Shown here in pieces: positions 1 through 54,148 of a stretch of 54,148 nt of DNA. The DNA is from Candidatus Eisenbacteria bacterium. Lineage in GTDB: Bacteria; Eisenbacteria; RBG-16-71-46; SZUA-252. The stretch covers positions 58,229 through 112,376 of the forward strand of contig VBOZ01000029.1 of assembly GCA_005893305.1 (NCBI GenBank), given 5' to 3'. The position numbers were made by a program, and so were the translations under genes. Position 1 is the stretch's first letter; the number at the start of each line of letters is the position of its first letter. The notes under the pieces are model-generated. The model did no database searches and was not told the DNA's origin. It saw nothing but the letters and a program-made list of their open reading frames with translations.

Positions 1-390
1 CTCGGTGCCGCTCAGCATGACACGCTGGCGACGCCTATGAAGATGGCCCTCGTCGCGGCCCGGGCGGCGTTGGAGGAGGACGATTGGGTGGTCGAGCCCT
101 CGCGGGCGGCGGATCAACGATTGAGAACCAGGTGGAAGCCGATCCGCAACTTCATCTTCCGGCGCCTCTCAGGGAATGCGTTCGGCCGTTGCTTCGTTAA
201 CATGCAGCCCCTTCCCGGGGACAGCGTGCTGGTCACCTTTCAAGCAGGCCTGGCCACGAGGCGCGATATCGAGCATAGCCCCGTGAAAGCTCTCGCGGAC
301 GATTCCTACGCAACGGCAGCCCGCGATTGGCAGCGGGCGGTTCGGGAACTCCTGGCCGGCCGTCCGAGAGAGCGTAAGCCGGACCGGTAG
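1..390 (+). CDS. hypothetical protein, 5' end cut by window edge
   Basis: Reading frame 1 is open from the first base to a TAG at 388-390, giving at least 129 residues. The first ATG is at 37, but the upstream codons are open and read like coding sequence, so the true start is probably outside the window. The visible part starts with a helix-prone segment (ALVAARAALEEDDW), followed by a basic stretch and a beta-rich part (FVNMQPLPGDSVLVTFQAG), and ends in a charged helix. No family was recognised. A small periplasmic protein or lipoprotein that lost its signal peptide to the window edge is possible, but that is a guess. About 135 nt separate it from the next gene. Confidence 0.55.
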   Translation, partial: LGAAQHDTLATPMKMALVAARAALEEDDWVVEPSRAADQRLRTRWKPIRNFIFRRLSGNAFGRCFVNMQPLPGDSVLVTFQAGLATRRDIEHSPVKALADDSYATAARDWQRAVRELLAGRPRERKPDR

Positions 391-525
391 GGATCAAGCC
401 CGCCGTGGCCCTCGTGGCCGCCCTCCGTCGTAGTTCCCGCCTTGCCATCGACCCTCCTCGGGCCCAGACTGGCGTGCTGAAACTGGGAAGCTAGCCGTTG
501 TGGGGACCTTTTCAGGGAGGCAAGC

Positions 526-1209
526 ATGGCCGTTCAGATTGGAAACGCGGCTCTTCAGATCGGCAGCGTGGCCCCGGATTTCGAGGCTCAGACGACTGCG
601 GGACCGATCCGCTTCCACGAGTGGATCGGAGATTCGTGGGCGGTGCTTTTCTCGCATCCCAAAGACTTCACCCCGGTTTGCACCACCGAGCTCGGCTACA
701 TGGCCAAGCTCAAGCCCGAATTCGACAAGCGAAACACGAAGGTCATCGGGCTGAGCGTGGATCCCGTGGACAATCACGTGAAGTGGTCGAACGACATCAA
801 GGAGACACAAGGGTTCGCGCCGAATTACCCGATGATCGGCGACACCGATCTGGCCGTCTCCAAGCTCTACGGTATGTTGCCCGCGGACTTGGAGGGGTCA
901 TGCGACGGCAGAACCGCCGCCGATAACCAAACCGTTCGGAACGTGTACGTGATCGGACCCGACAAGAAGATCAAGCTGATGATCGCGTATCCCATGACGA
1001 CCGGACGGAATTTCGATGAGGTCCTGCGCGTCATCGACTCGATGCAGCTGACCGCGAAGCACAAGGTCGCGACCCCGGTGAACTGGAAGCAGGGGGAGGA
1101 CGTGATCATCGCGGGCTCGGTCTCGGACGATGATGCGAAGAAAACGTATCCGCAGGGATGGAAGGCGCCGAGGCCGTATCTCAGGATCGTGCCCCAGCCG
1201 AAGTCTTAG
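526..1209 (+). CDS. 1-Cys peroxiredoxin (Prx6 subfamily)
   Basis: Thiol peroxidase that reduces hydrogen peroxide and organic hydroperoxides in the cytoplasm. The 227-residue length matches the Prx6/AhpC-TSA 1-Cys group. The peroxidatic cysteine is C52 in the DFTPVCTTELG motif, and the conserved Pro-Thr and downstream Arg environment is present. The C-terminal domain (about 165-227), with NWKQGEDVII and the Tyr-Pro-Gly/Gln-Gly-Trp region, is the Prx6-type dimerisation extension. The start is supported by a strong GGGAGG at 515-520, six bases before the ATG. It stands alone and ends 4 nt from the convergent stop of the MerR-TPR gene. No OxyR-like gene is adjacent. Confidence 0.93.
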   Translation: MAVQIGNAALQIGSVAPDFEAQTTAGPIRFHEWIGDSWAVLFSHPKDFTPVCTTELGYMAKLKPEFDKRNTKVIGLSVDPVDNHVKWSNDIKETQGFAPNYPMIGDTDLAVSKLYGMLPADLEGSCDGRTAADNQTVRNVYVIGPDKKIKLMIAYPMTTGRNFDEVLRVIDSMQLTAKHKVATPVNWKQGEDVIIAGSVSDDDAKKTYPQGWKAPRPYLRIVPQPKS

Positions 1210-1213
1210 GAGA

Positions 1214-2101
1214 CTACTCCTGCGACCCGTTTAGCTGGCGGGCGGCCATCAGGTGGCGCACGGCCTCCAGCCGCCGGCCGAGCGATTCCAGCAGCAATCC
1301 AATATTGCAGTGCGCGTCGGCAAAATCGGGATCGCGGAGAATCGCCTGGCGATAGGCGTGGACAGCTTCGTCCCGCCGTCCCACCTCCTCGAGCAGGACG
1401 CCGAGGTTGAAGTGCGGGGTGGGGTCGTCCGGATCGAGCCTCGCTGCCTCACGGTAGTGGGGCTCGGCGCGGCCCAGCTCGCCCGCGATGTGAAGCTGGC
1501 GGCCGAGATTGATGTGCGCGTCGGTCACGCGCGGGTCGATCTCGAGGGCGCGCTGATAGGCCTCGCGTGCCTGCTCGGGCGACGTCGCTTCCAGAGCGCA
1601 GCCGGCCTCGTACCATTGCTCGGCGGTGGGCCCAGGGTCATACGCGGAATCGCCCGGCGCGGCATCTTCACGGCCGACGGCGCCGATGGCGGCCCGCTCC
1701 ACGATCTCGCTGGCCTCGAAGTTGAGGAGAAACTGACCCGAGTCCGGCTGCCAGCGAGAGCCGCCGTCCGAAGCAACTACCTCCTCTCCGTCCGTATGGA
1801 TCGCGATGCTCGTGAGCGGAAGCCCGGCATCGAGCTGCTCGCGGAGAGAAGCCCAGATGCGACGGATCCGCCGCATCGGCACGCCCGATTGGAGGAGTCC
1901 CTTCGTGGTCCGGAGCAGGAGGAGGTCCCGGAAGCCGAACGAGAGGGGACCGACCGGCCCGCGTTGGGGCGCCAGAAATCCGGCGCGGGCCAGGGCGCGC
2001 AGGCGCGCTTCGGGCACTTCGAGGATGCGCGCCGCCTCGCGCAGGGAAAATCGCTGGTCCGACTGAGGCTCCGAGAGGCCGATCTCAGCGTCTACCCTCA
2101 C
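1214..2101 (-). CDS. MerR-type HTH fused to TPR repeats
   Basis: A 295-residue putative DNA-binding regulator. Residues about 16-85 form a MerR-like winged helix (FSLREAARILEVPEARLRAL, then FGFRDLLLLRTTKGLLQSG). Residues about 155-290 hold three to four TPR units with the typical alternation (AREAYQRALEIDPRVTDAHINLG is spread across one unit boundary; NPDP-like turns DPDDPTPHFNLG and DPDFADAHCNIG follow). The start is GTG with GGGGAGG upstream. It lies 25 nt downstream of ku on the same strand and is probably cotranscribed with it. The MerR half lacks the cysteines of metal sensors, so the TPRs probably bind a protein partner. Its target is unknown; control of the ku/ligD region is an inference from position. 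Confidence 0.82.
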   Translation of the reverse strand: MRVDAEIGLSEPQSDQRFSLREAARILEVPEARLRALARAGFLAPQRGPVGPLSFGFRDLLLLRTTKGLLQSGVPMRRIRRIWASLREQLDAGLPLTSIAIHTDGEEVVASDGGSRWQPDSGQFLLNFEASEIVERAAIGAVGREDAAPGDSAYDPGPTAEQWYEAGCALEATSPEQAREAYQRALEIDPRVTDAHINLGRQLHIAGELGRAEPHYREAARLDPDDPTPHFNLGVLLEEVGRRDEAVHAYRQAILRDPDFADAHCNIGLLLESLGRRLEAVRHLMAARQLNGSQE

Positions 2102-2126
2102 CGGTCTGCCTCCCCTGGGTTCCGCG

Positions 2127-3023
2127 TCAGCGCTTGTTCCCCTGGACCCTCTTCTCGCGCGGGGCCGGCTCCGCCTTCTGCCGCGCCCGAGTGGCAGGCT
2201 TCTTCTGGAGGGTAGCCGCCTTCTTGGTGCCGGCGTCTTCAGCTCCCGAGCCGCGCTTGCCGAGGCTCTGCTTGAGAGCCTCCATCAGGTCGATCACCTG
2301 CGCGCGCTGCGCCTGCGGCGCGAGCGACGTCACTTCGCGCCCTTCGACCTTGGATTCGACGACCTGGAGGACGCGGGTCCGATACTCGTCGGAGTACTGC
2401 TCCGGACGGAACTTCTCGCTGGTGAGCTCGCCGACCAGCCGCTCCGCCAGGTCCAGCTCGCCGGGCTTGACCTTGGCGGCATCGCCCTTGTCCACCTCGC
2501 CGAAGTCCCGGATCTCATCGGCAAAGTACATCGTGTGCAGCATCAACCCGTCCTTCGCAGGGCGGATGAGCACCAGATTTTCCTTCCCCCGCATCACGAA
2601 CTTGGCGAGCGCCACACGCTCGGACTTCTGCATGGCGTCGGTGAGCAGCCGGTACGCCTTCTCACCGCCCTTGTCCGGGCCCAGGTAGTAAGTCTTCTCG
2701 AAGTAGATCGGATCCACCTCGGCTAGCGGGACGAACTCCGCGATGTCGATCATCTTGTTTGTTTCTTCCTCGAGCGCCTTGAGCTCCTCTTCCGTGAATT
2801 GCACGTACTGGTCCTTAGCGAACTCGTAGCCCTTGACCAGCGCGCCTCGCTCGACGACCTCGTTGCAGGTGGGGCAGATCAGCTGCTGGCGGATGCGTCC
2901 GCCGCACTTCTGGTGGAGCTGGTTGAACGAAACGCCGGCCGAGGTGGCGGCCGAGTACATCTTGATCGGGATCGAAACCAGGCCGAAGGAGATCGTCCCC
3001 GACCCGATGGAGTGCAGCGGCAT
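2127..3023 (-). CDS. ku: Ku DNA end-binding protein (bacterial NHEJ)
   Basis: Homodimeric ring protein that binds double-strand break ends and recruits LigD. The 298-residue length is typical. The N-terminus (MPLHSIGSGTISFGLVSIPI) is the classic bacterial Ku start; the beta-barrel core and the RPEQYSDEY segment follow. The C-terminal 50 residues form a Lys/Arg-rich tail (KKAATLQKKPATRARQ) of the type implicated in DNA threading and LigD contact. The start is supported by GGAGGG 6-7 bases upstream. It is divergent from ligD across 108 bp and is followed by the MerR-TPR gene. Confidence 0.97.
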   Translation of the reverse strand: MPLHSIGSGTISFGLVSIPIKMYSAATSAGVSFNQLHQKCGGRIRQQLICPTCNEVVERGALVKGYEFAKDQYVQFTEEELKALEEETNKMIDIAEFVPLAEVDPIYFEKTYYLGPDKGGEKAYRLLTDAMQKSERVALAKFVMRGKENLVLIRPAKDGLMLHTMYFADEIRDFGEVDKGDAAKVKPGELDLAERLVGELTSEKFRPEQYSDEYRTRVLQVVESKVEGREVTSLAPQAQRAQVIDLMEALKQSLGKRGSGAEDAGTKKAATLQKKPATRARQKAEPAPREKRVQGNKR

Positions 3024-3056
3024 TTTATATCCCTCCAGATGGGGCAGTAGCGCCTA

Positions 3057-3085
3057 ACGCTAGCACCGTGCTTTACTTTGCTCAA
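3057..3085 (-). promoter_or_regulatory. possible sigma70-type promoter for ku
   Basis: On the minus strand TTGAGC (3085-3080) is followed after 17 bp by TAGCGT (3062-3057), about 27 nt before the ku start region. Spacing is ideal but the -10 match is weak. It lies inside the 108-bp divergent ku/ligD intergenic region, the only place such a promoter could be. No equally good match was seen for ligD. Confidence 0.3.
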
Positions 3086-3131
3086 CGCCTTATCCATCGG
3101 CCGATAAACCTTGGAACGTTAACCAGCCCCC

Positions 3132-5861
3132 ATGTCGCCCCGCACCGGCGCTCCCGGTAAGTCTCGCCCCAGCAAGCCAAAAACCGGCGCCCTGAAGCCG
3201 AAAGCCCGCGGTGCCGCGAAGCCAAAGGCGTCCCCGACGCCGAAGCCCAAAGCCCCTCCAGCGCCTGCCCCGCTCGAGACCTATCGCCGCAAGCGGGACC
3301 CCGGCCGCACGACGGAGCCGTTCGGTGGCGTCTCGGCCGCCCGCGCTCCTTCCGTCGCGACGTCCGGCGGCCAAGCTTCGCGATTCGTCGTGCAGCAACA
3401 CTGGGCGCGCAACATGCATTTCGATCTGCGGCTCGAGTTGGAGGGGGTGCTGAAGAGCTGGGCGGTGCCGAAGGGACCCTCGCTCCGCGCGGAGGAGAAA
3501 AGGCTCGCGGTGCACGTCGAGGACCACCCGATCGAATACGCGAACTTCGAGGGGGTGATCCCGGCCGGGAACTACGGCGCGGGCTCGGTGATCGTCTGGG
3601 ACCGCGGCGGCTACGGCTCGTTCAAGCCCGAGGACATCCGCGAGCAATACGCGCGCGGGAAGCTCGAGCTGGAGCTGTTCGGTCACAAGCTCGGCGGGCG
3701 CTGGACGCTCGTTCGCATGAGCAAGAGCGAGAAGGACTGGCTGCTGCTGAAGAAGGCCGATAGCGCGGCCTCGGAGCAGGACGTGCTCGAGCGTTGGCCG
3801 CGCTCGGTGATCTCGGGCCTCACCGTCCAGGAGATGCGCGACGTGCCCGGCTGGACCGCCGCCCTGCGCGCCCGCGTCGACTCCCTGAAGGCCCCGCGCG
3901 GAGACCTGCGCGCCGACAAGGTTCAGCACATGCTGGCCACGTCGGCCGAGAAGCCCTTCTCGAGGGCGGGCTGGGTGTTCGAGATCAAGTACGACGGCGT
4001 GCGCGTGATCGCCGAGCGCCGCGGCGAGGAAGTGCGGATGCTCGGCCGGAGCGGCGAAGATATCACCGCGCGGTACCCCGAGATCGCCGCGGCGCTCCAT
4101 GGGCTCACCGCGGAACACTTCGTGGTGGACGGCGAGATCGTGGCGTACGACGCGTCGGGTCGCCCGAGCTTCGGCCGTCTACAGAAGCGCATGCTGCTCT
4201 CGCGCCCGCACGACATCGCCGCTGCGATGGCGCGGGTTCCGGTGCGCGCGGTCTTCTTCGACTGCTTGGCGCTCGAGGGCCACGACCTGCGCAAGCTCCG
4301 GCTCCTCGACCGGAAGGAATGCCTCGCCCGCATCCTGCCGCCCGCCGGCATCGTCCAGGCGAGCGACCACATCGCGGAGCACGGCGAGGCGTTTTTCAAT
4401 GCCGCATCCGAGATGGGGCTCGAGGGGATGATCGCGAAGCGCGCCGACAGCGCCTATACGGGCAAGCGATCGTCCGACTGGGTCAAGATCAAGTGCCAGC
4501 GCCGGCAGGAGTTCGTGATCGGCGGCTATGCCGAGCCGCGCGGCGGCGACCGGCATTTCGGCGCGTTGCACGTCGGCGTCTACGAAGGCGATCAGCTCCG
4601 GCACGTGACGCGCGTCGGGAGCGGCTTCGACGGGGCCATGCAAGACCATGTGTGGCAGCTTCTCCAGCCGCTGGCCCGCGCGGAGTCGCCCTTCGGCACG
4701 ACGGGGCCGACCGGTCGCGGCAATCACTGGGTGGAGCCGAAGCTGGTGTGCGAAGTGCGCTTCACCGAGTGGACCGCGGACGGGGGCGTGCGCCATCCGA
4801 TATTCATCGGGCTGCGTACCGACCGGAAGCCCGAGGAGATCCGGCGCGAGGGCGGGCCGGAGAGCGACGCCGCTCCGGAGCCGGACGATGCTGACTCCGG
4901 GACCGGCCCAGGCTCCTCCGCCGGTCCGCCGAGTGCGCCGACGCCGGCCGCCGAGCCGCGCGAGGTCCGCCTCTCCAATCTGCGCAAGGCGTTCTGGCCG
5001 GACGAGGGCTACACCAAGGGCGACCTCGTCGCCTACTACGACACGATCGCCCCGCTCATGTTGCCCTATCTGCGCGATCGGCCCGTGGTGCTCACCCGGT
5101 ACCCGGACGGCATCAAAGGGAAGTCGTTCTTCCAGAAGGACGCCCCGGTGTTTGTCCCCGACTGGATGCGCATCGAATTGGTCTACTCCAAGGACTCCGA
5201 TCGCGACATCCGCTTCTTCGTCCTCGACGATGAAGAGTCGCTCCGGTATGTGGCGAACCTGGGCACGATTCCAATCCACATGTGGAGCGCCCGGTCCGGC
5301 TCGCTCGAGCGCCCCGACTGGCTGGTGCTCGACCTCGATCCCAAGGGTGCGCCCTTCTCGCACGTCGTCGAGATCGCGCGAAGCCTGCATCGGCTGCTGG
5401 AAGAGCTGGAGCTGCCGAGCTACCCGAAGACATCGGGCCAGGCCGGGCTCCACATCCTGATCCCGCTGGGCCGGCGCTACACGCACGAGGAGTGCAAGAC
5501 CTTCGCGCGCGTGCTTGCGTCGCTGGCGTTGGAGGCGAATCCCGAGATCGCCACGCTCGCGCGTCCTCTCCATGCACGCGGCGGCAAGGTCTACGTCGAC
5601 TGGGGGCAGAACGGGCACGGCATCACCATCGTCGCGCCCTTCTCGCTCCGGCCCATCCCGGGCGCGCCGGCGTCGTGTCCGCTCCAGTGGAGCGAGGTGA
5701 ACGGGAAGCTCGACCCCGCGAAATTCACGATCCGGACGCTGCCCAAGCGGTTCGAGAAGATGGAAGACCCGCTCGCGGGCGTGATGGGGAAAGGGGTCAA
5801 CATCGGCGTCGCGATCGCGGCGATCGAGGAGCGATTGAAGCGCAAGGCGAAGCGGAAATGA
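3132..5861 (+). CDS. ligD: multifunctional DNA ligase D (PE-LIG-POL)
   Basis: ATP-dependent NHEJ ligase of 909 residues with all three activities. A basic, Pro/Lys-rich tail (1-60) precedes the 3'-phosphoesterase domain (about 84-230; FVVQQHWARNMHFDLRLE carries the metal/catalytic His and Asp). The ligase domain (about 265-575) has its AMP-accepting lysine at K286 in EIKYDG and the nucleotidyltransferase motifs EGMIAKR and DWVKIK. An acidic/Pro-rich linker (about 572-608) leads to the AEP-type polymerase/primase domain (609-909), with metal-binding aspartates D734 and D736 in LDLDP. The order is as in Pseudomonas LigD. No clear ribosome-binding site precedes the ATG. It overlaps the next gene by 4 nt (ATGA), so it probably opens a longer operon. 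Confidence 0.97.
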   Translation: MSPRTGAPGKSRPSKPKTGALKPKARGAAKPKASPTPKPKAPPAPAPLETYRRKRDPGRTTEPFGGVSAARAPSVATSGGQASRFVVQQHWARNMHFDLRLELEGVLKSWAVPKGPSLRAEEKRLAVHVEDHPIEYANFEGVIPAGNYGAGSVIVWDRGGYGSFKPEDIREQYARGKLELELFGHKLGGRWTLVRMSKSEKDWLLLKKADSAASEQDVLERWPRSVISGLTVQEMRDVPGWTAALRARVDSLKAPRGDLRADKVQHMLATSAEKPFSRAGWVFEIKYDGVRVIAERRGEEVRMLGRSGEDITARYPEIAAALHGLTAEHFVVDGEIVAYDASGRPSFGRLQKRMLLSRPHDIAAAMARVPVRAVFFDCLALEGHDLRKLRLLDRKECLARILPPAGIVQASDHIAEHGEAFFNAASEMGLEGMIAKRADSAYTGKRSSDWVKIKCQRRQEFVIGGYAEPRGGDRHFGALHVGVYEGDQLRHVTRVGSGFDGAMQDHVWQLLQPLARAESPFGTTGPTGRGNHWVEPKLVCEVRFTEWTADGGVRHPIFIGLRTDRKPEEIRREGGPESDAAPEPDDADSGTGPGSSAGPPSAPTPAAEPREVRLSNLRKAFWPDEGYTKGDLVAYYDTIAPLMLPYLRDRPVVLTRYPDGIKGKSFFQKDAPVFVPDWMRIELVYSKDSDRDIRFFVLDDEESLRYVANLGTIPIHMWSARSGSLERPDWLVLDLDPKGAPFSHVVEIARSLHRLLEELELPSYPKTSGQAGLHILIPLGRRYTHEECKTFARVLASLALEANPEIATLARPLHARGGKVYVDWGQNGHGITIVAPFSLRPIPGAPASCPLQWSEVNGKLDPAKFTIRTLPKRFEKMEDPLAGVMGKGVNIGVAIAAIEERLKRKAKRK

Positions 5862-6556
5862 CGAAGGCCGCGCATCCCAGGAGCGCCGAGCCCGTCGGCG
5901 GCGCCATCCGCGTATCCGGAGGCATCGATGTCTCGACGCTGCTGCTCCAGCCAGCGCGGCAGACCGCCCTCTATGTGCTCGCCCACGGCGCGGGCGCCGG
6001 AATGCGGCACCCGTTCATGGAATCGATCGCGCAGCGCCTCGCCGCGCATGGAATCGGCACCCTGCGCTATCAGTTCCCCTACACGGAGCAGGGAAGCCGG
6101 CGGCCCGATCCCGAGCCGCTGCTGCTCGCCACCGTCCGCGCCGCGGTCGCGGCGGGGCGCGAGGCGGCGGGCACCCTCCCGCTCCTGGCCGGCGGCAAGT
6201 CGATGGGCGGACGCATGACTTCGCGGGCCGCCGCATCCGAGGCGCTTCCCGGAGTCGCGGGGGTAGTCTTTCTCGGGTTCCCGCTCCACCCGGCTGGGCA
6301 GCCCGGCGTCTCGCGCGCCGAGCACCTCGCGCGGGTCGACATTCCGATGCTGTTTCTCCAGGGAACCCGCGATACGCTTGCCGACCTCACGCTGCTGGGG
6401 CCGGTCGTCGAGCGACTGGGGGACCGCGCCACCCTGCGCGTGATCGAGCAGGCCGACCACTCGTTCCACGTCTTGAAGCGCAGCGGTCGGACCGATGAGC
6501 AGGTGTTGGACGAGCTGGCCATAGCGACGGCCGAATGGCGGGAGAGCCTGACGTGA
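5858..6556 (+). CDS. alpha/beta-hydrolase, KANL3/Tex30-type
   Basis: A 232-residue predicted serine hydrolase. The ATG at 5858 overlaps the ligD stop (ATGA), which fixes the start although the frame stays open far upstream. The oxyanion/HG segment is YVLAHGAGAGMRHPF, the nucleophile elbow is GGKSMGGRM (Ser near residue 110), an acid candidate is in FLQGTRDTLAD, and the catalytic His is in QADHSFHVLK. This pattern matches the dienelactone-hydrolase-like KANL3/Tex30 group. No signal peptide is visible. Its location between ligD and the DUF72 gene suggests a role linked to the repair operon, but no substrate can be named. Confidence 0.88.
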   Translation: MTKAAHPRSAEPVGGAIRVSGGIDVSTLLLQPARQTALYVLAHGAGAGMRHPFMESIAQRLAAHGIGTLRYQFPYTEQGSRRPDPEPLLLATVRAAVAAGREAAGTLPLLAGGKSMGGRMTSRAAASEALPGVAGVVFLGFPLHPAGQPGVSRAEHLARVDIPMLFLQGTRDTLADLTLLGPVVERLGDRATLRVIEQADHSFHVLKRSGRTDEQVLDELAIATAEWRESLT

Positions 6557-7260
6557 GCGTTGACGTGCGGATCGGTACCAGCGGCTACTCCTATGCCGAG
6601 TGGAAGGGGAACTTCTACCCCGAGAAGATGGCCGCGAAGGACATGCTGCGCTTCTACGCCGAGCGCTTTCCCACGGTCGAGATCAACAACACCTTCTACC
6701 GGATGCCGAAAGAGGCGTTGCTTGCGGGCTGGGCCGAGCAGGTGCCGGAGAGCTTCACGTTCGTGATCAAGGCATCCAAGCGGATCACGCACGACAAGCG
6801 GCTCAAGGAGTGCGGCGAGCTGCTCGCGTATCTCTTCGGGGTCACGTCGACGCTGGGCTCGCGGCTCGGGCCGCTCCTGTTTCAGCTTCCCCCGAACTTC
6901 AAGAAGGACGTGCCGCGTCTCAAGAGCTTCTTCGAGGAGATGCCCGAGCGCCGGCGCGTGGCGGTCGAGTTCCGGCATGCATCCTGGTTCGATGACGAGG
7001 TCTACGAGACCCTGCGCGGCCAGCGCGCCGCGCTCTGCGTGGCGGACACGGGGGAAGAGCCCGCCGCCCCGCTCGTCGCTACCACCGATTGGGGGTATCT
7101 TCGCCTGCGGCGCGAGGACTTCAGCGACAAGGATCTGCGCGACTGGGCCCGGCGTATCCGCGAGCAGCCGTGGGGCGACGCGTACGTGTTCCTGAAGCAC
7201 GAGGAAGAGGGGAAGGGCCCGAAGCTCGCGGCCCGGCTGACGGAGTTCTGCCGCGGGTAG
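6553..7260 (+). CDS. DUF72 domain protein (YecE-like TIM barrel)
   Basis: A 235-residue DUF72 protein, recognisable by the start VRIGTSGYSYAEWKG, the FPTVEINNTFYRMP motif, PLLFQLPPNFKKD and VEFRHASWF. DUF72 proteins adopt a TIM-barrel fold related to endonuclease IV-like enzymes, but their reaction is not established. I chose the GTG at 6553 because it forms a GTGA overlap with the upstream stop and has GGGAGAG about 7 nt before it. An in-frame ATG at 6535 would add six residues but has no ribosome-binding site. Together with its neighbours it forms a tightly packed run. Confidence 0.92.
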   Translation: MSVDVRIGTSGYSYAEWKGNFYPEKMAAKDMLRFYAERFPTVEINNTFYRMPKEALLAGWAEQVPESFTFVIKASKRITHDKRLKECGELLAYLFGVTSTLGSRLGPLLFQLPPNFKKDVPRLKSFFEEMPERRRVAVEFRHASWFDDEVYETLRGQRAALCVADTGEEPAAPLVATTDWGYLRLRREDFSDKDLRDWARRIREQPWGDAYVFLKHEEEGKGPKLAARLTEFCRG

Positions 7261-7293
7261 GGTGGCCCGCGGAGATCGAGGCATGGACGCGCG

Positions 7294-10200
7294 GTGAAGC
7301 TCGAGACCGGCACCCTGAGGCTTTCGGCCACCGACCTCGCGAACCACCTCGCCTGCCGCCACCTGACCGGCCTGGATCGAGGTGTCGCCGAGGGCCGGTG
7401 GAAGCCGCCGGATTGGTTCAGGCCCGAGGCAGCCCTGCTCCGCGAGCGGGGCCTCGAGCACGAGCGCGCGTACCTCGCTCACCTCGAGCGGCAGGGACGG
7501 CGGATCACGCGCGTCGACGAGGAGATCGAAGGCCGGCGCGCGCTCGAGCTGACGGTCGCCGCGATGTACGCGGGAGCCGAGGTGATCGCGCAGGCGACGC
7601 TGGCGGTCGGGCGCTGGCTCGGACGGGCCGACATCCTGCTTCGCGTGGAGCGCCCGAGCGGGCTCGGCGCGTGGTCCTACGAGGCGCTCGACACGAAGCT
7701 GGCGCGTGAGACGAAGGCCGGCGCCGTCCTCCAGCTCTGCCTCTATTCGGAGCTCTTGGGCGAGATCCAGGGAGTCGTGCCGGAGCGCATGCACGTGGTG
7801 CCGCGGCGGCCCGACTTCCCGCTCGACACCTACCGCGTCGAGGATTACCTCGCCTACTACCGCCTCGTGCGCCGCCGCCTCGAAGCCGCGGTCGACGCGG
7901 TCGAGGGGAACGGCGCCACCACCTATCCCGATCCGGTGCCGCACTGCGAAATCTGCCGCTGGTGGCCGCGATGCGATCGGCAAAGGCGCGCCGACGACCA
8001 TCTCTCGCTCGTGGCCGGGCTCTCGCGCCTTCAGGCGCGCGAGCTCAAATCCCGCGAGGTCACGACGCTCGCGGCACTCGCGGCGGAGCCGTTGCCCATT
8101 CGCTGGAAGCCGGCCCGCGGCGCCAAGGACGGCTACGGCCGCGTTCGGGAGCAGGCGCGCATCCAGCTCACCGGCCGGACCGAGCACCGACATCTGCACG
8201 AGCTCCTTCCCATAGCGCCGGGACGCGGGCTCGCCTGCCTGCCCGCTCCCTCGCCGGGCGACCTGTTCCTCGACCTCGAGGCCGATCCCTACGTCGACGA
8301 GGGCGGGCTTGAGTACCTCTTTGGTTGGGCTGTCGCGGACGATCCTCCGCCCGGGACGCTGGAGCTGGAAGTGCGTCCGCCCGTCTACCACAGCCGCTGG
8401 GCGCTCGACCGGGCGGCCGAGCGCCGCGGCTTCGAGACGCTGATGGACGCGATCATGGGTCGCTGGGCGCTCGACCCGAACATGCACGTCTATCACTACG
8501 GCGGGTACGAGACGGGGGCGATCAAGCGGTTGATGGGCCGACACGCCATGCGCGAGGCCGAAGTCGATCGCCTGCTGCGGGCGGGGCGCTTCGTGGATCT
8601 GCACGCCCTCGTGAAGCAGTCGTTGCGTGCGAGTGTCGAGGAATACTCCATCAAGAAGCTCGAGGCGTTCTACGGTTTCGAGCGCAAGCAGCCGCTCGAG
8701 GAAGCCGGCGCCGCCCTGCGCGTGATTCAGGGGAGCTTGGAGCTGGGCACGGCGGTCGCCGCGGAAGACGAGAGCGCGCGCATCGTGGAAGCCTACAACC
8801 GCGAGGACTGCCTTTCGGCTCGCGCCTTGCGCGACTGGCTCGAGGTCCTGCGCGCCGGCGCGGAGGCCGGCGGCGTCGAGATTCCGCGGCCGGCCGAGGA
8901 ATCCGGCGACCCGAACGAGGCGATCGGCGATCGGGAGCGCCGCACGCTCGAGCTGGCGGGGCGACTCCTGGCCGGAGTACCTGTGGAGGCCGAGGAGCGT
9001 TCCGAGGAGCAGCAGGCGGTATGGCTTCTCGCCCACATGCTCGACTTTCATCGGCGCGAGGAGAAGGCGCCGTGGTGGGAGTACTACCGCCTGCGCGAGC
9101 TGCCGGACGAGGAGCTGCTCGACGAGACGTCGGCGCTCGCGGGACTCGAATTCGCCGAGCATCTCCCGGCGAGCGGCCGTACCGCGGTGGATCGATACCG
9201 TTTCCAGGCCCAGGAGACGAGGATCCGAGAAGGCGACAAGCTCCACCTGCCGCTCCCGGACGGGCGCCGGTTCGGCGAGGTGGAGAGGATCGATTTCGCG
9301 GCGCGCACGCTCGACGTGAAGAAGAACGCTGTGTGCGCCGCGCATCACCCGGCCAGCGTCTTCGCGCACGATACCAGGGCATCGAAGGTGCAGGCGGATT
9401 CGCTCCTGCGACTCGGCGACTGGGTGGCCGCGCACGGCATCGACGCGCCCGGCGAGTACCGGGCCGCGCGCGACCTGCTGCTCCGGCGCACGCCGCGGCT
9501 TACCGTTCCAGTGAAAGGGCCGCTCGAAATGCCTGGGGAAGGAGGCGTGCGCGCGGCGCGCCGGCTCGCGCTTCTTCTGGATCGCGGCACCCTCGCCGTT
9601 CAGGGTCCGCCCGGATCGGGCAAGACCTTTACCGGAGCCCGCATGATCTGCGACCTCGTCCGGGCGGGGAAACGGGTGGGAGTCTGCGCGGTGAGCCACA
9701 AGGTGATCGTGAATCTCTTGAAGGAGGTCGTGAAAGCCGCCGAGGAGGAGAACGTTTATGCCCCCTGTCTCCGCAAGGCGGAGGAGGATGCCGTAGGCGA
9801 ACCCGGCATCGCGGTGACCGACGACAACGTCGCCGTTCTGGCCGCGCTTCGGACCGGCCAGGCTCGCGTCGCCGGCGGCACCGCGTGGCTGTGGGGCAGG
9901 AAAGAGTATTCCGAGTCCGTGGATGTCCTGTTCGTGGACGAGGCCGGGCAGATGTCCCTTGCGAACGTGCTCGCGATCGCCCCGTGCGCGAAGAGCCTGG
10001 TTCTGCTCGGCGATCCGCAGCAGCTCGAGCAGCCGATCCAGGGCTCTCATCCCGAAGGCACCGCGGTCTCGGCGCTCGAGCACGTCTTGGATGGCGCCCA
10101 GACGATCGCGGACGACCGCGGGCTCTTCCTCGAGGAGACCTGGCGGCTCCCGCCCGCCATATGCGGGCTCACGTCCGAGCTCTTTTACGAGCGACGGCTG

Positions 10201-10770
10201 CACCCGCGCGCGGGCGTCGAGCGGCAGGTGCTCCTCGGTGACGTTCCGTTCGCGGGCTCGGGGTTGTGGTTCGTTCCGGCCCGGCACGATGCGAATCAGG
10301 GTGCCAGCCCAGAGGAAGTGGAAATCGTCGCCGAGCTGGTGAGGACGCTGATGGAAGGCGGCGTTCGATGGCGCGATCGGGACGGCCGTGAGAGCCCGCT
10401 CGGCCTGGGCGACATCCTCGTGATCGCCCCCTATAACGCGCAGGTCGCCGACCTGACCGCGCGGCTTCCAGCTGGGGCGCGCGTCGGCACGGTGGATCGA
10501 TTTCAGGGGCAGGAGGCGCCGATCGTGATCTACTCCATGACGACGTCGACGCCTGAGGACGCCCCGCGGGGCATGGAGTTCCTCTACAGCCCCAACCGCT
10601 TCAACGTGGCCACGTCGCGCGCGCAATGCGTTTGCATCGTGGTGGGAAGCCCGCGCCTCTTCGAGCCGGACTGCCAGAGCCCCAGACAGATGAAGCTCGC
10701 GAACGCCTTCTGCCGATTCCTGGAGGTGGCTCGGGAGGTGCGCATCGGTCCGCGGGCTGCTATTCTCTAG
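7294..10770 (+). CDS. TM0106-type RecB nuclease / DEDD nuclease / SF1 helicase fusion
   Basis: An 1158-residue cytoplasmic DNA-processing enzyme with three modules. Residues 1-240 are a TM0106-type RecB-like nuclease: GRADI (D113), YEALDTK (K135), QLCLY, plus C21 and the trio C218/C221/C227 (HCEICRWWPRC), spaced as in Fe-S-containing Cas4/AddB nucleases. Residues about 320-515 form an RNase H-like DEDD exonuclease of YprB type: FLDLEADPY, HVYHYGGYE, FVDLHALVKQ, YNREDC. Residues about 750-1145 form a Dna2/Upf1-like SF1 helicase with Walker A GPPGSGKT (near 771), Walker B LFVDEAGQ (near 880), GDPQQLEQP and a C-terminal VDRFQGQEAP/NVATSRAQ pair. The GTG start is assigned from the conserved N-terminus. 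It starts 33 nt after the DUF72 gene and ends 2 nt before the EVE gene. Confidence 0.93.
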   Translation: MKLETGTLRLSATDLANHLACRHLTGLDRGVAEGRWKPPDWFRPEAALLRERGLEHERAYLAHLERQGRRITRVDEEIEGRRALELTVAAMYAGAEVIAQATLAVGRWLGRADILLRVERPSGLGAWSYEALDTKLARETKAGAVLQLCLYSELLGEIQGVVPERMHVVPRRPDFPLDTYRVEDYLAYYRLVRRRLEAAVDAVEGNGATTYPDPVPHCEICRWWPRCDRQRRADDHLSLVAGLSRLQARELKSREVTTLAALAAEPLPIRWKPARGAKDGYGRVREQARIQLTGRTEHRHLHELLPIAPGRGLACLPAPSPGDLFLDLEADPYVDEGGLEYLFGWAVADDPPPGTLELEVRPPVYHSRWALDRAAERRGFETLMDAIMGRWALDPNMHVYHYGGYETGAIKRLMGRHAMREAEVDRLLRAGRFVDLHALVKQSLRASVEEYSIKKLEAFYGFERKQPLEEAGAALRVIQGSLELGTAVAAEDESARIVEAYNREDCLSARALRDWLEVLRAGAEAGGVEIPRPAEESGDPNEAIGDRERRTLELAGRLLAGVPVEAEERSEEQQAVWLLAHMLDFHRREEKAPWWEYYRLRELPDEELLDETSALAGLEFAEHLPASGRTAVDRYRFQAQETRIREGDKLHLPLPDGRRFGEVERIDFAARTLDVKKNAVCAAHHPASVFAHDTRASKVQADSLLRLGDWVAAHGIDAPGEYRAARDLLLRRTPRLTVPVKGPLEMPGEGGVRAARRLALLLDRGTLAVQGPPGSGKTFTGARMICDLVRAGKRVGVCAVSHKVIVNLLKEVVKAAEEENVYAPCLRKAEEDAVGEPGIAVTDDNVAVLAALRTGQARVAGGTAWLWGRKEYSESVDVLFVDEAGQMSLANVLAIAPCAKSLVLLGDPQQLEQPIQGSHPEGTAVSALEHVLDGAQTIADDRGLFLEETWRLPPAICGLTSELFYERRLHPRAGVERQVLLGDVPFAGSGLWFVPARHDANQGASPEEVEIVAELVRTLMEGGVRWRDRDGRESPLGLGDILVIAPYNAQVADLTARLPAGARVGTVDRFQGQEAPIVIYSMTTSTPEDAPRGMEFLYSPNRFNVATSRAQCVCIVVGSPRLFEPDCQSPRQMKLANAFCRFLEVAREVRIGPRAAIL

Positions 10771-10772
10771 CC

Positions 10773-11180
10773 ATGGCAAGATTCCTTGTTAAGACCGAGC
10801 CCTCGACCTACTCGTTTGACGACCTTCAACGCGACAAGCGCACGGTGTGGGACGGAGTGTCGAACCCGGTCGCCCTGAAGTACCTCGCCACGATCCGCAA
10901 GGGCGATACCGTGATCGTGTACCACACCGGGGACGAGAAGCAGGCCGTGGGGCTGGCGGTCGCGACCTCGGATGCCTACCCGGACCCCAAGCTCAAGGAT
11001 CCAAAGCGGCCGGTGGTGGACCTCGCGGCCGAGAGAGGGTTGCCCCAGCCGGTGACGCTGGCGCAGGTGAAGGCCGACGTCGTGCTCAAGGGCACCGAGC
11101 TGGCGCGCCTGCCCCGGCTATCGGTCATGCCGTTCAGCGAAGCTCATTTTCGACGCCTGCTGAAGCTCTCGGGAGCGTAG
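10773..11180 (+). CDS. EVE domain protein
   Basis: A 135-residue single-domain EVE (PUA/YTH-like superfamily) protein. Diagnostic segments are FLVKTEPSTYSFDDL, TVWDGVSNPVALKYL, KGDTVIVYHTGDEKQAVGLA and the C-terminal LSVMPFSEAHFRRLL. EVE domains are known or predicted to bind modified bases in nucleic acid and often sit beside restriction or DNA-processing enzymes. The ATG lies 2 nt after the helicase stop with no ribosome-binding site, so translation is probably coupled to the helicase. The conserved Trp and Asn of the WDG...N motif are present. A role as modification reader for the upstream nuclease-helicase is inferred from this coupling. Confidence 0.93.
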   Translation: MARFLVKTEPSTYSFDDLQRDKRTVWDGVSNPVALKYLATIRKGDTVIVYHTGDEKQAVGLAVATSDAYPDPKLKDPKRPVVDLAAERGLPQPVTLAQVKADVVLKGTELARLPRLSVMPFSEAHFRRLLKLSGA

Positions 11181-11229
11181 GGGGCGGGGAGTCGGGTGGG
11201 TCGCATCTCACAACAGAAGGGGTAGCACG

Positions 11230-11508
11230 ATGTGCAGGAACATCCGGACGTTGTTCAACTACTCGCCAACCGCTACGGATGAAGAGGTCCGCGCCTCCGC
11301 ACTCCAGTTCGTCAGGAAGGTCAGCGGGTTTACCAAGCCGTCGCTCGCCAACCAGGCGGCATTCGACCGCGCCATCGATCAGGTCGCCCACGCCGCGCGA
11401 ACGCTGCTCGATTCGCTGACCACCACGGCGCCCCCGAAAGACCGGGACACCGAAGCGGCCAAGGCCCGGATGCGCGCGGCCGAGAGGTTTGGAGCCGCGC
11501 GGGGCTGA
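11230..11508 (+). CDS. DUF2277 domain protein
   Basis: A 92-residue small cytoplasmic protein matching DUF2277: it begins MCRNIRTLFNYSPTATDEEV, followed by ALQFVRKVSGFTKPS and an all-helical remainder. The length is normal for the family and its function is not known. AGAAGGGG precedes the ATG within about 10 nt. It lies 49 nt after the EVE gene on the same strand and could be its operon partner, and it is convergent with the CsgG-like gene 16 nt away. Confidence 0.88.
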   Translation: MCRNIRTLFNYSPTATDEEVRASALQFVRKVSGFTKPSLANQAAFDRAIDQVAHAARTLLDSLTTTAPPKDRDTEAAKARMRAAERFGAARG

Positions 11509-11524
11509 CTGGTGAATCGAGGAT

Positions 11525-12460
11525 CTACTTCGCCAGATTAAAGAGCGGCGAAGGCACCCAGCCTTCGTTGCCCAGCTCGTCGGAGACCTTCCACCAGATG
11601 CCGTCCTTCTCGCCAGTCGGATAGAGCATCGTTCCGGCGTCGAGCTCGCGGACCACCTTCGATTTGTTGTCTGCCTTCTCGTACAACCTTCCGGGCTTTG
11701 CCATCGTGACGGACTGGGAAACATTGGCCGCCTTGGCGTCGGGCGTATTCTTCTGGACCTCCTCGATGAGCTTCTTGAATGCGTCGAGATAGGCCATCGC
11801 CACGACCTGTCCGATCTCGGTGTTCGCGTAGCTGCTCGCGCCCGCCGCGGCGAACGCTCCGAAGTAGCCTCCGCCTCCCGCGCCCCACCCGACGTTGGTC
11901 TTCTTCGCGTGCCCCTGCACGATGGCCACCTGCTCGGTCGAGCGCACGTCCGTCAACGTGAGCACCACGTCCGCGGTCTTGCTCTTCAAATTGACTCCGC
12001 CGACAACCGCGCCAACGCCGTGCCCAACCAATCCGCCAAGGGCCGCACCGAAGTGCTTGCCGCCCGAGTTGGCGTTCTTGTTCACGATGTCCGGAACCAA
12101 CACGTAATCGGCGGCCTTCATCTGGCCTTTGCCTACGTTCGATCCCACGCGCATCTCACCACCCGAAGCGAGCGCGCGCTCCTTCTCGGCGGCAGCCAGG
12201 CCCTTGCCGCGATCGAGCAGCGTGAAGCATTTGCACTCGTTGGCATATACCTTGATCAGGGCTTCCGGGGATTCCAGGTTGTATGCGAGCCACCACTTCG
12301 TCTCCGGCTCGAGCACGGACATGGTCCCGATCTTCTTGTCGCAAGTTGGAATCTGGGGTCCTTCCTCGTCTTTGGCGAGGGCCGGGGAATTTGTTGCCGC
12401 CAGGGAGAATGCTAAAAGAAGCGGAGCGAGGAAGCGGGCCTGCGAGCTGAACCGGATCAT
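11525..12460 (-). CDS. CsgG-like envelope protein with C-terminal SH3 domain
   Basis: A 311-residue exported protein. A signal peptide (MIRFSSQARFLAPLLLAFSL, cleavage near ALA-KD) has no lipobox. Residues about 45-230 resemble the CsgG/curli-assembly fold (TLLDRGKGLAAAEKERALA, ADYVLVPDI, Gly-rich GAALGGLVGHGVGAVVGG). Residues about 245-311 form a bacterial SH3-like domain (PGRLYEKADNKSKVVREL, WWKVSDELGNEGWV). The start at 12460 is preferred over an upstream ATG because GGGGGG lies just before it and the signal peptide then begins properly. CsgG homologues are outer-membrane lipoprotein pores; without the acylated Cys this one may be periplasmic. The SH3 domain could anchor it to peptidoglycan. 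Confidence 0.78.
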   Translation of the reverse strand: MIRFSSQARFLAPLLLAFSLAATNSPALAKDEEGPQIPTCDKKIGTMSVLEPETKWWLAYNLESPEALIKVYANECKCFTLLDRGKGLAAAEKERALASGGEMRVGSNVGKGQMKAADYVLVPDIVNKNANSGGKHFGAALGGLVGHGVGAVVGGVNLKSKTADVVLTLTDVRSTEQVAIVQGHAKKTNVGWGAGGGGYFGAFAAAGASSYANTEIGQVVAMAYLDAFKKLIEEVQKNTPDAKAANVSQSVTMAKPGRLYEKADNKSKVVRELDAGTMLYPTGEKDGIWWKVSDELGNEGWVPSPLFNLAK

Positions 12461-12639
12461 GTCGATACCCCCCGTGATTGAAGCGCTGTCCATCCGCAGC
12501 CCGGCCATGCGGCGCGAGCCTCAAGAGCGATAAAGCGGCGAACTCAGCGTGGTATGCTCACGCGATACCCGGAGGGTGTCAATGTCAGACTACGTCCGCT
12601 GGGAGCGCGGATGAGTGTGATTCGAGGGGATTGGGGGGA

Positions 12640-12671
12640 CCAGGGGCCCCAGCGTGAGGCCGGGGCCCTGG
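12640..12671. other. GC-rich imperfect hairpin in intergenic region
   Basis: CCAGGGGCCCC (12640-12650) pairs with GGGGCCCTGG (12662-12671) around an 11-nt loop, with one bulged base. It lies between two leftward genes (12694-13053 and 11525-12460). Neither strand shows a T-run after the stem, so it is not a typical intrinsic terminator; it may slow transcription or be incidental in GC-rich DNA. Confidence 0.35.
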
Positions 12672-12693
12672 CGATCAATTCAGCGGTGCTAGC

Positions 12694-13053
12694 TCAACGA
12701 TGGTTCGACACGCTCAGCTGCGTGGCGCTTGAATCAGGCGCGGAGCTGGCCCGCGTGTTCGCGGCCTGCGGCTCGCTTGGCCGTGGCGCCGGCGCTTGAG
12801 GCTGATGCTCTTCCGCCGGGATCGGTTGACCGATGGCCGCAAGGACTTTCAGCTTCACGTCTTGAACCCCCGCGAAGCCGGCGAGCGCATCCGGTCCCAT
12901 AAGGAGACTCCATCCGGCCGCGACCGCAGCCGCCAGCGCCAACAGCATCGCCAGCCTGCCGGCTCGAGCGCCTCGCCGGAGCGAGCGCAAATCTCGCTCG
13001 GTGATGCTCGCGGCCTCATCGAGGTCGACCCGACCTTCCCAATTGTCTCTCAT
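12694..13053 (-). CDS. small single-pass membrane protein, unknown
   Basis: A 119-residue protein of unknown family. An N-terminal charged segment (MRDNWEGRVDLDEAASITER) precedes one predicted transmembrane helix at about residues 33-52 (LAMLLALAAAVAAGWSLLMG). A short linker follows, then a Pro/Ala/Ser-rich disordered tail. A start at 13131 would add 26 residues, but the ATG at 13053 has a very good AAGGGAGGAA about 8 nt upstream and is preferred. The topology suggests a cytoplasmic N-terminus and an extracytoplasmic tail. Anti-sigma-like or scaffolding roles are possible by shape only; no sigma factor is adjacent. Confidence 0.6.
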   Translation of the reverse strand: MRDNWEGRVDLDEAASITERDLRSLRRGARAGRLAMLLALAAAVAAGWSLLMGPDALAGFAGVQDVKLKVLAAIGQPIPAEEHQPQAPAPRPSEPQAANTRASSAPDSSATQLSVSNHR

Positions 13054-13309
13054 GAACCATTCCTCCCTTCTCGTGGGGCGACCGCGCCATGTTGACAGAA
13101 CGCGGCCGCGGCATGATCTCAATAGACTCAAGCTGCGTGCCAGCGGCGCAGGTGACGGTGGGGAAGGTGGGCCGAACCGTAAACCCGGCTGAGATTTGGG
13201 GCAACGCGCGATGAGTGTGTGTTAGAGGTCTCCTGTCCGGGAATCTACGGCCCTCAACTGTACCGGAGATGACCAGGGCGACCGAGATGGGACACTGAAA
13301 GGAGCGTCA

Positions 13310-14320
13310 ATGCAACTGGGCATGATCGGGCTCGGTCGGATGGGGGCCAACATGGTTCGGCGGCTGACTCGCGCCGGACACGAATGCGTGGTGTTCGATC
13401 GATCGCGAGAGGCGGTCCAGGGCTTGGAGCGGGAAGGCGCCGCCGGCGCCCGGTCGCTCGATGACTTCATGAAGAAGCTCGCGGCGCCGCGCACCGTTTG
13501 GATGATGCTCCCGGCGGCCGTGGTGGACGGAGCGATCGGCGAGTTGGCACCGCATTTGAATCGAGCCGACATCATCGTGGACGGAGGAAACTCGTACTAC
13601 ATCGATGACCTCCGCCGATCGAAGGATCTGGCGGCGAAGGGAATTCACTATGTCGACGTCGGCACGAGCGGCGGGGTCTGGGGCCTGGAGCGGGGGTATT
13701 GCCTGATGATCGGTGGAGAGCCCGCGCCGGTGAAGCATCTCGATCCGTTGTTCGAGGCGCTCGCACCCGGCATCGGGTCGGCGCCCCGCACGCCGGGTCG
13801 CGCGGCAAAGGGAAGCACCGCGGAGCAAGGCTACCTTCACTGCGGCCCGAGCGGCGCCGGCCACTTCGTCAAGATGGTCCATAACGGGATCGAGTATGGC
13901 CTCATGGCCGCGCTGGCCGAGGGACTCAATATCCTGCACCACGCCGACGCCGGACGGCACAAACAGGAGCACGATGCGGAGACCGCGCCCCTCCGGGAGC
14001 CGGAGCGCTACCGTTACGATTTCAACGTGGGGGAGATCTCGGAGTTGTGGCGGCGGGGGAGCGTCGTCGCCTCGTGGCTGCTCGATCTGACGGCCTCCGC
14101 GCTGGCCGAGGACTCAGGCCTCGCCAAATTCTCGGGTCGCGTCTCGGATTCGGGCGAAGGCCGGTGGACGATTCACGCGGCGATCGACGAGGGCGTGCCT
14201 GCTCCCGTGCTCTCCATGGCGCTCTACCAGCGCTTCTCCTCTCAGGGCGCTGCGGACTACGCCGACAAGCTTCTCTCCGCGATGCGCGCGGCATTCGGCG
14301 GCCACCAGGAGAAGGCGTGA
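13310..14320 (+). CDS. gnd: 6-phosphogluconate dehydrogenase, decarboxylating (short type)
   Basis: Oxidises 6-phosphogluconate to ribulose 5-phosphate and CO2. The Rossmann motif GLGRMGANM is at residues 7-15. The substrate and catalytic region includes [25 protein letters not shown] and [19 protein letters not shown], the last carrying the catalytic Lys. The 336-residue length matches the short (GntZ/YqeC-like) form rather than the roughly 470-residue dimeric enzyme; that group often uses NAD, but the cofactor is not proven here. AAAGGAG precedes the ATG by 6 nt. First gene of a gnd-zwf-pgl operon, joined to zwf by a GTGA overlap. Confidence 0.95.
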
Positions 14321-15675
14321 GCCACGCAAAGGCGGACGCGCTGGTGCTCTTCGGAGTCACGGGCGATCTTGCGTACAAGAAGATTTTCCCCGCGCTGCAG
14401 CGCATGGTCCGCTCCGGAATCCTCGATGTGCCCGTGATCGGTGTCGCGCGGGGTGGCTGGACACTCGACCGCCTGCGGGAACGGATGCGCGAGAGCGCCG
14501 AGGAGCATGGCGGCGTGGACCCGGAGGCGTTTCCCCGACTGATGAAGCTGCTTCGCTACGTCGAGGGGGACTACTCCGATCCTTCGACGTTCGAGTCACT
14601 GCGCGCGGCGCTCGGGGCCGCCAAGGCACCACTCCACTACATGGCCATTCCTCCCGAGCTGTTCGAGGAGGTTGTGAGACAGCTCGAACACTCGGGTTGT
14701 CGCACGGGAGCCCGTCTCGTCCTCGAGAAGCCGTTCGGCAGAGATCTCGCCTCGGCGCGACGGCTCAATGCCGTCCTTCACAGATGCTTCGGCGAGCGGG
14801 ACATTTTCCGGATTGACCATTACCTCGCCAAGGACTCGGTCCAGAACCTGATCTTCTTCCGCTTCGCGAACACGTTCCTGGAGCCGATCTGGAATCGCCT
14901 CTACGTCGAGTCTGTCCAGATCACGATGGCCGAGAACTTCGGCATCGGCGGCCGCGGAGCTTTCTACGACAAGACGGGGGCGATTCGCGACGTGATCCAG
15001 AATCACCTCCTCCAGATCTTGTCGAACGTGGCCATGGAGCCGCCGCCGGGCAACCAGGACACGGAGCGACTTCGCGACGAGAAGGTCAAGGTGCTGAAAT
15101 CGATTTCCCCGCTCGAGCCCGGGCATGTGGTCCGCGGTCAATTCCGGAACTACCGCGCCGAGGCGGGAGTCGCGCCCGATTCGACTATGGAAACGTTCGC
15201 GGCCGTTCGGCTCGAGGTGAATTCGTGGCGCTGGCAGGGGGTGCCGTTCTTCATCCGTGCCGGCAAGTACATGCCCGTCACCTTGACCGAGGTCGTGGCG
15301 AAGCTGCGCCGCCCACCGCCGATCGTCCAAGGGGTCGATCTCACCTCCAATCACGTCCGCTTCCGGTTGAGCCCCGAATTCATCATCGCCCTAGGTGCGA
15401 CGGTGCGCGAATCCGGCCACAAGACCGCCTTTCGAGACGTGGAGCTTGTGGCGACGCACGAGCAGGACGGCACCGAGAGCGATCCCTACGAAGAGCTGCT
15501 CGGGGACGCCATCATGGGAGAGACGTTCCGTTTCGCGCGGCAGGACTACGTGGAGGAGGCCTGGCGCATCGTCGACCCGGCGCTCCTCGGCGATCCGCCG
15601 GTGCGCGAATACGAACGCGGCACGTGGGGACCGAAGGAAGCTGAGACGCTCGTTCCCGGCGGCTGGTTTCAGTGA
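14317..15675 (+). CDS. zwf: glucose-6-phosphate 1-dehydrogenase
   Basis: Oxidises glucose 6-phosphate to 6-phosphogluconolactone with NADP or NAD. The 452-residue protein starts at the GTG overlapping the gnd stop (GTGA). Cofactor motif [11 protein letters not shown] is at about 12-22. The active-site signature near 164-175 reads [13 protein letters not shown], where the usual form is RIDHYLGKE; the catalytic His and Lys are kept but the Gly-Lys-Glu triplet is Ala-Lys-Asp. [26 protein letters not shown] and [14 protein letters not shown] are standard family blocks. The length is slightly short (typical 470-510). Pathway context with gnd and pgl makes the call secure. Confidence 0.96.
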
Positions 15676-16346
15676 CGGTCGAAGTCCTGGCGGACGCCGA
15701 GGCTGTCGCTCGCCGGGCGGCGGATGTGATCGCGGAAGTGGCACGGGCTTCGGTCGCCGCTCGAGGCCGATTTCTGTTCGCGACGAGCGGCGGAGAGACT
15801 CCCCGGCGCATGCTTCAGCTTCTCGCGAAGGAAGACATTCCTTGGTCCGACGTGCATCTCTTTCAGGTCGACGAGCGGGTGGCGCCGGCCGGGAGCCCCG
15901 ATCGCAATCTGACGCAGCTGCTTGAAAATCTGGTCGCGCGCATTGAGCTCCCCCCCGGGCACCTCCACGCGATGCCGGTCGAGGAGACGGATCTGGAATC
16001 CGCGGCGAAGCGCTACGCCGCCACGCTTCAGGAAGTCGCAGGCAATCCCGCGACGCTTGACCTCGTGCATCTCGGGCTCGGGGCCGACGGTCACACTGCC
16101 TCGCTTGTTCCAGGCGACCCCGCGCTCGAAATTGACGACGCCGATGTCGCGGTGTCGGCTCCGTATCAGGGGTACCGGCGCATGACCCTTACCCTGCCGG
16201 CCTTGAATCGGGGCCTGCGCGTCCTCTGGGTCGTCACCGGAGCAGGGAAGGCGGAGGCTCTCGCGCGCCTGCGCCGCGGCGATCGCTTGATTCCAGCGGG
16301 CCGCGTTCGGGGCGATCGCACGGTGGTCGTAACGGACACCCCCTAA
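15672..16346 (+). CDS. pgl: 6-phosphogluconolactonase (DevB/SOL type)
   Basis: Hydrolyses 6-phosphogluconolactone to 6-phosphogluconate. The 224-residue protein shows the family motifs [27 protein letters not shown] and [20 protein letters not shown], the last with the conserved His. The GTG start overlaps the zwf stop by 4 nt. With gnd and zwf it completes the oxidative branch of the pentose phosphate pathway in one transcription unit, supplying reducing power and ribulose 5-phosphate. No evident terminator follows in the 400-bp gap. Confidence 0.95.
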
Positions 16347-16753
16347 CCTCTCTCTCACGCGCCTCTTGGCGCCTTGCCGCGAATAAGGTGGCACCGCGCA
16401 AATTATTGAGATATCTTATCTTATGTAGTCAGATTCAAGATTCACATCCACCCAGCCGAAGTTGCCTGCCAGACACCGCGGGTGGCGCCTCAGGCCGGCC
16501 CTGGAATCCAAGCAGGACGGTCGATCCCCGTGAAGGCGGAAATCCCGCGATTACGGGTCCAAACGGCAGAAGGCCTGCGCTTTGTAGAACCAAGTTCTGG
16601 AGCGCCCGCAATCGAATCGGCCCGCGTCGCACCCCTCCCTACACCAGTCCAATCGCCATCGGGGCAACGCCCCGCCAGCATCCGCCGCCATGAACGGGCA
16701 TTGTTCCGATCGTTCGCGTGTGCGGTCGGCTTGGACTAGGAAGGAATCGCATC
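16347..16753. other. intergenic region, no gene recognised
   Basis: About 400 bp without convincing coding sequence; short open frames on both strands have no family resemblance. It includes an AT-rich patch near 16400-16440, unusual in this window and a plausible promoter zone for the DUF4332 pair, although no clear -35/-10 pair was identified. A segment near 16510-16545 vaguely resembles dispersed REP-like palindromes but pairs poorly and has no second copy in the window. Confidence 0.5.
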
Positions 16754-17191
16754 GTGTCCCTCAAGATGAGCGAGTTTCACGGAATTGAACCGAGCCAGGT
16801 CACCACGCTTGGCGTCGCCGGCATCGAGAACACCGATGACCTGATGAAGATCTGGAGCGACAAGGAGAAGCGTGCGGGCCTTGTGGCCAGCACGGGTATT
16901 GCAGAGGAGAACTTCATGAGGTTCGCGGCCATGGCTCGCCTTGGGCGCGTGAAGGGGATGGCTCTGCAGCACCTCGACGTCCTCGTCGCCGCCGGAATCG
17001 ACGGACCGAAGCGACTCTTCAAGTACACGCCGGAGACGCTGGTGAAGCATCTGGGCGAGGTGGCGGCCGAGAAGAAGCTGGCGGGCCCGATCCCAACGCT
17101 TCAAGAGATCACGTCCTGGTTTGATAACCCGAAGCCGGAAGCGAACGGGAGACCGGCCTCGAGCCCAACACCCGAAGGGAGCCCAGCGTGA
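16754..17191 (+). CDS. DUF4332 domain protein, first of tandem pair
   Basis: A 145-residue protein with a DUF4332-like tandem helix-hairpin-helix fold. Repeated motifs include LGVAGIENTDDLMKIW, MARLGRVKGM and LVAAGIDGPKRLF, followed by LVKHLGEVAAEK. The GTG at 16754 is chosen because AGGAAGGA lies about 8 nt before it and it places the shared KMSEF motif near the N-terminus. The C-terminal 20 residues are Pro/Ser-rich and absent from the second copy. It overlaps the second copy by GTGA. Function is unknown; HhH arrays usually mean DNA or protein binding. Confidence 0.83.
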   Translation: MSLKMSEFHGIEPSQVTTLGVAGIENTDDLMKIWSDKEKRAGLVASTGIAEENFMRFAAMARLGRVKGMALQHLDVLVAAGIDGPKRLFKYTPETLVKHLGEVAAEKKLAGPIPTLQEITSWFDNPKPEANGRPASSPTPEGSPA

Positions 17192-17592
17192 CCTACAAGA
17201 TGAGCGAGTTTCAGGGCATCAATCCGGAACAAGTCGAGAAGCTCCGGGAAGCCGGCATCGAGAACTCGGACGACATGATGCGCGTGTGGGCCGATCAGCC
17301 CAAGCGTATCGCGCTCGCGACGCAGACGGGCATCGCTCTTGACCACTTCACGGACCTGGTTGGGATGTCGAGACTCGCGCGCGTGAAGAACGTGGGACCG
17401 AAGTACGTTGGCGTGCTCGTGGCCGCGGGAATCGACGGTCCGAGGAGTCTCTTCGAGCACACGCCGGAATCGCTGGTGAAGCGCCTGGGCGAGGTTGCCA
17501 CGGAGAAGAATCTAACGAGCCCGGTGCCGACGCTGGAGCAGGTCAGGCCGTGGTTCACGGATCAGATCTCGGCAGCCACTGCCGCAAAGTAG
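17188..17592 (+). CDS. DUF4332 domain protein, second of tandem pair
   Basis: A 134-residue paralogue of the preceding protein with the same order of blocks: YKMSEFQGINPEQVEKL, LREAGIENSDDMMRVW, MSRLARVKNVG, VLVAAGIDGPRSLFEHTPE and LVKRLGEVATEKN. The two are alike along their whole length, which indicates tandem duplication and retention, perhaps as a heterodimer. The GTG start overlaps the upstream stop by 4 nt, with GAAGGGAG about 10 nt upstream. A strong hairpin terminator follows 66 nt after the stop. Confidence 0.83.
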   Translation: MTYKMSEFQGINPEQVEKLREAGIENSDDMMRVWADQPKRIALATQTGIALDHFTDLVGMSRLARVKNVGPKYVGVLVAAGIDGPRSLFEHTPESLVKRLGEVATEKNLTSPVPTLEQVRPWFTDQISAATAAK

Positions 17593-17657
17593 CGCGGCGG
17601 TGGGGGAGGCGCCGCCTTAGCGACATCTCGATCGAAAGAAGCGCCTCCCTTCTCAAT

Positions 17658-17695
17658 CTCGGCCACGACCGAAAGATCGTGGCCGAGTTCATTTT
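17658..17695 (+). terminator. intrinsic terminator after DUF4332 pair
   Basis: CTCGGCCACGA (17658-17668) pairs perfectly over 11 bp with TCGTGGCCGAG (17677-17687) around an 8-nt loop, then TTCATTTT follows. The stem is ideal and the T-tract moderate. It ends the DUF4332 transcription unit before the DUF2156 gene. Confidence 0.8.
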
Positions 17696-17771
17696 GCTCG
17701 CTTGATCGCCGGAGGCTCGCCAACGCGATACAGGTTGAACGATCGCTCCGACCCCGTCAGGGTTGCTACCC

Positions 17772-19130
17772 ATGAGCCTCGACGACCAGGAACGAGCCCG
17801 AGTCCTGACGCTGCTCCGGGCATACGGATGGAACGCAACTTCGTTCCAGGTTCTTGAGCCCGGATTTCGCTACTGGTTCGACGGGGAAGACGCGTGCGTC
17901 GGGTACGTCGATACCGGCAAGGCGTGGGTCGTCGCCGGCGCGCCCATCGCGCCGCGCGAGCGCCTCCGGGACGTCGCCCAATCGTTCTCAGCACTCGCCT
18001 CCACGGCCGGCAAGCGCGTGGCATTCTTCGGCACGGAGTCGCGCTTCCAGGAAGCGGTCGGATGGCACGGCCTGCGAATCGGAGATCAACCGGTGTGGGC
18101 CCCCGAGGACTGGGACGCGACCCTCCAGCGCAGCCGCTCGCTTCGCGAGCAGCTTCGCCGCGCACGCGCGAAGGGGGTGAAGGTCCGGAGGCTCGACGCG
18201 GTCGAGCTCTCCCCCGGGCATCCGATGCGAGATCGGGTCGACGCCCTTATCGCACGGTGGCTTCACACGCGCCCGATGGCCCCGATGGGATTCCTCGTTC
18301 AGGTGCACCCGTATACGTTTCCCGAGGAGCGGCACTCCTTCGTGGCCCAGCTCGGGGAGCGCGTGGTGGGCTTTCTCGGTGTCATTCCCATCTACGCGCG
18401 GGGCGGATGGTTCTTCGAGGATTTTCTGAGCGACCCGATCGCCCCGAACGGCACGGTCGAGCTGCTGATCGACGCGGGGATGCGAGCGGCCGCGGCGAAT
18501 GGGATTCCCTACGCGACGCTGGGACTCGTGCCCCTCGTGGGCGAAGTCGGTGTCCGCATTCGCGCCGTCCGCCGCTGGGGCATGCTGCTGTTCGACTTCG
18601 ACGGGCTGCGCGCATTCAAGGGGAGATTCAGGCCCCGCGCCTGGGATCCGATCTACCTCTCCTATCCGCCGGGGGGATCGAGCTGGGGCGCCATCATCGA
18701 CGCCCTGACCGCGTTTTCGAGGGGCGGGCTCTTGGCGTTCGGCGCGCAGACGTTGCTACGAGGGCCCGCCATCGCCATACGCGTGCTCGCGGTCCTTCTG
18801 GCGCCTTGGACGCTTCTGCTATCACTGCCCGTGAGCCGGGCGTGGTTTCCGTCCGAGGCCTCCCGGTGGGGATGGGTGATCTTCGATATCGCGGTGTGCG
18901 TCGCCCTGTATCGGTTGAGCGAGCGGTGGAACCGACGGCTTGCGACCGTGCTCGCGACCGCGATTGCGCTCGACGCCGTCCTCACCCTGTTCCAGGCTGT
19001 GTTCTACGATCTTCCCCGACACCATACGCCGTTGGACCTCGGGGTGATCCTCGTCGCAGTGATGGCGCCCACGGCCGCGACGATCCTCTTGTGGATCGGC
19101 CGCGCCCATCGAGGTTCGGTGGGTGGCTAG
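17772..19130 (+). CDS. DUF2156 (LPG-synthase C-terminal-like) protein with C-terminal membrane domain
   Basis: A 452-residue protein. Residues 1 to about 290 match the DUF2156/phosphatidylglycerol lysyltransferase C-terminal fold (GNAT-like pair): FRYWFDGEDACVGYVDTG, VAGAPIAPRERL, VAFFGTESRFQE, LREQLRRARAKGVKVRRL, and late motifs LGLVPLVGE and FKGRFRPRAWDPIYL. Residues about 330-450 contain about four hydrophobic helices. MprF has its membrane domain before this fold; here the order is reversed. The likely role is transfer of an aminoacyl or similar group to a lipid or surface substrate at the membrane. The substrate is unknown. ATG 17772 is chosen over TTG 17763. Confidence 0.75.
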   Translation: MSLDDQERARVLTLLRAYGWNATSFQVLEPGFRYWFDGEDACVGYVDTGKAWVVAGAPIAPRERLRDVAQSFSALASTAGKRVAFFGTESRFQEAVGWHGLRIGDQPVWAPEDWDATLQRSRSLREQLRRARAKGVKVRRLDAVELSPGHPMRDRVDALIARWLHTRPMAPMGFLVQVHPYTFPEERHSFVAQLGERVVGFLGVIPIYARGGWFFEDFLSDPIAPNGTVELLIDAGMRAAAANGIPYATLGLVPLVGEVGVRIRAVRRWGMLLFDFDGLRAFKGRFRPRAWDPIYLSYPPGGSSWGAIIDALTAFSRGGLLAFGAQTLLRGPAIAIRVLAVLLAPWTLLLSLPVSRAWFPSEASRWGWVIFDIAVCVALYRLSERWNRRLATVLATAIALDAVLTLFQAVFYDLPRHHTPLDLGVILVAVMAPTAATILLWIGRAHRGSVGG

Positions 19131-19207
19131 GGAACCGACGCTCCACTATGGAAGACGCTCCAGTGAGGTTCGCGCCGGAGAGGAACCGGTGCTACTATTC
19201 GTCCTCC

Positions 19208-20011
19208 ATGACCCTCGCCTCGATGTTCCGACCCGGGCGCCTCTCTCTGGCAGCCCTGGCCGCAGTCATCTTGGCTGCTGCGCTGGCCCGGACCGCGTGC
19301 GCCACGCCCTCCACGACCTTCTGGGCCCCATCCACGCCGTTTGTACAGCCGCTCGGAGTGCTTCACGTGACGTACGACACCTATTTCGGGTCGAAGGCGG
19401 CCTATCCCATCGACCTGGGGCTAACCATGGGAGTGCTTCCGGGGAAGCGTCTCCAGTCCGAGATTGGCTTCGACTTGCTCTACCCAAGCATCGCGGGATC
19501 CAGTGCGATCGACCTGCCCCTCGTCCTCAATGCGAAAGTGGGGGCTCCCGAGGATACGTACTTCAAGGGCCAGCCGGGATGGTCGGCCGGGATCTTCGGA
19601 GCGGGCCTCAAGAAGGGATTCAATGACCAGAACGTGCTGGGCGCCATGATCGGGAAGACGCTGCCGCGATTCGGAGCGGCCTCGATCGGCGGGTATTACG
19701 CTCTGAACAAGGATCTGTTCCGCTCGGCCAGCGGGAAGGCGGAGCGGAGCGGCTTGATGGCGGGCTGGCTGTCGCCCCCCATCGATGTGCCACGCATCGA
19801 CAAGATCGTCCTGGCCTGGGACCTCCAGACCGGAAAGAATGCCCTCGGCGCGACCGGGGGCGGCGCCTACCTGTATTTCACGCCGGCGATTGACCTCCTG
19901 ATCGGCCCCGTCTTCTTCTTCGAGGATGAGCTGCAGCCCGGCGCCTCGAAGTCGCTCTGGACCGCGCAGCTCGACGTCGATCTGGATCTGTTGGCGGGCA
20001 GCAAGAAATGA
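19208..20011 (+). CDS. predicted outer-membrane beta-barrel protein
   Basis: A 267-residue exported protein of no firmly recognised family. The signal peptide (LSLAALAAVILAAALARTACA) is cleaved near residue 31. The rest alternates short amphipathic beta-strands with turns (VLHVTYDTYFG, DLGLTMGVLPG, LQSEIGFDLLYPS, AASIGGYYALNKD) and ends with FFFEDELQP and a strand LWTAQLDVDLDLL, as in transporter-like barrels. The start is the ATG 19208 directly before the signal peptide. It lies 77 nt after the DUF2156 gene and 46 nt before amt, so it may be a porin linked to ammonium uptake; this is inferred from position only. Confidence 0.7.
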   Translation: MTLASMFRPGRLSLAALAAVILAAALARTACATPSTTFWAPSTPFVQPLGVLHVTYDTYFGSKAAYPIDLGLTMGVLPGKRLQSEIGFDLLYPSIAGSSAIDLPLVLNAKVGAPEDTYFKGQPGWSAGIFGAGLKKGFNDQNVLGAMIGKTLPRFGAASIGGYYALNKDLFRSASGKAERSGLMAGWLSPPIDVPRIDKIVLAWDLQTGKNALGATGGGAYLYFTPAIDLLIGPVFFFEDELQPGASKSLWTAQLDVDLDLLAGSKK

Positions 20012-20057
20012 AGTCCGGCAACCTAGTTCGGCCCATTTGACCTAGGAGGGAAGCTCC

Positions 20058-21275
20058 GTGCTGCGACTCGACACCGGTAATACCGCCTTCATGCTCCTGT
20101 GCAGCAGCCTCGTGATGCTCATGACCCCCGGCCTCGCCTTCTTCTACGGCGGGCTGGTCGGCCGCAAGAACGTGCTGGCGATCATGATTCAGAGCTTCGT
20201 CTCGCTCTGCTGGACCACGGTGATCTGGTTCGTCTGCGGCTACTCCCTTTGTTTCTCCGGCGACGTCGGCGGCGTGATCGGCAACTTGGACATGGCCTTC
20301 ATGCGCGGCGTCAATCTGATGACGCCCTCGCCCAACGACAGCATCCCGCTGATCGTGCACATCGCCTACCAGATGATGTTCGCGATCATCACCCCCGCTC
20401 TCATCACGGGGGCCTTCGCCAACCGCGTGACCTTCAAGGCGTACTTCATCTTTCTCACGCTTTGGCTGCTCTTCGTGTACTTCCCGTTCGTGCACATGGT
20501 TTGGGGCGGTGGCCTGCTCGCGAAGTGGGGCGTTCTGGACTTCGCCGGCGGCATCGTGGTGCACAACATCGCGGGCATCGCGGCGCTCGCTTCGGTACTC
20601 TACGTCGGGCGGCGCCGCGTGCAGGACAAGGGTCCGCACAGCATTCCGCTTGTGGCGCTCGGCACGGGGCTTCTCTGGTTCGGCTGGTACGGATTCAACG
20701 CCGGCAGCGAATTCCGGGTCGACGCCGTGAGCGCAACCGCCTTCCTCAATACCGACCTCGCCGCTTCATTCGCGGGGATGGCGTGGTTCGCGGTCGAATG
20801 GATGTCGGGAGCGAAACCGAAATTCCTGGGACTCCTCACCGGCTCCGTGGCCGGGCTGGCCACAATCACGCCCGCCGCGGGCTTTGTCTCCCCCGCCAGC
20901 GCGGCGATCATCGGCATCGTTTCGGGCGTGGTTTGCTTCTACGCCGTGGCGCTCAAGAACAAGCTCCACTGGGACGATGCGCTCGACGTGTGGGGGGTGC
21001 ACGGCGTGGGCGGCTTCATCGGCATTGTCATGCTCGGCATCTTCGCGACCAAGGCCTACAACCCTGCGGGCACCAACGGGCTTCTCGCGGGCAATCCTGT
21101 GTTCTTCGTGAAGCAGTGCGTCGCCGTGCTGCTGTCGTCGGTGTGGGCCTTCGCCTTCACGCTCGGCATGCTCTGGCTGATCGACCGGGTCACCCCGGTC
21201 AAGGTGGGGGCAGGTGCCGAGGAAGTCGGCCTCGACGAGGCGCTCCACGGCGAGACGGCATACGAGGCGCTGTAG
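20058..21275 (+). CDS. amt: ammonium transporter (Amt family)
   Basis: Inner-membrane channel for ammonium uptake, 405 residues, with about 11 hydrophobic segments. Family blocks: FMLLCSSLVMLMTPGLAFFY near the N-terminus, the signature DFAGGIVVHNIAGIAAL with the first pore His, and VWGVHGVGGFIG with the second. GTG start with AGGAGGGA 8 nt upstream. No glnK/PII gene is adjacent. Instead a Ser/Thr kinase gene starts 2 nt downstream, which suggests a different coupling of ammonium uptake to signalling. No N-terminal signal peptide or fused receiver domain is present. Confidence 0.97.
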   Translation: MLRLDTGNTAFMLLCSSLVMLMTPGLAFFYGGLVGRKNVLAIMIQSFVSLCWTTVIWFVCGYSLCFSGDVGGVIGNLDMAFMRGVNLMTPSPNDSIPLIVHIAYQMMFAIITPALITGAFANRVTFKAYFIFLTLWLLFVYFPFVHMVWGGGLLAKWGVLDFAGGIVVHNIAGIAALASVLYVGRRRVQDKGPHSIPLVALGTGLLWFGWYGFNAGSEFRVDAVSATAFLNTDLAASFAGMAWFAVEWMSGAKPKFLGLLTGSVAGLATITPAAGFVSPASAAIIGIVSGVVCFYAVALKNKLHWDDALDVWGVHGVGGFIGIVMLGIFATKAYNPAGTNGLLAGNPVFFVKQCVAVLLSSVWAFAFTLGMLWLIDRVTPVKVGAGAEEVGLDEALHGETAYEAL

Positions 21276-21277
21276 GG

Positions 21278-23536
21278 GTGACGCTGACCCGCGGCACTTG
21301 GCTTGGACCGTACGAGATCGTCGGACCTCTGGGCGCCGGAGGCATGGGCGAGGTCTACCGCGCGCGCGACACGCGGCTCGGGCGAGACGTCGCGATCAAG
21401 GCGCTGCCGCCCGCGTTCGCCGCGGACCCGGCGCGGCTCTCCCGCTTCCGACGCGAGGCTCAGACGCTCGCTTCCTTGAATCATCCGAACATCGCGGCGA
21501 TCTACGGGCTCGAGGAGACCGCCGGCACGCCCCATCTCGTCCTCGAGCTGGTCGAAGGCGAGACGCTGGCCGCGCGCTTGGCGCGCGGGGCGCTGCCGCA
21601 GGGCGAGGCGCTGGCGCTGGGCATCCAGATCGCGGGCGCGATCGAGGCGGCCCACGAGCGCGGCATCGTCCATCGCGATCTGAAACCGGGGAACGTCATG
21701 ATCAACCCTGGGGGAATGGCGAAGGTGCTCGACTTCGGACTCGCGAAAAGCGATCCGGGGCCGGCGAGCGGGACCATGCTCTCCGATTCGCCGACGCTCT
21801 CGGAGCATCCGGCGACGGTGGCCGGCGTGATCCTCGGCACAGCGGCCTATATGAGCCCCGAACAGGCGCGCGGCAAGCCGGTAGATCGGCGCACCGACGT
21901 CTGGTCGTTCGGCTGCGTGCTCTACGAGTGCTTTGCTGGGCGCCCAGCCTTTGCCGGCGAGACCGCGTCGGATCTGATCGCGCGAATCCTCGAGCGTGAG
22001 CCCGATTGGGCGACGATGCCGGCCGGCTCGCCGCCGAGGATCCGCGAGATTCTGCGACGCTGCCTGCGCAAGAACGCCGACGAGCGGCCGCGCGACATTC
22101 GGGACGTGCGACTCGAGCTGTCCGACATCGCCTCGGGGAGCGGAAAGGCCGCGGCGGGCCGCGAGAAATCGATCGCGGTGCTGCCGTTCGAAAACCAGAG
22201 CGGGGCCGACGACGAATTCTTCGCCGACGGCGTCACGGACGAAATCCTGAACGCGCTCGCGCAGGTCGAGGGCCTGCGCGTGGCGGCGCGCGCGTCGTGC
22301 TTCGCGTTCAAAGGCCGGAGGGAGGACCTCCGGGCGATCGGCGAGAAGCTCGATGTGACCACGGTGCTCGAAGGGACGGTTCGCAGGGCGGGCCCGCGGC
22401 TGCGCATCACCGTGCAGCTCGCCAACGCCGCCGACGGCTACCAACTCTGGTCGGAGCGCTACGATCGCGAGATGACGGACGTCTTCGCGGTGCAGGACGA
22501 GATCGCGAGCGCCATCGCCACCCGACTGCGCGGGACCATGCATGCGGAAGCGGACCGGAGCCGCGCGCGGGGCGGCACCGAGAACCTCGAGGCGTACGAG
22601 CTGGTGCTGCGGGGCCGCGCCCTGCTGATCAAGCGTGGCCGGTTCATGCTGCAGGCGATCGCGCTCTTCGAGAAGGCGATCTCAATCGATCCGCGCTACG
22701 CGGAGCCCCTGGCGTCGCTGTCCGATTCCTACCGCCTGATGGGCACATTCGGTGTCGCCCCGTTTGCCGAGGTCATGTCGAAGTCGAAGGACCTCGCCGA
22801 GCGGGCCCTGGCGATCGATCCGAGGCTTGTTGAAGCCTGGGCGACGCTGGCGGCCGTGGAAGAGCAATACGATCGCAACTTCGCGCGCTCCGACTCGCTG
22901 TACGAGCGGGCGCTGGAGTATGAGCCGCGCAACGCGACCACGCGCGCCCAGTGGGCGCTGTGGAGGGCGATCCGCGGCGTGATGCCGGACGAAACAGCCA
23001 TTGCTGAGCTTCGCCGTGCCGTTCACGACGATCCGCTCAACCCCTGGGTCGGTAGCATGCATTCCTACCTTCTCGGCATCACAGGAAGACATACGGAATC
23101 GACCGCTGAGGCGGAACGGTCGATGGGACTCGACGAGGAATCGTTCTTCGCCCGCTGGAATCTGATGCGCGCCCATGCATGGGCCGGCCGCTACGACCGC
23201 GCCATCAGGGAGGCGCCGGCATTGCTGGGGGATTCGGGTCGCCATCACTGGGCGCTCGGTCTGCTTGCGTGGACGTACGGTCGGGCGGACCGCGCGGGCC
23301 AGGCGCGCGCATGCTATGACGAGTTGGAGGGGCGCTCGCGCCACGAGTTCGTGTCGCCCTGCTGGCTCTCCGTCGCGGCTGGCTGCGCGGACCTCGAGGA
23401 GCCGGCGATTCGCTGGGCGGAGCGCGCCGTGGCTGAACGCGATCCGCTGCTGCTCTGGTCCCGCAGGCTCCCGTTTTGGGAGTACCATCGGGAGCGTCCT
23501 CAATTCAAAGAGGTCATGCGGGACGTGTGGGAGTGA
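21278..23536 (+). CDS. Ser/Thr protein kinase with TolB-like and TPR domains
   Basis: A 752-residue soluble signalling protein. The kinase domain (about 10-285) has the Gly loop LGAGGMGEVYRA, K41 in VAIKALP, H132-R133-D134 in HRDLKPGNV, D152 in DFGLAK and GTAAYMSPEQARG. Residues about 297-425 form a TolB/FlgO-like domain (IAVLPFENQSGADDEFFADG) of the type found in adenylate-cyclase-like and kinase proteins. The rest (about 440-745) is TPR-like helical repeats. No transmembrane helix was seen, unlike many PknB proteins. The GTG start lies 2 nt after the amt stop and has only a weak ribosome-binding site, implying translational coupling. All catalytic residues are intact. Confidence 0.9.
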   Translation: MTLTRGTWLGPYEIVGPLGAGGMGEVYRARDTRLGRDVAIKALPPAFAADPARLSRFRREAQTLASLNHPNIAAIYGLEETAGTPHLVLELVEGETLAARLARGALPQGEALALGIQIAGAIEAAHERGIVHRDLKPGNVMINPGGMAKVLDFGLAKSDPGPASGTMLSDSPTLSEHPATVAGVILGTAAYMSPEQARGKPVDRRTDVWSFGCVLYECFAGRPAFAGETASDLIARILEREPDWATMPAGSPPRIREILRRCLRKNADERPRDIRDVRLELSDIASGSGKAAAGREKSIAVLPFENQSGADDEFFADGVTDEILNALAQVEGLRVAARASCFAFKGRREDLRAIGEKLDVTTVLEGTVRRAGPRLRITVQLANAADGYQLWSERYDREMTDVFAVQDEIASAIATRLRGTMHAEADRSRARGGTENLEAYELVLRGRALLIKRGRFMLQAIALFEKAISIDPRYAEPLASLSDSYRLMGTFGVAPFAEVMSKSKDLAERALAIDPRLVEAWATLAAVEEQYDRNFARSDSLYERALEYEPRNATTRAQWALWRAIRGVMPDETAIAELRRAVHDDPLNPWVGSMHSYLLGITGRHTESTAEAERSMGLDEESFFARWNLMRAHAWAGRYDRAIREAPALLGDSGRHHWALGLLAWTYGRADRAGQARACYDELEGRSRHEFVSPCWLSVAAGCADLEEPAIRWAERAVAERDPLLLWSRRLPFWEYHRERPQFKEVMRDVWE

Positions 23537-23561
23537 GCCGCCGCCCCGGATAAGGAATCTT

Positions 23562-24548
23562 GTGATCGAGATCGCGCAAATCCGAGCTGCCGCCGAGCGA
23601 ATCCGCGGGCGGATTCATCGCACGCCGATACTCTCCGCCTCGTCGATCGGGGAGCGAGCCGGTGTGTCGCTTCGGCTTAAATGCGAAAACTTCCAGAAGA
23701 CCGGCTCGTTCAAACCCCGCGGCGCGCTGAACAAAATCCTGACGCTCTCTCGTGAGGAGCGCGCGAAGGGCCTCGTCACCGTATCGGCGGGGAATCACGC
23801 GCAGGCGGTCGCGTGGGCGGCGCGGCAGGATAAGGCACCGGCCGTCGTCGTGATGCCGACCGGAGCTTCGCAGTCCAAGCTGGACGCCGTTCGAGGGTAC
23901 GGCGCCGAGGTGATTCTCCACGGCGACAGGGCCACTCTCTTCGACAGGGTCCACGAAGTCGAGCGCGAGCGAGGCGCGATATTCGTGCACCCCTTTGACG
24001 ATCCGGTCGTGGTTGCCGGGGCGGGGACGGCCGGGCTCGAGATCGCGGAGGATGCTCCAGATATCGGTGCCGTTATCGTTCCCGTGGGAGGGGGCGGTCT
24101 CATGAGCGGGATCGCGTGCGCGGTCGCCGCCATGATTCCCAGGGCGAAAGTCTACGCCGTCGAGCTCCAGGCGGGCCCGGGTCTAGGACCAGCCCTTGCG
24201 GCGGGGAAGCCGGTTCCGGTACCGCGTCCGATGGACACGCTCGCCGATGGGATGTGTCCACCTTTCGTTGGTGAGATCGCGGTCGAGGTCGCGCGCCGTT
24301 TCGTGCACGAGATCATCGTCGTTTCCGAGGAAGAGATCATCGAGGCGATGCGGCTTCTCTTTACGCGCGCGAAGCTCTACGTGGAAGGCTCCGGTGCCGC
24401 GGCCGTCGCGGCGCTCCTCAGCGGAAGGATTCGGCTCCCCAGAGGGGTGCCGGTCGTTGCGTTGGTTTCTGGGGGGAACGTGGACCCGGCTCGCGCGATC
24501 GCCGTGCTCAGCGAGGAAACGCCTCCGGAAGGCCGCCGTCCACGGTGA
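23562..24548 (+). CDS. threonine ammonia-lyase (threonine dehydratase), PLP-dependent
   Basis: A 328-residue fold-type II PLP enzyme that deaminates threonine (or serine) to the 2-oxo acid. The Schiff-base lysine is in KTGSFKPRGA, with the Asn/Gly block VSAGNHAQAVAWAA, the phosphate loop PVGGGGLMSG and the C-terminal YVEGSGAAAVAAL. It lacks the ACT regulatory domain of biosynthetic IlvA, so it is of the short catabolic TdcB type; serine/threonine racemase activity cannot be excluded. GTG start with AAGGA upstream. Its 3' end overlaps the convergent aldolase/SDR gene by 41 nt. Confidence 0.9.
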   Translation: MIEIAQIRAAAERIRGRIHRTPILSASSIGERAGVSLRLKCENFQKTGSFKPRGALNKILTLSREERAKGLVTVSAGNHAQAVAWAARQDKAPAVVVMPTGASQSKLDAVRGYGAEVILHGDRATLFDRVHEVERERGAIFVHPFDDPVVVAGAGTAGLEIAEDAPDIGAVIVPVGGGGLMSGIACAVAAMIPRAKVYAVELQAGPGLGPALAAGKPVPVPRPMDTLADGMCPPFVGEIAVEVARRFVHEIIVVSEEEIIEAMRLLFTRAKLYVEGSGAAAVAALLSGRIRLPRGVPVVALVSGGNVDPARAIAVLSEETPPEGRRPR

Positions 24549-26607
24549 TGATGTCTCCGGTGGTATAGCGGAATCGCTCGCTCGCCAGCAGCGCCGCTAG
24601 GTCGGCGACGGTCTCAGCCGGTATGAGCGATACGCCCATGACGTTGCGCCTGCGGTACGCCTCCAGTTGATCCTCGACTGAAACGCCCCGCATGGCGGCC
24701 CGCTCTTTGACGAACTTCAAGAAGAGCGGCGTCTCGATCTGATCTGCGTTGATGGCGTTCACTCGAATGCCGTCGCCGCCCAGCTCGACGGCGGCGACCC
24801 GCATCGCCTGGAGCAGCGCTGCCTTGCTCCCACCATACGCCGCGGCGTCCCGGCCCGGCGCCATGGCGGCCTTCGATACCGACGCGACGATCGAGCCACC
24901 CAGCTGCTGGCGTCGCATGACGGACGCAGCCGACCCCATCGCCAGAACGGCGCCAATGTAATGGACATTGAGCTGATGCTGAAGATCCTCGCGCCGGATC
25001 TCGGTCACGCCCGCGAATCGGGGCGCCTGGCCCGCCGTGTAGAACAGGCTATCGAGACCGCCGAACTCGAATACCGTTCGCCGCACCAAGCGCGCGAGAC
25101 TCTCGTCGTCCCGGACGTCCAGCGCGACACCAATGGCGCGGCCCGGGTACGTTGTCTTGATCCCGGCCGCTACCGCCTCGGCGGACCCGCCGTCGAGGTC
25201 AGCGACCACGACGTGCGCGCCTTCCTCGACGAAACGCCGGGCCGCAGCCTGTCCGATCCCGCTCCCGCCGCCGATCACAACCGCTATGTGGCGGGGGAGC
25301 AGCAACGAGGCTTTCTCTTTGGCGTCCTGTTCGTCAACCTTCCGCCGCTCGAGAGGCCAGTGCTCGAACTCGAAGACGTCCGCCTCGGAAAGGAACCGGA
25401 ACGCGTCGATCGCCTCCGCGTTCGCGATCGTCTCGAGCACGGCCCGATAACACAGATTCGCCGTGACGGCGCTCCGCTTGTCCCGGGACGCGGTGATCAT
25501 CCCGAGACCTGGTGCAAGCACGACCTTTGCCCAGTCGTCGAGCGGAGCCTCGCCATTGGTGGCGTGCCGCGCGTGATAGTCCTCGTATTCCTTCCGCTGC
25601 CGCCCGAGCTGAGAGCGGACCACCGCGGCCGTCTCCTCCGGGGGTGCGGTCGGATCGAGGTCCAGCCACGCGGGAAGCGCCCCGGCACGCAGGATGTGTT
25701 CCGGCGTCGCCATCCCGCGGCGGGCGAGCGCGGGGAGGCCTTTGTTCGCGAGAGCGGTCAGGACATCGTCGGAGTCGTCGAAATGCAGGATGACGCGGTT
25801 CGTCGATCCAAGGGCGCCGCGAACGACGGGAAGCACGAGCTCGGCGGCGCGCCGGCGAACGTCCACCGATGGGGTCGGGACCAGCTCGGCTCGCGGCGCG
25901 GTCCGACTGCGTCGCTTCGAGAGCAGGTAGTCCTCGATCACGTTCACGGCGCGGAGCAATCGCGCGTAGCACTCCCGCGAATCCTCCCCCCACACGACCA
26001 GGCCGTGATGTGCGAGCGCGAGCCCGATGGCCCCGCGCGGCAGCCGATCCACGATGCCGCTGACCGCTCGGGCCAGGGGGAACCCCGGGCGCACGTACGG
26101 CACGTATACGATTTCTCCCGCGAACAGCTCGGCAACGAGTCGCTGCGCGACAGCATCCCCCACGTTGGTGAGGCTCATCGTCGGGACGTCGTGGGTGTGC
26201 GCGATGACCCGATGGGGGAGGAGCGAGTGAAGCGGCGTCTCCACGCTCGGCGCGGGCCCTTCAGCCAGCATCGCGCGCGCCATGAATTTCATCATTTCGG
26301 CGTCGTGCATCGTCTCGATAGTCCGCAGCGTAGCCAGGGCCGCCAGCGACAGGCGCGTGAATCCCTCCGGCCCGACCGTGCGCAAATCGGTGCCGCTTCC
26401 CTTGACCAGCAACGCATCCCCTACCTTGATCGACGTGTTACCACCGCCGGGCTGCACCAGGCGGGGTTCTTGTCCGATGAGGTTCGAGAGGTAGACGAGC
26501 TGCGCGAGGTCGTCCGCGCCGGGCGCGGGCCCGGCACCCCAACGATCGTCGATTCGCGCGGAGACGCTGTGTGCGACCATGCTTGGCAGCGAGGAGTTAG
26601 GCGCCAC
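24508..26607 (-). CDS. bifunctional class II aldolase / short-chain dehydrogenase (RhaD-like)
   Basis: A 699-residue fusion of the type that acts on methylpentoses: the aldolase half splits a ketose (rhamnulose-like) and the dehydrogenase half oxidises the lactaldehyde or an alcohol. Residues about 30-400 are class II aldolase, with zinc-binding His in VIAHTHDVPTM and LALAHHGLVVWG. Residues about 440-699 are SDR, with VIGGGSGIGQAA and the YGGSK catalytic pair. The first codon used is GTG 26607, which overlaps the RNB gene end by 11 nt; ATG 26580 is an alternative and neither has a strong ribosome-binding site. No other sugar-degradation gene is near. Confidence 0.9.
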   Translation of the reverse strand: MAPNSSLPSMVAHSVSARIDDRWGAGPAPGADDLAQLVYLSNLIGQEPRLVQPGGGNTSIKVGDALLVKGSGTDLRTVGPEGFTRLSLAALATLRTIETMHDAEMMKFMARAMLAEGPAPSVETPLHSLLPHRVIAHTHDVPTMSLTNVGDAVAQRLVAELFAGEIVYVPYVRPGFPLARAVSGIVDRLPRGAIGLALAHHGLVVWGEDSRECYARLLRAVNVIEDYLLSKRRSRTAPRAELVPTPSVDVRRRAAELVLPVVRGALGSTNRVILHFDDSDDVLTALANKGLPALARRGMATPEHILRAGALPAWLDLDPTAPPEETAAVVRSQLGRQRKEYEDYHARHATNGEAPLDDWAKVVLAPGLGMITASRDKRSAVTANLCYRAVLETIANAEAIDAFRFLSEADVFEFEHWPLERRKVDEQDAKEKASLLLPRHIAVVIGGGSGIGQAAARRFVEEGAHVVVADLDGGSAEAVAAGIKTTYPGRAIGVALDVRDDESLARLVRRTVFEFGGLDSLFYTAGQAPRFAGVTEIRREDLQHQLNVHYIGAVLAMGSAASVMRRQQLGGSIVASVSKAAMAPGRDAAAYGGSKAALLQAMRVAAVELGGDGIRVNAINADQIETPLFLKFVKERAAMRGVSVEDQLEAYRRRNVMGVSLIPAETVADLAALLASERFRYTTGDIITVDGGLPEAFPR

Positions 26608-28111
26608 TAGCCCGTCCGCGGGCCGGGGCTGCCGCGTCGTGGTGGACGCAGGTGAAGTCGATGAATCCGCGCTCCGGATCTGTGTGGGTGAGCTTCAGGC
26701 GCACGCGGTCGCCGACATCGAGCCCTGCCGCACCCTGCTCGATGCGGCCCTCGACCGGCGGGTCGAAAATACGCGCCCACGTCCCCTTGTCGGACGCGCC
26801 GGTGACGATTCCTTCGAATTCCTGGCCGATCCGGTCCGTGAGCAGATAGGCGGCGGCCGCCTTTCGCAGGAGGCGCTCCACCTTCTGGGCATCGTCCTCT
26901 TTCTGCGTACAGTGCGCCGCGAGCGCCTCGAGCGGGTGGCGATCGTACGGTACCGGTTGTCCGGCAAGGGCGGCCTTGACCAGCCGTTGCGTGATGAGAT
27001 CTGGGTAGCGCCGGTTCGGTGCCGTGGAGTGAGTGTAGTCGTTCACCGCGAGGCCAAAGTGGCCGGTGACCTCCTGGCCCGGGAAGCTGGCTTCGTATTC
27101 GCCGCGGCCGAGCAGCTTGATGACCGATAGCGAGAGGTCAGGAAAACGGAGCGGATCCGCGGCACGTCGCCGAGTCAGGAAGTCGTGCAGAGCACTCGCG
27201 TCGGGCGTGGAAGGGAGCGGGTCGCCGAATTGCGCGGCGATGTCGACGATGCGTTGCCAGCGCTCGGGCGAGCGCACAACGCGCCGCATGACGGGGAAGC
27301 GGTGGTCCGTCAGGAACCGGGCGATGGCGCCATTCGCAGCGATCATGGAGTCCTCGATGATCTCCTTCGCGCGGTTCCTGTCCTCAGCCACGAGGCCGCT
27401 CAACGAGTCGCCGTCGAATGTGGCGCGCACCTCGATCGTCTCCAGCTCCAGCGCGCCATGTTCGTGGCGCCAGGCTTTGAGACGCTGGGCCGCGCGATCT
27501 TGAAGACGGAGGTTGTCGGCCAGTCCCGCCACGGCGGCGATCGCCGGCGGCATCCCACCCCGGCCCTCGAGCCACGCGCCAACGCTCGAATAGGCGAGCT
27601 TGGCTTGGTTCCGCACGATGGCGCGGTAGACGCTCGAAGTATCGCTCGAGCCCACGTCGCCGACCACGATCTCCACGACGACGGCCATCCGGTCCTCGCC
27701 CTGGCCGAGCGACGTGAGATTCGTGCTGAGTCGCTCGGGCAGCATGGGGAAGTTCTGCGGCACCGTGTAGATCGAGGTTGTATTGGCGCCCGCATGGCCG
27801 TCCAGAGCGGAGCCAGGCACCACCGACGCGCTCACGTCGGCAATCGCGACCAGAAGCCGGGTGCCGCCGCCAGGGACGGGTGCGGCCACGGTGAGCTGGT
27901 CAAGGTCACGCGAGTCGTCGTTATCGATGGAGCACCAGACAAGCTCCCGCAGGTCGCGTAGGTCGGGGCCGAATGGAGCCGCCGGGGCCGCAATTCGCTG
28001 CGCCTCGGCAAGTGCCGCGGCCGAAAACTCGGGCTCGAGACCTCGCGCGACCATCGCCTGCCGCGCTACGCGCAGCAATAGAGCGCGCTCTCCTTCCATC
28101 CGCACGCTCAT
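26597..28111 (-). CDS. RNB-domain exoribonuclease (RNase II/R family, short)
   Basis: A 504-residue 3'-5' exoribonuclease. The RNB block has SIDNDDSRDLDQL with the metal-binding aspartates, IADVSASVVPGSALD and DYTHSTAPNRRYPDLITQRL. A C-terminal S1-like barrel (about 430-490, EFEGIVTGASDKGTWARI) is present, while the N-terminal cold-shock barrels of classical RNase II are missing. The start at 28111 forms an ATGA overlap with the LOG gene stop; the frame is open well upstream, but that stretch lies within LOG. Likely role: RNA turnover. Confidence 0.92.
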   Translation of the reverse strand: MSVRMEGERALLLRVARQAMVARGLEPEFSAAALAEAQRIAAPAAPFGPDLRDLRELVWCSIDNDDSRDLDQLTVAAPVPGGGTRLLVAIADVSASVVPGSALDGHAGANTTSIYTVPQNFPMLPERLSTNLTSLGQGEDRMAVVVEIVVGDVGSSDTSSVYRAIVRNQAKLAYSSVGAWLEGRGGMPPAIAAVAGLADNLRLQDRAAQRLKAWRHEHGALELETIEVRATFDGDSLSGLVAEDRNRAKEIIEDSMIAANGAIARFLTDHRFPVMRRVVRSPERWQRIVDIAAQFGDPLPSTPDASALHDFLTRRRAADPLRFPDLSLSVIKLLGRGEYEASFPGQEVTGHFGLAVNDYTHSTAPNRRYPDLITQRLVKAALAGQPVPYDRHPLEALAAHCTQKEDDAQKVERLLRKAAAAYLLTDRIGQEFEGIVTGASDKGTWARIFDPPVEGRIEQGAAGLDVGDRVRLKLTHTDPERGFIDFTCVHHDAAAPARGRASGA

Positions 28112-28905
28112 CGCGGGTTCCTCGGAGAGGAAGTGACCGACGGCGCGATCGCCGGGGTAGTGGCCTCCATCCCAATGGCGAGCCCCTGCTTCAGGGCCTC
28201 GAGCGCCTCGCCCGGGCTGTCCACGAGATGGAACAGTTCGAGATCCTTCTCTTGGATCATCCCGTGGCGCACGAGCGCCTTGAAGTTCACGATCTCGTTC
28301 CAATAGGCAGAGCCGTACAAGAGGACGACCATGCGCCGGTCGAGCTTGCCGGTTTGCGCCAGCGTCAGAATTTCGAAGAGTTCGTCCAGGGTCCCGAAGC
28401 CTCCCGGGAACGCCACGATCGCGCGCGCTAGGTGCGCGAACCAAAGCTTGCGCATGAAGAAGTAGTGAAATTCAAGTGAGAGCCCCGGCGTGATGTAGGG
28501 ATTGGGGCGCTGCTCGTGGGGCAGACCGATGTTGAGCCCGACCGTGCGCCCACCCGCCTCGGCCGCGCCCCGATTCGAAGCCTCCATGATCCCTCCGCCC
28601 CCACCCGTGCAGACGACGAAACGATGCGCTGGAGAATTCAGCCCCATGGACCACTCGGTGACCAGGCGCGCGAGCTCGCGGGCCTTGGCGAGGTACGTGC
28701 CGAGAGGGTCGTCCTCGCGCACCCTTGCAGACCCGAAAAAGACGATGGTGTCGTGGAGGCGCCGTTGCCGGAAGACATGGAGTGGCTGGAGGTATTCTGA
28801 GAGGATGCGCAGCGGCCGCCCATCCTCGCTGTCGAGGAATTCTTCGCTGCGATAAGCGAGGGGCGGTCGTGCATCCGCGGGTGACGGCTGGTTGGGCTTC
28901 GTCAT
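28108..28905 (-). CDS. LOG family protein (TIGR00730-like nucleotide phosphoribohydrolase)
   Basis: A 265-residue Rossmann-type protein with the two LOG motifs: GGGGGIMEASNRGA and PGGFGTLDELFE. LOG enzymes release the base from nucleoside 5'-monophosphates (AMP or cytokinin ribotides); several bacterial members are general nucleotide hydrolases. The long form, with about 55 extra N-terminal residues, is the version common in bacteria. It is first in a leftward run LOG-RNB-aldolase/SDR, overlapping RNB by 4 nt. No strong ribosome-binding site was seen before ATG 28905. It is divergent from the aldo/keto reductase across about 130 bp. Confidence 0.92.
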   Translation of the reverse strand: MTKPNQPSPADARPPLAYRSEEFLDSEDGRPLRILSEYLQPLHVFRQRRLHDTIVFFGSARVREDDPLGTYLAKARELARLVTEWSMGLNSPAHRFVVCTGGGGGIMEASNRGAAEAGGRTVGLNIGLPHEQRPNPYITPGLSLEFHYFFMRKLWFAHLARAIVAFPGGFGTLDELFEILTLAQTGKLDRRMVVLLYGSAYWNEIVNFKALVRHGMIQEKDLELFHLVDSPGEALEALKQGLAIGMEATTPAIAPSVTSSPRNPR

Positions 28906-28907
28906 AG

Positions 28908-30026
<1,119 letters not shown>

Positions 30027-30047
30027 GAGGAGAAAGGCATGGCGACG

Positions 30048-31034
30048 CTATTCGGCGTTGGGAATCCTGACGATGCTGCCCCTCGCCTGCGGGTCGTTCG
30101 GATCCTTCACCACCGTGATGTACAATTGCTTTCCACCGGGACCGAACGCCACGTTGGTGGTGCCATCTCCGGCAGCGATCGGGAAGACGTGCAGCAGCTT
30201 GCCGTCGGGCGAGATTTTCAAGATTTTCCCGCCGAACCACTGGGCGACGTAGATATTGCCTTTGGCGTCGATCTTCATGCTGTCCGGTCCCAGCCACCAG
30301 GTACTGTTCTTGTTCGGCGTCAGGAGATTCAGTAGCGCGAAATTCTCGCGGTGACTGAGCGAACCATCGTTGTTGACCGCGAATTTCAAGATGCAGTTCC
30401 CGACGGTCTCGCTGACGTAGAGCGTCTTTTGGTCCGGGGAGATGCCGATGCCGTTGGCATAGTTCAGGTCGTTCGCAACCTCGACCCACTGCTGGCTGCC
30501 GGGCGCGAGATAGAGGATCTTGCCGGCGACTGCGGTCGGCACGCCCTGATAGGGGCCGAACACCGTGGCGTAGGTGCCCCCATTGGCTGTGACCACGACA
30601 TCGTTGATGCCGCCATCGAACTTGCCGCCCTTGTCGTCGCCGTCCCAGCGATGCAACAGCTTGCCGGTCATGTCGAGTTCGAGGATCGCGCCATGCTCGT
30701 CGGTGCACGCGACCAGGAAGGTATTCTGCTTTGTGAGCGCCAGGCCATTGTGGCTGCAGCCCGGAAGACTGTTCAGCACGGTGGTGGTCTTGCCATCCCA
30801 CTTCGAGAGTGTGCTGGATGTCCACGCCACGTAGTAGAGATTCCCGTTCACGAACAGCGGTCCCTCGGGGCCAAGCACATCGCTCACGATGGTGACTTCT
30901 TCGGCTCGCGCTGCCGCGGCAGAGGCCATAATGCAGACGACGATGCACATGAGTCCGCGCGTTCTCAGTCGGGATCCTTTCGGGGCGATGGAAGCCTGGA
31001 GGGACAATTGGGCCACGCGCCGAATATACTCCAT
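30048..31034 (-). CDS. SMP-30/gluconolactonase/LRE-like exported beta-propeller
   Basis: A protein of up to 328 residues with repeated beta-propeller blades: GPLFVNGNLYYVAWTSS, LALTKQNTFLVACTDE, NGIGISPDQKTLYVSETV, KIDAKGNIYVAQWFGGKI, VAFGPGGKQLYITVV. A hydrophobic signal segment (GLMCIVVCIMASAAAARA) ends near residue 45 of the longest reading. The start is uncertain: ATG 31034 gives an unusually long N-region, while ATG 30950 starts within the signal segment without basic residues. Likely a periplasmic lactone or ester hydrolase, or a non-enzymatic propeller. By eye its codon use is less GC-biased than its neighbours, perhaps recent acquisition. Confidence 0.8.
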   Translation of the reverse strand: MEYIRRVAQLSLQASIAPKGSRLRTRGLMCIVVCIMASAAAARAEEVTIVSDVLGPEGPLFVNGNLYYVAWTSSTLSKWDGKTTTVLNSLPGCSHNGLALTKQNTFLVACTDEHGAILELDMTGKLLHRWDGDDKGGKFDGGINDVVVTANGGTYATVFGPYQGVPTAVAGKILYLAPGSQQWVEVANDLNYANGIGISPDQKTLYVSETVGNCILKFAVNNDGSLSHRENFALLNLLTPNKNSTWWLGPDSMKIDAKGNIYVAQWFGGKILKISPDGKLLHVFPIAAGDGTTNVAFGPGGKQLYITVVKDPNDPQARGSIVRIPNAE

Positions 31035-31107
31035 TCTGAGTTACGCCCAATCACTTGCGGGGACGGCACGCGCACCAGGCAGGGAGCTTCGAGGTTGACG
31101 GCCTCGC

Positions 31108-31542
31108 ATGGACTCAATGGCGCGGAGGAGCACATTGTTCGCAATCAAAGTCGAGGTCAGCGATCCGTCGGCCAAGACGCTCACGTTCAGAGCGCAGAAA
31201 ACGATGTACGGTGGCAAGCATATCGCCAAAGGCGATACGCTCTTCGTATTCGCGAGCGAGAACGAGGGTGGGCCAGGTCTCATCGCAGCCGGCGTCGTCA
31301 CCTCGGCCGAAGCGACCAGGAAGAAGACCGGTATCGCACGGCAGACGCCGCGCGTCAATCTCACCATGAGGCGTACCGCGCTCGCGAAGCGCAGCCTGGG
31401 GCGGCGCGAGCTCAAGGCGTTCACCAACTGGAACGACGACCGACCCGAGACAGAGCTCAACTTCAAGTTCTATCGGCAGGCAACGAACAAGATTGTCGGC
31501 ATTTCGGATGAAGCTGCGGAGTTCCTCCGTGGGTTCTTTTGA
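31108..31542 (+). CDS. hypothetical protein, possibly PUA/EVE-like fold
   Basis: A 144-residue cytoplasmic protein of unknown family. The core IAKGDTLFVFASENEGGPGL followed by IAAGVVTSAEA has the beta-hairpin pattern of PUA/EVE/ASCH-type nucleic-acid-binding domains (a binding platform, then a G-V-V strand). A basic middle part (TMRRTALAKRSLGRREL) and a C-terminal helix follow. The start is ambiguous: ATG 31108, ATG 31117, or TTG 31135, the last with GGAGGAG 4 nt upstream. It precedes the truncated dinB by 15 nt. The fold assignment is a pattern-based inference. Confidence 0.6.
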   Translation: MDSMARRSTLFAIKVEVSDPSAKTLTFRAQKTMYGGKHIAKGDTLFVFASENEGGPGLIAAGVVTSAEATRKKTGIARQTPRVNLTMRRTALAKRSLGRRELKAFTNWNDDRPETELNFKFYRQATNKIVGISDEAAEFLRGFF

Positions 31543-31557
31543 CTCCACCGTGAAATC

Positions 31558-32211
31558 ATGATCCGACGCATCGTGCACATCGACATGGACGCGTTCTACG
31601 CGTCCGTCGAGCAACGAGACCGGCCCGAGCTTTGCGGCCGGTCGGTCGCCGTGGGCGGCTCTCCCACTTCACGGGGCGTCGTCGCTGCCGCCAGCTATGA
31701 GGCGCGTCGGTGCGGCGTCCGATCCGCCATGCCGATGAGTCAAGCCATTCGCCTTTGCCCCGACCTGACGATCGTCCCGCCCAACTTTGCGAAGTATCGA
31801 CTGGTCTCCGGACAGGTCATGTCGATTCTTCGCGGCGTCACGCCCCTGGTCGAGCCGCTCTCGCTCGACGAGGCGTATCTCGATGTGACGCAGAACGCTT
31901 GGGGCGAGCCACTCGGGGTGAACGTAGCGAAGCGGGTGAAGGCTGCGATTCGCGAAGCGACCGGGCTCACGGCATCTGCGGGCGTCGCGCCCAATAAGTT
32001 CCTGGCGAAAATCGCTTCCGGCTGGCGCAAGCCGGACGGCCTCACGGTGGTGGCTCCGGAGCGGGTCGAGTCGTTCTTGCAGCAGCTAGGCGTCGACGCG
32101 CTCTGGGGCGTCGGTCCCGTGACCGCCAAGCGGCTGCGCGCGCGCGGCGTCGAGCGGCTGGTGGACGTGCGGAGCGCCGACCCCGAAACCGCGCAGCTGC
32201 GGCTCGAGTGA
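31558..32211 (+). CDS. dinB: DNA polymerase IV (DinB), C-terminally truncated
   Basis: Y-family translesion polymerase fragment of 217 residues against about 350 in full-length DinB. Palm and finger motifs are intact: HIDMDAFYASVEQRD with the metal Asp, AAASYEARRCGVRSAMPM, and SLDEAYLDVT with the catalytic Asp/Glu. The thumb HhH region (VGPVTAKRLRARGVERLVDV) is present. The frame stops at 32209-32211, so the little-finger domain and the C-terminal beta-clamp motif are lost. The next gene ends on the opposite strand 1 nt later, so this is a deletion or rearrangement boundary rather than a simple frameshift. Probably inactive or impaired. Confidence 0.88.
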   Translation: MIRRIVHIDMDAFYASVEQRDRPELCGRSVAVGGSPTSRGVVAAASYEARRCGVRSAMPMSQAIRLCPDLTIVPPNFAKYRLVSGQVMSILRGVTPLVEPLSLDEAYLDVTQNAWGEPLGVNVAKRVKAAIREATGLTASAGVAPNKFLAKIASGWRKPDGLTVVAPERVESFLQQLGVDALWGVGPVTAKRLRARGVERLVDVRSADPETAQLRLE

Positions 32212-32212
32212 T

Positions 32213-32653
32213 CTACCGCGTTGGCCGCGCTTGAGAAGGCGCCGCGCCACGTTCTCTCGCCCGATGGAGCATGACGGCGACGGTCCCGACGAAATCGACG
32301 GCTTGGACCGGCTTCGTGAGGTACGCCTCGGCGCCGCGGCTGAACCCCATATGCTTCTGCTTGGGCAAGTTGAGCGCGCTCAGGATCACGATGGGGAGGA
32401 TCCAAGGGTGGTAGAGCCTCCGCAGCTCGACGCAGACGTCGTAGCCGTTCATGTCGGGCAGCATGATGTCGAGGACGACCACATCCATCCGGTTCTCGGC
32501 CGCGAAGGTGAGCGCCGGCTTTGCTCGATTTATGAAATGAACCTCGTGGCCGGCGCGCTCCAAGTGGCCCCGCAGGAGCCGTCCTAGCGCCTCGTCGTCC
32601 TCGATAATTAGGATTCGCCCCCCGGAGGGGCCCGGTATGTTGCTCTCGGTCAT
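32213..32653 (-). CDS. single-domain response regulator (CheY-like)
   Basis: A 146-residue receiver protein: acidic pocket IIEDDEALGRLL, phosphoacceptor Asp in VVVLDIMLPDMNG, Thr/Ser in ILSALNLPK and Lys in YLTKPVQ. No output domain; the C-terminus is a short basic tail. ATG 32653 is chosen because GGAGGA lies 5 nt upstream; a longer reading to 32707 lacks such a site. No histidine kinase is adjacent, so it is an orphan here. Its 3' end abuts the truncated dinB. Confidence 0.92.
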   Translation of the reverse strand: MTESNIPGPSGGRILIIEDDEALGRLLRGHLERAGHEVHFINRAKPALTFAAENRMDVVVLDIMLPDMNGYDVCVELRRLYHPWILPIVILSALNLPKQKHMGFSRGAEAYLTKPVQAVDFVGTVAVMLHRARERGAAPSQARPTR

Positions 32654-32712
32654 TGGAGTCCTCCGCTGTTTGGCAGACGAGGGCTCGGGATCGCTGCCCA
32701 AGCCCACGCTCT

Positions 32713-33606
32713 TTATCCCCCTGAATTATCGGAAGAATCCGGGTCCAAATTAGCGGGAAATCGAGGATCGCCAGTCGAGATTGAGCCCACGCTCGCGGCC
32801 GTCACACACGCCATCGCCAGCAGTTGCAGGGGCGTGAGCCACTCCCTGAGCACGATCGCGGCGGCGAGGGCAGCGGCGCCCGGTTCCAGGCTCATCAAGA
32901 TGCCGAACACCCGGGGCGGCAGGGTGCGCAGCGCCACCATCTCGAGGCTGTAGGGGATCACCGAGCTCAGCAGGCCGACCAGCGCCCCCAACACCAGCAG
33001 ACGAGGCTCGAGCAGCCGCTCGCCGGCCGCCACCACCGCGAACGGTGCGATCGCCAGCGTGGCGATGGTGCTGGCCACGGCCAGCCCCTCGACGCCGGCC
33101 CAGCGGCGCCCCGTGGCCGCCGTCGAGACGATGTACAGCGCCCAGCAGCCGCCGGCGACCAGCGCCAGGCCGAACCCGACGGCGTCGACCTTGGTGGGGC
33201 CGGCGCCGAACAGCGTAATGCCGAGGGCGGCCAGGCCCACCCACACCAAGTCGCGGGGCCGCCGGCTGCCGACCGCGGCCAGCGACAGCGGACCCACGAA
33301 CTCGATGGTGACCGCCACACCGAGCGGGATGCGGGCGAACGACTCGTAGAACGCCCAGTTCATCGCGCCGAGCGCGAACCCCAGCGCCAGCACGGGCCAC
33401 CAGTCGGCGGCCGGCCGGCCGCGCAACCGCGGCCGGGCAAAGACGAGCAGGATCAGGGAGCTGGTGATCAGCCGGAGGAACACCATCCCCACCGGGGGAA
33501 TCTCGCCGAAGAGGCCCTTGGAGATCACCGCGCCAAACTGCACCGAAAGGATGCCGATCAGAACGAGCCAAACGGGAGAAAAGCGGGGCGTGGACGCGCG
33601 GTTCAC
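32713..33606 (-). CDS. EamA-family transporter (RhtA-like exporter)
   Basis: A 297-residue integral membrane protein with ten predicted helices in two EamA halves (for example LVLIGILSVQFGAVISKGL and MVFLRLITSSLILLVFA; second half GVEGLAVASTIATLAIAPF and FGILMSLEPGAAALAAAIVL). The latter motif is typical of the RhtA/threonine-homoserine exporter branch. Probable role: export of small metabolites or amino acids; the substrate is not shown. By eye the gene is richer in GC than its neighbours, compatible with transfer. It sits 59 nt upstream of the response regulator on the same strand. Confidence 0.88.
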   Translation of the reverse strand: MNRASTPRFSPVWLVLIGILSVQFGAVISKGLFGEIPPVGMVFLRLITSSLILLVFARPRLRGRPAADWWPVLALGFALGAMNWAFYESFARIPLGVAVTIEFVGPLSLAAVGSRRPRDLVWVGLAALGITLFGAGPTKVDAVGFGLALVAGGCWALYIVSTAATGRRWAGVEGLAVASTIATLAIAPFAVVAAGERLLEPRLLVLGALVGLLSSVIPYSLEMVALRTLPPRVFGILMSLEPGAAALAAAIVLREWLTPLQLLAMACVTAASVGSISTGDPRFPANLDPDSSDNSGG

Positions 33607-33732
33607 GAATTGGGTTTACACCGTAGCCAAGACCGTAGCCAGCACCGATTCCCACGAGGTAAAGTCGAAGGTCCTGCAATAGGATGGCGGCAATCGAGGG
33701 GTATTCCAGGGTCAACTCACGGGGGGTGGATC

Positions 33733-33789
33733 ATGTCATTCACTCGGGTGAACGAACGGCTCTTTGGTAGTGCGCTCAGGTCCAAATGA
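33733..33789 (+). CDS. short leader ORF coupled to FG-GAP gene
   Basis: ATG at 33733 follows a GGGGGGTGG ribosome-binding-like stretch by a few bases and encodes 18 residues (MSFTRVNERLFGSALRSK). Its stop TGA at 33787-33789 overlaps the ATG of the following secreted protein at 33786 (ATGA). The following gene has only a weak site of its own, so its translation may depend on reading of this leader. The peptide has no recognisable function. Confidence 0.4.
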   Translation: MSFTRVNERLFGSALRSK

Positions 33790-36549
33790 CCAGGTTGCTT
33801 TCGGCGTTGATTTTATGTGTGTGGCTTCAAGGGGCCTTCGTGGGGCCCGGGCTGGCCGCTCCGATCTTCAGCGCGGCCCGCTCGACCGATTTGGCAAGCC
33901 CGCCCTACTCTGCCGCGGTCGGGGATCTGAACAACGACGGGATGCTCGATGCGGCGGTCGTGCACTTCTCCTACAGCAATACCGTGTCGGTGCTCTTGGG
34001 CAACGGCGACGGCTTCTTCCAGACTGGCGTGGACTACACGACTGGACCCAGCCCGAACTGCCTCCGGATTGGGGACCTGAACAATGACGGGAAGCTCGAC
34101 CTCGTGACCACGAGTGGCTCCTCCCCCACCGTATGGGTGCTCATGGGCAACGGGGACGGCACGTTCCAGACGAAGGTGGACTACCCGACGAATCCCAATC
34201 CTGTATCCGTCGCGATCGGGGATCTGGATGGTGACGGGAAACGGGAATGAGGATCTCGCTGTGGGGAATCTCACCCTTGGCTCCCCTGCCGTCGGGACCG
34301 TGACGATCATGTTGGGAAATGGAGACGGTACATTCCAGCCGAACTCCTACGCTGCGACCGGGAACGGCAACCGATCGGTGGCGATCGGGGACCTGAATGG
34401 TGACGGGAAGTCGGATATCGTGACGGCGAACTGGCTCGACGGCACCACGTCGGTGCTGCTGAATGCTGGAAGCGGCTTGTTCCTGCCGAAGGTGGACTAC
34501 GACACGGGGGCCGGCCCGTACTCCGTCGCGGTCGGGGACGTGAGCGGTGATGGGAAGCCTGACATCGTGACGGCGAACCAGGGCGATGGCTCCTTGTCCG
34601 TGCTGCTGGGGAACGGGAACGGCACGTTCCAGGCCAAGCTGGACCAGGTGACGGGGGGTAGCCCCGTCGCCGTCGCGATCTGGGACTTGAACGGTGACGG
34701 GAAGGGGGATCTCGTGACGGCGAACGGTGCCGCGACCATCGCGCTGCTATTGAGCAATGGGAATGGCGCCTTCCAGCAAAAGGTCGATGTTGGGACTGGA
34801 GTCGGTCCCAACTCCGTCACGATCGGGGACGTGAATGGCGACGGAAACATGGATATCGTGACGGCGAACTCGTCGGGCGCCGAGAAGGCCGTGTGGGTGG
34901 TCCTGGGCCGGGGAGACGGCACGTTCGTCGAACGCGTGGACTACGCGACGGCGGGTTCCCCCGTATCGGTCGCGGTGAAGGACCTGAACGGTGACTTGAA
35001 ACCCGACCTGGTGGCGGCGAACAACAGCGGAAGCGATGTGTCGGTGCGGCTTGGGAACGGCGACGGCACGTTCCAAGCGAGGCATGAGTTCGCGACAGGA
35101 CTCAACCCCACCTCCGTCGCGATCGAGGATGTGGACGGCGATTCGAGGCCGGACATCGTGACGACGAATTTCGGCGGGGCCTCGGTGTCCTTCCTGAAAG
35201 GGAAGGGCGACGGCGACTTCTATACGAAGATCGACTACGTAACAGGCAACGCTCCGGGCGGGGTCGCGATCGCGGACGTCACCGGGGACGGTACGTTGGA
35301 TATCGTTACAGCGAACTATGCGGACACCACAGTATCCGTGTTGCCTGGGCTGGGCCTCGGCGCCTTCGGTCCGAAGCAGGATCACCGAGTCGCAACCAAT
35401 CCGGCTTCGGTTGGGATCGCGGATCTAAACGGCGATTCAAAGCTCGACCTCGTGGTGTCGCACATCAATGCGTCGCCCGTCAATGGCACGCTCGCGGTAC
35501 TGCTGGGGGCCGGGAGTGGCACCTTTTTCGCGCCCATGTACTACAACGTGGGCGACAAACCGTACTCCCTCGCGGTCGGGGACATCACCAGGGACGGGAA
35601 GCCCGATATCGTGACGGCGAACTATGACGACAACAACGTGGCCTTCCTGATTAACAATGGTGACGGCAGTGGCACCTTCCAGCCGGCGGTCTATTACCCG
35701 ACGGGAACCAACCCTCGCTCGGTCGAGCTCGCGGATCTGAGCGGGAGCGGGAGCGGGAGCGGGAGGATGGATCTCGTCGTCGCGAACTCAGGCGGCAACA
35801 CGGTGTCGGTGCTGGAATCGATCGGATACGCATTCCTGCCGAAGGTGGACTATCGGGCGGGGAATGGCCCTTACGGCGTCGCGATCGCGGACGTGAGCGG
35901 TGACGGGAATCCGGATATTCTGACTGCGAACTATGGCGGCAACTCCGTGTCGTTCCTTCGCAACCTCGCGCCCCCCACCACGGACGTCAGCCTCGTTACG
36001 CTGAGCACAGAGACGACTGTGGGTCGGGTGCGCATCGAGTGGTACGCAAACGGCGACAGGATCTCTCAAGCAAGCGTCTACCGGCGTACCCCTGAGAGCG
36101 ACTGGGTGCTCCAGGGGCGCCCCGAGCCCGCGAACCGGAGAATCATCTACGAAGACGACACTGTGTCGCCCGGGGTGAGCTACGGCTACCGACTCGTGGT
36201 GCGGGATATCACCGGCTACGAGACTGCGATTGAGACGTGGGTGTCGGTGCCGGCGGGGAGGGGCGCTCCGGCGGTGCTTCGCCTGGAGTCGGCGCGGCCG
36301 AACCCCTTCGGGGGGCACGCGGAGTTCACGTACGGACTCCCACGAGGGGGACGGGTGCGGTTGGCTGTGTACGACGTGCAGGGGCGGCGCGTGGCCTCGG
36401 TCGTGGATCAGTTTGGGGGTTCGGGTTGGCGGTCGGTTGTGTGGGACGGTCGGGACATGGCCGGGCGGGAGGTTGGATCGGGGACGTATTTCTTGCGGCT
36501 GGAGTATGGGGGTGAGGTTCAGGTGCGCAAGGTGGTGCTGGCACGCTAG
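33786..36549 (+). CDS. secreted FG-GAP/VCBS repeat protein with FlgD-type C-terminal domain, frameshifted
   Basis: A large exported repeat protein in two frames. Part one (33786-34250) has a signal peptide (LLSALILCVWLQGAFVGPGL) and the first repeats, then hits TGA. Part two continues in the +1 frame from about 34240 to 36549. Removing one copy of the 7-nt duplication at 34234-34247 restores one frame of about 918 codons. Fourteen repeats of about 49-52 residues each carry a calcium-type loop such as GDLNGDGKSD, as in beta-propeller FG-GAP/integrin-like repeats. After a fibronectin-like stretch, the C-terminus (from about 36265; SARPNPFGG, YDVQGRRV, WDGRDMAGR, LRLEYGGEVQVRKVV) is a FlgD-like Ig sorting/anchoring domain. 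Likely a cell-surface or secreted protein. A terminator hairpin follows at 36574. Confidence 0.87.
34234..34247 (+). repeat. perfect 7-nt tandem duplication causing frameshift
   Basis: ACGGGAA occurs twice head to tail (34234-34240 and 34241-34247) in the third FG-GAP loop. With both copies the frame ends at TGA 34248-34250; with one copy the loop reads GDLDGDGNEDLAVG in one frame into the rest of the protein. Either a real slippage mutation or switch, or an assembly error. Confidence 0.85.
35741..35764 (+). repeat. in-frame hexanucleotide repeat (GCGGGA)4
   Basis: Four perfect copies of GCGGGA inside repeat 13 of the FG-GAP gene encode alternating Ser-Gly in place of the usual calcium-loop Asp residues. 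Copy-number change would keep the frame and lengthen or shorten the loop. Confidence 0.8.
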
Positions 36550-36573
36550 GGCCCACGTCCGTAAGTGAATGAG

Positions 36574-36609
36574 AGCCTTGGGAGCGTTCAGCTCCCTGGG
36601 CTTTCTCGT
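36574..36609 (+). terminator. intrinsic terminator after FG-GAP gene
   Basis: AGCCTTGGGAGC (36574-36585) pairs with GCTCCCTGGGCT (36591-36602) over 12 positions with one mismatch and one wobble, 5-nt loop, followed by TTCTCGTTT. It lies 25 nt after the stop codon. Confidence 0.72.
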
Positions 36610-36676
36610 TTCGGTACCGCCTAGAGCTGGCCAGCATGATTGAAGCTAGAGATCTATTCCCGTCTAATTCCCCCGA

Positions 36677-36704
36677 TTGCGCCCGTCGCCAACCGCGCTA
36701 TACT
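36677..36704 (+). promoter_or_regulatory. sigma70-type promoter of tRNA-Cys
   Basis: TTGCGC (36677-36682), 16-bp spacer, TATACT (36699-36704), then about 13 nt to the tRNA 5' end at 36718. Good -10 and acceptable -35, well placed for the tRNA. Confidence 0.65.
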
Positions 36705-36717
36705 CAATCACTTGCGG

Positions 36718-36793
36718 GGCGGCATAGCCAAGTGGCTAAGGCGACGGTCTGCAAAACCGTTATTCCCCGGTTCGAATCCGGGTGCCGCCTCCA
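36718..36793 (+). tRNA. tRNA-Cys (GCA)
   Basis: Complete cloverleaf with encoded CCA. The acceptor GGCGGCA pairs with TGCCGCC, followed by T as discriminator (U73, typical of tRNA-Cys) and CCA at 36791-36793. The anticodon loop CTGCAAA with stem ACGGT/ACCGT gives anticodon GCA (36751-36753 region). The T arm is CCCGG TTCGAAT CCGGG. No integrase or att-like duplication of its 3' end was seen beside it. Confidence 0.97.
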
Positions 36794-36917
36794 ACTATCG
36801 GTTTTTGAATCCTCGCTGTGACGCTATCTGTGCCGGTTTCCAGCCCCGCTTCGGGAACCCACGGGGAACCTCCTGGGAATGCGCCCTGAATCTCGTCTCC
36901 GTCACGCGGCCTTGAGC

Positions 36918-37727
36918 ATGTTTCGGCGCACGGTCGCCGGGTCTTTTCTGGCTGCCGCGATCTTGGTCACGACCGCCGCGCCGGCCGGGGCGGAGATCGT
37001 CAACACAAAGCGGCCCGGTCAAAACAAAGGGCTCGCCCTCACCGTCGGCTCCGGACTCGAGTACGAGACCGACGGTGAGGAGGCGCAGTATGGTTTCCCA
37101 TTCCTCGTGGAATACGGCTTTACGGAAATGCTCAAGCTGAGCGTCGAGCCGAGCTACGTCGTGGTCCGCAAGAAAGACGGCGATTCGATCACCGGGCCGG
37201 GAGATCTCGAAGCGACGGTTACCTGGGAGTTCCCAACCGAGCGCCGGTACCTGCCTGGGTTCGCCCTGGAAGGGGTGGTCAAGTTTCCGACCGCGCGCCG
37301 GGGCGACTTGGGCACCGGCGAAGCCGATTACTCCATCGGTGCGATCGTGACCAAGGAGCTCGTACCGTTCGATCTCGACCTCAACGCGGTCTACACGTTC
37401 GTCGGCAGTCCGCCGGGAGTTCATCTACAGAACACGTTCGAAGCCTCCCTCGCGGCGGAATGGCATCTCACGACCGTGTTGGATATCGAGGCCGAGGTGG
37501 TCACGAGTACCGGCGCAGGGGGCCGCTTCCATGGCCAGGCGGGAAGCCTCGGGAGCCTGGCTAATATTGGCGGCGCGGTGCTGGGCCAATCTGAATCCGA
37601 GGGGACGCTCGGTTTCGCCGAGCACTTGAGCGATCGCTTTGAGCTGGAGGAGGGAATGATCCTCAAGTCCGACGGGTCATGGCAGGCCGTCGCCGGCTGG
37701 GAATTCGATTTCGGCGAGGGCCGGTGA
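36918..37727 (+). CDS. predicted outer-membrane transporter-like barrel protein
   Basis: A 269-residue exported protein. The signal peptide (MFRRTVAGSFLAAAILVTTA, cleavage near AGA-EI) argues for ATG 36918; an ATG at 36879 would add 13 residues. The mature part has regular amphipathic strands (GLALTVGSGLEYETDG, GFPFLVEYGFTEMLKLSVEP, GDLEATVTWEFPTER, GFALEGVVKFPTARRGDLG) and ends with an aromatic-poor strand AVAGWEFDFGEGR. The pattern resembles transporter-type outer-membrane proteins with MetA-pathway-like barrels, but no substrate can be inferred. It is convergent with the SnoaL-like lipoprotein gene. Confidence 0.72.
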   Translation: MFRRTVAGSFLAAAILVTTAAPAGAEIVNTKRPGQNKGLALTVGSGLEYETDGEEAQYGFPFLVEYGFTEMLKLSVEPSYVVVRKKDGDSITGPGDLEATVTWEFPTERRYLPGFALEGVVKFPTARRGDLGTGEADYSIGAIVTKELVPFDLDLNAVYTFVGSPPGVHLQNTFEASLAAEWHLTTVLDIEAEVVTSTGAGGRFHGQAGSLGSLANIGGAVLGQSESEGTLGFAEHLSDRFELEEGMILKSDGSWQAVAGWEFDFGEGR

Positions 37728-37768
37728 CGGCCCTCCGGCTTCGCGACGGTCCGGCCGCCCTCGCGGCC

Positions 37769-38239
37769 CTAGTGGGTGCCGCCGGCAGCGTTCCAAATAT
37801 CGACCACGCAGCGCCACACTCCATCTGGGTCCTTGCGCCACACCGCCACGGCCTTTCCAGCGCTTGTGTGGAGGACGCCAGCGGAGTCGGCGATCGTGAA
37901 CTGATTGGTTCCGATCTCATAGGCCATCCTGCCACCGGGACTCACAACCACCTCCTGAGCTTTCCACGTCACCCCAAAGCCTGGGGCTTGGAATGCGCCA
38001 GCGACGTACTGGCGAATCGCGACCTTGCCATGCAGAGCCGTCATGTCTGGCGGCATCAGGGTGGCATCGTCGGTCCAGTACGCGACTGTTCGCTCGAGGT
38101 CCTTCGCGGCGGCGGCCGAAGCCCACGCTTGATCCCGCGCGAGGATCGCACGACGTTCAGTTTCAAGATTCATCGGGGCGGAACTGCATCCGAGGAGGAG
38201 GGCCGGGACGGCGAACAGATACAGCATCAGTAACCTCAT
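37769..38239 (-). CDS. SnoaL/DUF4440-like lipoprotein
   Basis: A 156-residue lipoprotein. The signal MRLLMLYLFAVPALLLGCSS has the lipobox LLLGC, so the mature protein starts at Cys17. The rest is an NTF2/SnoaL-like domain: RRAILARDQAWASAAAAKDL, TVAYWTDDATLMPPDM, GKVAIRQYVAGAFQAPGFGV and a final strand DGVWRCVVDIWNAAG. Such proteins are DUF4440/SgcJ-like with unknown ligand. ATG 38239 is set by the lipobox and GGGGG upstream; the frame is open far beyond it. Confidence 0.85.
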   Translation of the reverse strand: MRLLMLYLFAVPALLLGCSSAPMNLETERRAILARDQAWASAAAAKDLERTVAYWTDDATLMPPDMTALHGKVAIRQYVAGAFQAPGFGVTWKAQEVVVSPGGRMAYEIGTNQFTIADSAGVLHTSAGKAVAVWRKDPDGVWRCVVDIWNAAGGTH

Positions 38240-38365
38240 GAGTACCCCCTGACTTTGGTTCGGCGAGCATCGATCACCGGCTCGCGATTCTACTATCTCC
38301 GGGGATTGGACGACCGTCTTCTTGATGCCTAGACTGCACCGCGCCCGCAATCCGGCGGGCCCCGG

Positions 38366-38758
38366 ATGGGCGTCTCGGATGAGAAGATGCGAAACGAGTT
38401 GTACTTCGACACTGGTCTCTCGGTGTTCGGCGGCAGTGTGGGTTCCCACACGATCGAGGTGACTGCCAACTACCAGTACACGTTTCCGTCCGAGAAGCTC
38501 TCTTCACCGTTCGTGACCGCGGGCGTAGGTAGGATTTCGGCCGGTGTGAATCTCGGCCCTAGCGCCAGCGTCAGCGCGGTGAGCGCGGTCTTCGGCGCGG
38601 GCCTCGGCGCGCGGACCAAACTCCAGAACGGCCACGGCGCTTTTCGGATTGAAGCGCGTGTGGATCACGTCAGCGAGGGGAAAGACAGAGGGACGCAAGT
38701 CGTCGAGCCAGCCACCCTCTTCGGAGTCAAAGGCGGATTCGACCTATGGCTGGATTGA
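38366..38758 (+). pseudogene. fragment of an outer-membrane beta-barrel protein
   Basis: 130 residues of barrel-like sequence (ELYFDTGLSVFGGSV, HTIEVTANYQYTFPSEKL, SPFVTAGVGRISAGVNLG, GAGLGARTKLQNGHGAFRIE, TLFGVKGGFDLWLD) with no signal peptide. The frame opens at a stop codon (38330-38332) only 11 codons before the first ATG, and the upstream part codes nothing similar. It therefore looks like a 5'-truncated OmpA/OMP_b-brl-type gene. It might be translated as a soluble remnant, but export is impossible as read. Confidence 0.6.
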
Positions 38759-38771
38759 CTCCGGCAAAGCC

Positions 38772-40394
38772 CTACACCGGTTCGAGGGACGTCTCCGATT
38801 CGATTCGCGGCGAGGAACGACCTAGCTTCGGCGGGCGCAGCTTCAGCCGCTCCGAGACGTAACGCACCGCCGCGTCCGCATCCAGCTGAGTCCCGGCCAG
38901 CCCGACATAGCAGTCGGGCCGCAGGAGGTAAAACGAGGGCTGGGGAATCCGTGTGCGCTCGAGCTCCCGATCGTTGTGAGGGTCGCTGGGGACAACGTGG
39001 ACGCGCAGCATGTCGTCGAGGCCCAGTGTCCCGTGCGGCCGCGACGGCTGCCCGATGAGAATCAGATTGAACCGCGTATCGTCGAGCTTCTGAAACAAGT
39101 CCTCGATCGGCCCGTTGAGCTCGAATTTGAGCCGCAGCCAGGGGAACCGATCGCCGGCGCGCGGCGCCGCGTCCGGCAGGCCGGGCAGGTTTTCCGATAG
39201 AGAACTTTTCCGATACTCGATGCCGATCTGGGAAATGGTGAGAAATGCCGCCTTTCGGATCCGCTCGAAGTGCATCGCACGCGCCATGATCTTCGCGAGG
39301 ATCCGCGTGCGGAACAGCCTGGCCAGTCCGTTGTTCGATACGATCACCGAGAAACCCCGGTCGGTCGAGCTCAGCAGCCGCTGGGCGACAGGGACGCGCT
39401 CGCTCGCGTAGGAGTCGAGCAGGTCCTCGCTCGCGCGCCCCGATACGACGAGGGCCAGTTTCCACGCCAGGTTGTACGAATCTTGAAGCCCCGTGTTCAT
39501 TCCTTGGCCGCCGACCGGGCTGTGTATGTGCGCCGCGTCGCCCAGCACGAAGCAGCGGCGGTCGCGAAAGCGTTCCGCGCGCCGGTGATGGATGCGGTAG
39601 GTGGAGAACCAAGTGCATTCCTGGAAGGTCAGCGCAGTCCCGGCTTCCTGGCGCATCGAAGGGACCACTTCATCGAACGTCAGGTCGCCCTTCCCGCGCA
39701 AGGCCGGCGGGACGATTCCCACGATTCGCCAGTGGTCTGCTCCGCGCATGGGGAAGACCAGGTGGAATCCGTCGCTCCATAGATAGACATTGATCTCGTC
39801 CGGCACCATCGGCCCCGTCGCCCGAGTATCGGCGACGAAGAACACGTGCTCGTAGGGTGCGCCAAGGAAGGGGATCCCGCTCAGCTCGCGGACGCTGCTG
39901 CGGGCACCGTCGCATCCCGCGACCCACCCGACCGTAGTCTCCCGGACCGTTCCGTCCGGCTGCTTGAGCTTCGCGGTTACGTGATCGGAATGCTGTGCTA
40001 GGCCGACGAGCTCCGTGCTCCAATACACATCCGCACTCTGCTTGCGAAGGGCCTGGCCCAGCAACATCTCGTTGTCGTCCTGACCCAGCACGAGCAGGAA
40101 AGGATATGGGCTCAGGCCCTGGCCGATGTCGCCCACAGGGATTCGAGCAGTGCGCCGCCCCCGCGCCCAAAGGTTGGCGCCGGTGGCCCGCTTGCCCATC
40201 TCGACCGCCCGGTCGGCAATGCCGAGGTGCGAGTAGATCTCGAGCGTGCGCGCCTGCACAGCGAGGGCTCTCGTCTGAAGCGTTGGCCCTGCGTGCCGGT
40301 CGATGATCATCGTGCGCACACCCCGCCGGTGCAGCTGATTCGCCATCATCAGCCCGGTCGGGCCCGCTCCGACGACAAGCACGTCAATGTCCAC
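38772..40394 (-). CDS. FAD-dependent aromatic monooxygenase (PheA/TfdB/MhpA-like)
   Basis: A 540-residue class A flavoprotein hydroxylase. GAGPTGLMMANQL binds FAD near the N-terminus, the DG motif is GCDGARSSVRELSG, and the GD motif is VLGDAAHIHSPVGGQGMNTG. The C-terminal thioredoxin-like extension (about 430-530) is the version found in phenol or MhpA-type hydroxylases. Expected reaction: NAD(P)H-dependent hydroxylation of a phenolic ring; no ring-cleavage gene is adjacent, so the substrate is unknown. It converges with the barrel fragment, 13 nt apart. Confidence 0.92.
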   Translation of the reverse strand: MDIDVLVVGAGPTGLMMANQLHRRGVRTMIIDRHAGPTLQTRALAVQARTLEIYSHLGIADRAVEMGKRATGANLWARGRRTARIPVGDIGQGLSPYPFLLVLGQDDNEMLLGQALRKQSADVYWSTELVGLAQHSDHVTAKLKQPDGTVRETTVGWVAGCDGARSSVRELSGIPFLGAPYEHVFFVADTRATGPMVPDEINVYLWSDGFHLVFPMRGADHWRIVGIVPPALRGKGDLTFDEVVPSMRQEAGTALTFQECTWFSTYRIHHRRAERFRDRRCFVLGDAAHIHSPVGGQGMNTGLQDSYNLAWKLALVVSGRASEDLLDSYASERVPVAQRLLSSTDRGFSVIVSNNGLARLFRTRILAKIMARAMHFERIRKAAFLTISQIGIEYRKSSLSENLPGLPDAAPRAGDRFPWLRLKFELNGPIEDLFQKLDDTRFNLILIGQPSRPHGTLGLDDMLRVHVVPSDPHNDRELERTRIPQPSFYLLRPDCYVGLAGTQLDADAAVRYVSERLKLRPPKLGRSSPRIESETSLEPV

Positions 40395-40451
40395 GGAATC
40401 CCCTGGTCGGAGAAATCTTAATCCCGCCGTATCTTCGCCTCGTTCTCACTC

Positions 40452-41012
40452 CTAAGGTGCTCCTTCATGTGACCGCGTGCTACCGAATTTCTGCCTCTCC
40501 TTCGAGTATTGCCAGAGGGCCTTATCCACCGTTCGGATGGGAACGCCCAGTCGAAGGGCCAGGCCGCGGGTGAAGGCGAGGTAAGCGAGCCAGAACTCCA
40601 TCGCGTAGCGCGGGGGATTGGCGAAGCCGAGGGACCAGAGGGCGCGGTAATCGAGGATGGGATACGCGCGTGTATCGCAGAAGTGCAGAATCGTGGAGGC
40701 CGTGGGCCACTCGACGCCGTCGAGGAGCCGGAGGAGGCTGATCTTCAGCGCCTCGTCGGGAGTGGCGAACGCGGCGCGAGTGAGGGTTTCAACGTTGTGC
40801 CCGCCGTTCCTGCGACAGCTCGACTTGGTGCGGACGGACTTCCAGGCGCAGATCTTCAGGAATTCGGGGCGCGTGAGGTGGCCGCGTGCGAGAACGAGGG
40901 GGCGGATGTTGCCCAGGATTTCGTCGTCGCTGCCATCGTCACCAAATCGAGTGGCCCATCTGGCGATGTCCGCCTCAGGGAAGCGGAGGCGAAATTGCGC
41001 TCTCTTGAGCAT
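40452..41012 (-). CDS. HhH-type protein, DNA-glycosylase-like pattern
   Basis: A 186-residue protein of unknown function. Residues about 93-128 (LLDGVEWPTASTILHFCDT, then AYPILDYRALWSLG) follow the HhH-GPD pattern of DNA glycosylases: a G-V hairpin with TA, then a proline and an Asp before an Arg/Leu helix. The rest of the fold and the usual Fe-S cysteines are not evident, and the protein is shorter than typical glycosylases (about 210-290). It may be a divergent base-excision enzyme or only a helical HhH DNA-binding protein. Start ATG 41012 with AGGGA upstream. Confidence 0.55.
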   Translation of the reverse strand: MLKRAQFRLRFPEADIARWATRFGDDGSDDEILGNIRPLVLARGHLTRPEFLKICAWKSVRTKSSCRRNGGHNVETLTRAAFATPDEALKISLLRLLDGVEWPTASTILHFCDTRAYPILDYRALWSLGFANPPRYAMEFWLAYLAFTRGLALRLGVPIRTVDKALWQYSKERQKFGSTRSHEGAP

Positions 41013-41059
41013 CGATCCCTAGACTCGGAAATGACGGTTCGCGTCTGCTGAAAACGCCA

Positions 41060-41085
41060 GGGGCGGCATCCTTGCGGACACCGCC
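41060..41085 (-). terminator. hairpin terminator downstream of the cold-shock gene
   Basis: On the minus strand GGGCGGTGTCC pairs with GGATGCCGCCC over 11 bp (two G-T pairs) around a GCAA loop, then CTGGCGTTTTC. It lies between the cold-shock gene and the HhH-type gene; the T-tract is short and delayed. Confidence 0.55.
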
Positions 41086-41114
41086 CGTACGGCGCGAGGT
41101 GGTACTCGAGCGTC

Positions 41115-41315
41115 TTAGGCCTTGCGAACGTTCGCCGCCTGCAGCCCCTTCGGGCCCTGGGTAATGTCGAACTCGAGCGCTTCACCCTCGGCGAGCGTCT
41201 TGAACCCCTCGCCGGCGATCGCGGAAAAATGGACGAACACGTCCTCGCCACCCGACTGGGAGATAAAGCCAAAACCCTTTGCCTCGTTGAACCACTTCAC
41301 GGTGCCAGTTGCCAC
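41115..41315 (-). CDS. cold-shock protein (CspA family)
   Basis: A 66-residue single OB-fold RNA chaperone with RNP1 (KGFGFI) and RNP2 (VFVHFSAI) and the standard start [13 protein letters not shown]. It melts or binds RNA and single-stranded DNA. The first codon is GTG with AGGAGAT upstream. It is transcribed between a strong terminator upstream (41429-41456) and a hairpin downstream, so it is probably monocistronic. A leader of about 100 nt is available, as usual for csp genes. Confidence 0.96.
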
Positions 41316-41428
41316 TTGAATCTCCTGCTGTCTCTGGGTCCGAGGACCCGCACTTGCCGCGTATCACGCCGCGACGGCGTCCGATCTCAATGACCGATGC
41401 TTCGATCGATCGCGGGTGACCGTCCAAC

Positions 41429-41456
41429 AAAAAACCGCCAGAGGGATCTCTGGCGG
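41429..41456 (-). terminator. strong intrinsic terminator downstream of the glucan synthase
   Basis: On the minus strand CCGCCAGAG and CTCTGGCGG form a perfect 9-bp stem around ATCC, followed immediately by TTTTTT. It lies about 140 nt after the glucan synthase stop and about 115 nt before the cold-shock gene, separating the two. Confidence 0.88.
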
Positions 41457-41595
41457 AATCTGAACGCGCGCGGCACATCCACAGGCAACCGAAGACAGAA
41501 CGGAGTGTAGTCCGAGTCTCGCAGGAATGACAGTCAATTCTCGGCGCAGTCCCCGCCGGTCAACGCTCCCGCGGCTATCTCAATGGACGCGTGCG

Positions 41596-44500
41596 CTATA
41601 GCGTGGGCGTCGGCGCGGCCTCGGGCACCGGCTCGCCCATCACCACTCGAAGTCGATGCGTAGCGCCGTCGTCGACCAGCGGGATCGACCGGGCGTCGAC
41701 CCGGTCGCCGTCCAATACCGCCTCCGCGACGCCGCGGTTCGTACGACCAGGATTTTCCACCGTGATCTCGTAGAGGCTCCGGCCATAGCGCCACCGCACC
41801 ACGAAGCCGTTCCATGTTCCGGGAACGCACGGTGCCACTGAAAAGCGCTGGCCACGACGCCTGAGTCCGAGGATCGACTCGAGGCCGAGGCGATACATCC
41901 AGGCGGCAGACCCGGTATACCAGGTCCAGCCGCCACGGCCGATATGCGCCGGGTGCGTGTAGACATCGGCCGCCACGACGTAGGGCTCCACCTGGTAGCG
42001 CTCGACATCGGCCGGGGTGCGATTGTGATTGATCGGATTCAGCATGTGGAAAAGCTCGACCGCCTCGTCTCCGCTACCGAGGTGCGCCATCGCCATCACC
42101 GTCCAGATCGCGGCGTGCGTGTACTGACCTCCGTTCTCGCGCACCCCCGGTATGTAACCCCTAATGTAGCCAGGGTCGAGCGACGACTGGTCGAACGGCG
42201 GGGCGAGCAACTGAATCACGCCGGTGTCGCGTCGCACCAGCTGCATGCGAACCGCGTCCATGGCGCGCTCGGCCCTGCGCCGCGGCGCCACTCGCGAGAG
42301 CACGGCCCAGGACTGCGAGATCGCGTCGATCCTGCACTCCTGCGCTTGGGCCGAGCCGAGCGGGGTGCCGTCGTCGAAGTAGGCGCGGCGGTACCAGTCG
42401 CCATCCCACGCCTGCTCGAGCATCGTCGCCATTCGCTCGCGCTCTCCGGCCCAACGGACTGCGCGCGCCGTGTCCCCGCGCGCTCTCACCAACGCGGAGA
42501 AATCGTGAAGGATCTTCGACAGGAACCAGCCGAGCCAGACGCTCTCGCCGCGGCCCTGGTGTCCGACACGGTTCATGCCGTCGTTCCAGTCCCCGGTGCC
42601 GATCAGGGGAAGGCCATGCGCGCCGACGGTGAGCCGACGCTCGATGGCGCGGATGCAGTGCTCGTAGAGTGTTCCGCTCTCCCCCCTGGTCGCGGGCTGA
42701 CCGTAGGCCTCCAGCTCGCCGGGTTGGAGTATGGGCGACTCCAAGAATGGCACGGGCACATCGAGCACCGCGTGATCCCCAGTGTGCTTCACATAGTGGG
42801 CCACGGCGTACGGCAGCCACAGCAGGTCGTCGGAGCACCGGGTGCGCACGCCGCGCCCGCTGTGCTCGTGCCACCAGTGCTGCACGTCGCCTTCGATGAA
42901 CTGGCGTGAGGCGCAACGCAGCAAGTGATCGCGGAGGAGGTTCGGCCGCGCGAAGCCGAGCGCCATCACGTCCTGGAGCTGATCGCGGAAGCCATAGGCG
43001 CCGCCCGGCTGAAAGAAACCAGTGCGACCCCACAGCCGCGAGCTCACCGCCTGGTAGAGCAGCCACCGATTCATGATCAGGTCGAACGAATCATCCGGCG
43101 TCTCGATCTGCACGGCGCCGAGCAACTCGTCCCAGCGCTGCTCGACCTGCTCCAACGCCGAGCGCGCGGCGCGGACGCTGCCAAGCCGGCTCGCCAGTGC
43201 CAGCGCGTGCGCGCGGTCGTCGCCCTGGCCCAGCAGCACCACGACCTGCTTGGTCTCGCCGGGATTGAGATCAACACGGATCTGAAGCGCGGCGCACGGA
43301 TCGAGGCCGGCGCCGAAGCGCTGCCCCAGGGAAACTCGCTTGAGCGCAGCCGGTCGCCGCAACGAGCCGTTCCGCCCCAGGAATTCGAGCCGGTCGGCTG
43401 TTGCCGAAGCGGGCGGCTGGCTTGCGTGCGCGAACGCCACGCGGCCCATGAAGTCCGAGTTGTAGGTATTGCGAGCCAAGACGACGCTCGTCTCAGCGTC
43501 CTGCTCGGTGACCACGAAGCGCTGCTCGCCCGCGCGCGGCGGGCAGAGCGCCCACTCGTTGTAGGCAAATACGCTCAGGCGCCGTGGGAGCGCGGTGTGG
43601 TTGGTCAGCGAAACCAGAGAGAGCTTGACCGGCTCATCGGCGTGCACGAACACCGCCAGCTCGCAGGTGACGCCGTGATCGCGGTGGGCGTATCGCGTGA
43701 CCCCGGCGCCATGACGCGTGACCCAGCGGCCGCCCTCGGGCGCTCGCTGGAGCGGGCCCGGAGTGGCGCCCCATACCTCCGCGGAATCCTCGTCGCGTAG
43801 ATAGAGGGCCTCGCCGCTGAACTCGCTAACCGCGTCGTTACCGAACGGGGTCAGACGATTCTCTCGACTGTTCCCGGCCCAAGTCCAGGCCGAGCCGGTG
43901 GCACCGACCACGGTACCGAAGCGCTCGTTCGCGATCACGTTCACCCACGGCTGCGGAGTGTCGGCATCGCCCTGAAGCACGATCGCGTACTCGCGCCCTC
44001 CGGCGGTGAATCCGCCGAGTCCGTTCGCGAGCGCGAGCGGCGGCGCTTCGACCTCCGCCGCGGCATCGTTGGTCGTTTCTCCCTCTGACAGCGAGGGCGA
44101 CACCAGTGGCTCCGGCCAGGTCGGCTCGGGGTAGGGAAGGCCGAGCTGGTCCGCGAGGTCGCCGCGCTCGCCGCTCAGCACCGCACGCGCGACCGCCAGC
44201 AGGACCGTGCGCTCCGCCTCAGGCATGCCGTCGCCGCGCAGCAGGAACACTCCGCCGGGGCGCTGTCTCCACGCGGCCCACGGCCCCTTCTCAAGCAGGC
44301 CCTCGAGCTGCTCGTGCATCTCGTCCAGATAGCTCACCGGATGCTCGTTGAGAATGACGACGTCGGCACTGAGGCCCTTCAGCCGCCAGTATTCCTGCGC
44401 GCGCAGCGCTTGGCGCACCAGGGAAAGATCGCCCTCCTCGACCACGCGCACGATCAGGATCGGGAGATCGCCGGAGATGCCGTGGGCCCAGAGGCCGGCT

Positions 44501-47500
44501 TGGCCGAGGGTGTTGCTCGCGAAAATCGTGGGGGAGGCACGGAGCGCGGCGTCGGTCCAGAGCACGCGCGAGGCGAGCCGCTCGTAGAGCTGCGCTTCGT
44601 CGGTCGAGATGCCAAGGTGACGCAGCAGCAGCTGGGTCTGGGTGGCCGCGAGCGCGAAGGTGCGGGCGGCCGAAGTCGGATCGTCGTATTTCTCGGCCAG
44701 GGCTAGGGCGGCGGCCCTGGTCGCTGCGACGCCGGTCGCAAATGCGAGGCGCACCTGCCCTCCGGGGGCGATCCGCACACGGCGGCGCAGGCTCAGGACC
44801 GGATCGAGCACCGCGCCCGTTGTGCCCGAGAGCGCCCGGCCGTCGAGCGCGATAGGATTCTCGGGCGTGCGCCCGCGCCCGAGGAATCGCTTGCGGTCGG
44901 TCTCCCACTCGATGGCGCCGTGGACACCGCCCTCGGCGCTCAGCACGTGCACCGCCCACGGCGCCTGCTCGTCGGGCGAGCGCGGGCGGCGGCCGCACAG
45001 CAGGGCCATGCACTCAGGGCGGTACTCGGTCTCGAGGAAGAGCTTGAGGAACGCGGGGTGGGAGAGGTCCTCGGCGTGCGGAGCGAGCACGATCTCCACC
45101 AGGCTCGTGACCTCGATCTCGCGCAGGAGATCGGTGTGATTGACCAGCGACACTCGGCGCACCTCGACGTCGTCCTCGGGCGAGACCGTGACCTCGAGCC
45201 GGGTTTCGATGCCGTCGTCCGTACGTACGTAAAGGGCCCCGTCGGCGCGATAGGTCACCCGGTAGCGTTCGGGCTCGCGACAGACCGGCTGGTGGGCGGC
45301 CGACCAGATCAGGCCGCTGCGCACGTCCCGTAGGTAGATGAACTGGCCCCCCGGATCGCAGGTCGGGTCATCGCGCTGCCGAGTCACAGCGCGTCCACGC
45401 CAAGTACTCGCGCCGCCCCCGCCGTTCGTCACCACAGTGGTGTATTGGCCGTTCGACAGGAACTGCGCGCTCGGGTAGAGCGTGTGCGGCGAGCTGAAGC
45501 GCCTCGGCGACAGAACGGGCGCCACCGGCTCGACACGCGTGGACTCGGCCGGACGCGGCCGGATGACGGGCACGAAGCGCGGCACGCGCTCCTGCAGCAG
45601 CGGCTCGGTAGCCTGCACGCGGGGATCCGAATGGAAGCGGCGCACCATCGGGGCGCCGAGCACGGCGTTCGCGAGCGCGCCCAAGCTCATGCCCTGATGG
45701 TGGGCGAAGTATGCCCGCACGCCGTGGAAGCGAGCATGGTCGGGCGCCGCCTCGCCTTCGAGAACCGGACCCTTGCGTGGCGTGTAGTCGAGTGCCTCGT
45801 GGAACCCGAACCGCCCCACGGCCCCCTCGCGTGCGAGGCGGCGGAAGTTGGCCGCGGCGGCGGCGGGATCGACCAGGGCGGCAAGCGCGGTGGCGTAGGG
45901 CGCGATGACCAGGTCTTCGCCGAGCCCGCGTTTGAGCCCGAGGCCGGGGACGCCGAAGGCCTTGTACTGGTAGGTTCCGTGCGGGTCCACGGAGTCGAAG
46001 GCCGACTCTGAGATGCCCCATGGCACCCGGTGACGTTGTCCGTAGAGAACCTGCGCTCGCACCACCGCGCGGCATGTGTTCTCGAGCAGGGTCTCGGGAT
46101 GGCTGCGAAGCATCAGCAGCGGCATCAGGTACTCGAACATCGAGCCGCTCCAGGACACGAGCGTGGTGGAGCCCTCGACGCTCACGAGGGCGCGCGAGAG
46201 CCGGAACCAGTGCTCCTGGGGCACGTCACCGCGGGCGATGGCGATGAAGCTCGCGAGGCGGGCCTCGGACGCCAGCAGATCGTAGTACGAGGCGTCGAGG
46301 CGACCAGGCCCCTCGGCATCCGCCAGACGGTAACCGATCGAGAACGCGCCGCGCGTGCGGTCGTACAAAAACGTCCAGTTGATGCCGTCCGCGAGCGCGT
46401 CGCAGCGGCGGGCGAGATTCTCGAGTCGTTCGCTCGGCACATTGGAGGGCGTTGGGAGACCGTGCGCCGGGGCGAGCGCCTCGTCGAGCAGGCGACCCCA
46501 TACGGTGATGTCGTCGGCCTCGGGACCGGCGGGCGCCACGGCGGCGACCCGCTCGAGCGCCGTGCGCACGCCGGCAAGGTGGCGCGCTGCGGCCGCGAGG
46601 CGCTCGGTCGCCGGCCCCTCGCTGCCCAGCGCGGCGCGCAGCGTGTCGAGCTCGCCCTCGGCGAGCGCGCAGGCGGCCCGCAGAGGCGCGGCGCCGTGCG
46701 CGTGACGCCCTAGCGTCGCGAGCGCGTCGTCCAACACGCCCGCCGTGTCGGCGACGCCCGCCCCGATTCGATCGTCGTCACCCCTACCCGCGGCGAGCTC
46801 GCGCAGCCCGGCCGAGAGCGTCATGAGCACACCGGCGAGATTGCCGCTGTCCACGGTTGATACGTAGCGCGGCACAAGCGGCGCGAGGCTTTCCGTGTCG
46901 TACCAGTTCAGCAAGTGTCCTTCGTAACGCTCCAACGCCTCGACGATCTCGAGCGTGTTCTCGATCCGGTCGGTGAAGAAGGCGGTCCCGATGTAGCCAA
47001 GGTCGTGCGCGGCGAGCGTCGAGAGCAAGCCCATGCTGATGTTGGTCGGCGACGTGCGGTGCGCGATGCGCAGATCTGGATTCTCCTGCACGTTGTCGGG
47101 CGGCAGCCAGTGATCGTGCGCCGTGGTGAATCGCTCGAAATAGTGCCAGGTCCGGCGCGCGATGCGGCGCAACTGTTCCGTGTCTTCCGCGCCGAGCGCC
47201 AAGCGCCGCGGGACCACCGGCCGGCTGAGCCACCACGCGACCAGCGGCGAGGCGAGCCAGGCTGCCAGGAACGGCAGCGCCAGCGGCAACGCGGTGGCCC
47301 GGAGCGGCACCACTCCCAGCAGCAAAACCAGGGCGGCCGCGGGGCCCGCCCACATCTCGGCGATGAAGACGCGCGGGCCCTGGCGCGCGAGCAGCCCGGC
47401 GGCGCGGGCGGCGGTCGCGGCTGCGGTCTCCCACTCGAGCAGCCGTCGCTGCGTGATCACCATACGGACGAGGGACAGGACGATGGCGTGCACCATCTCG

Positions 47501-50118
47501 AGCGCGTGATAGGGGAGCAAAACGATCTGGAGCAGCACCTGAGCGCCGGCCGTCTGCAGCTCCGCCCACACGTCGTGCAGGAACACGCCGAGCGGCTGCA
47601 GAGGACGCGGGCCGCCGGCGAAGTGCACCAGGGGCGGGGCCAACGGAAACCCGAGCACCGCGAGCGTCGCCACGGTCCAGGCGAGCGGCGAGCCCGGGAG
47701 CCAGGTCCACGCCGAGGCCAGCACCGCCACGAGCGCCGGTGCGAGCAGGCTGCGGCGCAGGTTGTCGAGGACCTTCCAGCGGCTGATGAGGGGCAGCTGG
47801 GTGCGTTCGAGGCCGTGCCGCGTCGGCGTCACCGGGAGGAGGCAGAACAAGATCTGCCAGTCGCCGCGCACCCAACGGTGCTGACGCCGAGCGTGGGTGA
47901 GCACGCTCGAGGGAAAGTCGTCCACGACCTCGATATCCGAGATCAGCGCGCAGCGCGCGAACAGGCCCTCGAACAGGTCATGCGAGAGCATGGCGTTCTC
48001 GGCCACCCGACCCTCGAGCGCTGCCGAGAAGGCATCCACATCGTACAGCCCCTTGCCGGTGAAGATGCCTTCAGCGAAAAGGTCCTGGTACGTGTCGGAA
48101 ACCGCGGTCGTGTAGGGATCGATGCCGGTGTGCCCGGCGTAGGCCCGGGCGAAGAGCGAGCCGGCCGCGCTCGCCATCGTGACGCTGACCCTGGGCTGGA
48201 GGATCCCGTAGCCCTCGACGACGCGCCGGAGCGCGTGGTCAAAACGCGGACGATTGAGCGGGTGCTCGATTACACCGATTAGTTGCCGCGCCGCATCGCG
48301 CGGCAGGCGGGTGTCACTGTCGAGCGTGATGCAGTAGCGGACGCGCGGCAGGATCTCGGGATCGCCCACCCTCACTGTGAAACTCGTATCGGTGGCGCCC
48401 CGCAGCAACCGGTTGAACTCCTCGATCTTGCCGCGCTTACGCTCCCAGCCCATCCAGACGCCCTCGCTGCCGTTCCAGCGGCGAGCGCGATGGAAGAGGT
48501 AGAAGCGGTCGGCCGCGCCGGGCGCGTAGCGCGCATTGAGTGCCTCGATCGCCGCGATCGCTGCCCCGAGTACCTCGTCCTCGCCCGCCAGGTGCTCGCA
48601 CGGCGCGTCCGGGAAGTCCGTGAGCAATGCGAAATGGATATGCGGATCCATATTGCCGAGCGCGTGCACCTCGAGGCGCTCGACAAGAGCCCGCGCGCCC
48701 TCGACCGAGGAAACGAGGGTGGGAACAATGACCATGGTCCGAGCGTGTTCGGGCACGCCGCCGCGCAAGTCGAGGCGCGGCAGCGGCCACGGCCTCGCGA
48801 TCCGGTGGACCACCCGGTGCATGAGCGCCACCGCGAATTCGCTTACGGGAATGAGCGCGAGCGCGCCGACCCAGATCCACATCCACTGCGGTGCCCGCGC
48901 CGCTCGCGCCGCCGCCACCGCGGTCGCCACCCCGATCCCCGTGAGCGCGGCGAGAGAGCCGAGGTAGATGGGCGTGGCATGCTCAAACACCAGGCGCTTC
49001 AGGCGTATCGGCAGTCGGGGGTGGTGGGCGACGTCGCTCTCCAGCTCGCGGCGGCCGCGTCCGATCAGGTGGTAACCTACGTGTGCGGTTCTGGAATCGG
49101 TGCCCAGCTTTTCCGCCGCCTGACGGGCGCTCTCGATGGCGCGCAGCGCGACCCTCACTTGGGCCTCGCCGGTCGGGTCTGCCAGCGCCTCGACCGCGTG
49201 GCGGTAGCGATCGCGGCTGTTGAACTCCATCCGGCGGTAGACGCCTTGTGGATCGCGCTGGAGGATCTGTTCGATCAGGCTGACGCCCTCGACGTACTCG
49301 TTCCAATCGAGCGTGGCGCACAGCCTGAGGCTGGTGATGGAGTTGCCCATCGAGAGGTTGTTCATCGCCTGTCGCTGATGCTCGGCGCGCACGGCGTCCT
49401 CCACCGTCGTGCTGGCGGCATCCAGCCGCACCTCCAGCTGCCTCCTGAGCCCGGCGGCGCCGGCGCCGTACTCTCGCATGCGCTGCAGCAGTTGGTCCAC
49501 GAACGCCACGTGGAGGACCTCCGGAAGGAGGGGCACGCGGCCGCTTTCCCGCGCGCTCTCGAAGTCGGCGAAACATCGATCCGCCTCGAGGCGGCCCGCG
49601 CGGCTGTCGATCAATTCCTCGGAGAGCCGGCGCAGGTGCTCGATCAGCGCGAGCTTGAGCATGCTGGGCCACGCCCATAGCTCGCCAATCGTGAGGGGTG
49701 CGACGGTTTGATAGGCGTAGATGAACCGGTTTAGCCGGCGAGCGTCGAGTCGTGCGTCGCTGTAGCGGAGCAGCTCCACCGCCATGGCGTATACGCGAGC
49801 GGTCCCGACGAGTTCGCGCGTGGCGAGCTTCGGAAGCTCGAGGTAGTACCGAGTCGGAAGGTGATGGCGTATCTCGCGTATCTCGCCTTCGACCAGGTGA
49901 AAGTTGTCGAGCAGCCACTCTGCGGCGGGCGCGATCGGCTCGCCGTGCCGCACGTCGCCGGCCAGAATGCGATACGCGTCACGGAGTACGCGCGTATCGT
50001 CGGACAGGCGGCGCAGCAGCCGGGGGGGGCCACGCCGCGGGTTTCGCGAGAGCGTGAATCCGGCGTTCTTCCAGGCGCTCGACGCCGAGGAGCTCGCCGT
50101 GCAGTGGGCTGGAGTCAA
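41596..50118 (-). CDS. ndvB: cyclic beta-1,2-glucan synthase (NdvB type, GT84-GH94)
   Basis: Giant inner-membrane enzyme (2840 residues in this frame) that makes cyclic beta-1,2-glucans from UDP-glucose for the periplasm. The N-terminal helical part (about 40-330) is followed by two transmembrane helices near 385-435. The GT84 core has [27 protein letters not shown] (near 600) and QHRWVRGDW (near 745), then more hydrophobic helices (about 780-1000). A glycoamylase-like domain (about 1010-1500; [32 protein letters not shown]) precedes carbohydrate-binding repeats. The GH94 phosphorylase domain at the C-terminus has [18 protein letters not shown] (near 2509). The frame's first start is a TTG at 50118, and the preceding N-terminus lies in another frame. 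The C-terminus looks complete. Confidence 0.95.
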
Positions 50119-50191
50119 GGCCGATCAGCGATTGGTGGGCCGGGGCCGCATGGGGAGCGGCGCGGGACGGCGTGTCGTGAGTGCCTAGCAA
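50040..50191 (-). pseudogene. N-terminal segment of the glucan synthase in another frame
   Basis: The minus-strand frame starting at TTG 50191 reads [20 protein letters not shown], then [16 protein letters not shown]. This matches the expected NdvB N-terminus (P-L/I-R-A/G-E-L-F/L-x-x-E-R-L-E), but it is one base off from the main frame. The main frame resumes family-like sequence at [16 protein letters not shown]. The switch must lie around 50035-50070, where a run of seven C (50026-50033 region on the minus strand, GGGGGGG on plus) and short repeats occur. Sequencing error or real mutation cannot be told apart here. Confidence 0.6.
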
Positions 50192-50200
50192 AGGCCTGTA

Positions 50201-50233
50201 GTCCTTTCGGAAAGGACCGCGGGGAGCCCGCGG
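50201..50233. other. two adjacent perfect hairpins in the ndvB leader
   Basis: GTCCTTT/AAAGGAC (50201-50217, 3-nt loop) and CCGCGGG/CCCGCGG (50217-50233, loop GAG) share one base. They precede the glucan synthase start on the minus strand. No T-run follows. They could shape the mRNA leader; the DNA composition makes at least the second less significant. Confidence 0.4.
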
Positions 50234-50331
50234 CCCCGATCAGGGCGACCAACCTATAGTAGCAGGGATGGGGCAGTTGGACCTTCGTCCCGAGCGAGAG
50301 TGCGCACGTGGGATCGACCGCTTTGCTGGAA

Positions 50332-51291
50332 TTAGGGTCGGAACACGTCCGCGCTGACGTAGCGCAACCCCGAGTCGACCACGATGGTGGCTACGGTCGC
50401 CTTGGAGCCGAGGCGTTCCGCCACCCGGATCGCCGCAACCACGTTCGCGCCCGTTGACGTTCCCGCAAAGATCGCCTCCTCCCGCGCCAGACGCCGCGCC
50501 ATCTCCTTCGCCTCTTCCGTGGTCACCGTGAAAATCTCATCGACCTCGTTGGGCTTCCAGAGTGGAGGAATGAAGCCGATGCCGATCCCTTCGATCTGAT
50601 GGGACCCTGAAGGCTTGCCCGAAAGGACGGCGGACTCGGCGGGCTCTACCGCGAAGACGCGCACCTTGGGGTTGTGGCGCCGCAGTGCGTGGGCCGTACC
50701 GTGGATCGAGTGCGCCGTGCCGACGGACTGCACGAAGGCATCGACGCGCTTGCCGGTCTGCTCCCAGATCTCTTCACCGAGCGGGTGGTAGCCGTCCTCC
50801 CCGTCCCGATTGTTCAACTGATCGCACGACCAGTGTCCTGGCCGGCGACCGATCTCTCCCGCGGTTCGGATCATCGCCTTGATCAGTTTTTCCGTGATCT
50901 TCCCGTTCTCGCTCGGCACATCCGTGATCTCTGCGCCAAGGGCGCGCATCGTGCAGCGCTTCTCGTCACTGAAGGCGTCCGAGAAGACAAAGTGGGTCCG
51001 ATATCCAAGCGCGGTGCACGCGAGCGCGAGGGAGATGCCGGTCGTGCCGGCCGTGTACTCGACGACCGTACCTCCGGGCGACAGCCGTCCGTCCGCGGCC
51101 GCGCGCTCGATCAACGCCCTGGCCATGCGATCCTTCATGCTTCCCGTGGGATTGGTCGATTCCAGCTTCGCTACGACGCGGGCGGACCCAGCCGGCACGA
51201 CATGGCGAAGCTCGACCAGCGGAGTGTTCCCGATCGCGTCGAGAATCCTCAGGCTTGGCGGGCCCGCGGCGCTGGCCGGTGCCGACGGCAT
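50332..51291 (-). CDS. cysteine synthase family PLP enzyme (CysK/CBS-like)
   Basis: A 319-residue fold-type II PLP enzyme expected to carry out beta-replacement on O-acetylserine or a related substrate. The Schiff-base lysine is in NPTGSMKDRMA, with the substrate loop EYTAGTTGISLA and the phosphate/C-terminal STGANVVAAIRVAERL. The tyrosine-poor middle and GIGIGFIPPLW follow the CBS/CysK subfamily. ATG 51291 shares one base with the VOC gene stop (TGATG), so the two genes are coupled; the frame extends further upstream only inside the VOC gene. Alternative: cystathionine beta-synthase-like activity without the CBS domains. Confidence 0.92.
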   Translation of the reverse strand: MPSAPASAAGPPSLRILDAIGNTPLVELRHVVPAGSARVVAKLESTNPTGSMKDRMARALIERAAADGRLSPGGTVVEYTAGTTGISLALACTALGYRTHFVFSDAFSDEKRCTMRALGAEITDVPSENGKITEKLIKAMIRTAGEIGRRPGHWSCDQLNNRDGEDGYHPLGEEIWEQTGKRVDAFVQSVGTAHSIHGTAHALRRHNPKVRVFAVEPAESAVLSGKPSGSHQIEGIGIGFIPPLWKPNEVDEIFTVTTEEAKEMARRLAREEAIFAGTSTGANVVAAIRVAERLGSKATVATIVVDSGLRYVSADVFRP

Positions 51292-51755
51292 CAGCCTTTG
51301 ACGATGCTGGACCACCGTTCCTTCCTCTCTTCGGTCGAGGTCTCTTCGATGCGCGTGGCAATCGTCCACACGTGTCCCATCGGATCGATAATCCGCCCGG
51401 TGCGGTCCCCCCAGAACTGATTCTTCACCGGGAGCAGGACCTTCGCGCCCGCAGCAACCGCCCGCTCTACTACCTTGTCGACGTCCTCAACGTAAACAAA
51501 GATTACGACCGGCGAGCTGCCGTCCGGCTGGGGAGCACGGCTCGCGAGGGTCGGCCACTCCGCTTCGATGATGACCATCGCGCCGCCGATCGACAGCAAG
51601 GCATGCGCCACGGTGCCATCCGGACCTGATCGGCTCCCCAGCTCCGCGGCGCCGAACGTCGTCTTGCAGAAGTCGACCTGCACCGAAGGGTCACGGCACA
51701 CCAGCATCGGAATCAGAACGGAGGAGTTTTCGGGTATCGGTTTGACATGGCTCAT
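51291..51755 (-). CDS. VOC/glyoxalase-like protein (PhnB type)
   Basis: A 154-residue protein of two beta-alpha-beta-beta-beta modules. Blocks: SVLIPMLVCRDPSVQVDFCK, AHALLSIGGAMVIIEAEW, PVVIFVYVEDVDKVVERAV, and the final WGDRTGRIIDPMGHVWTIAT, whose PMGHVW is the typical C-terminal metal or substrate motif. The reaction is unknown. ATG 51755 with GGAGGG about 10 nt upstream; TGATG links it to the cysteine synthase-like gene. Confidence 0.88.
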   Translation of the reverse strand: MSHVKPIPENSSVLIPMLVCRDPSVQVDFCKTTFGAAELGSRSGPDGTVAHALLSIGGAMVIIEAEWPTLASRAPQPDGSSPVVIFVYVEDVDKVVERAVAAGAKVLLPVKNQFWGDRTGRIIDPMGHVWTIATRIEETSTEERKERWSSIVKG

Positions 51756-51866
51756 GGTCGTTCGCCCTCCACTGTCCAAGAGTAGTCGCCTGGCTCGCCA
51801 CACGCACGGCTTTCGTACTGGACATCACCTCCGCACACCCTTAGGTTTCGGGCATCATGCGCACTG

Positions 51867-53309
51867 TTGTTCGGTCTTGCCTGCGGAATTTTCGCATTCA
51901 CGATCGCGGCGGGAGCCGTGGGCTCCCTTGCCGCCGCGTTCGTCATCGCGGTCATCGTCGCGGCGCTCGTCGGATGGGCCTGGCGGGCGCGCCCGCTTGT
52001 CCCGATCGACGAAGCCGCCAGCCCACGCGGACTCAAGATCGTCGCGCTCGTGGCGACGGTCGCGGCCCTGGTTCAGCTCGCGCGACTCGCGGTATTCATG
52101 GTGGACCCGACGAAGCCAGGCTACTCCCAAGTTCCCGCCAGCGACTGGGAGGTCCGCCACTCCTGCCTCTCGGCCTACTTCGTCGCCGCTCGCGCTGCGG
52201 ATCACGTGCCCAACATCTACGCGGATTCGCTCTACACGAGCCCTGATGACGATCCGACCACCATACGAAAGGCGCGGATGATCGGTCCGTTCAAGATCGA
52301 TGTGTACGAGTACCCGCCGCCGTTCCTTCTCTTGCCGCGAGCGCTTCGGACCGTATTCCCGGATTTCCTGCGGTTCCGCATGATGTGGTTCGGATTGAAT
52401 TCAGCCGTCATTCTCCTGGCCATGCTGGTTCTAGCCCGCGGTCTGGGGCCCGCCGCGGGAACGCGCGCACTGCTGCTCTCACCGCTCATGTGGGCCGCAG
52501 CTCCGACTCTGAGCGTGCTGCAGAAGGGCAATGCGCAGGCATTGGTGATCGCGATCTCGATCCTCGCCATGGCGCTCTTCGAGCGCCGACGATGGGGGAT
52601 GGGCGGAGCGCTCCTCGCCTATGCCACGGTGAGCAAGCTCTACCCGGGCCTTCTCGTCGTGTACCTGATCGCGCGGCGTGAGTGGCGCGCCGTGGCCTGG
52701 ACTGCGGGGATGAGCGTCGCCCTGGCGGCCGTCACCGTGATCGATATCGGCTCGGCACCCTTCGTGGCATTTCTCGACCATCTCCCGGGCCTCGTCGGCG
52801 GCGAGGCGTTCCCCGCATTCCGCAATCCAATGGCCGTTGCGATCAACTACTCGATCCCCGGGCTCGTGTTCAAGCTCAAGCTATTCGGCGCGCCGGGAAT
52901 GACATTCGCCGCCGCGAAGGTTGTCGGATGGATCTACACGCTGATCCTCCTCGCGGTCATCGTCGCCATCGGTAGGCGTCCGGTGGCCGCGCGCCAGAAG
53001 CCGCTGGTGTGGCTGGGAATCATCATCCTGGCCACGCTGCGCAGCCCATTTCTCCCGCAGGGCTACGCCGGGTTCCCGGCGCTCGTCCTTTTGGTGCTGC
53101 TGGGGGCGATGTCCGCTCTAACGCCGAAGACGCTTGCCGCTGTTCTGCTGACCTGGCTCGCGCTCAACATCGCGTGGCCGATGGACTGGCCGATGGATCC
53201 CAGGCTGCTTGCTTTGCTAAGCACGATTCCGCAGGTCGTGACGATCGCGCTTGCGATCGTAGCCCTCAGGCGAAGCGGCCGAGAAGCCGCCATCGCCGCC
53301 ACGACGTGA
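51867..53309 (+). CDS. GT87/DUF2029-type membrane glycosyltransferase
   Basis: A 480-residue polytopic protein of GT-C type with about 11 hydrophobic helices. The first extracytoplasmic loop holds SDWEVRHSCLSAYFVAARAA and the block FKIDVYEYPPPFLLLPRAL, typical of the family (acidic residue, then Y-P-P-x-F). Later GNAQALVIAISILAMALF and VSKLYPGLLVVYLIARREW are also GT87-like. Such enzymes add mannose or arabinose from polyprenyl-phosphate sugars at the outer face of the inner membrane. The start is uncertain: TTG 51867 is the first plausible codon, and no ATG in frame precedes it. It overlaps the amidohydrolase by GTGA. Confidence 0.8.
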   Translation: MFGLACGIFAFTIAAGAVGSLAAAFVIAVIVAALVGWAWRARPLVPIDEAASPRGLKIVALVATVAALVQLARLAVFMVDPTKPGYSQVPASDWEVRHSCLSAYFVAARAADHVPNIYADSLYTSPDDDPTTIRKARMIGPFKIDVYEYPPPFLLLPRALRTVFPDFLRFRMMWFGLNSAVILLAMLVLARGLGPAAGTRALLLSPLMWAAAPTLSVLQKGNAQALVIAISILAMALFERRRWGMGGALLAYATVSKLYPGLLVVYLIARREWRAVAWTAGMSVALAAVTVIDIGSAPFVAFLDHLPGLVGGEAFPAFRNPMAVAINYSIPGLVFKLKLFGAPGMTFAAAKVVGWIYTLILLAVIVAIGRRPVAARQKPLVWLGIIILATLRSPFLPQGYAGFPALVLLVLLGAMSALTPKTLAAVLLTWLALNIAWPMDWPMDPRLLALLSTIPQVVTIALAIVALRRSGREAAIAATT

Positions 53310-54148
53310 AGCCAAGAGCGCTCGCGCTAGCACTCCTTGTGTTCCTCCTCGCCTCGCCGGCGACGTCGCTCGCGCTCGGGGAACCCGATTCGGTCCTCAA
53401 GCCGCTCCTCCCGCGCCTCGCGCGCGGCAATCGAACGGTCACCGCATTTCGGGACGTCAACGTGATTCCCATGGACTCGGCGCGCGTTCTCCCTCATCAG
53501 ACCGTCGTCGTCAGCGGGTCGCGCATCGTCGCATTCGGGCCGGCGGCCAAGACCGTGATCCCGACCGGTGCGACCGTGATCGACGGTACCGGGCGCTATC
53601 TGATTCCGGGTCTCATCGACATGCATTTCCACATGCCGTCGCCGGGGATCAACTGGACCGAAGTCGATGCGTATCTGGAATTCTTCGTCGCGAACGGGGT
53701 CACCACCGTGCGGAGCACGATCGGCTCGCCCGATCACCCGATCGTACGGCGCCGAATGCAGCGCGGCGAGATTTTGAGCCCGTCTCTCTACCTTGCCTCG
53801 CCGCCCATCGGCGCGAAGAACACCGCATCGCCCGAGGAAGGGCGGCGCAAGATCTTTCACTACCGCTCCGACGGCTTCGACTGCATCAAGCTGTTCGAGA
53901 TCGCCGACACGACCCTGTTCGGCGCCGTGACCGGAGCATGCCGCGAGGCGTGGCTCCCATGCTTCGGGCACGTCGATCGTGCGTTGGGCCTGGCTCGAGC
54001 CCTTCGATCGATGCGCTCCATCGAGCACCTGGGTCCCTACCTGACGCCCGAGGGGACGCCCGTGCCGACCCTGGCAGGGGACGTCGCGGCCACCCGCGCC
54101 GCGCGAGTCTGGAACTGCCCGACGCAGTTCTATTATGACTCCGAGTAC
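53306..54148 (+). CDS. exported amidohydrolase, 3' end beyond window
   Basis: The frame from GTG 53306 (overlapping the GT87 stop as GTGA) stays open to the window edge, 281 residues. A signal peptide (ALALALLVFLLASPATSLAL) is followed by the amidohydrolase start DVNVIPMDSARVLPHQTVVV, GTGRYLIPGLIDMHFHMPSP with the HxH metal motif, FVANGVTTVRSTIG, FDCIKLFE with the candidate bridging Lys, FGHVDRALG and SIEHLGPY, which carry the next two His. The metal-dependent hydrolase fold is clear and extracytoplasmic. The substrate is unknown (imidazolonepropionase/prolidase-like exported group). The last metal Asp is outside the window. Confidence 0.88.
   Translation, partial: MKPRALALALLVFLLASPATSLALGEPDSVLKPLLPRLARGNRTVTAFRDVNVIPMDSARVLPHQTVVVSGSRIVAFGPAAKTVIPTGATVIDGTGRYLIPGLIDMHFHMPSPGINWTEVDAYLEFFVANGVTTVRSTIGSPDHPIVRRRMQRGEILSPSLYLASPPIGAKNTASPEEGRRKIFHYRSDGFDCIKLFEIADTTLFGAVTGACREAWLPCFGHVDRALGLARALRSMRSIEHLGPYLTPEGTPVPTLAGDVAATRAARVWNCPTQFYYDSEY

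Follow-up and report, generated by a model that had tools for sequence, protein, structure and literature searches.

Results

The window, by which we mean the whole 54,148-nucleotide stretch analyzed here from a Candidatus Eisenbacteria bacterium, contains a non-homologous end joining (NHEJ) locus. Bacterial NHEJ is usually pictured as Ku and LigD alone, with Ku binding and pairing DNA ends and LigD filling and sealing them. As in two-component systems, Ku (minus strand, 2127–3023) and a three-domain LigD (plus strand, 3132–5861) are divergently encoded, their starts 108 nt apart. In the window, however, LigD is followed on the plus strand by genes for an α/β hydrolase (5858–6556), a DUF72 protein (6553–7260) and a TM0106-type nuclease-helicase (7294–10770), while a MerR-TPR gene lies behind Ku. 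The run continues with a single-domain EVE protein (plus strand, 10773–11180). The junctions are −4 nt for LigD/hydrolase, −4 nt for hydrolase/DUF72 (the DUF72 start codon is GTG), +33 nt for DUF72/nuclease-helicase and +2 nt for nuclease-helicase/EVE. The first-pass annotation had described these five genes, with the same families and junctions and with Ku divergent from LigD, and all of this was confirmed. It overlooked two neighbors: the MerR-HTH and TPR protein, a candidate regulator (minus strand, 1214–2101; Pfam MerR_1 and TPR), whose gene lies 25 nt behind Ku, and a DUF2277 protein (plus strand, 11230–11508; PF10041), encoded 49 nt after EVE. The host is a soil bacterium.

Judging by their spacing, the genes from LigD to EVE are probably carried on one transcript. 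The arrangement is best explained as two divergent units with a common 108-nt promoter region, Ku and MerR-TPR on one side and LigD, hydrolase, DUF72 and nuclease-helicase, with EVE and DUF2277 as possible additions, on the other. The gene run is more than chance, since its core is found again in relatives, where the short gaps match. Within the promoter region, a block TTGAGN-N17-TAGCNT (minus strand, 3057–3085) is common to seven of the eight divergent regions of type A, of which it is the best-conserved part; it is promoter-like and would read towards Ku. A scan with the sigma-70 consensus gave no match, and the block emerged solely from genome comparison. The same pattern was absent 5′ of Ku in Acidobacteriota and of the other Eisenbacteria Ku genes tested. 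The MerR-TPR gene adjoins Ku in Eisenbacteria and, among Acidobacteriota, in 18 of the 53 Ku regions.

Ku (PF02735) contains the bacterial Ku core, matching TIGR02772 at 314.6 bits against a cut-off of 150. LigD scores above the cut-offs of TIGR02776, 02777, 02778 and 02779 and has phosphoesterase, ligase and primase-polymerase domains, with their catalytic motifs present. The hydrolase belongs to Abhydrolase_11 (PF20408, E = 4.4e-54), and its GxSxG motif is intact.

The nuclease-helicase matches TIGR03491 over its full length (model positions 2–462 of 462) at 241.8 bits, with a cut-off of 97.45. It combines an Fe-S PD-(D/E)XK nuclease, a DEDD exonuclease and a UPF1/Dna2-like SF1B helicase. 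The catalytic residues of all three modules are conserved, and C21, C218, C221, C227, D113, K135, Q147, Y151, D327 and E329 are invariant in 50 sequences. A whole-chain Foldseek search with the predicted model returned Dna2 (5ean) as the top match, at about 14% identity. Like Dna2, the protein carries a four-cysteine PD-(D/E)XK nuclease ahead of its SF1B helicase. Unlike Dna2, it belongs to the bacterial TM0106 family and has an RNase_H_2 domain (residues 324–516) between nuclease and helicase, where Dna2 has no extra exonuclease, and it is therefore Dna2-like rather than a Dna2. The model and the invariant residues thus show what is predicted to be a Dna2-like machine with an additional DEDD exonuclease. 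COG2251 proteins are known to pair a RecB-like nuclease with an RNase H-like exonuclease, often together with AAA domains (PMC3985635), as does the protein in the window. A literature search on TM0106 returned unrelated papers only, and the papers found assign the family no function.

When the helicase region is searched alone, its closest relatives are IGHMBP2 and UPF1. This would suit an RNA-processing unit, in which a UPF1-like helicase, a DEDD exonuclease and an EVE protein that reads RNA lie beside NHEJ genes by accident, all the more as many members of the PUA-like superfamily to which EVE belongs bind RNA (PMC7641849). The Fe-S PD-(D/E)XK module and the whole-chain match to Dna2 nonetheless indicate DNA, and the phyletic coupling described below is with a DNA-repair pathway, making an RNA-processing unit improbable.

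The DUF72 protein has a TIM-barrel fold (PF01904, 221 bits, cut-off 25.3, E = 2.4e-65) and matches TM1631; its model gives a Z score of 22 against 1vpq and 1vpy. More distant matches are to endonuclease IV (Z = 14.8) and sugar epimerases (Z = 16), so that the fold suits an epimerase as well as a lesion nuclease, a point against a role in end joining. While it has PF01904 in common with TM1631, the window's protein lies in an NHEJ-linked subgroup, whose members are 46–81% identical to it. DUF72 proteins of rhizobial plasmids (35–40% identity) showed no NHEJ linkage in the stretches read. Leads tying DUF72 to DNA damage exist (PMC3828134, PMC11791011), and a literature search for DUF72 together with LigD found no papers.

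We then asked whether these genes are scattered in related genomes. For most of the unit they are not. The LigD-hydrolase-DUF72 series, with its 4-nt overlaps, was found again in other Eisenbacteria, and DUF72 together with the nuclease-helicase lies beside Ku or LigD in both Eisenbacteria and Acidobacteriota, the gene order taking two forms. The two genes usually overlap, by 4 nt at five loci in these two phyla, and the LigD proteins at the DUF72/nuclease-helicase loci are of two types, only ~36% identical. In 4 of the 53 Ku regions of Acidobacteriota (~0.04 expected), DUF72 is immediately next to Ku or LigD, and it follows Ku in Gemmatirosa (Gemmatimonadota), so it is found beside Ku or LigD in three phyla, in differing orientations. 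Outside Eisenbacteria and Acidobacteriota, the nuclease-helicase had no convincing recurrent neighbors: clusters present in 4–8 loci were generic families at varying distances, except for DUF72 in a few. Absences or linkage can be masked in draft assemblies.

The nuclease-helicase also tracks NHEJ across genomes. In one Eisenbacteria family, Ku is present in 6 of 7 genomes with the nuclease-helicase vs. 0 of 13 without it, at equal mean genome size. Ku is found in 9 of 12 Acidobacteriota with the nuclease-helicase vs. 37 of 137 without, and LigD in 6 of 7 Bacteroidota with it vs. 21 of 146 without. All three comparisons are raw counts that ignore ancestry, and NHEJ presence follows genome size (PMC7719229); both points weigh against a functional tie to NHEJ, as does the lack of LigD in 7 of 38 genomes with the nuclease-helicase. 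Given these LigD-less carriers and the lack of recurrent neighbors in most phyla, the nuclease-helicase must also work outside the operon.

The window's genes group with those of another family (f11) rather than with the host's own (f1), and the block therefore seems to have been transferred. A misbinned contig was considered and rejected: the contig (C29) is 256 kb long and its tetranucleotide profile matches the rest of the genome, so we treat it as authentic and attribute the f11-like genes to transfer. This grouping is what would be expected of a mobile block whose genes move together among soil bacteria, each doing its own job, and the hydrolase and the EVE-DUF2277 pair do look like separate modules. 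However, nuclease-helicases that are unlinked in three genomes (G025, G037 and G045) still track Ku, and DUF72 returns beside Ku or LigD in three phyla in different orientations. We consider a mobile block with no joint function unlikely.

The EVE protein (PF01878, 102.3 bits, cut-off 23, E = 3.1e-29) is a single domain of 135 residues, like other standalone bacterial EVE proteins, and its closest solved relative is Rpa0253 (PDB). Apart from the window, only two genomes have EVE next to the nuclease-helicase (G026 and G034, the latter cut off at a contig end), and one Acidobacteriota locus has EVE next to Ku. Elsewhere EVE genes are unlinked or lie beside DUF2277, a frequent partner in Eisenbacteria (pairs at L143, L146, L148 and L151), and they are common in Ku-less genomes. 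The main text of a survey of EVE domains mentions neither NHEJ nor DUF2277 (PMC7641849). EVE is probably a weak, optional member of the unit, either a co-transcribed passenger or an occasional accessory.

The first-pass annotation had linked end joining to an end-processing machine with EVE as a putative modified-base reader for targeting, perhaps for break repair or defense. The recurrent, non-random link of NHEJ with the nuclease-helicase and DUF72 bears out the first part, while a targeting role for EVE is doubtful given its unstable linkage. A defense module, in which EVE picks out foreign modified DNA, the nuclease-helicase attacks it and NHEJ mends collateral breaks, would fit the role of EVE domains in modification-dependent restriction, where they provide specificity (PMC7641849), and the resemblance of the helicase region to Mokosh and Dpd helicases. 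But PADLOC matched only the generic helicase region (MkoA, MkoC and DpdJ), with one weak hit to PDC-S37 in the Walker A region and no full-length defense match, and returned nothing for the other five proteins tested. As the nuclease-helicase also lacks recurrent neighbors outside Eisenbacteria and Acidobacteriota, we regard defense as very improbable.

Discussion

We favor, with a probability of roughly 0.6, an extended NHEJ locus in which Ku and LigD are joined by a nuclease-helicase that processes ends and by what may be a lesion nuclease, with EVE as an optional member. Genome comparison is what suggests the tie of the nuclease-helicase and DUF72 to NHEJ. Ku would bind and pair the ends, and LigD would fill and seal them. 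The SF1B motor of the nuclease-helicase, most likely acting as in Dna2, would open the DNA end, and its Fe-S PD-(D/E)XK and DEDD nucleases would strip flaps and damaged or structured termini that LigD could not seal. More speculatively, DUF72, whose fold is in common with endonuclease IV and UV-damage endonuclease, might excise damaged nucleotides near the end. In mycobacterial NHEJ, UvrD1 is a Ku-dependent helicase (PMC3656841). For the window's protein, likewise an SF1 helicase, we also propose a partnership with Ku, but it is of the UPF1/Dna2-like SF1B type, is fused to two nuclease domains and is encoded within the NHEJ locus.

The link of the TM0106 family to NHEJ is the new part. A broader proposal, which we put forward tentatively and lean somewhat against, is that the nuclease-helicase is a dedicated, widespread NHEJ end-processor, functionally comparable to Artemis or Dna2, that DUF72 is another nuclease preparing the ends, that MerR-TPR regulates the pathway, and that NHEJ is a multi-protein pathway in several phyla. 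Cultured carriers exist, including Olivibacter sitiensis, Segetibacter koreensis and Chryseolinea (nuclease-helicase and LigD) and Gemmatirosa (Ku-DUF72), and the idea is therefore directly testable. Little is known of the nucleases that clean difficult ends before sealing in bacterial NHEJ; should the coupling prove real, the TM0106-type nuclease-helicase, DUF72 and a regulator would be candidate NHEJ factors.

Locus organization

The locus lies on contig C29 of a 2.75 Mb draft genome of 39 contigs; among named genomes, those nearest to it are metagenome assemblies of Candidatus Eisenbacteria. From a 108-nt divergent region, Ku is read on the minus strand, followed after 25 nt by a MerR-HTH/TPR protein (window 1214-2101). 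LigD, with all three domains present, an Abhydrolase_11 hydrolase, a DUF72 protein, a nuclease-helicase (1158 residues; 7294-10770), EVE and DUF2277 are read from the same region on the plus strand, with junctions of -4, -4, +33, +2 and +49 nt. The first-pass annotation had placed LigD through EVE on one strand with Ku divergent; we confirmed this arrangement, its coordinates and its gaps, and add the MerR-TPR and DUF2277 genes it had overlooked.

A 29-nt block, TTGAGN-N17-TAGCNT (3057-3085, oriented towards Ku), is common to seven of eight divergent Ku-LigD regions, is the most conserved stretch of those compared, and looks like a promoter. Its 17-nt spacer contains, in the window, the short palindrome GCACGGTGC. 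As in the window, a MerR-TPR gene comes immediately after Ku in other Eisenbacteria and in 18 of 53 Acidobacteriota Ku regions (loci with this arrangement include L188, L189, L198-L204, L208, L211, L227, L229, L233, L242, L245 and L246); its product is a candidate, apparently undescribed, NHEJ regulator.

The nuclease-helicase and DUF72

The nuclease-helicase matches TIGR03491 (TM0106 family) across the full model; an RNase H-like domain of the DEDD type and an SF1 helicase of the UPF1 type are present as well. Across 50 homologues from many phyla, four cysteines (21, 218, 221, 227), the RecB-type residues D113, K135, Q147 and Y151, the DEDD residues D327, E329 and D435, and the helicase residues K777, D882, E883, Q910, R951 and R1109 are invariant, and D505 nearly so; all three enzymes are therefore probably active, judging from sequence. 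The AlphaFold2 model (mean pLDDT 90) has Dna2 as its top Foldseek match, the alignment covering nuclease and helicase, while the helicase part alone is nearest to IGHMBP2 and UPF1. Since Dna2 lacks the extra exonuclease, the protein probably works like Dna2 but is not a Dna2.

The DUF72 model matched DUF72 crystal structures (Z ~22), sugar epimerases (16) and endonuclease IV (14.8). As sugar epimerases match too, the fold by itself is no proof of nuclease activity. Published work predicts that TM1631 is a DNA-binding endonuclease (PMC3828134); another study finds DUF72 enriched in the neighbourhood of polB2 damage-response operons and calls it close to UV-damage endonuclease (PMC11791011). NHEJ-linked copies are 46-81% identical to the window DUF72; unlinked copies from Eisenbacteria and rhizobial plasmids, directly compared, are 30-40% identical. 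G037 carries a DUF72 of the NHEJ-linked subgroup with a separate gene for an ATP-dependent DNA ligase 80 nt away (L166 7459-9233).

Recurrence and origin of the locus

Ku is present in 16 of 47 Eisenbacteria genomes. LigD-hydrolase-DUF72, with short or overlapping junctions, was found again in G034, G043, G039 and G041, and contig breaks in G026, G042 and G035 are compatible with it; DUF72 is followed by the nuclease-helicase in G034, G026 and G035. Ku and nuclease-helicase are on separate contigs in G045, G025 and G037. G038 has another order: one strand carries MerR-TPR, Ku and LigD, while DUF72 and nuclease-helicase are divergent. This order is seen again in Acidobacteriota G047 (L035), G103 and G176, and up to DUF72 in G220. 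G038-type LigD is ~36% identical to that of the window and the LigD tree splits deeply between the two types, while their DUF72s and nuclease-helicases cluster closely; the pair therefore seems to stay with NHEJ despite LigD exchange and rearrangement. In L132, L133, L035, L188 and L189, the DUF72 and nuclease-helicase genes share a 4-nt overlap, and Ku is directly followed by DUF72 in Gemmatirosa kalamazoonensis.

The 53 Acidobacteriota Ku regions hold MerR-TPR (18), DUF72 (6, 4 abutting), hydrolase (4), nuclease-helicase (3) and EVE (2), vs. MerR-TPR (2), DUF72 (4) and hydrolase (1) in 1.94 Mb of control regions; the 17 control EVEs all come from regions picked for EVE and provide no fair control.

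The nuclease-helicase also tracks NHEJ across genomes. Uncorrected for shared ancestry, Ku is present in 9/12 Acidobacteriota with it vs. 37/137 without (149 genomes; Fisher p=0.001), in 9/9 when only homologues at least 48% identical are counted (7/7 with two previously known genomes removed, p=2e-4), and, within Eisenbacteria family f11, in 6/7 carriers vs. 0/13 non-carriers (p=2e-4); LigD is present in 6/7 Bacteroidota carriers vs. 21/146 non-carriers, likewise uncorrected. NHEJ presence tracks genome size (PMC7719229); mean sizes in f11 are 3.51 Mb (6/7 group) and 3.58 Mb (0/13 group).

The block genes are 67-84% identical to f11 genomes vs. 46-77%, lower for each gene, to same-type homologues in the window's own family, and genomes of its genus have a different NHEJ type. 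In composition the contig matches the host genome. The block was most likely acquired by transfer from a donor resembling f11. A second RNase II-type protein (26597-28444) has a matching lateral pattern, with 73-77% identity to several f11 and f2 genomes against 61-66% within the window's own family. The 2840-residue ORF at 41596-50118 is ordinary, GH94/glycoamylase-type, and probably encodes a cyclic beta-1,2-glucan synthase.

EVE and the role of the locus

EVE is present in all 16 Ku-positive Eisenbacteria (including a contig-end fragment in G034) and in 10 without Ku; within f11 its association with Ku is not significant (p=0.08). Among compared Eisenbacteria, only G026 and G034 have it after the nuclease-helicase, in G034 truncated by the end of the contig. 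Its recurrent partner, where one was seen, is DUF2277 (L143, L146, L148, L151). The EVE-DUF2277 pair (window 10773-11508) repeats in Eisenbacteria on the same strand or divergently, irrespective of NHEJ genes. In Acidobacteriota, EVE lies near NHEJ genes twice, with 0.16 expected from a rough one-per-genome density (p ~0.01); one case (L210 5802-7334: all on one strand, with a small cysteine-rich ORF separating Ku from EVE) is an independent juxtaposition of Ku and EVE. The linkage holds for LigD, hydrolase, DUF72 and nuclease-helicase; EVE is best regarded as an optional member. The suggestions that EVE acts as a guide and that the locus serves defence found no support. The locus is best explained by a putative end-processing role within NHEJ.
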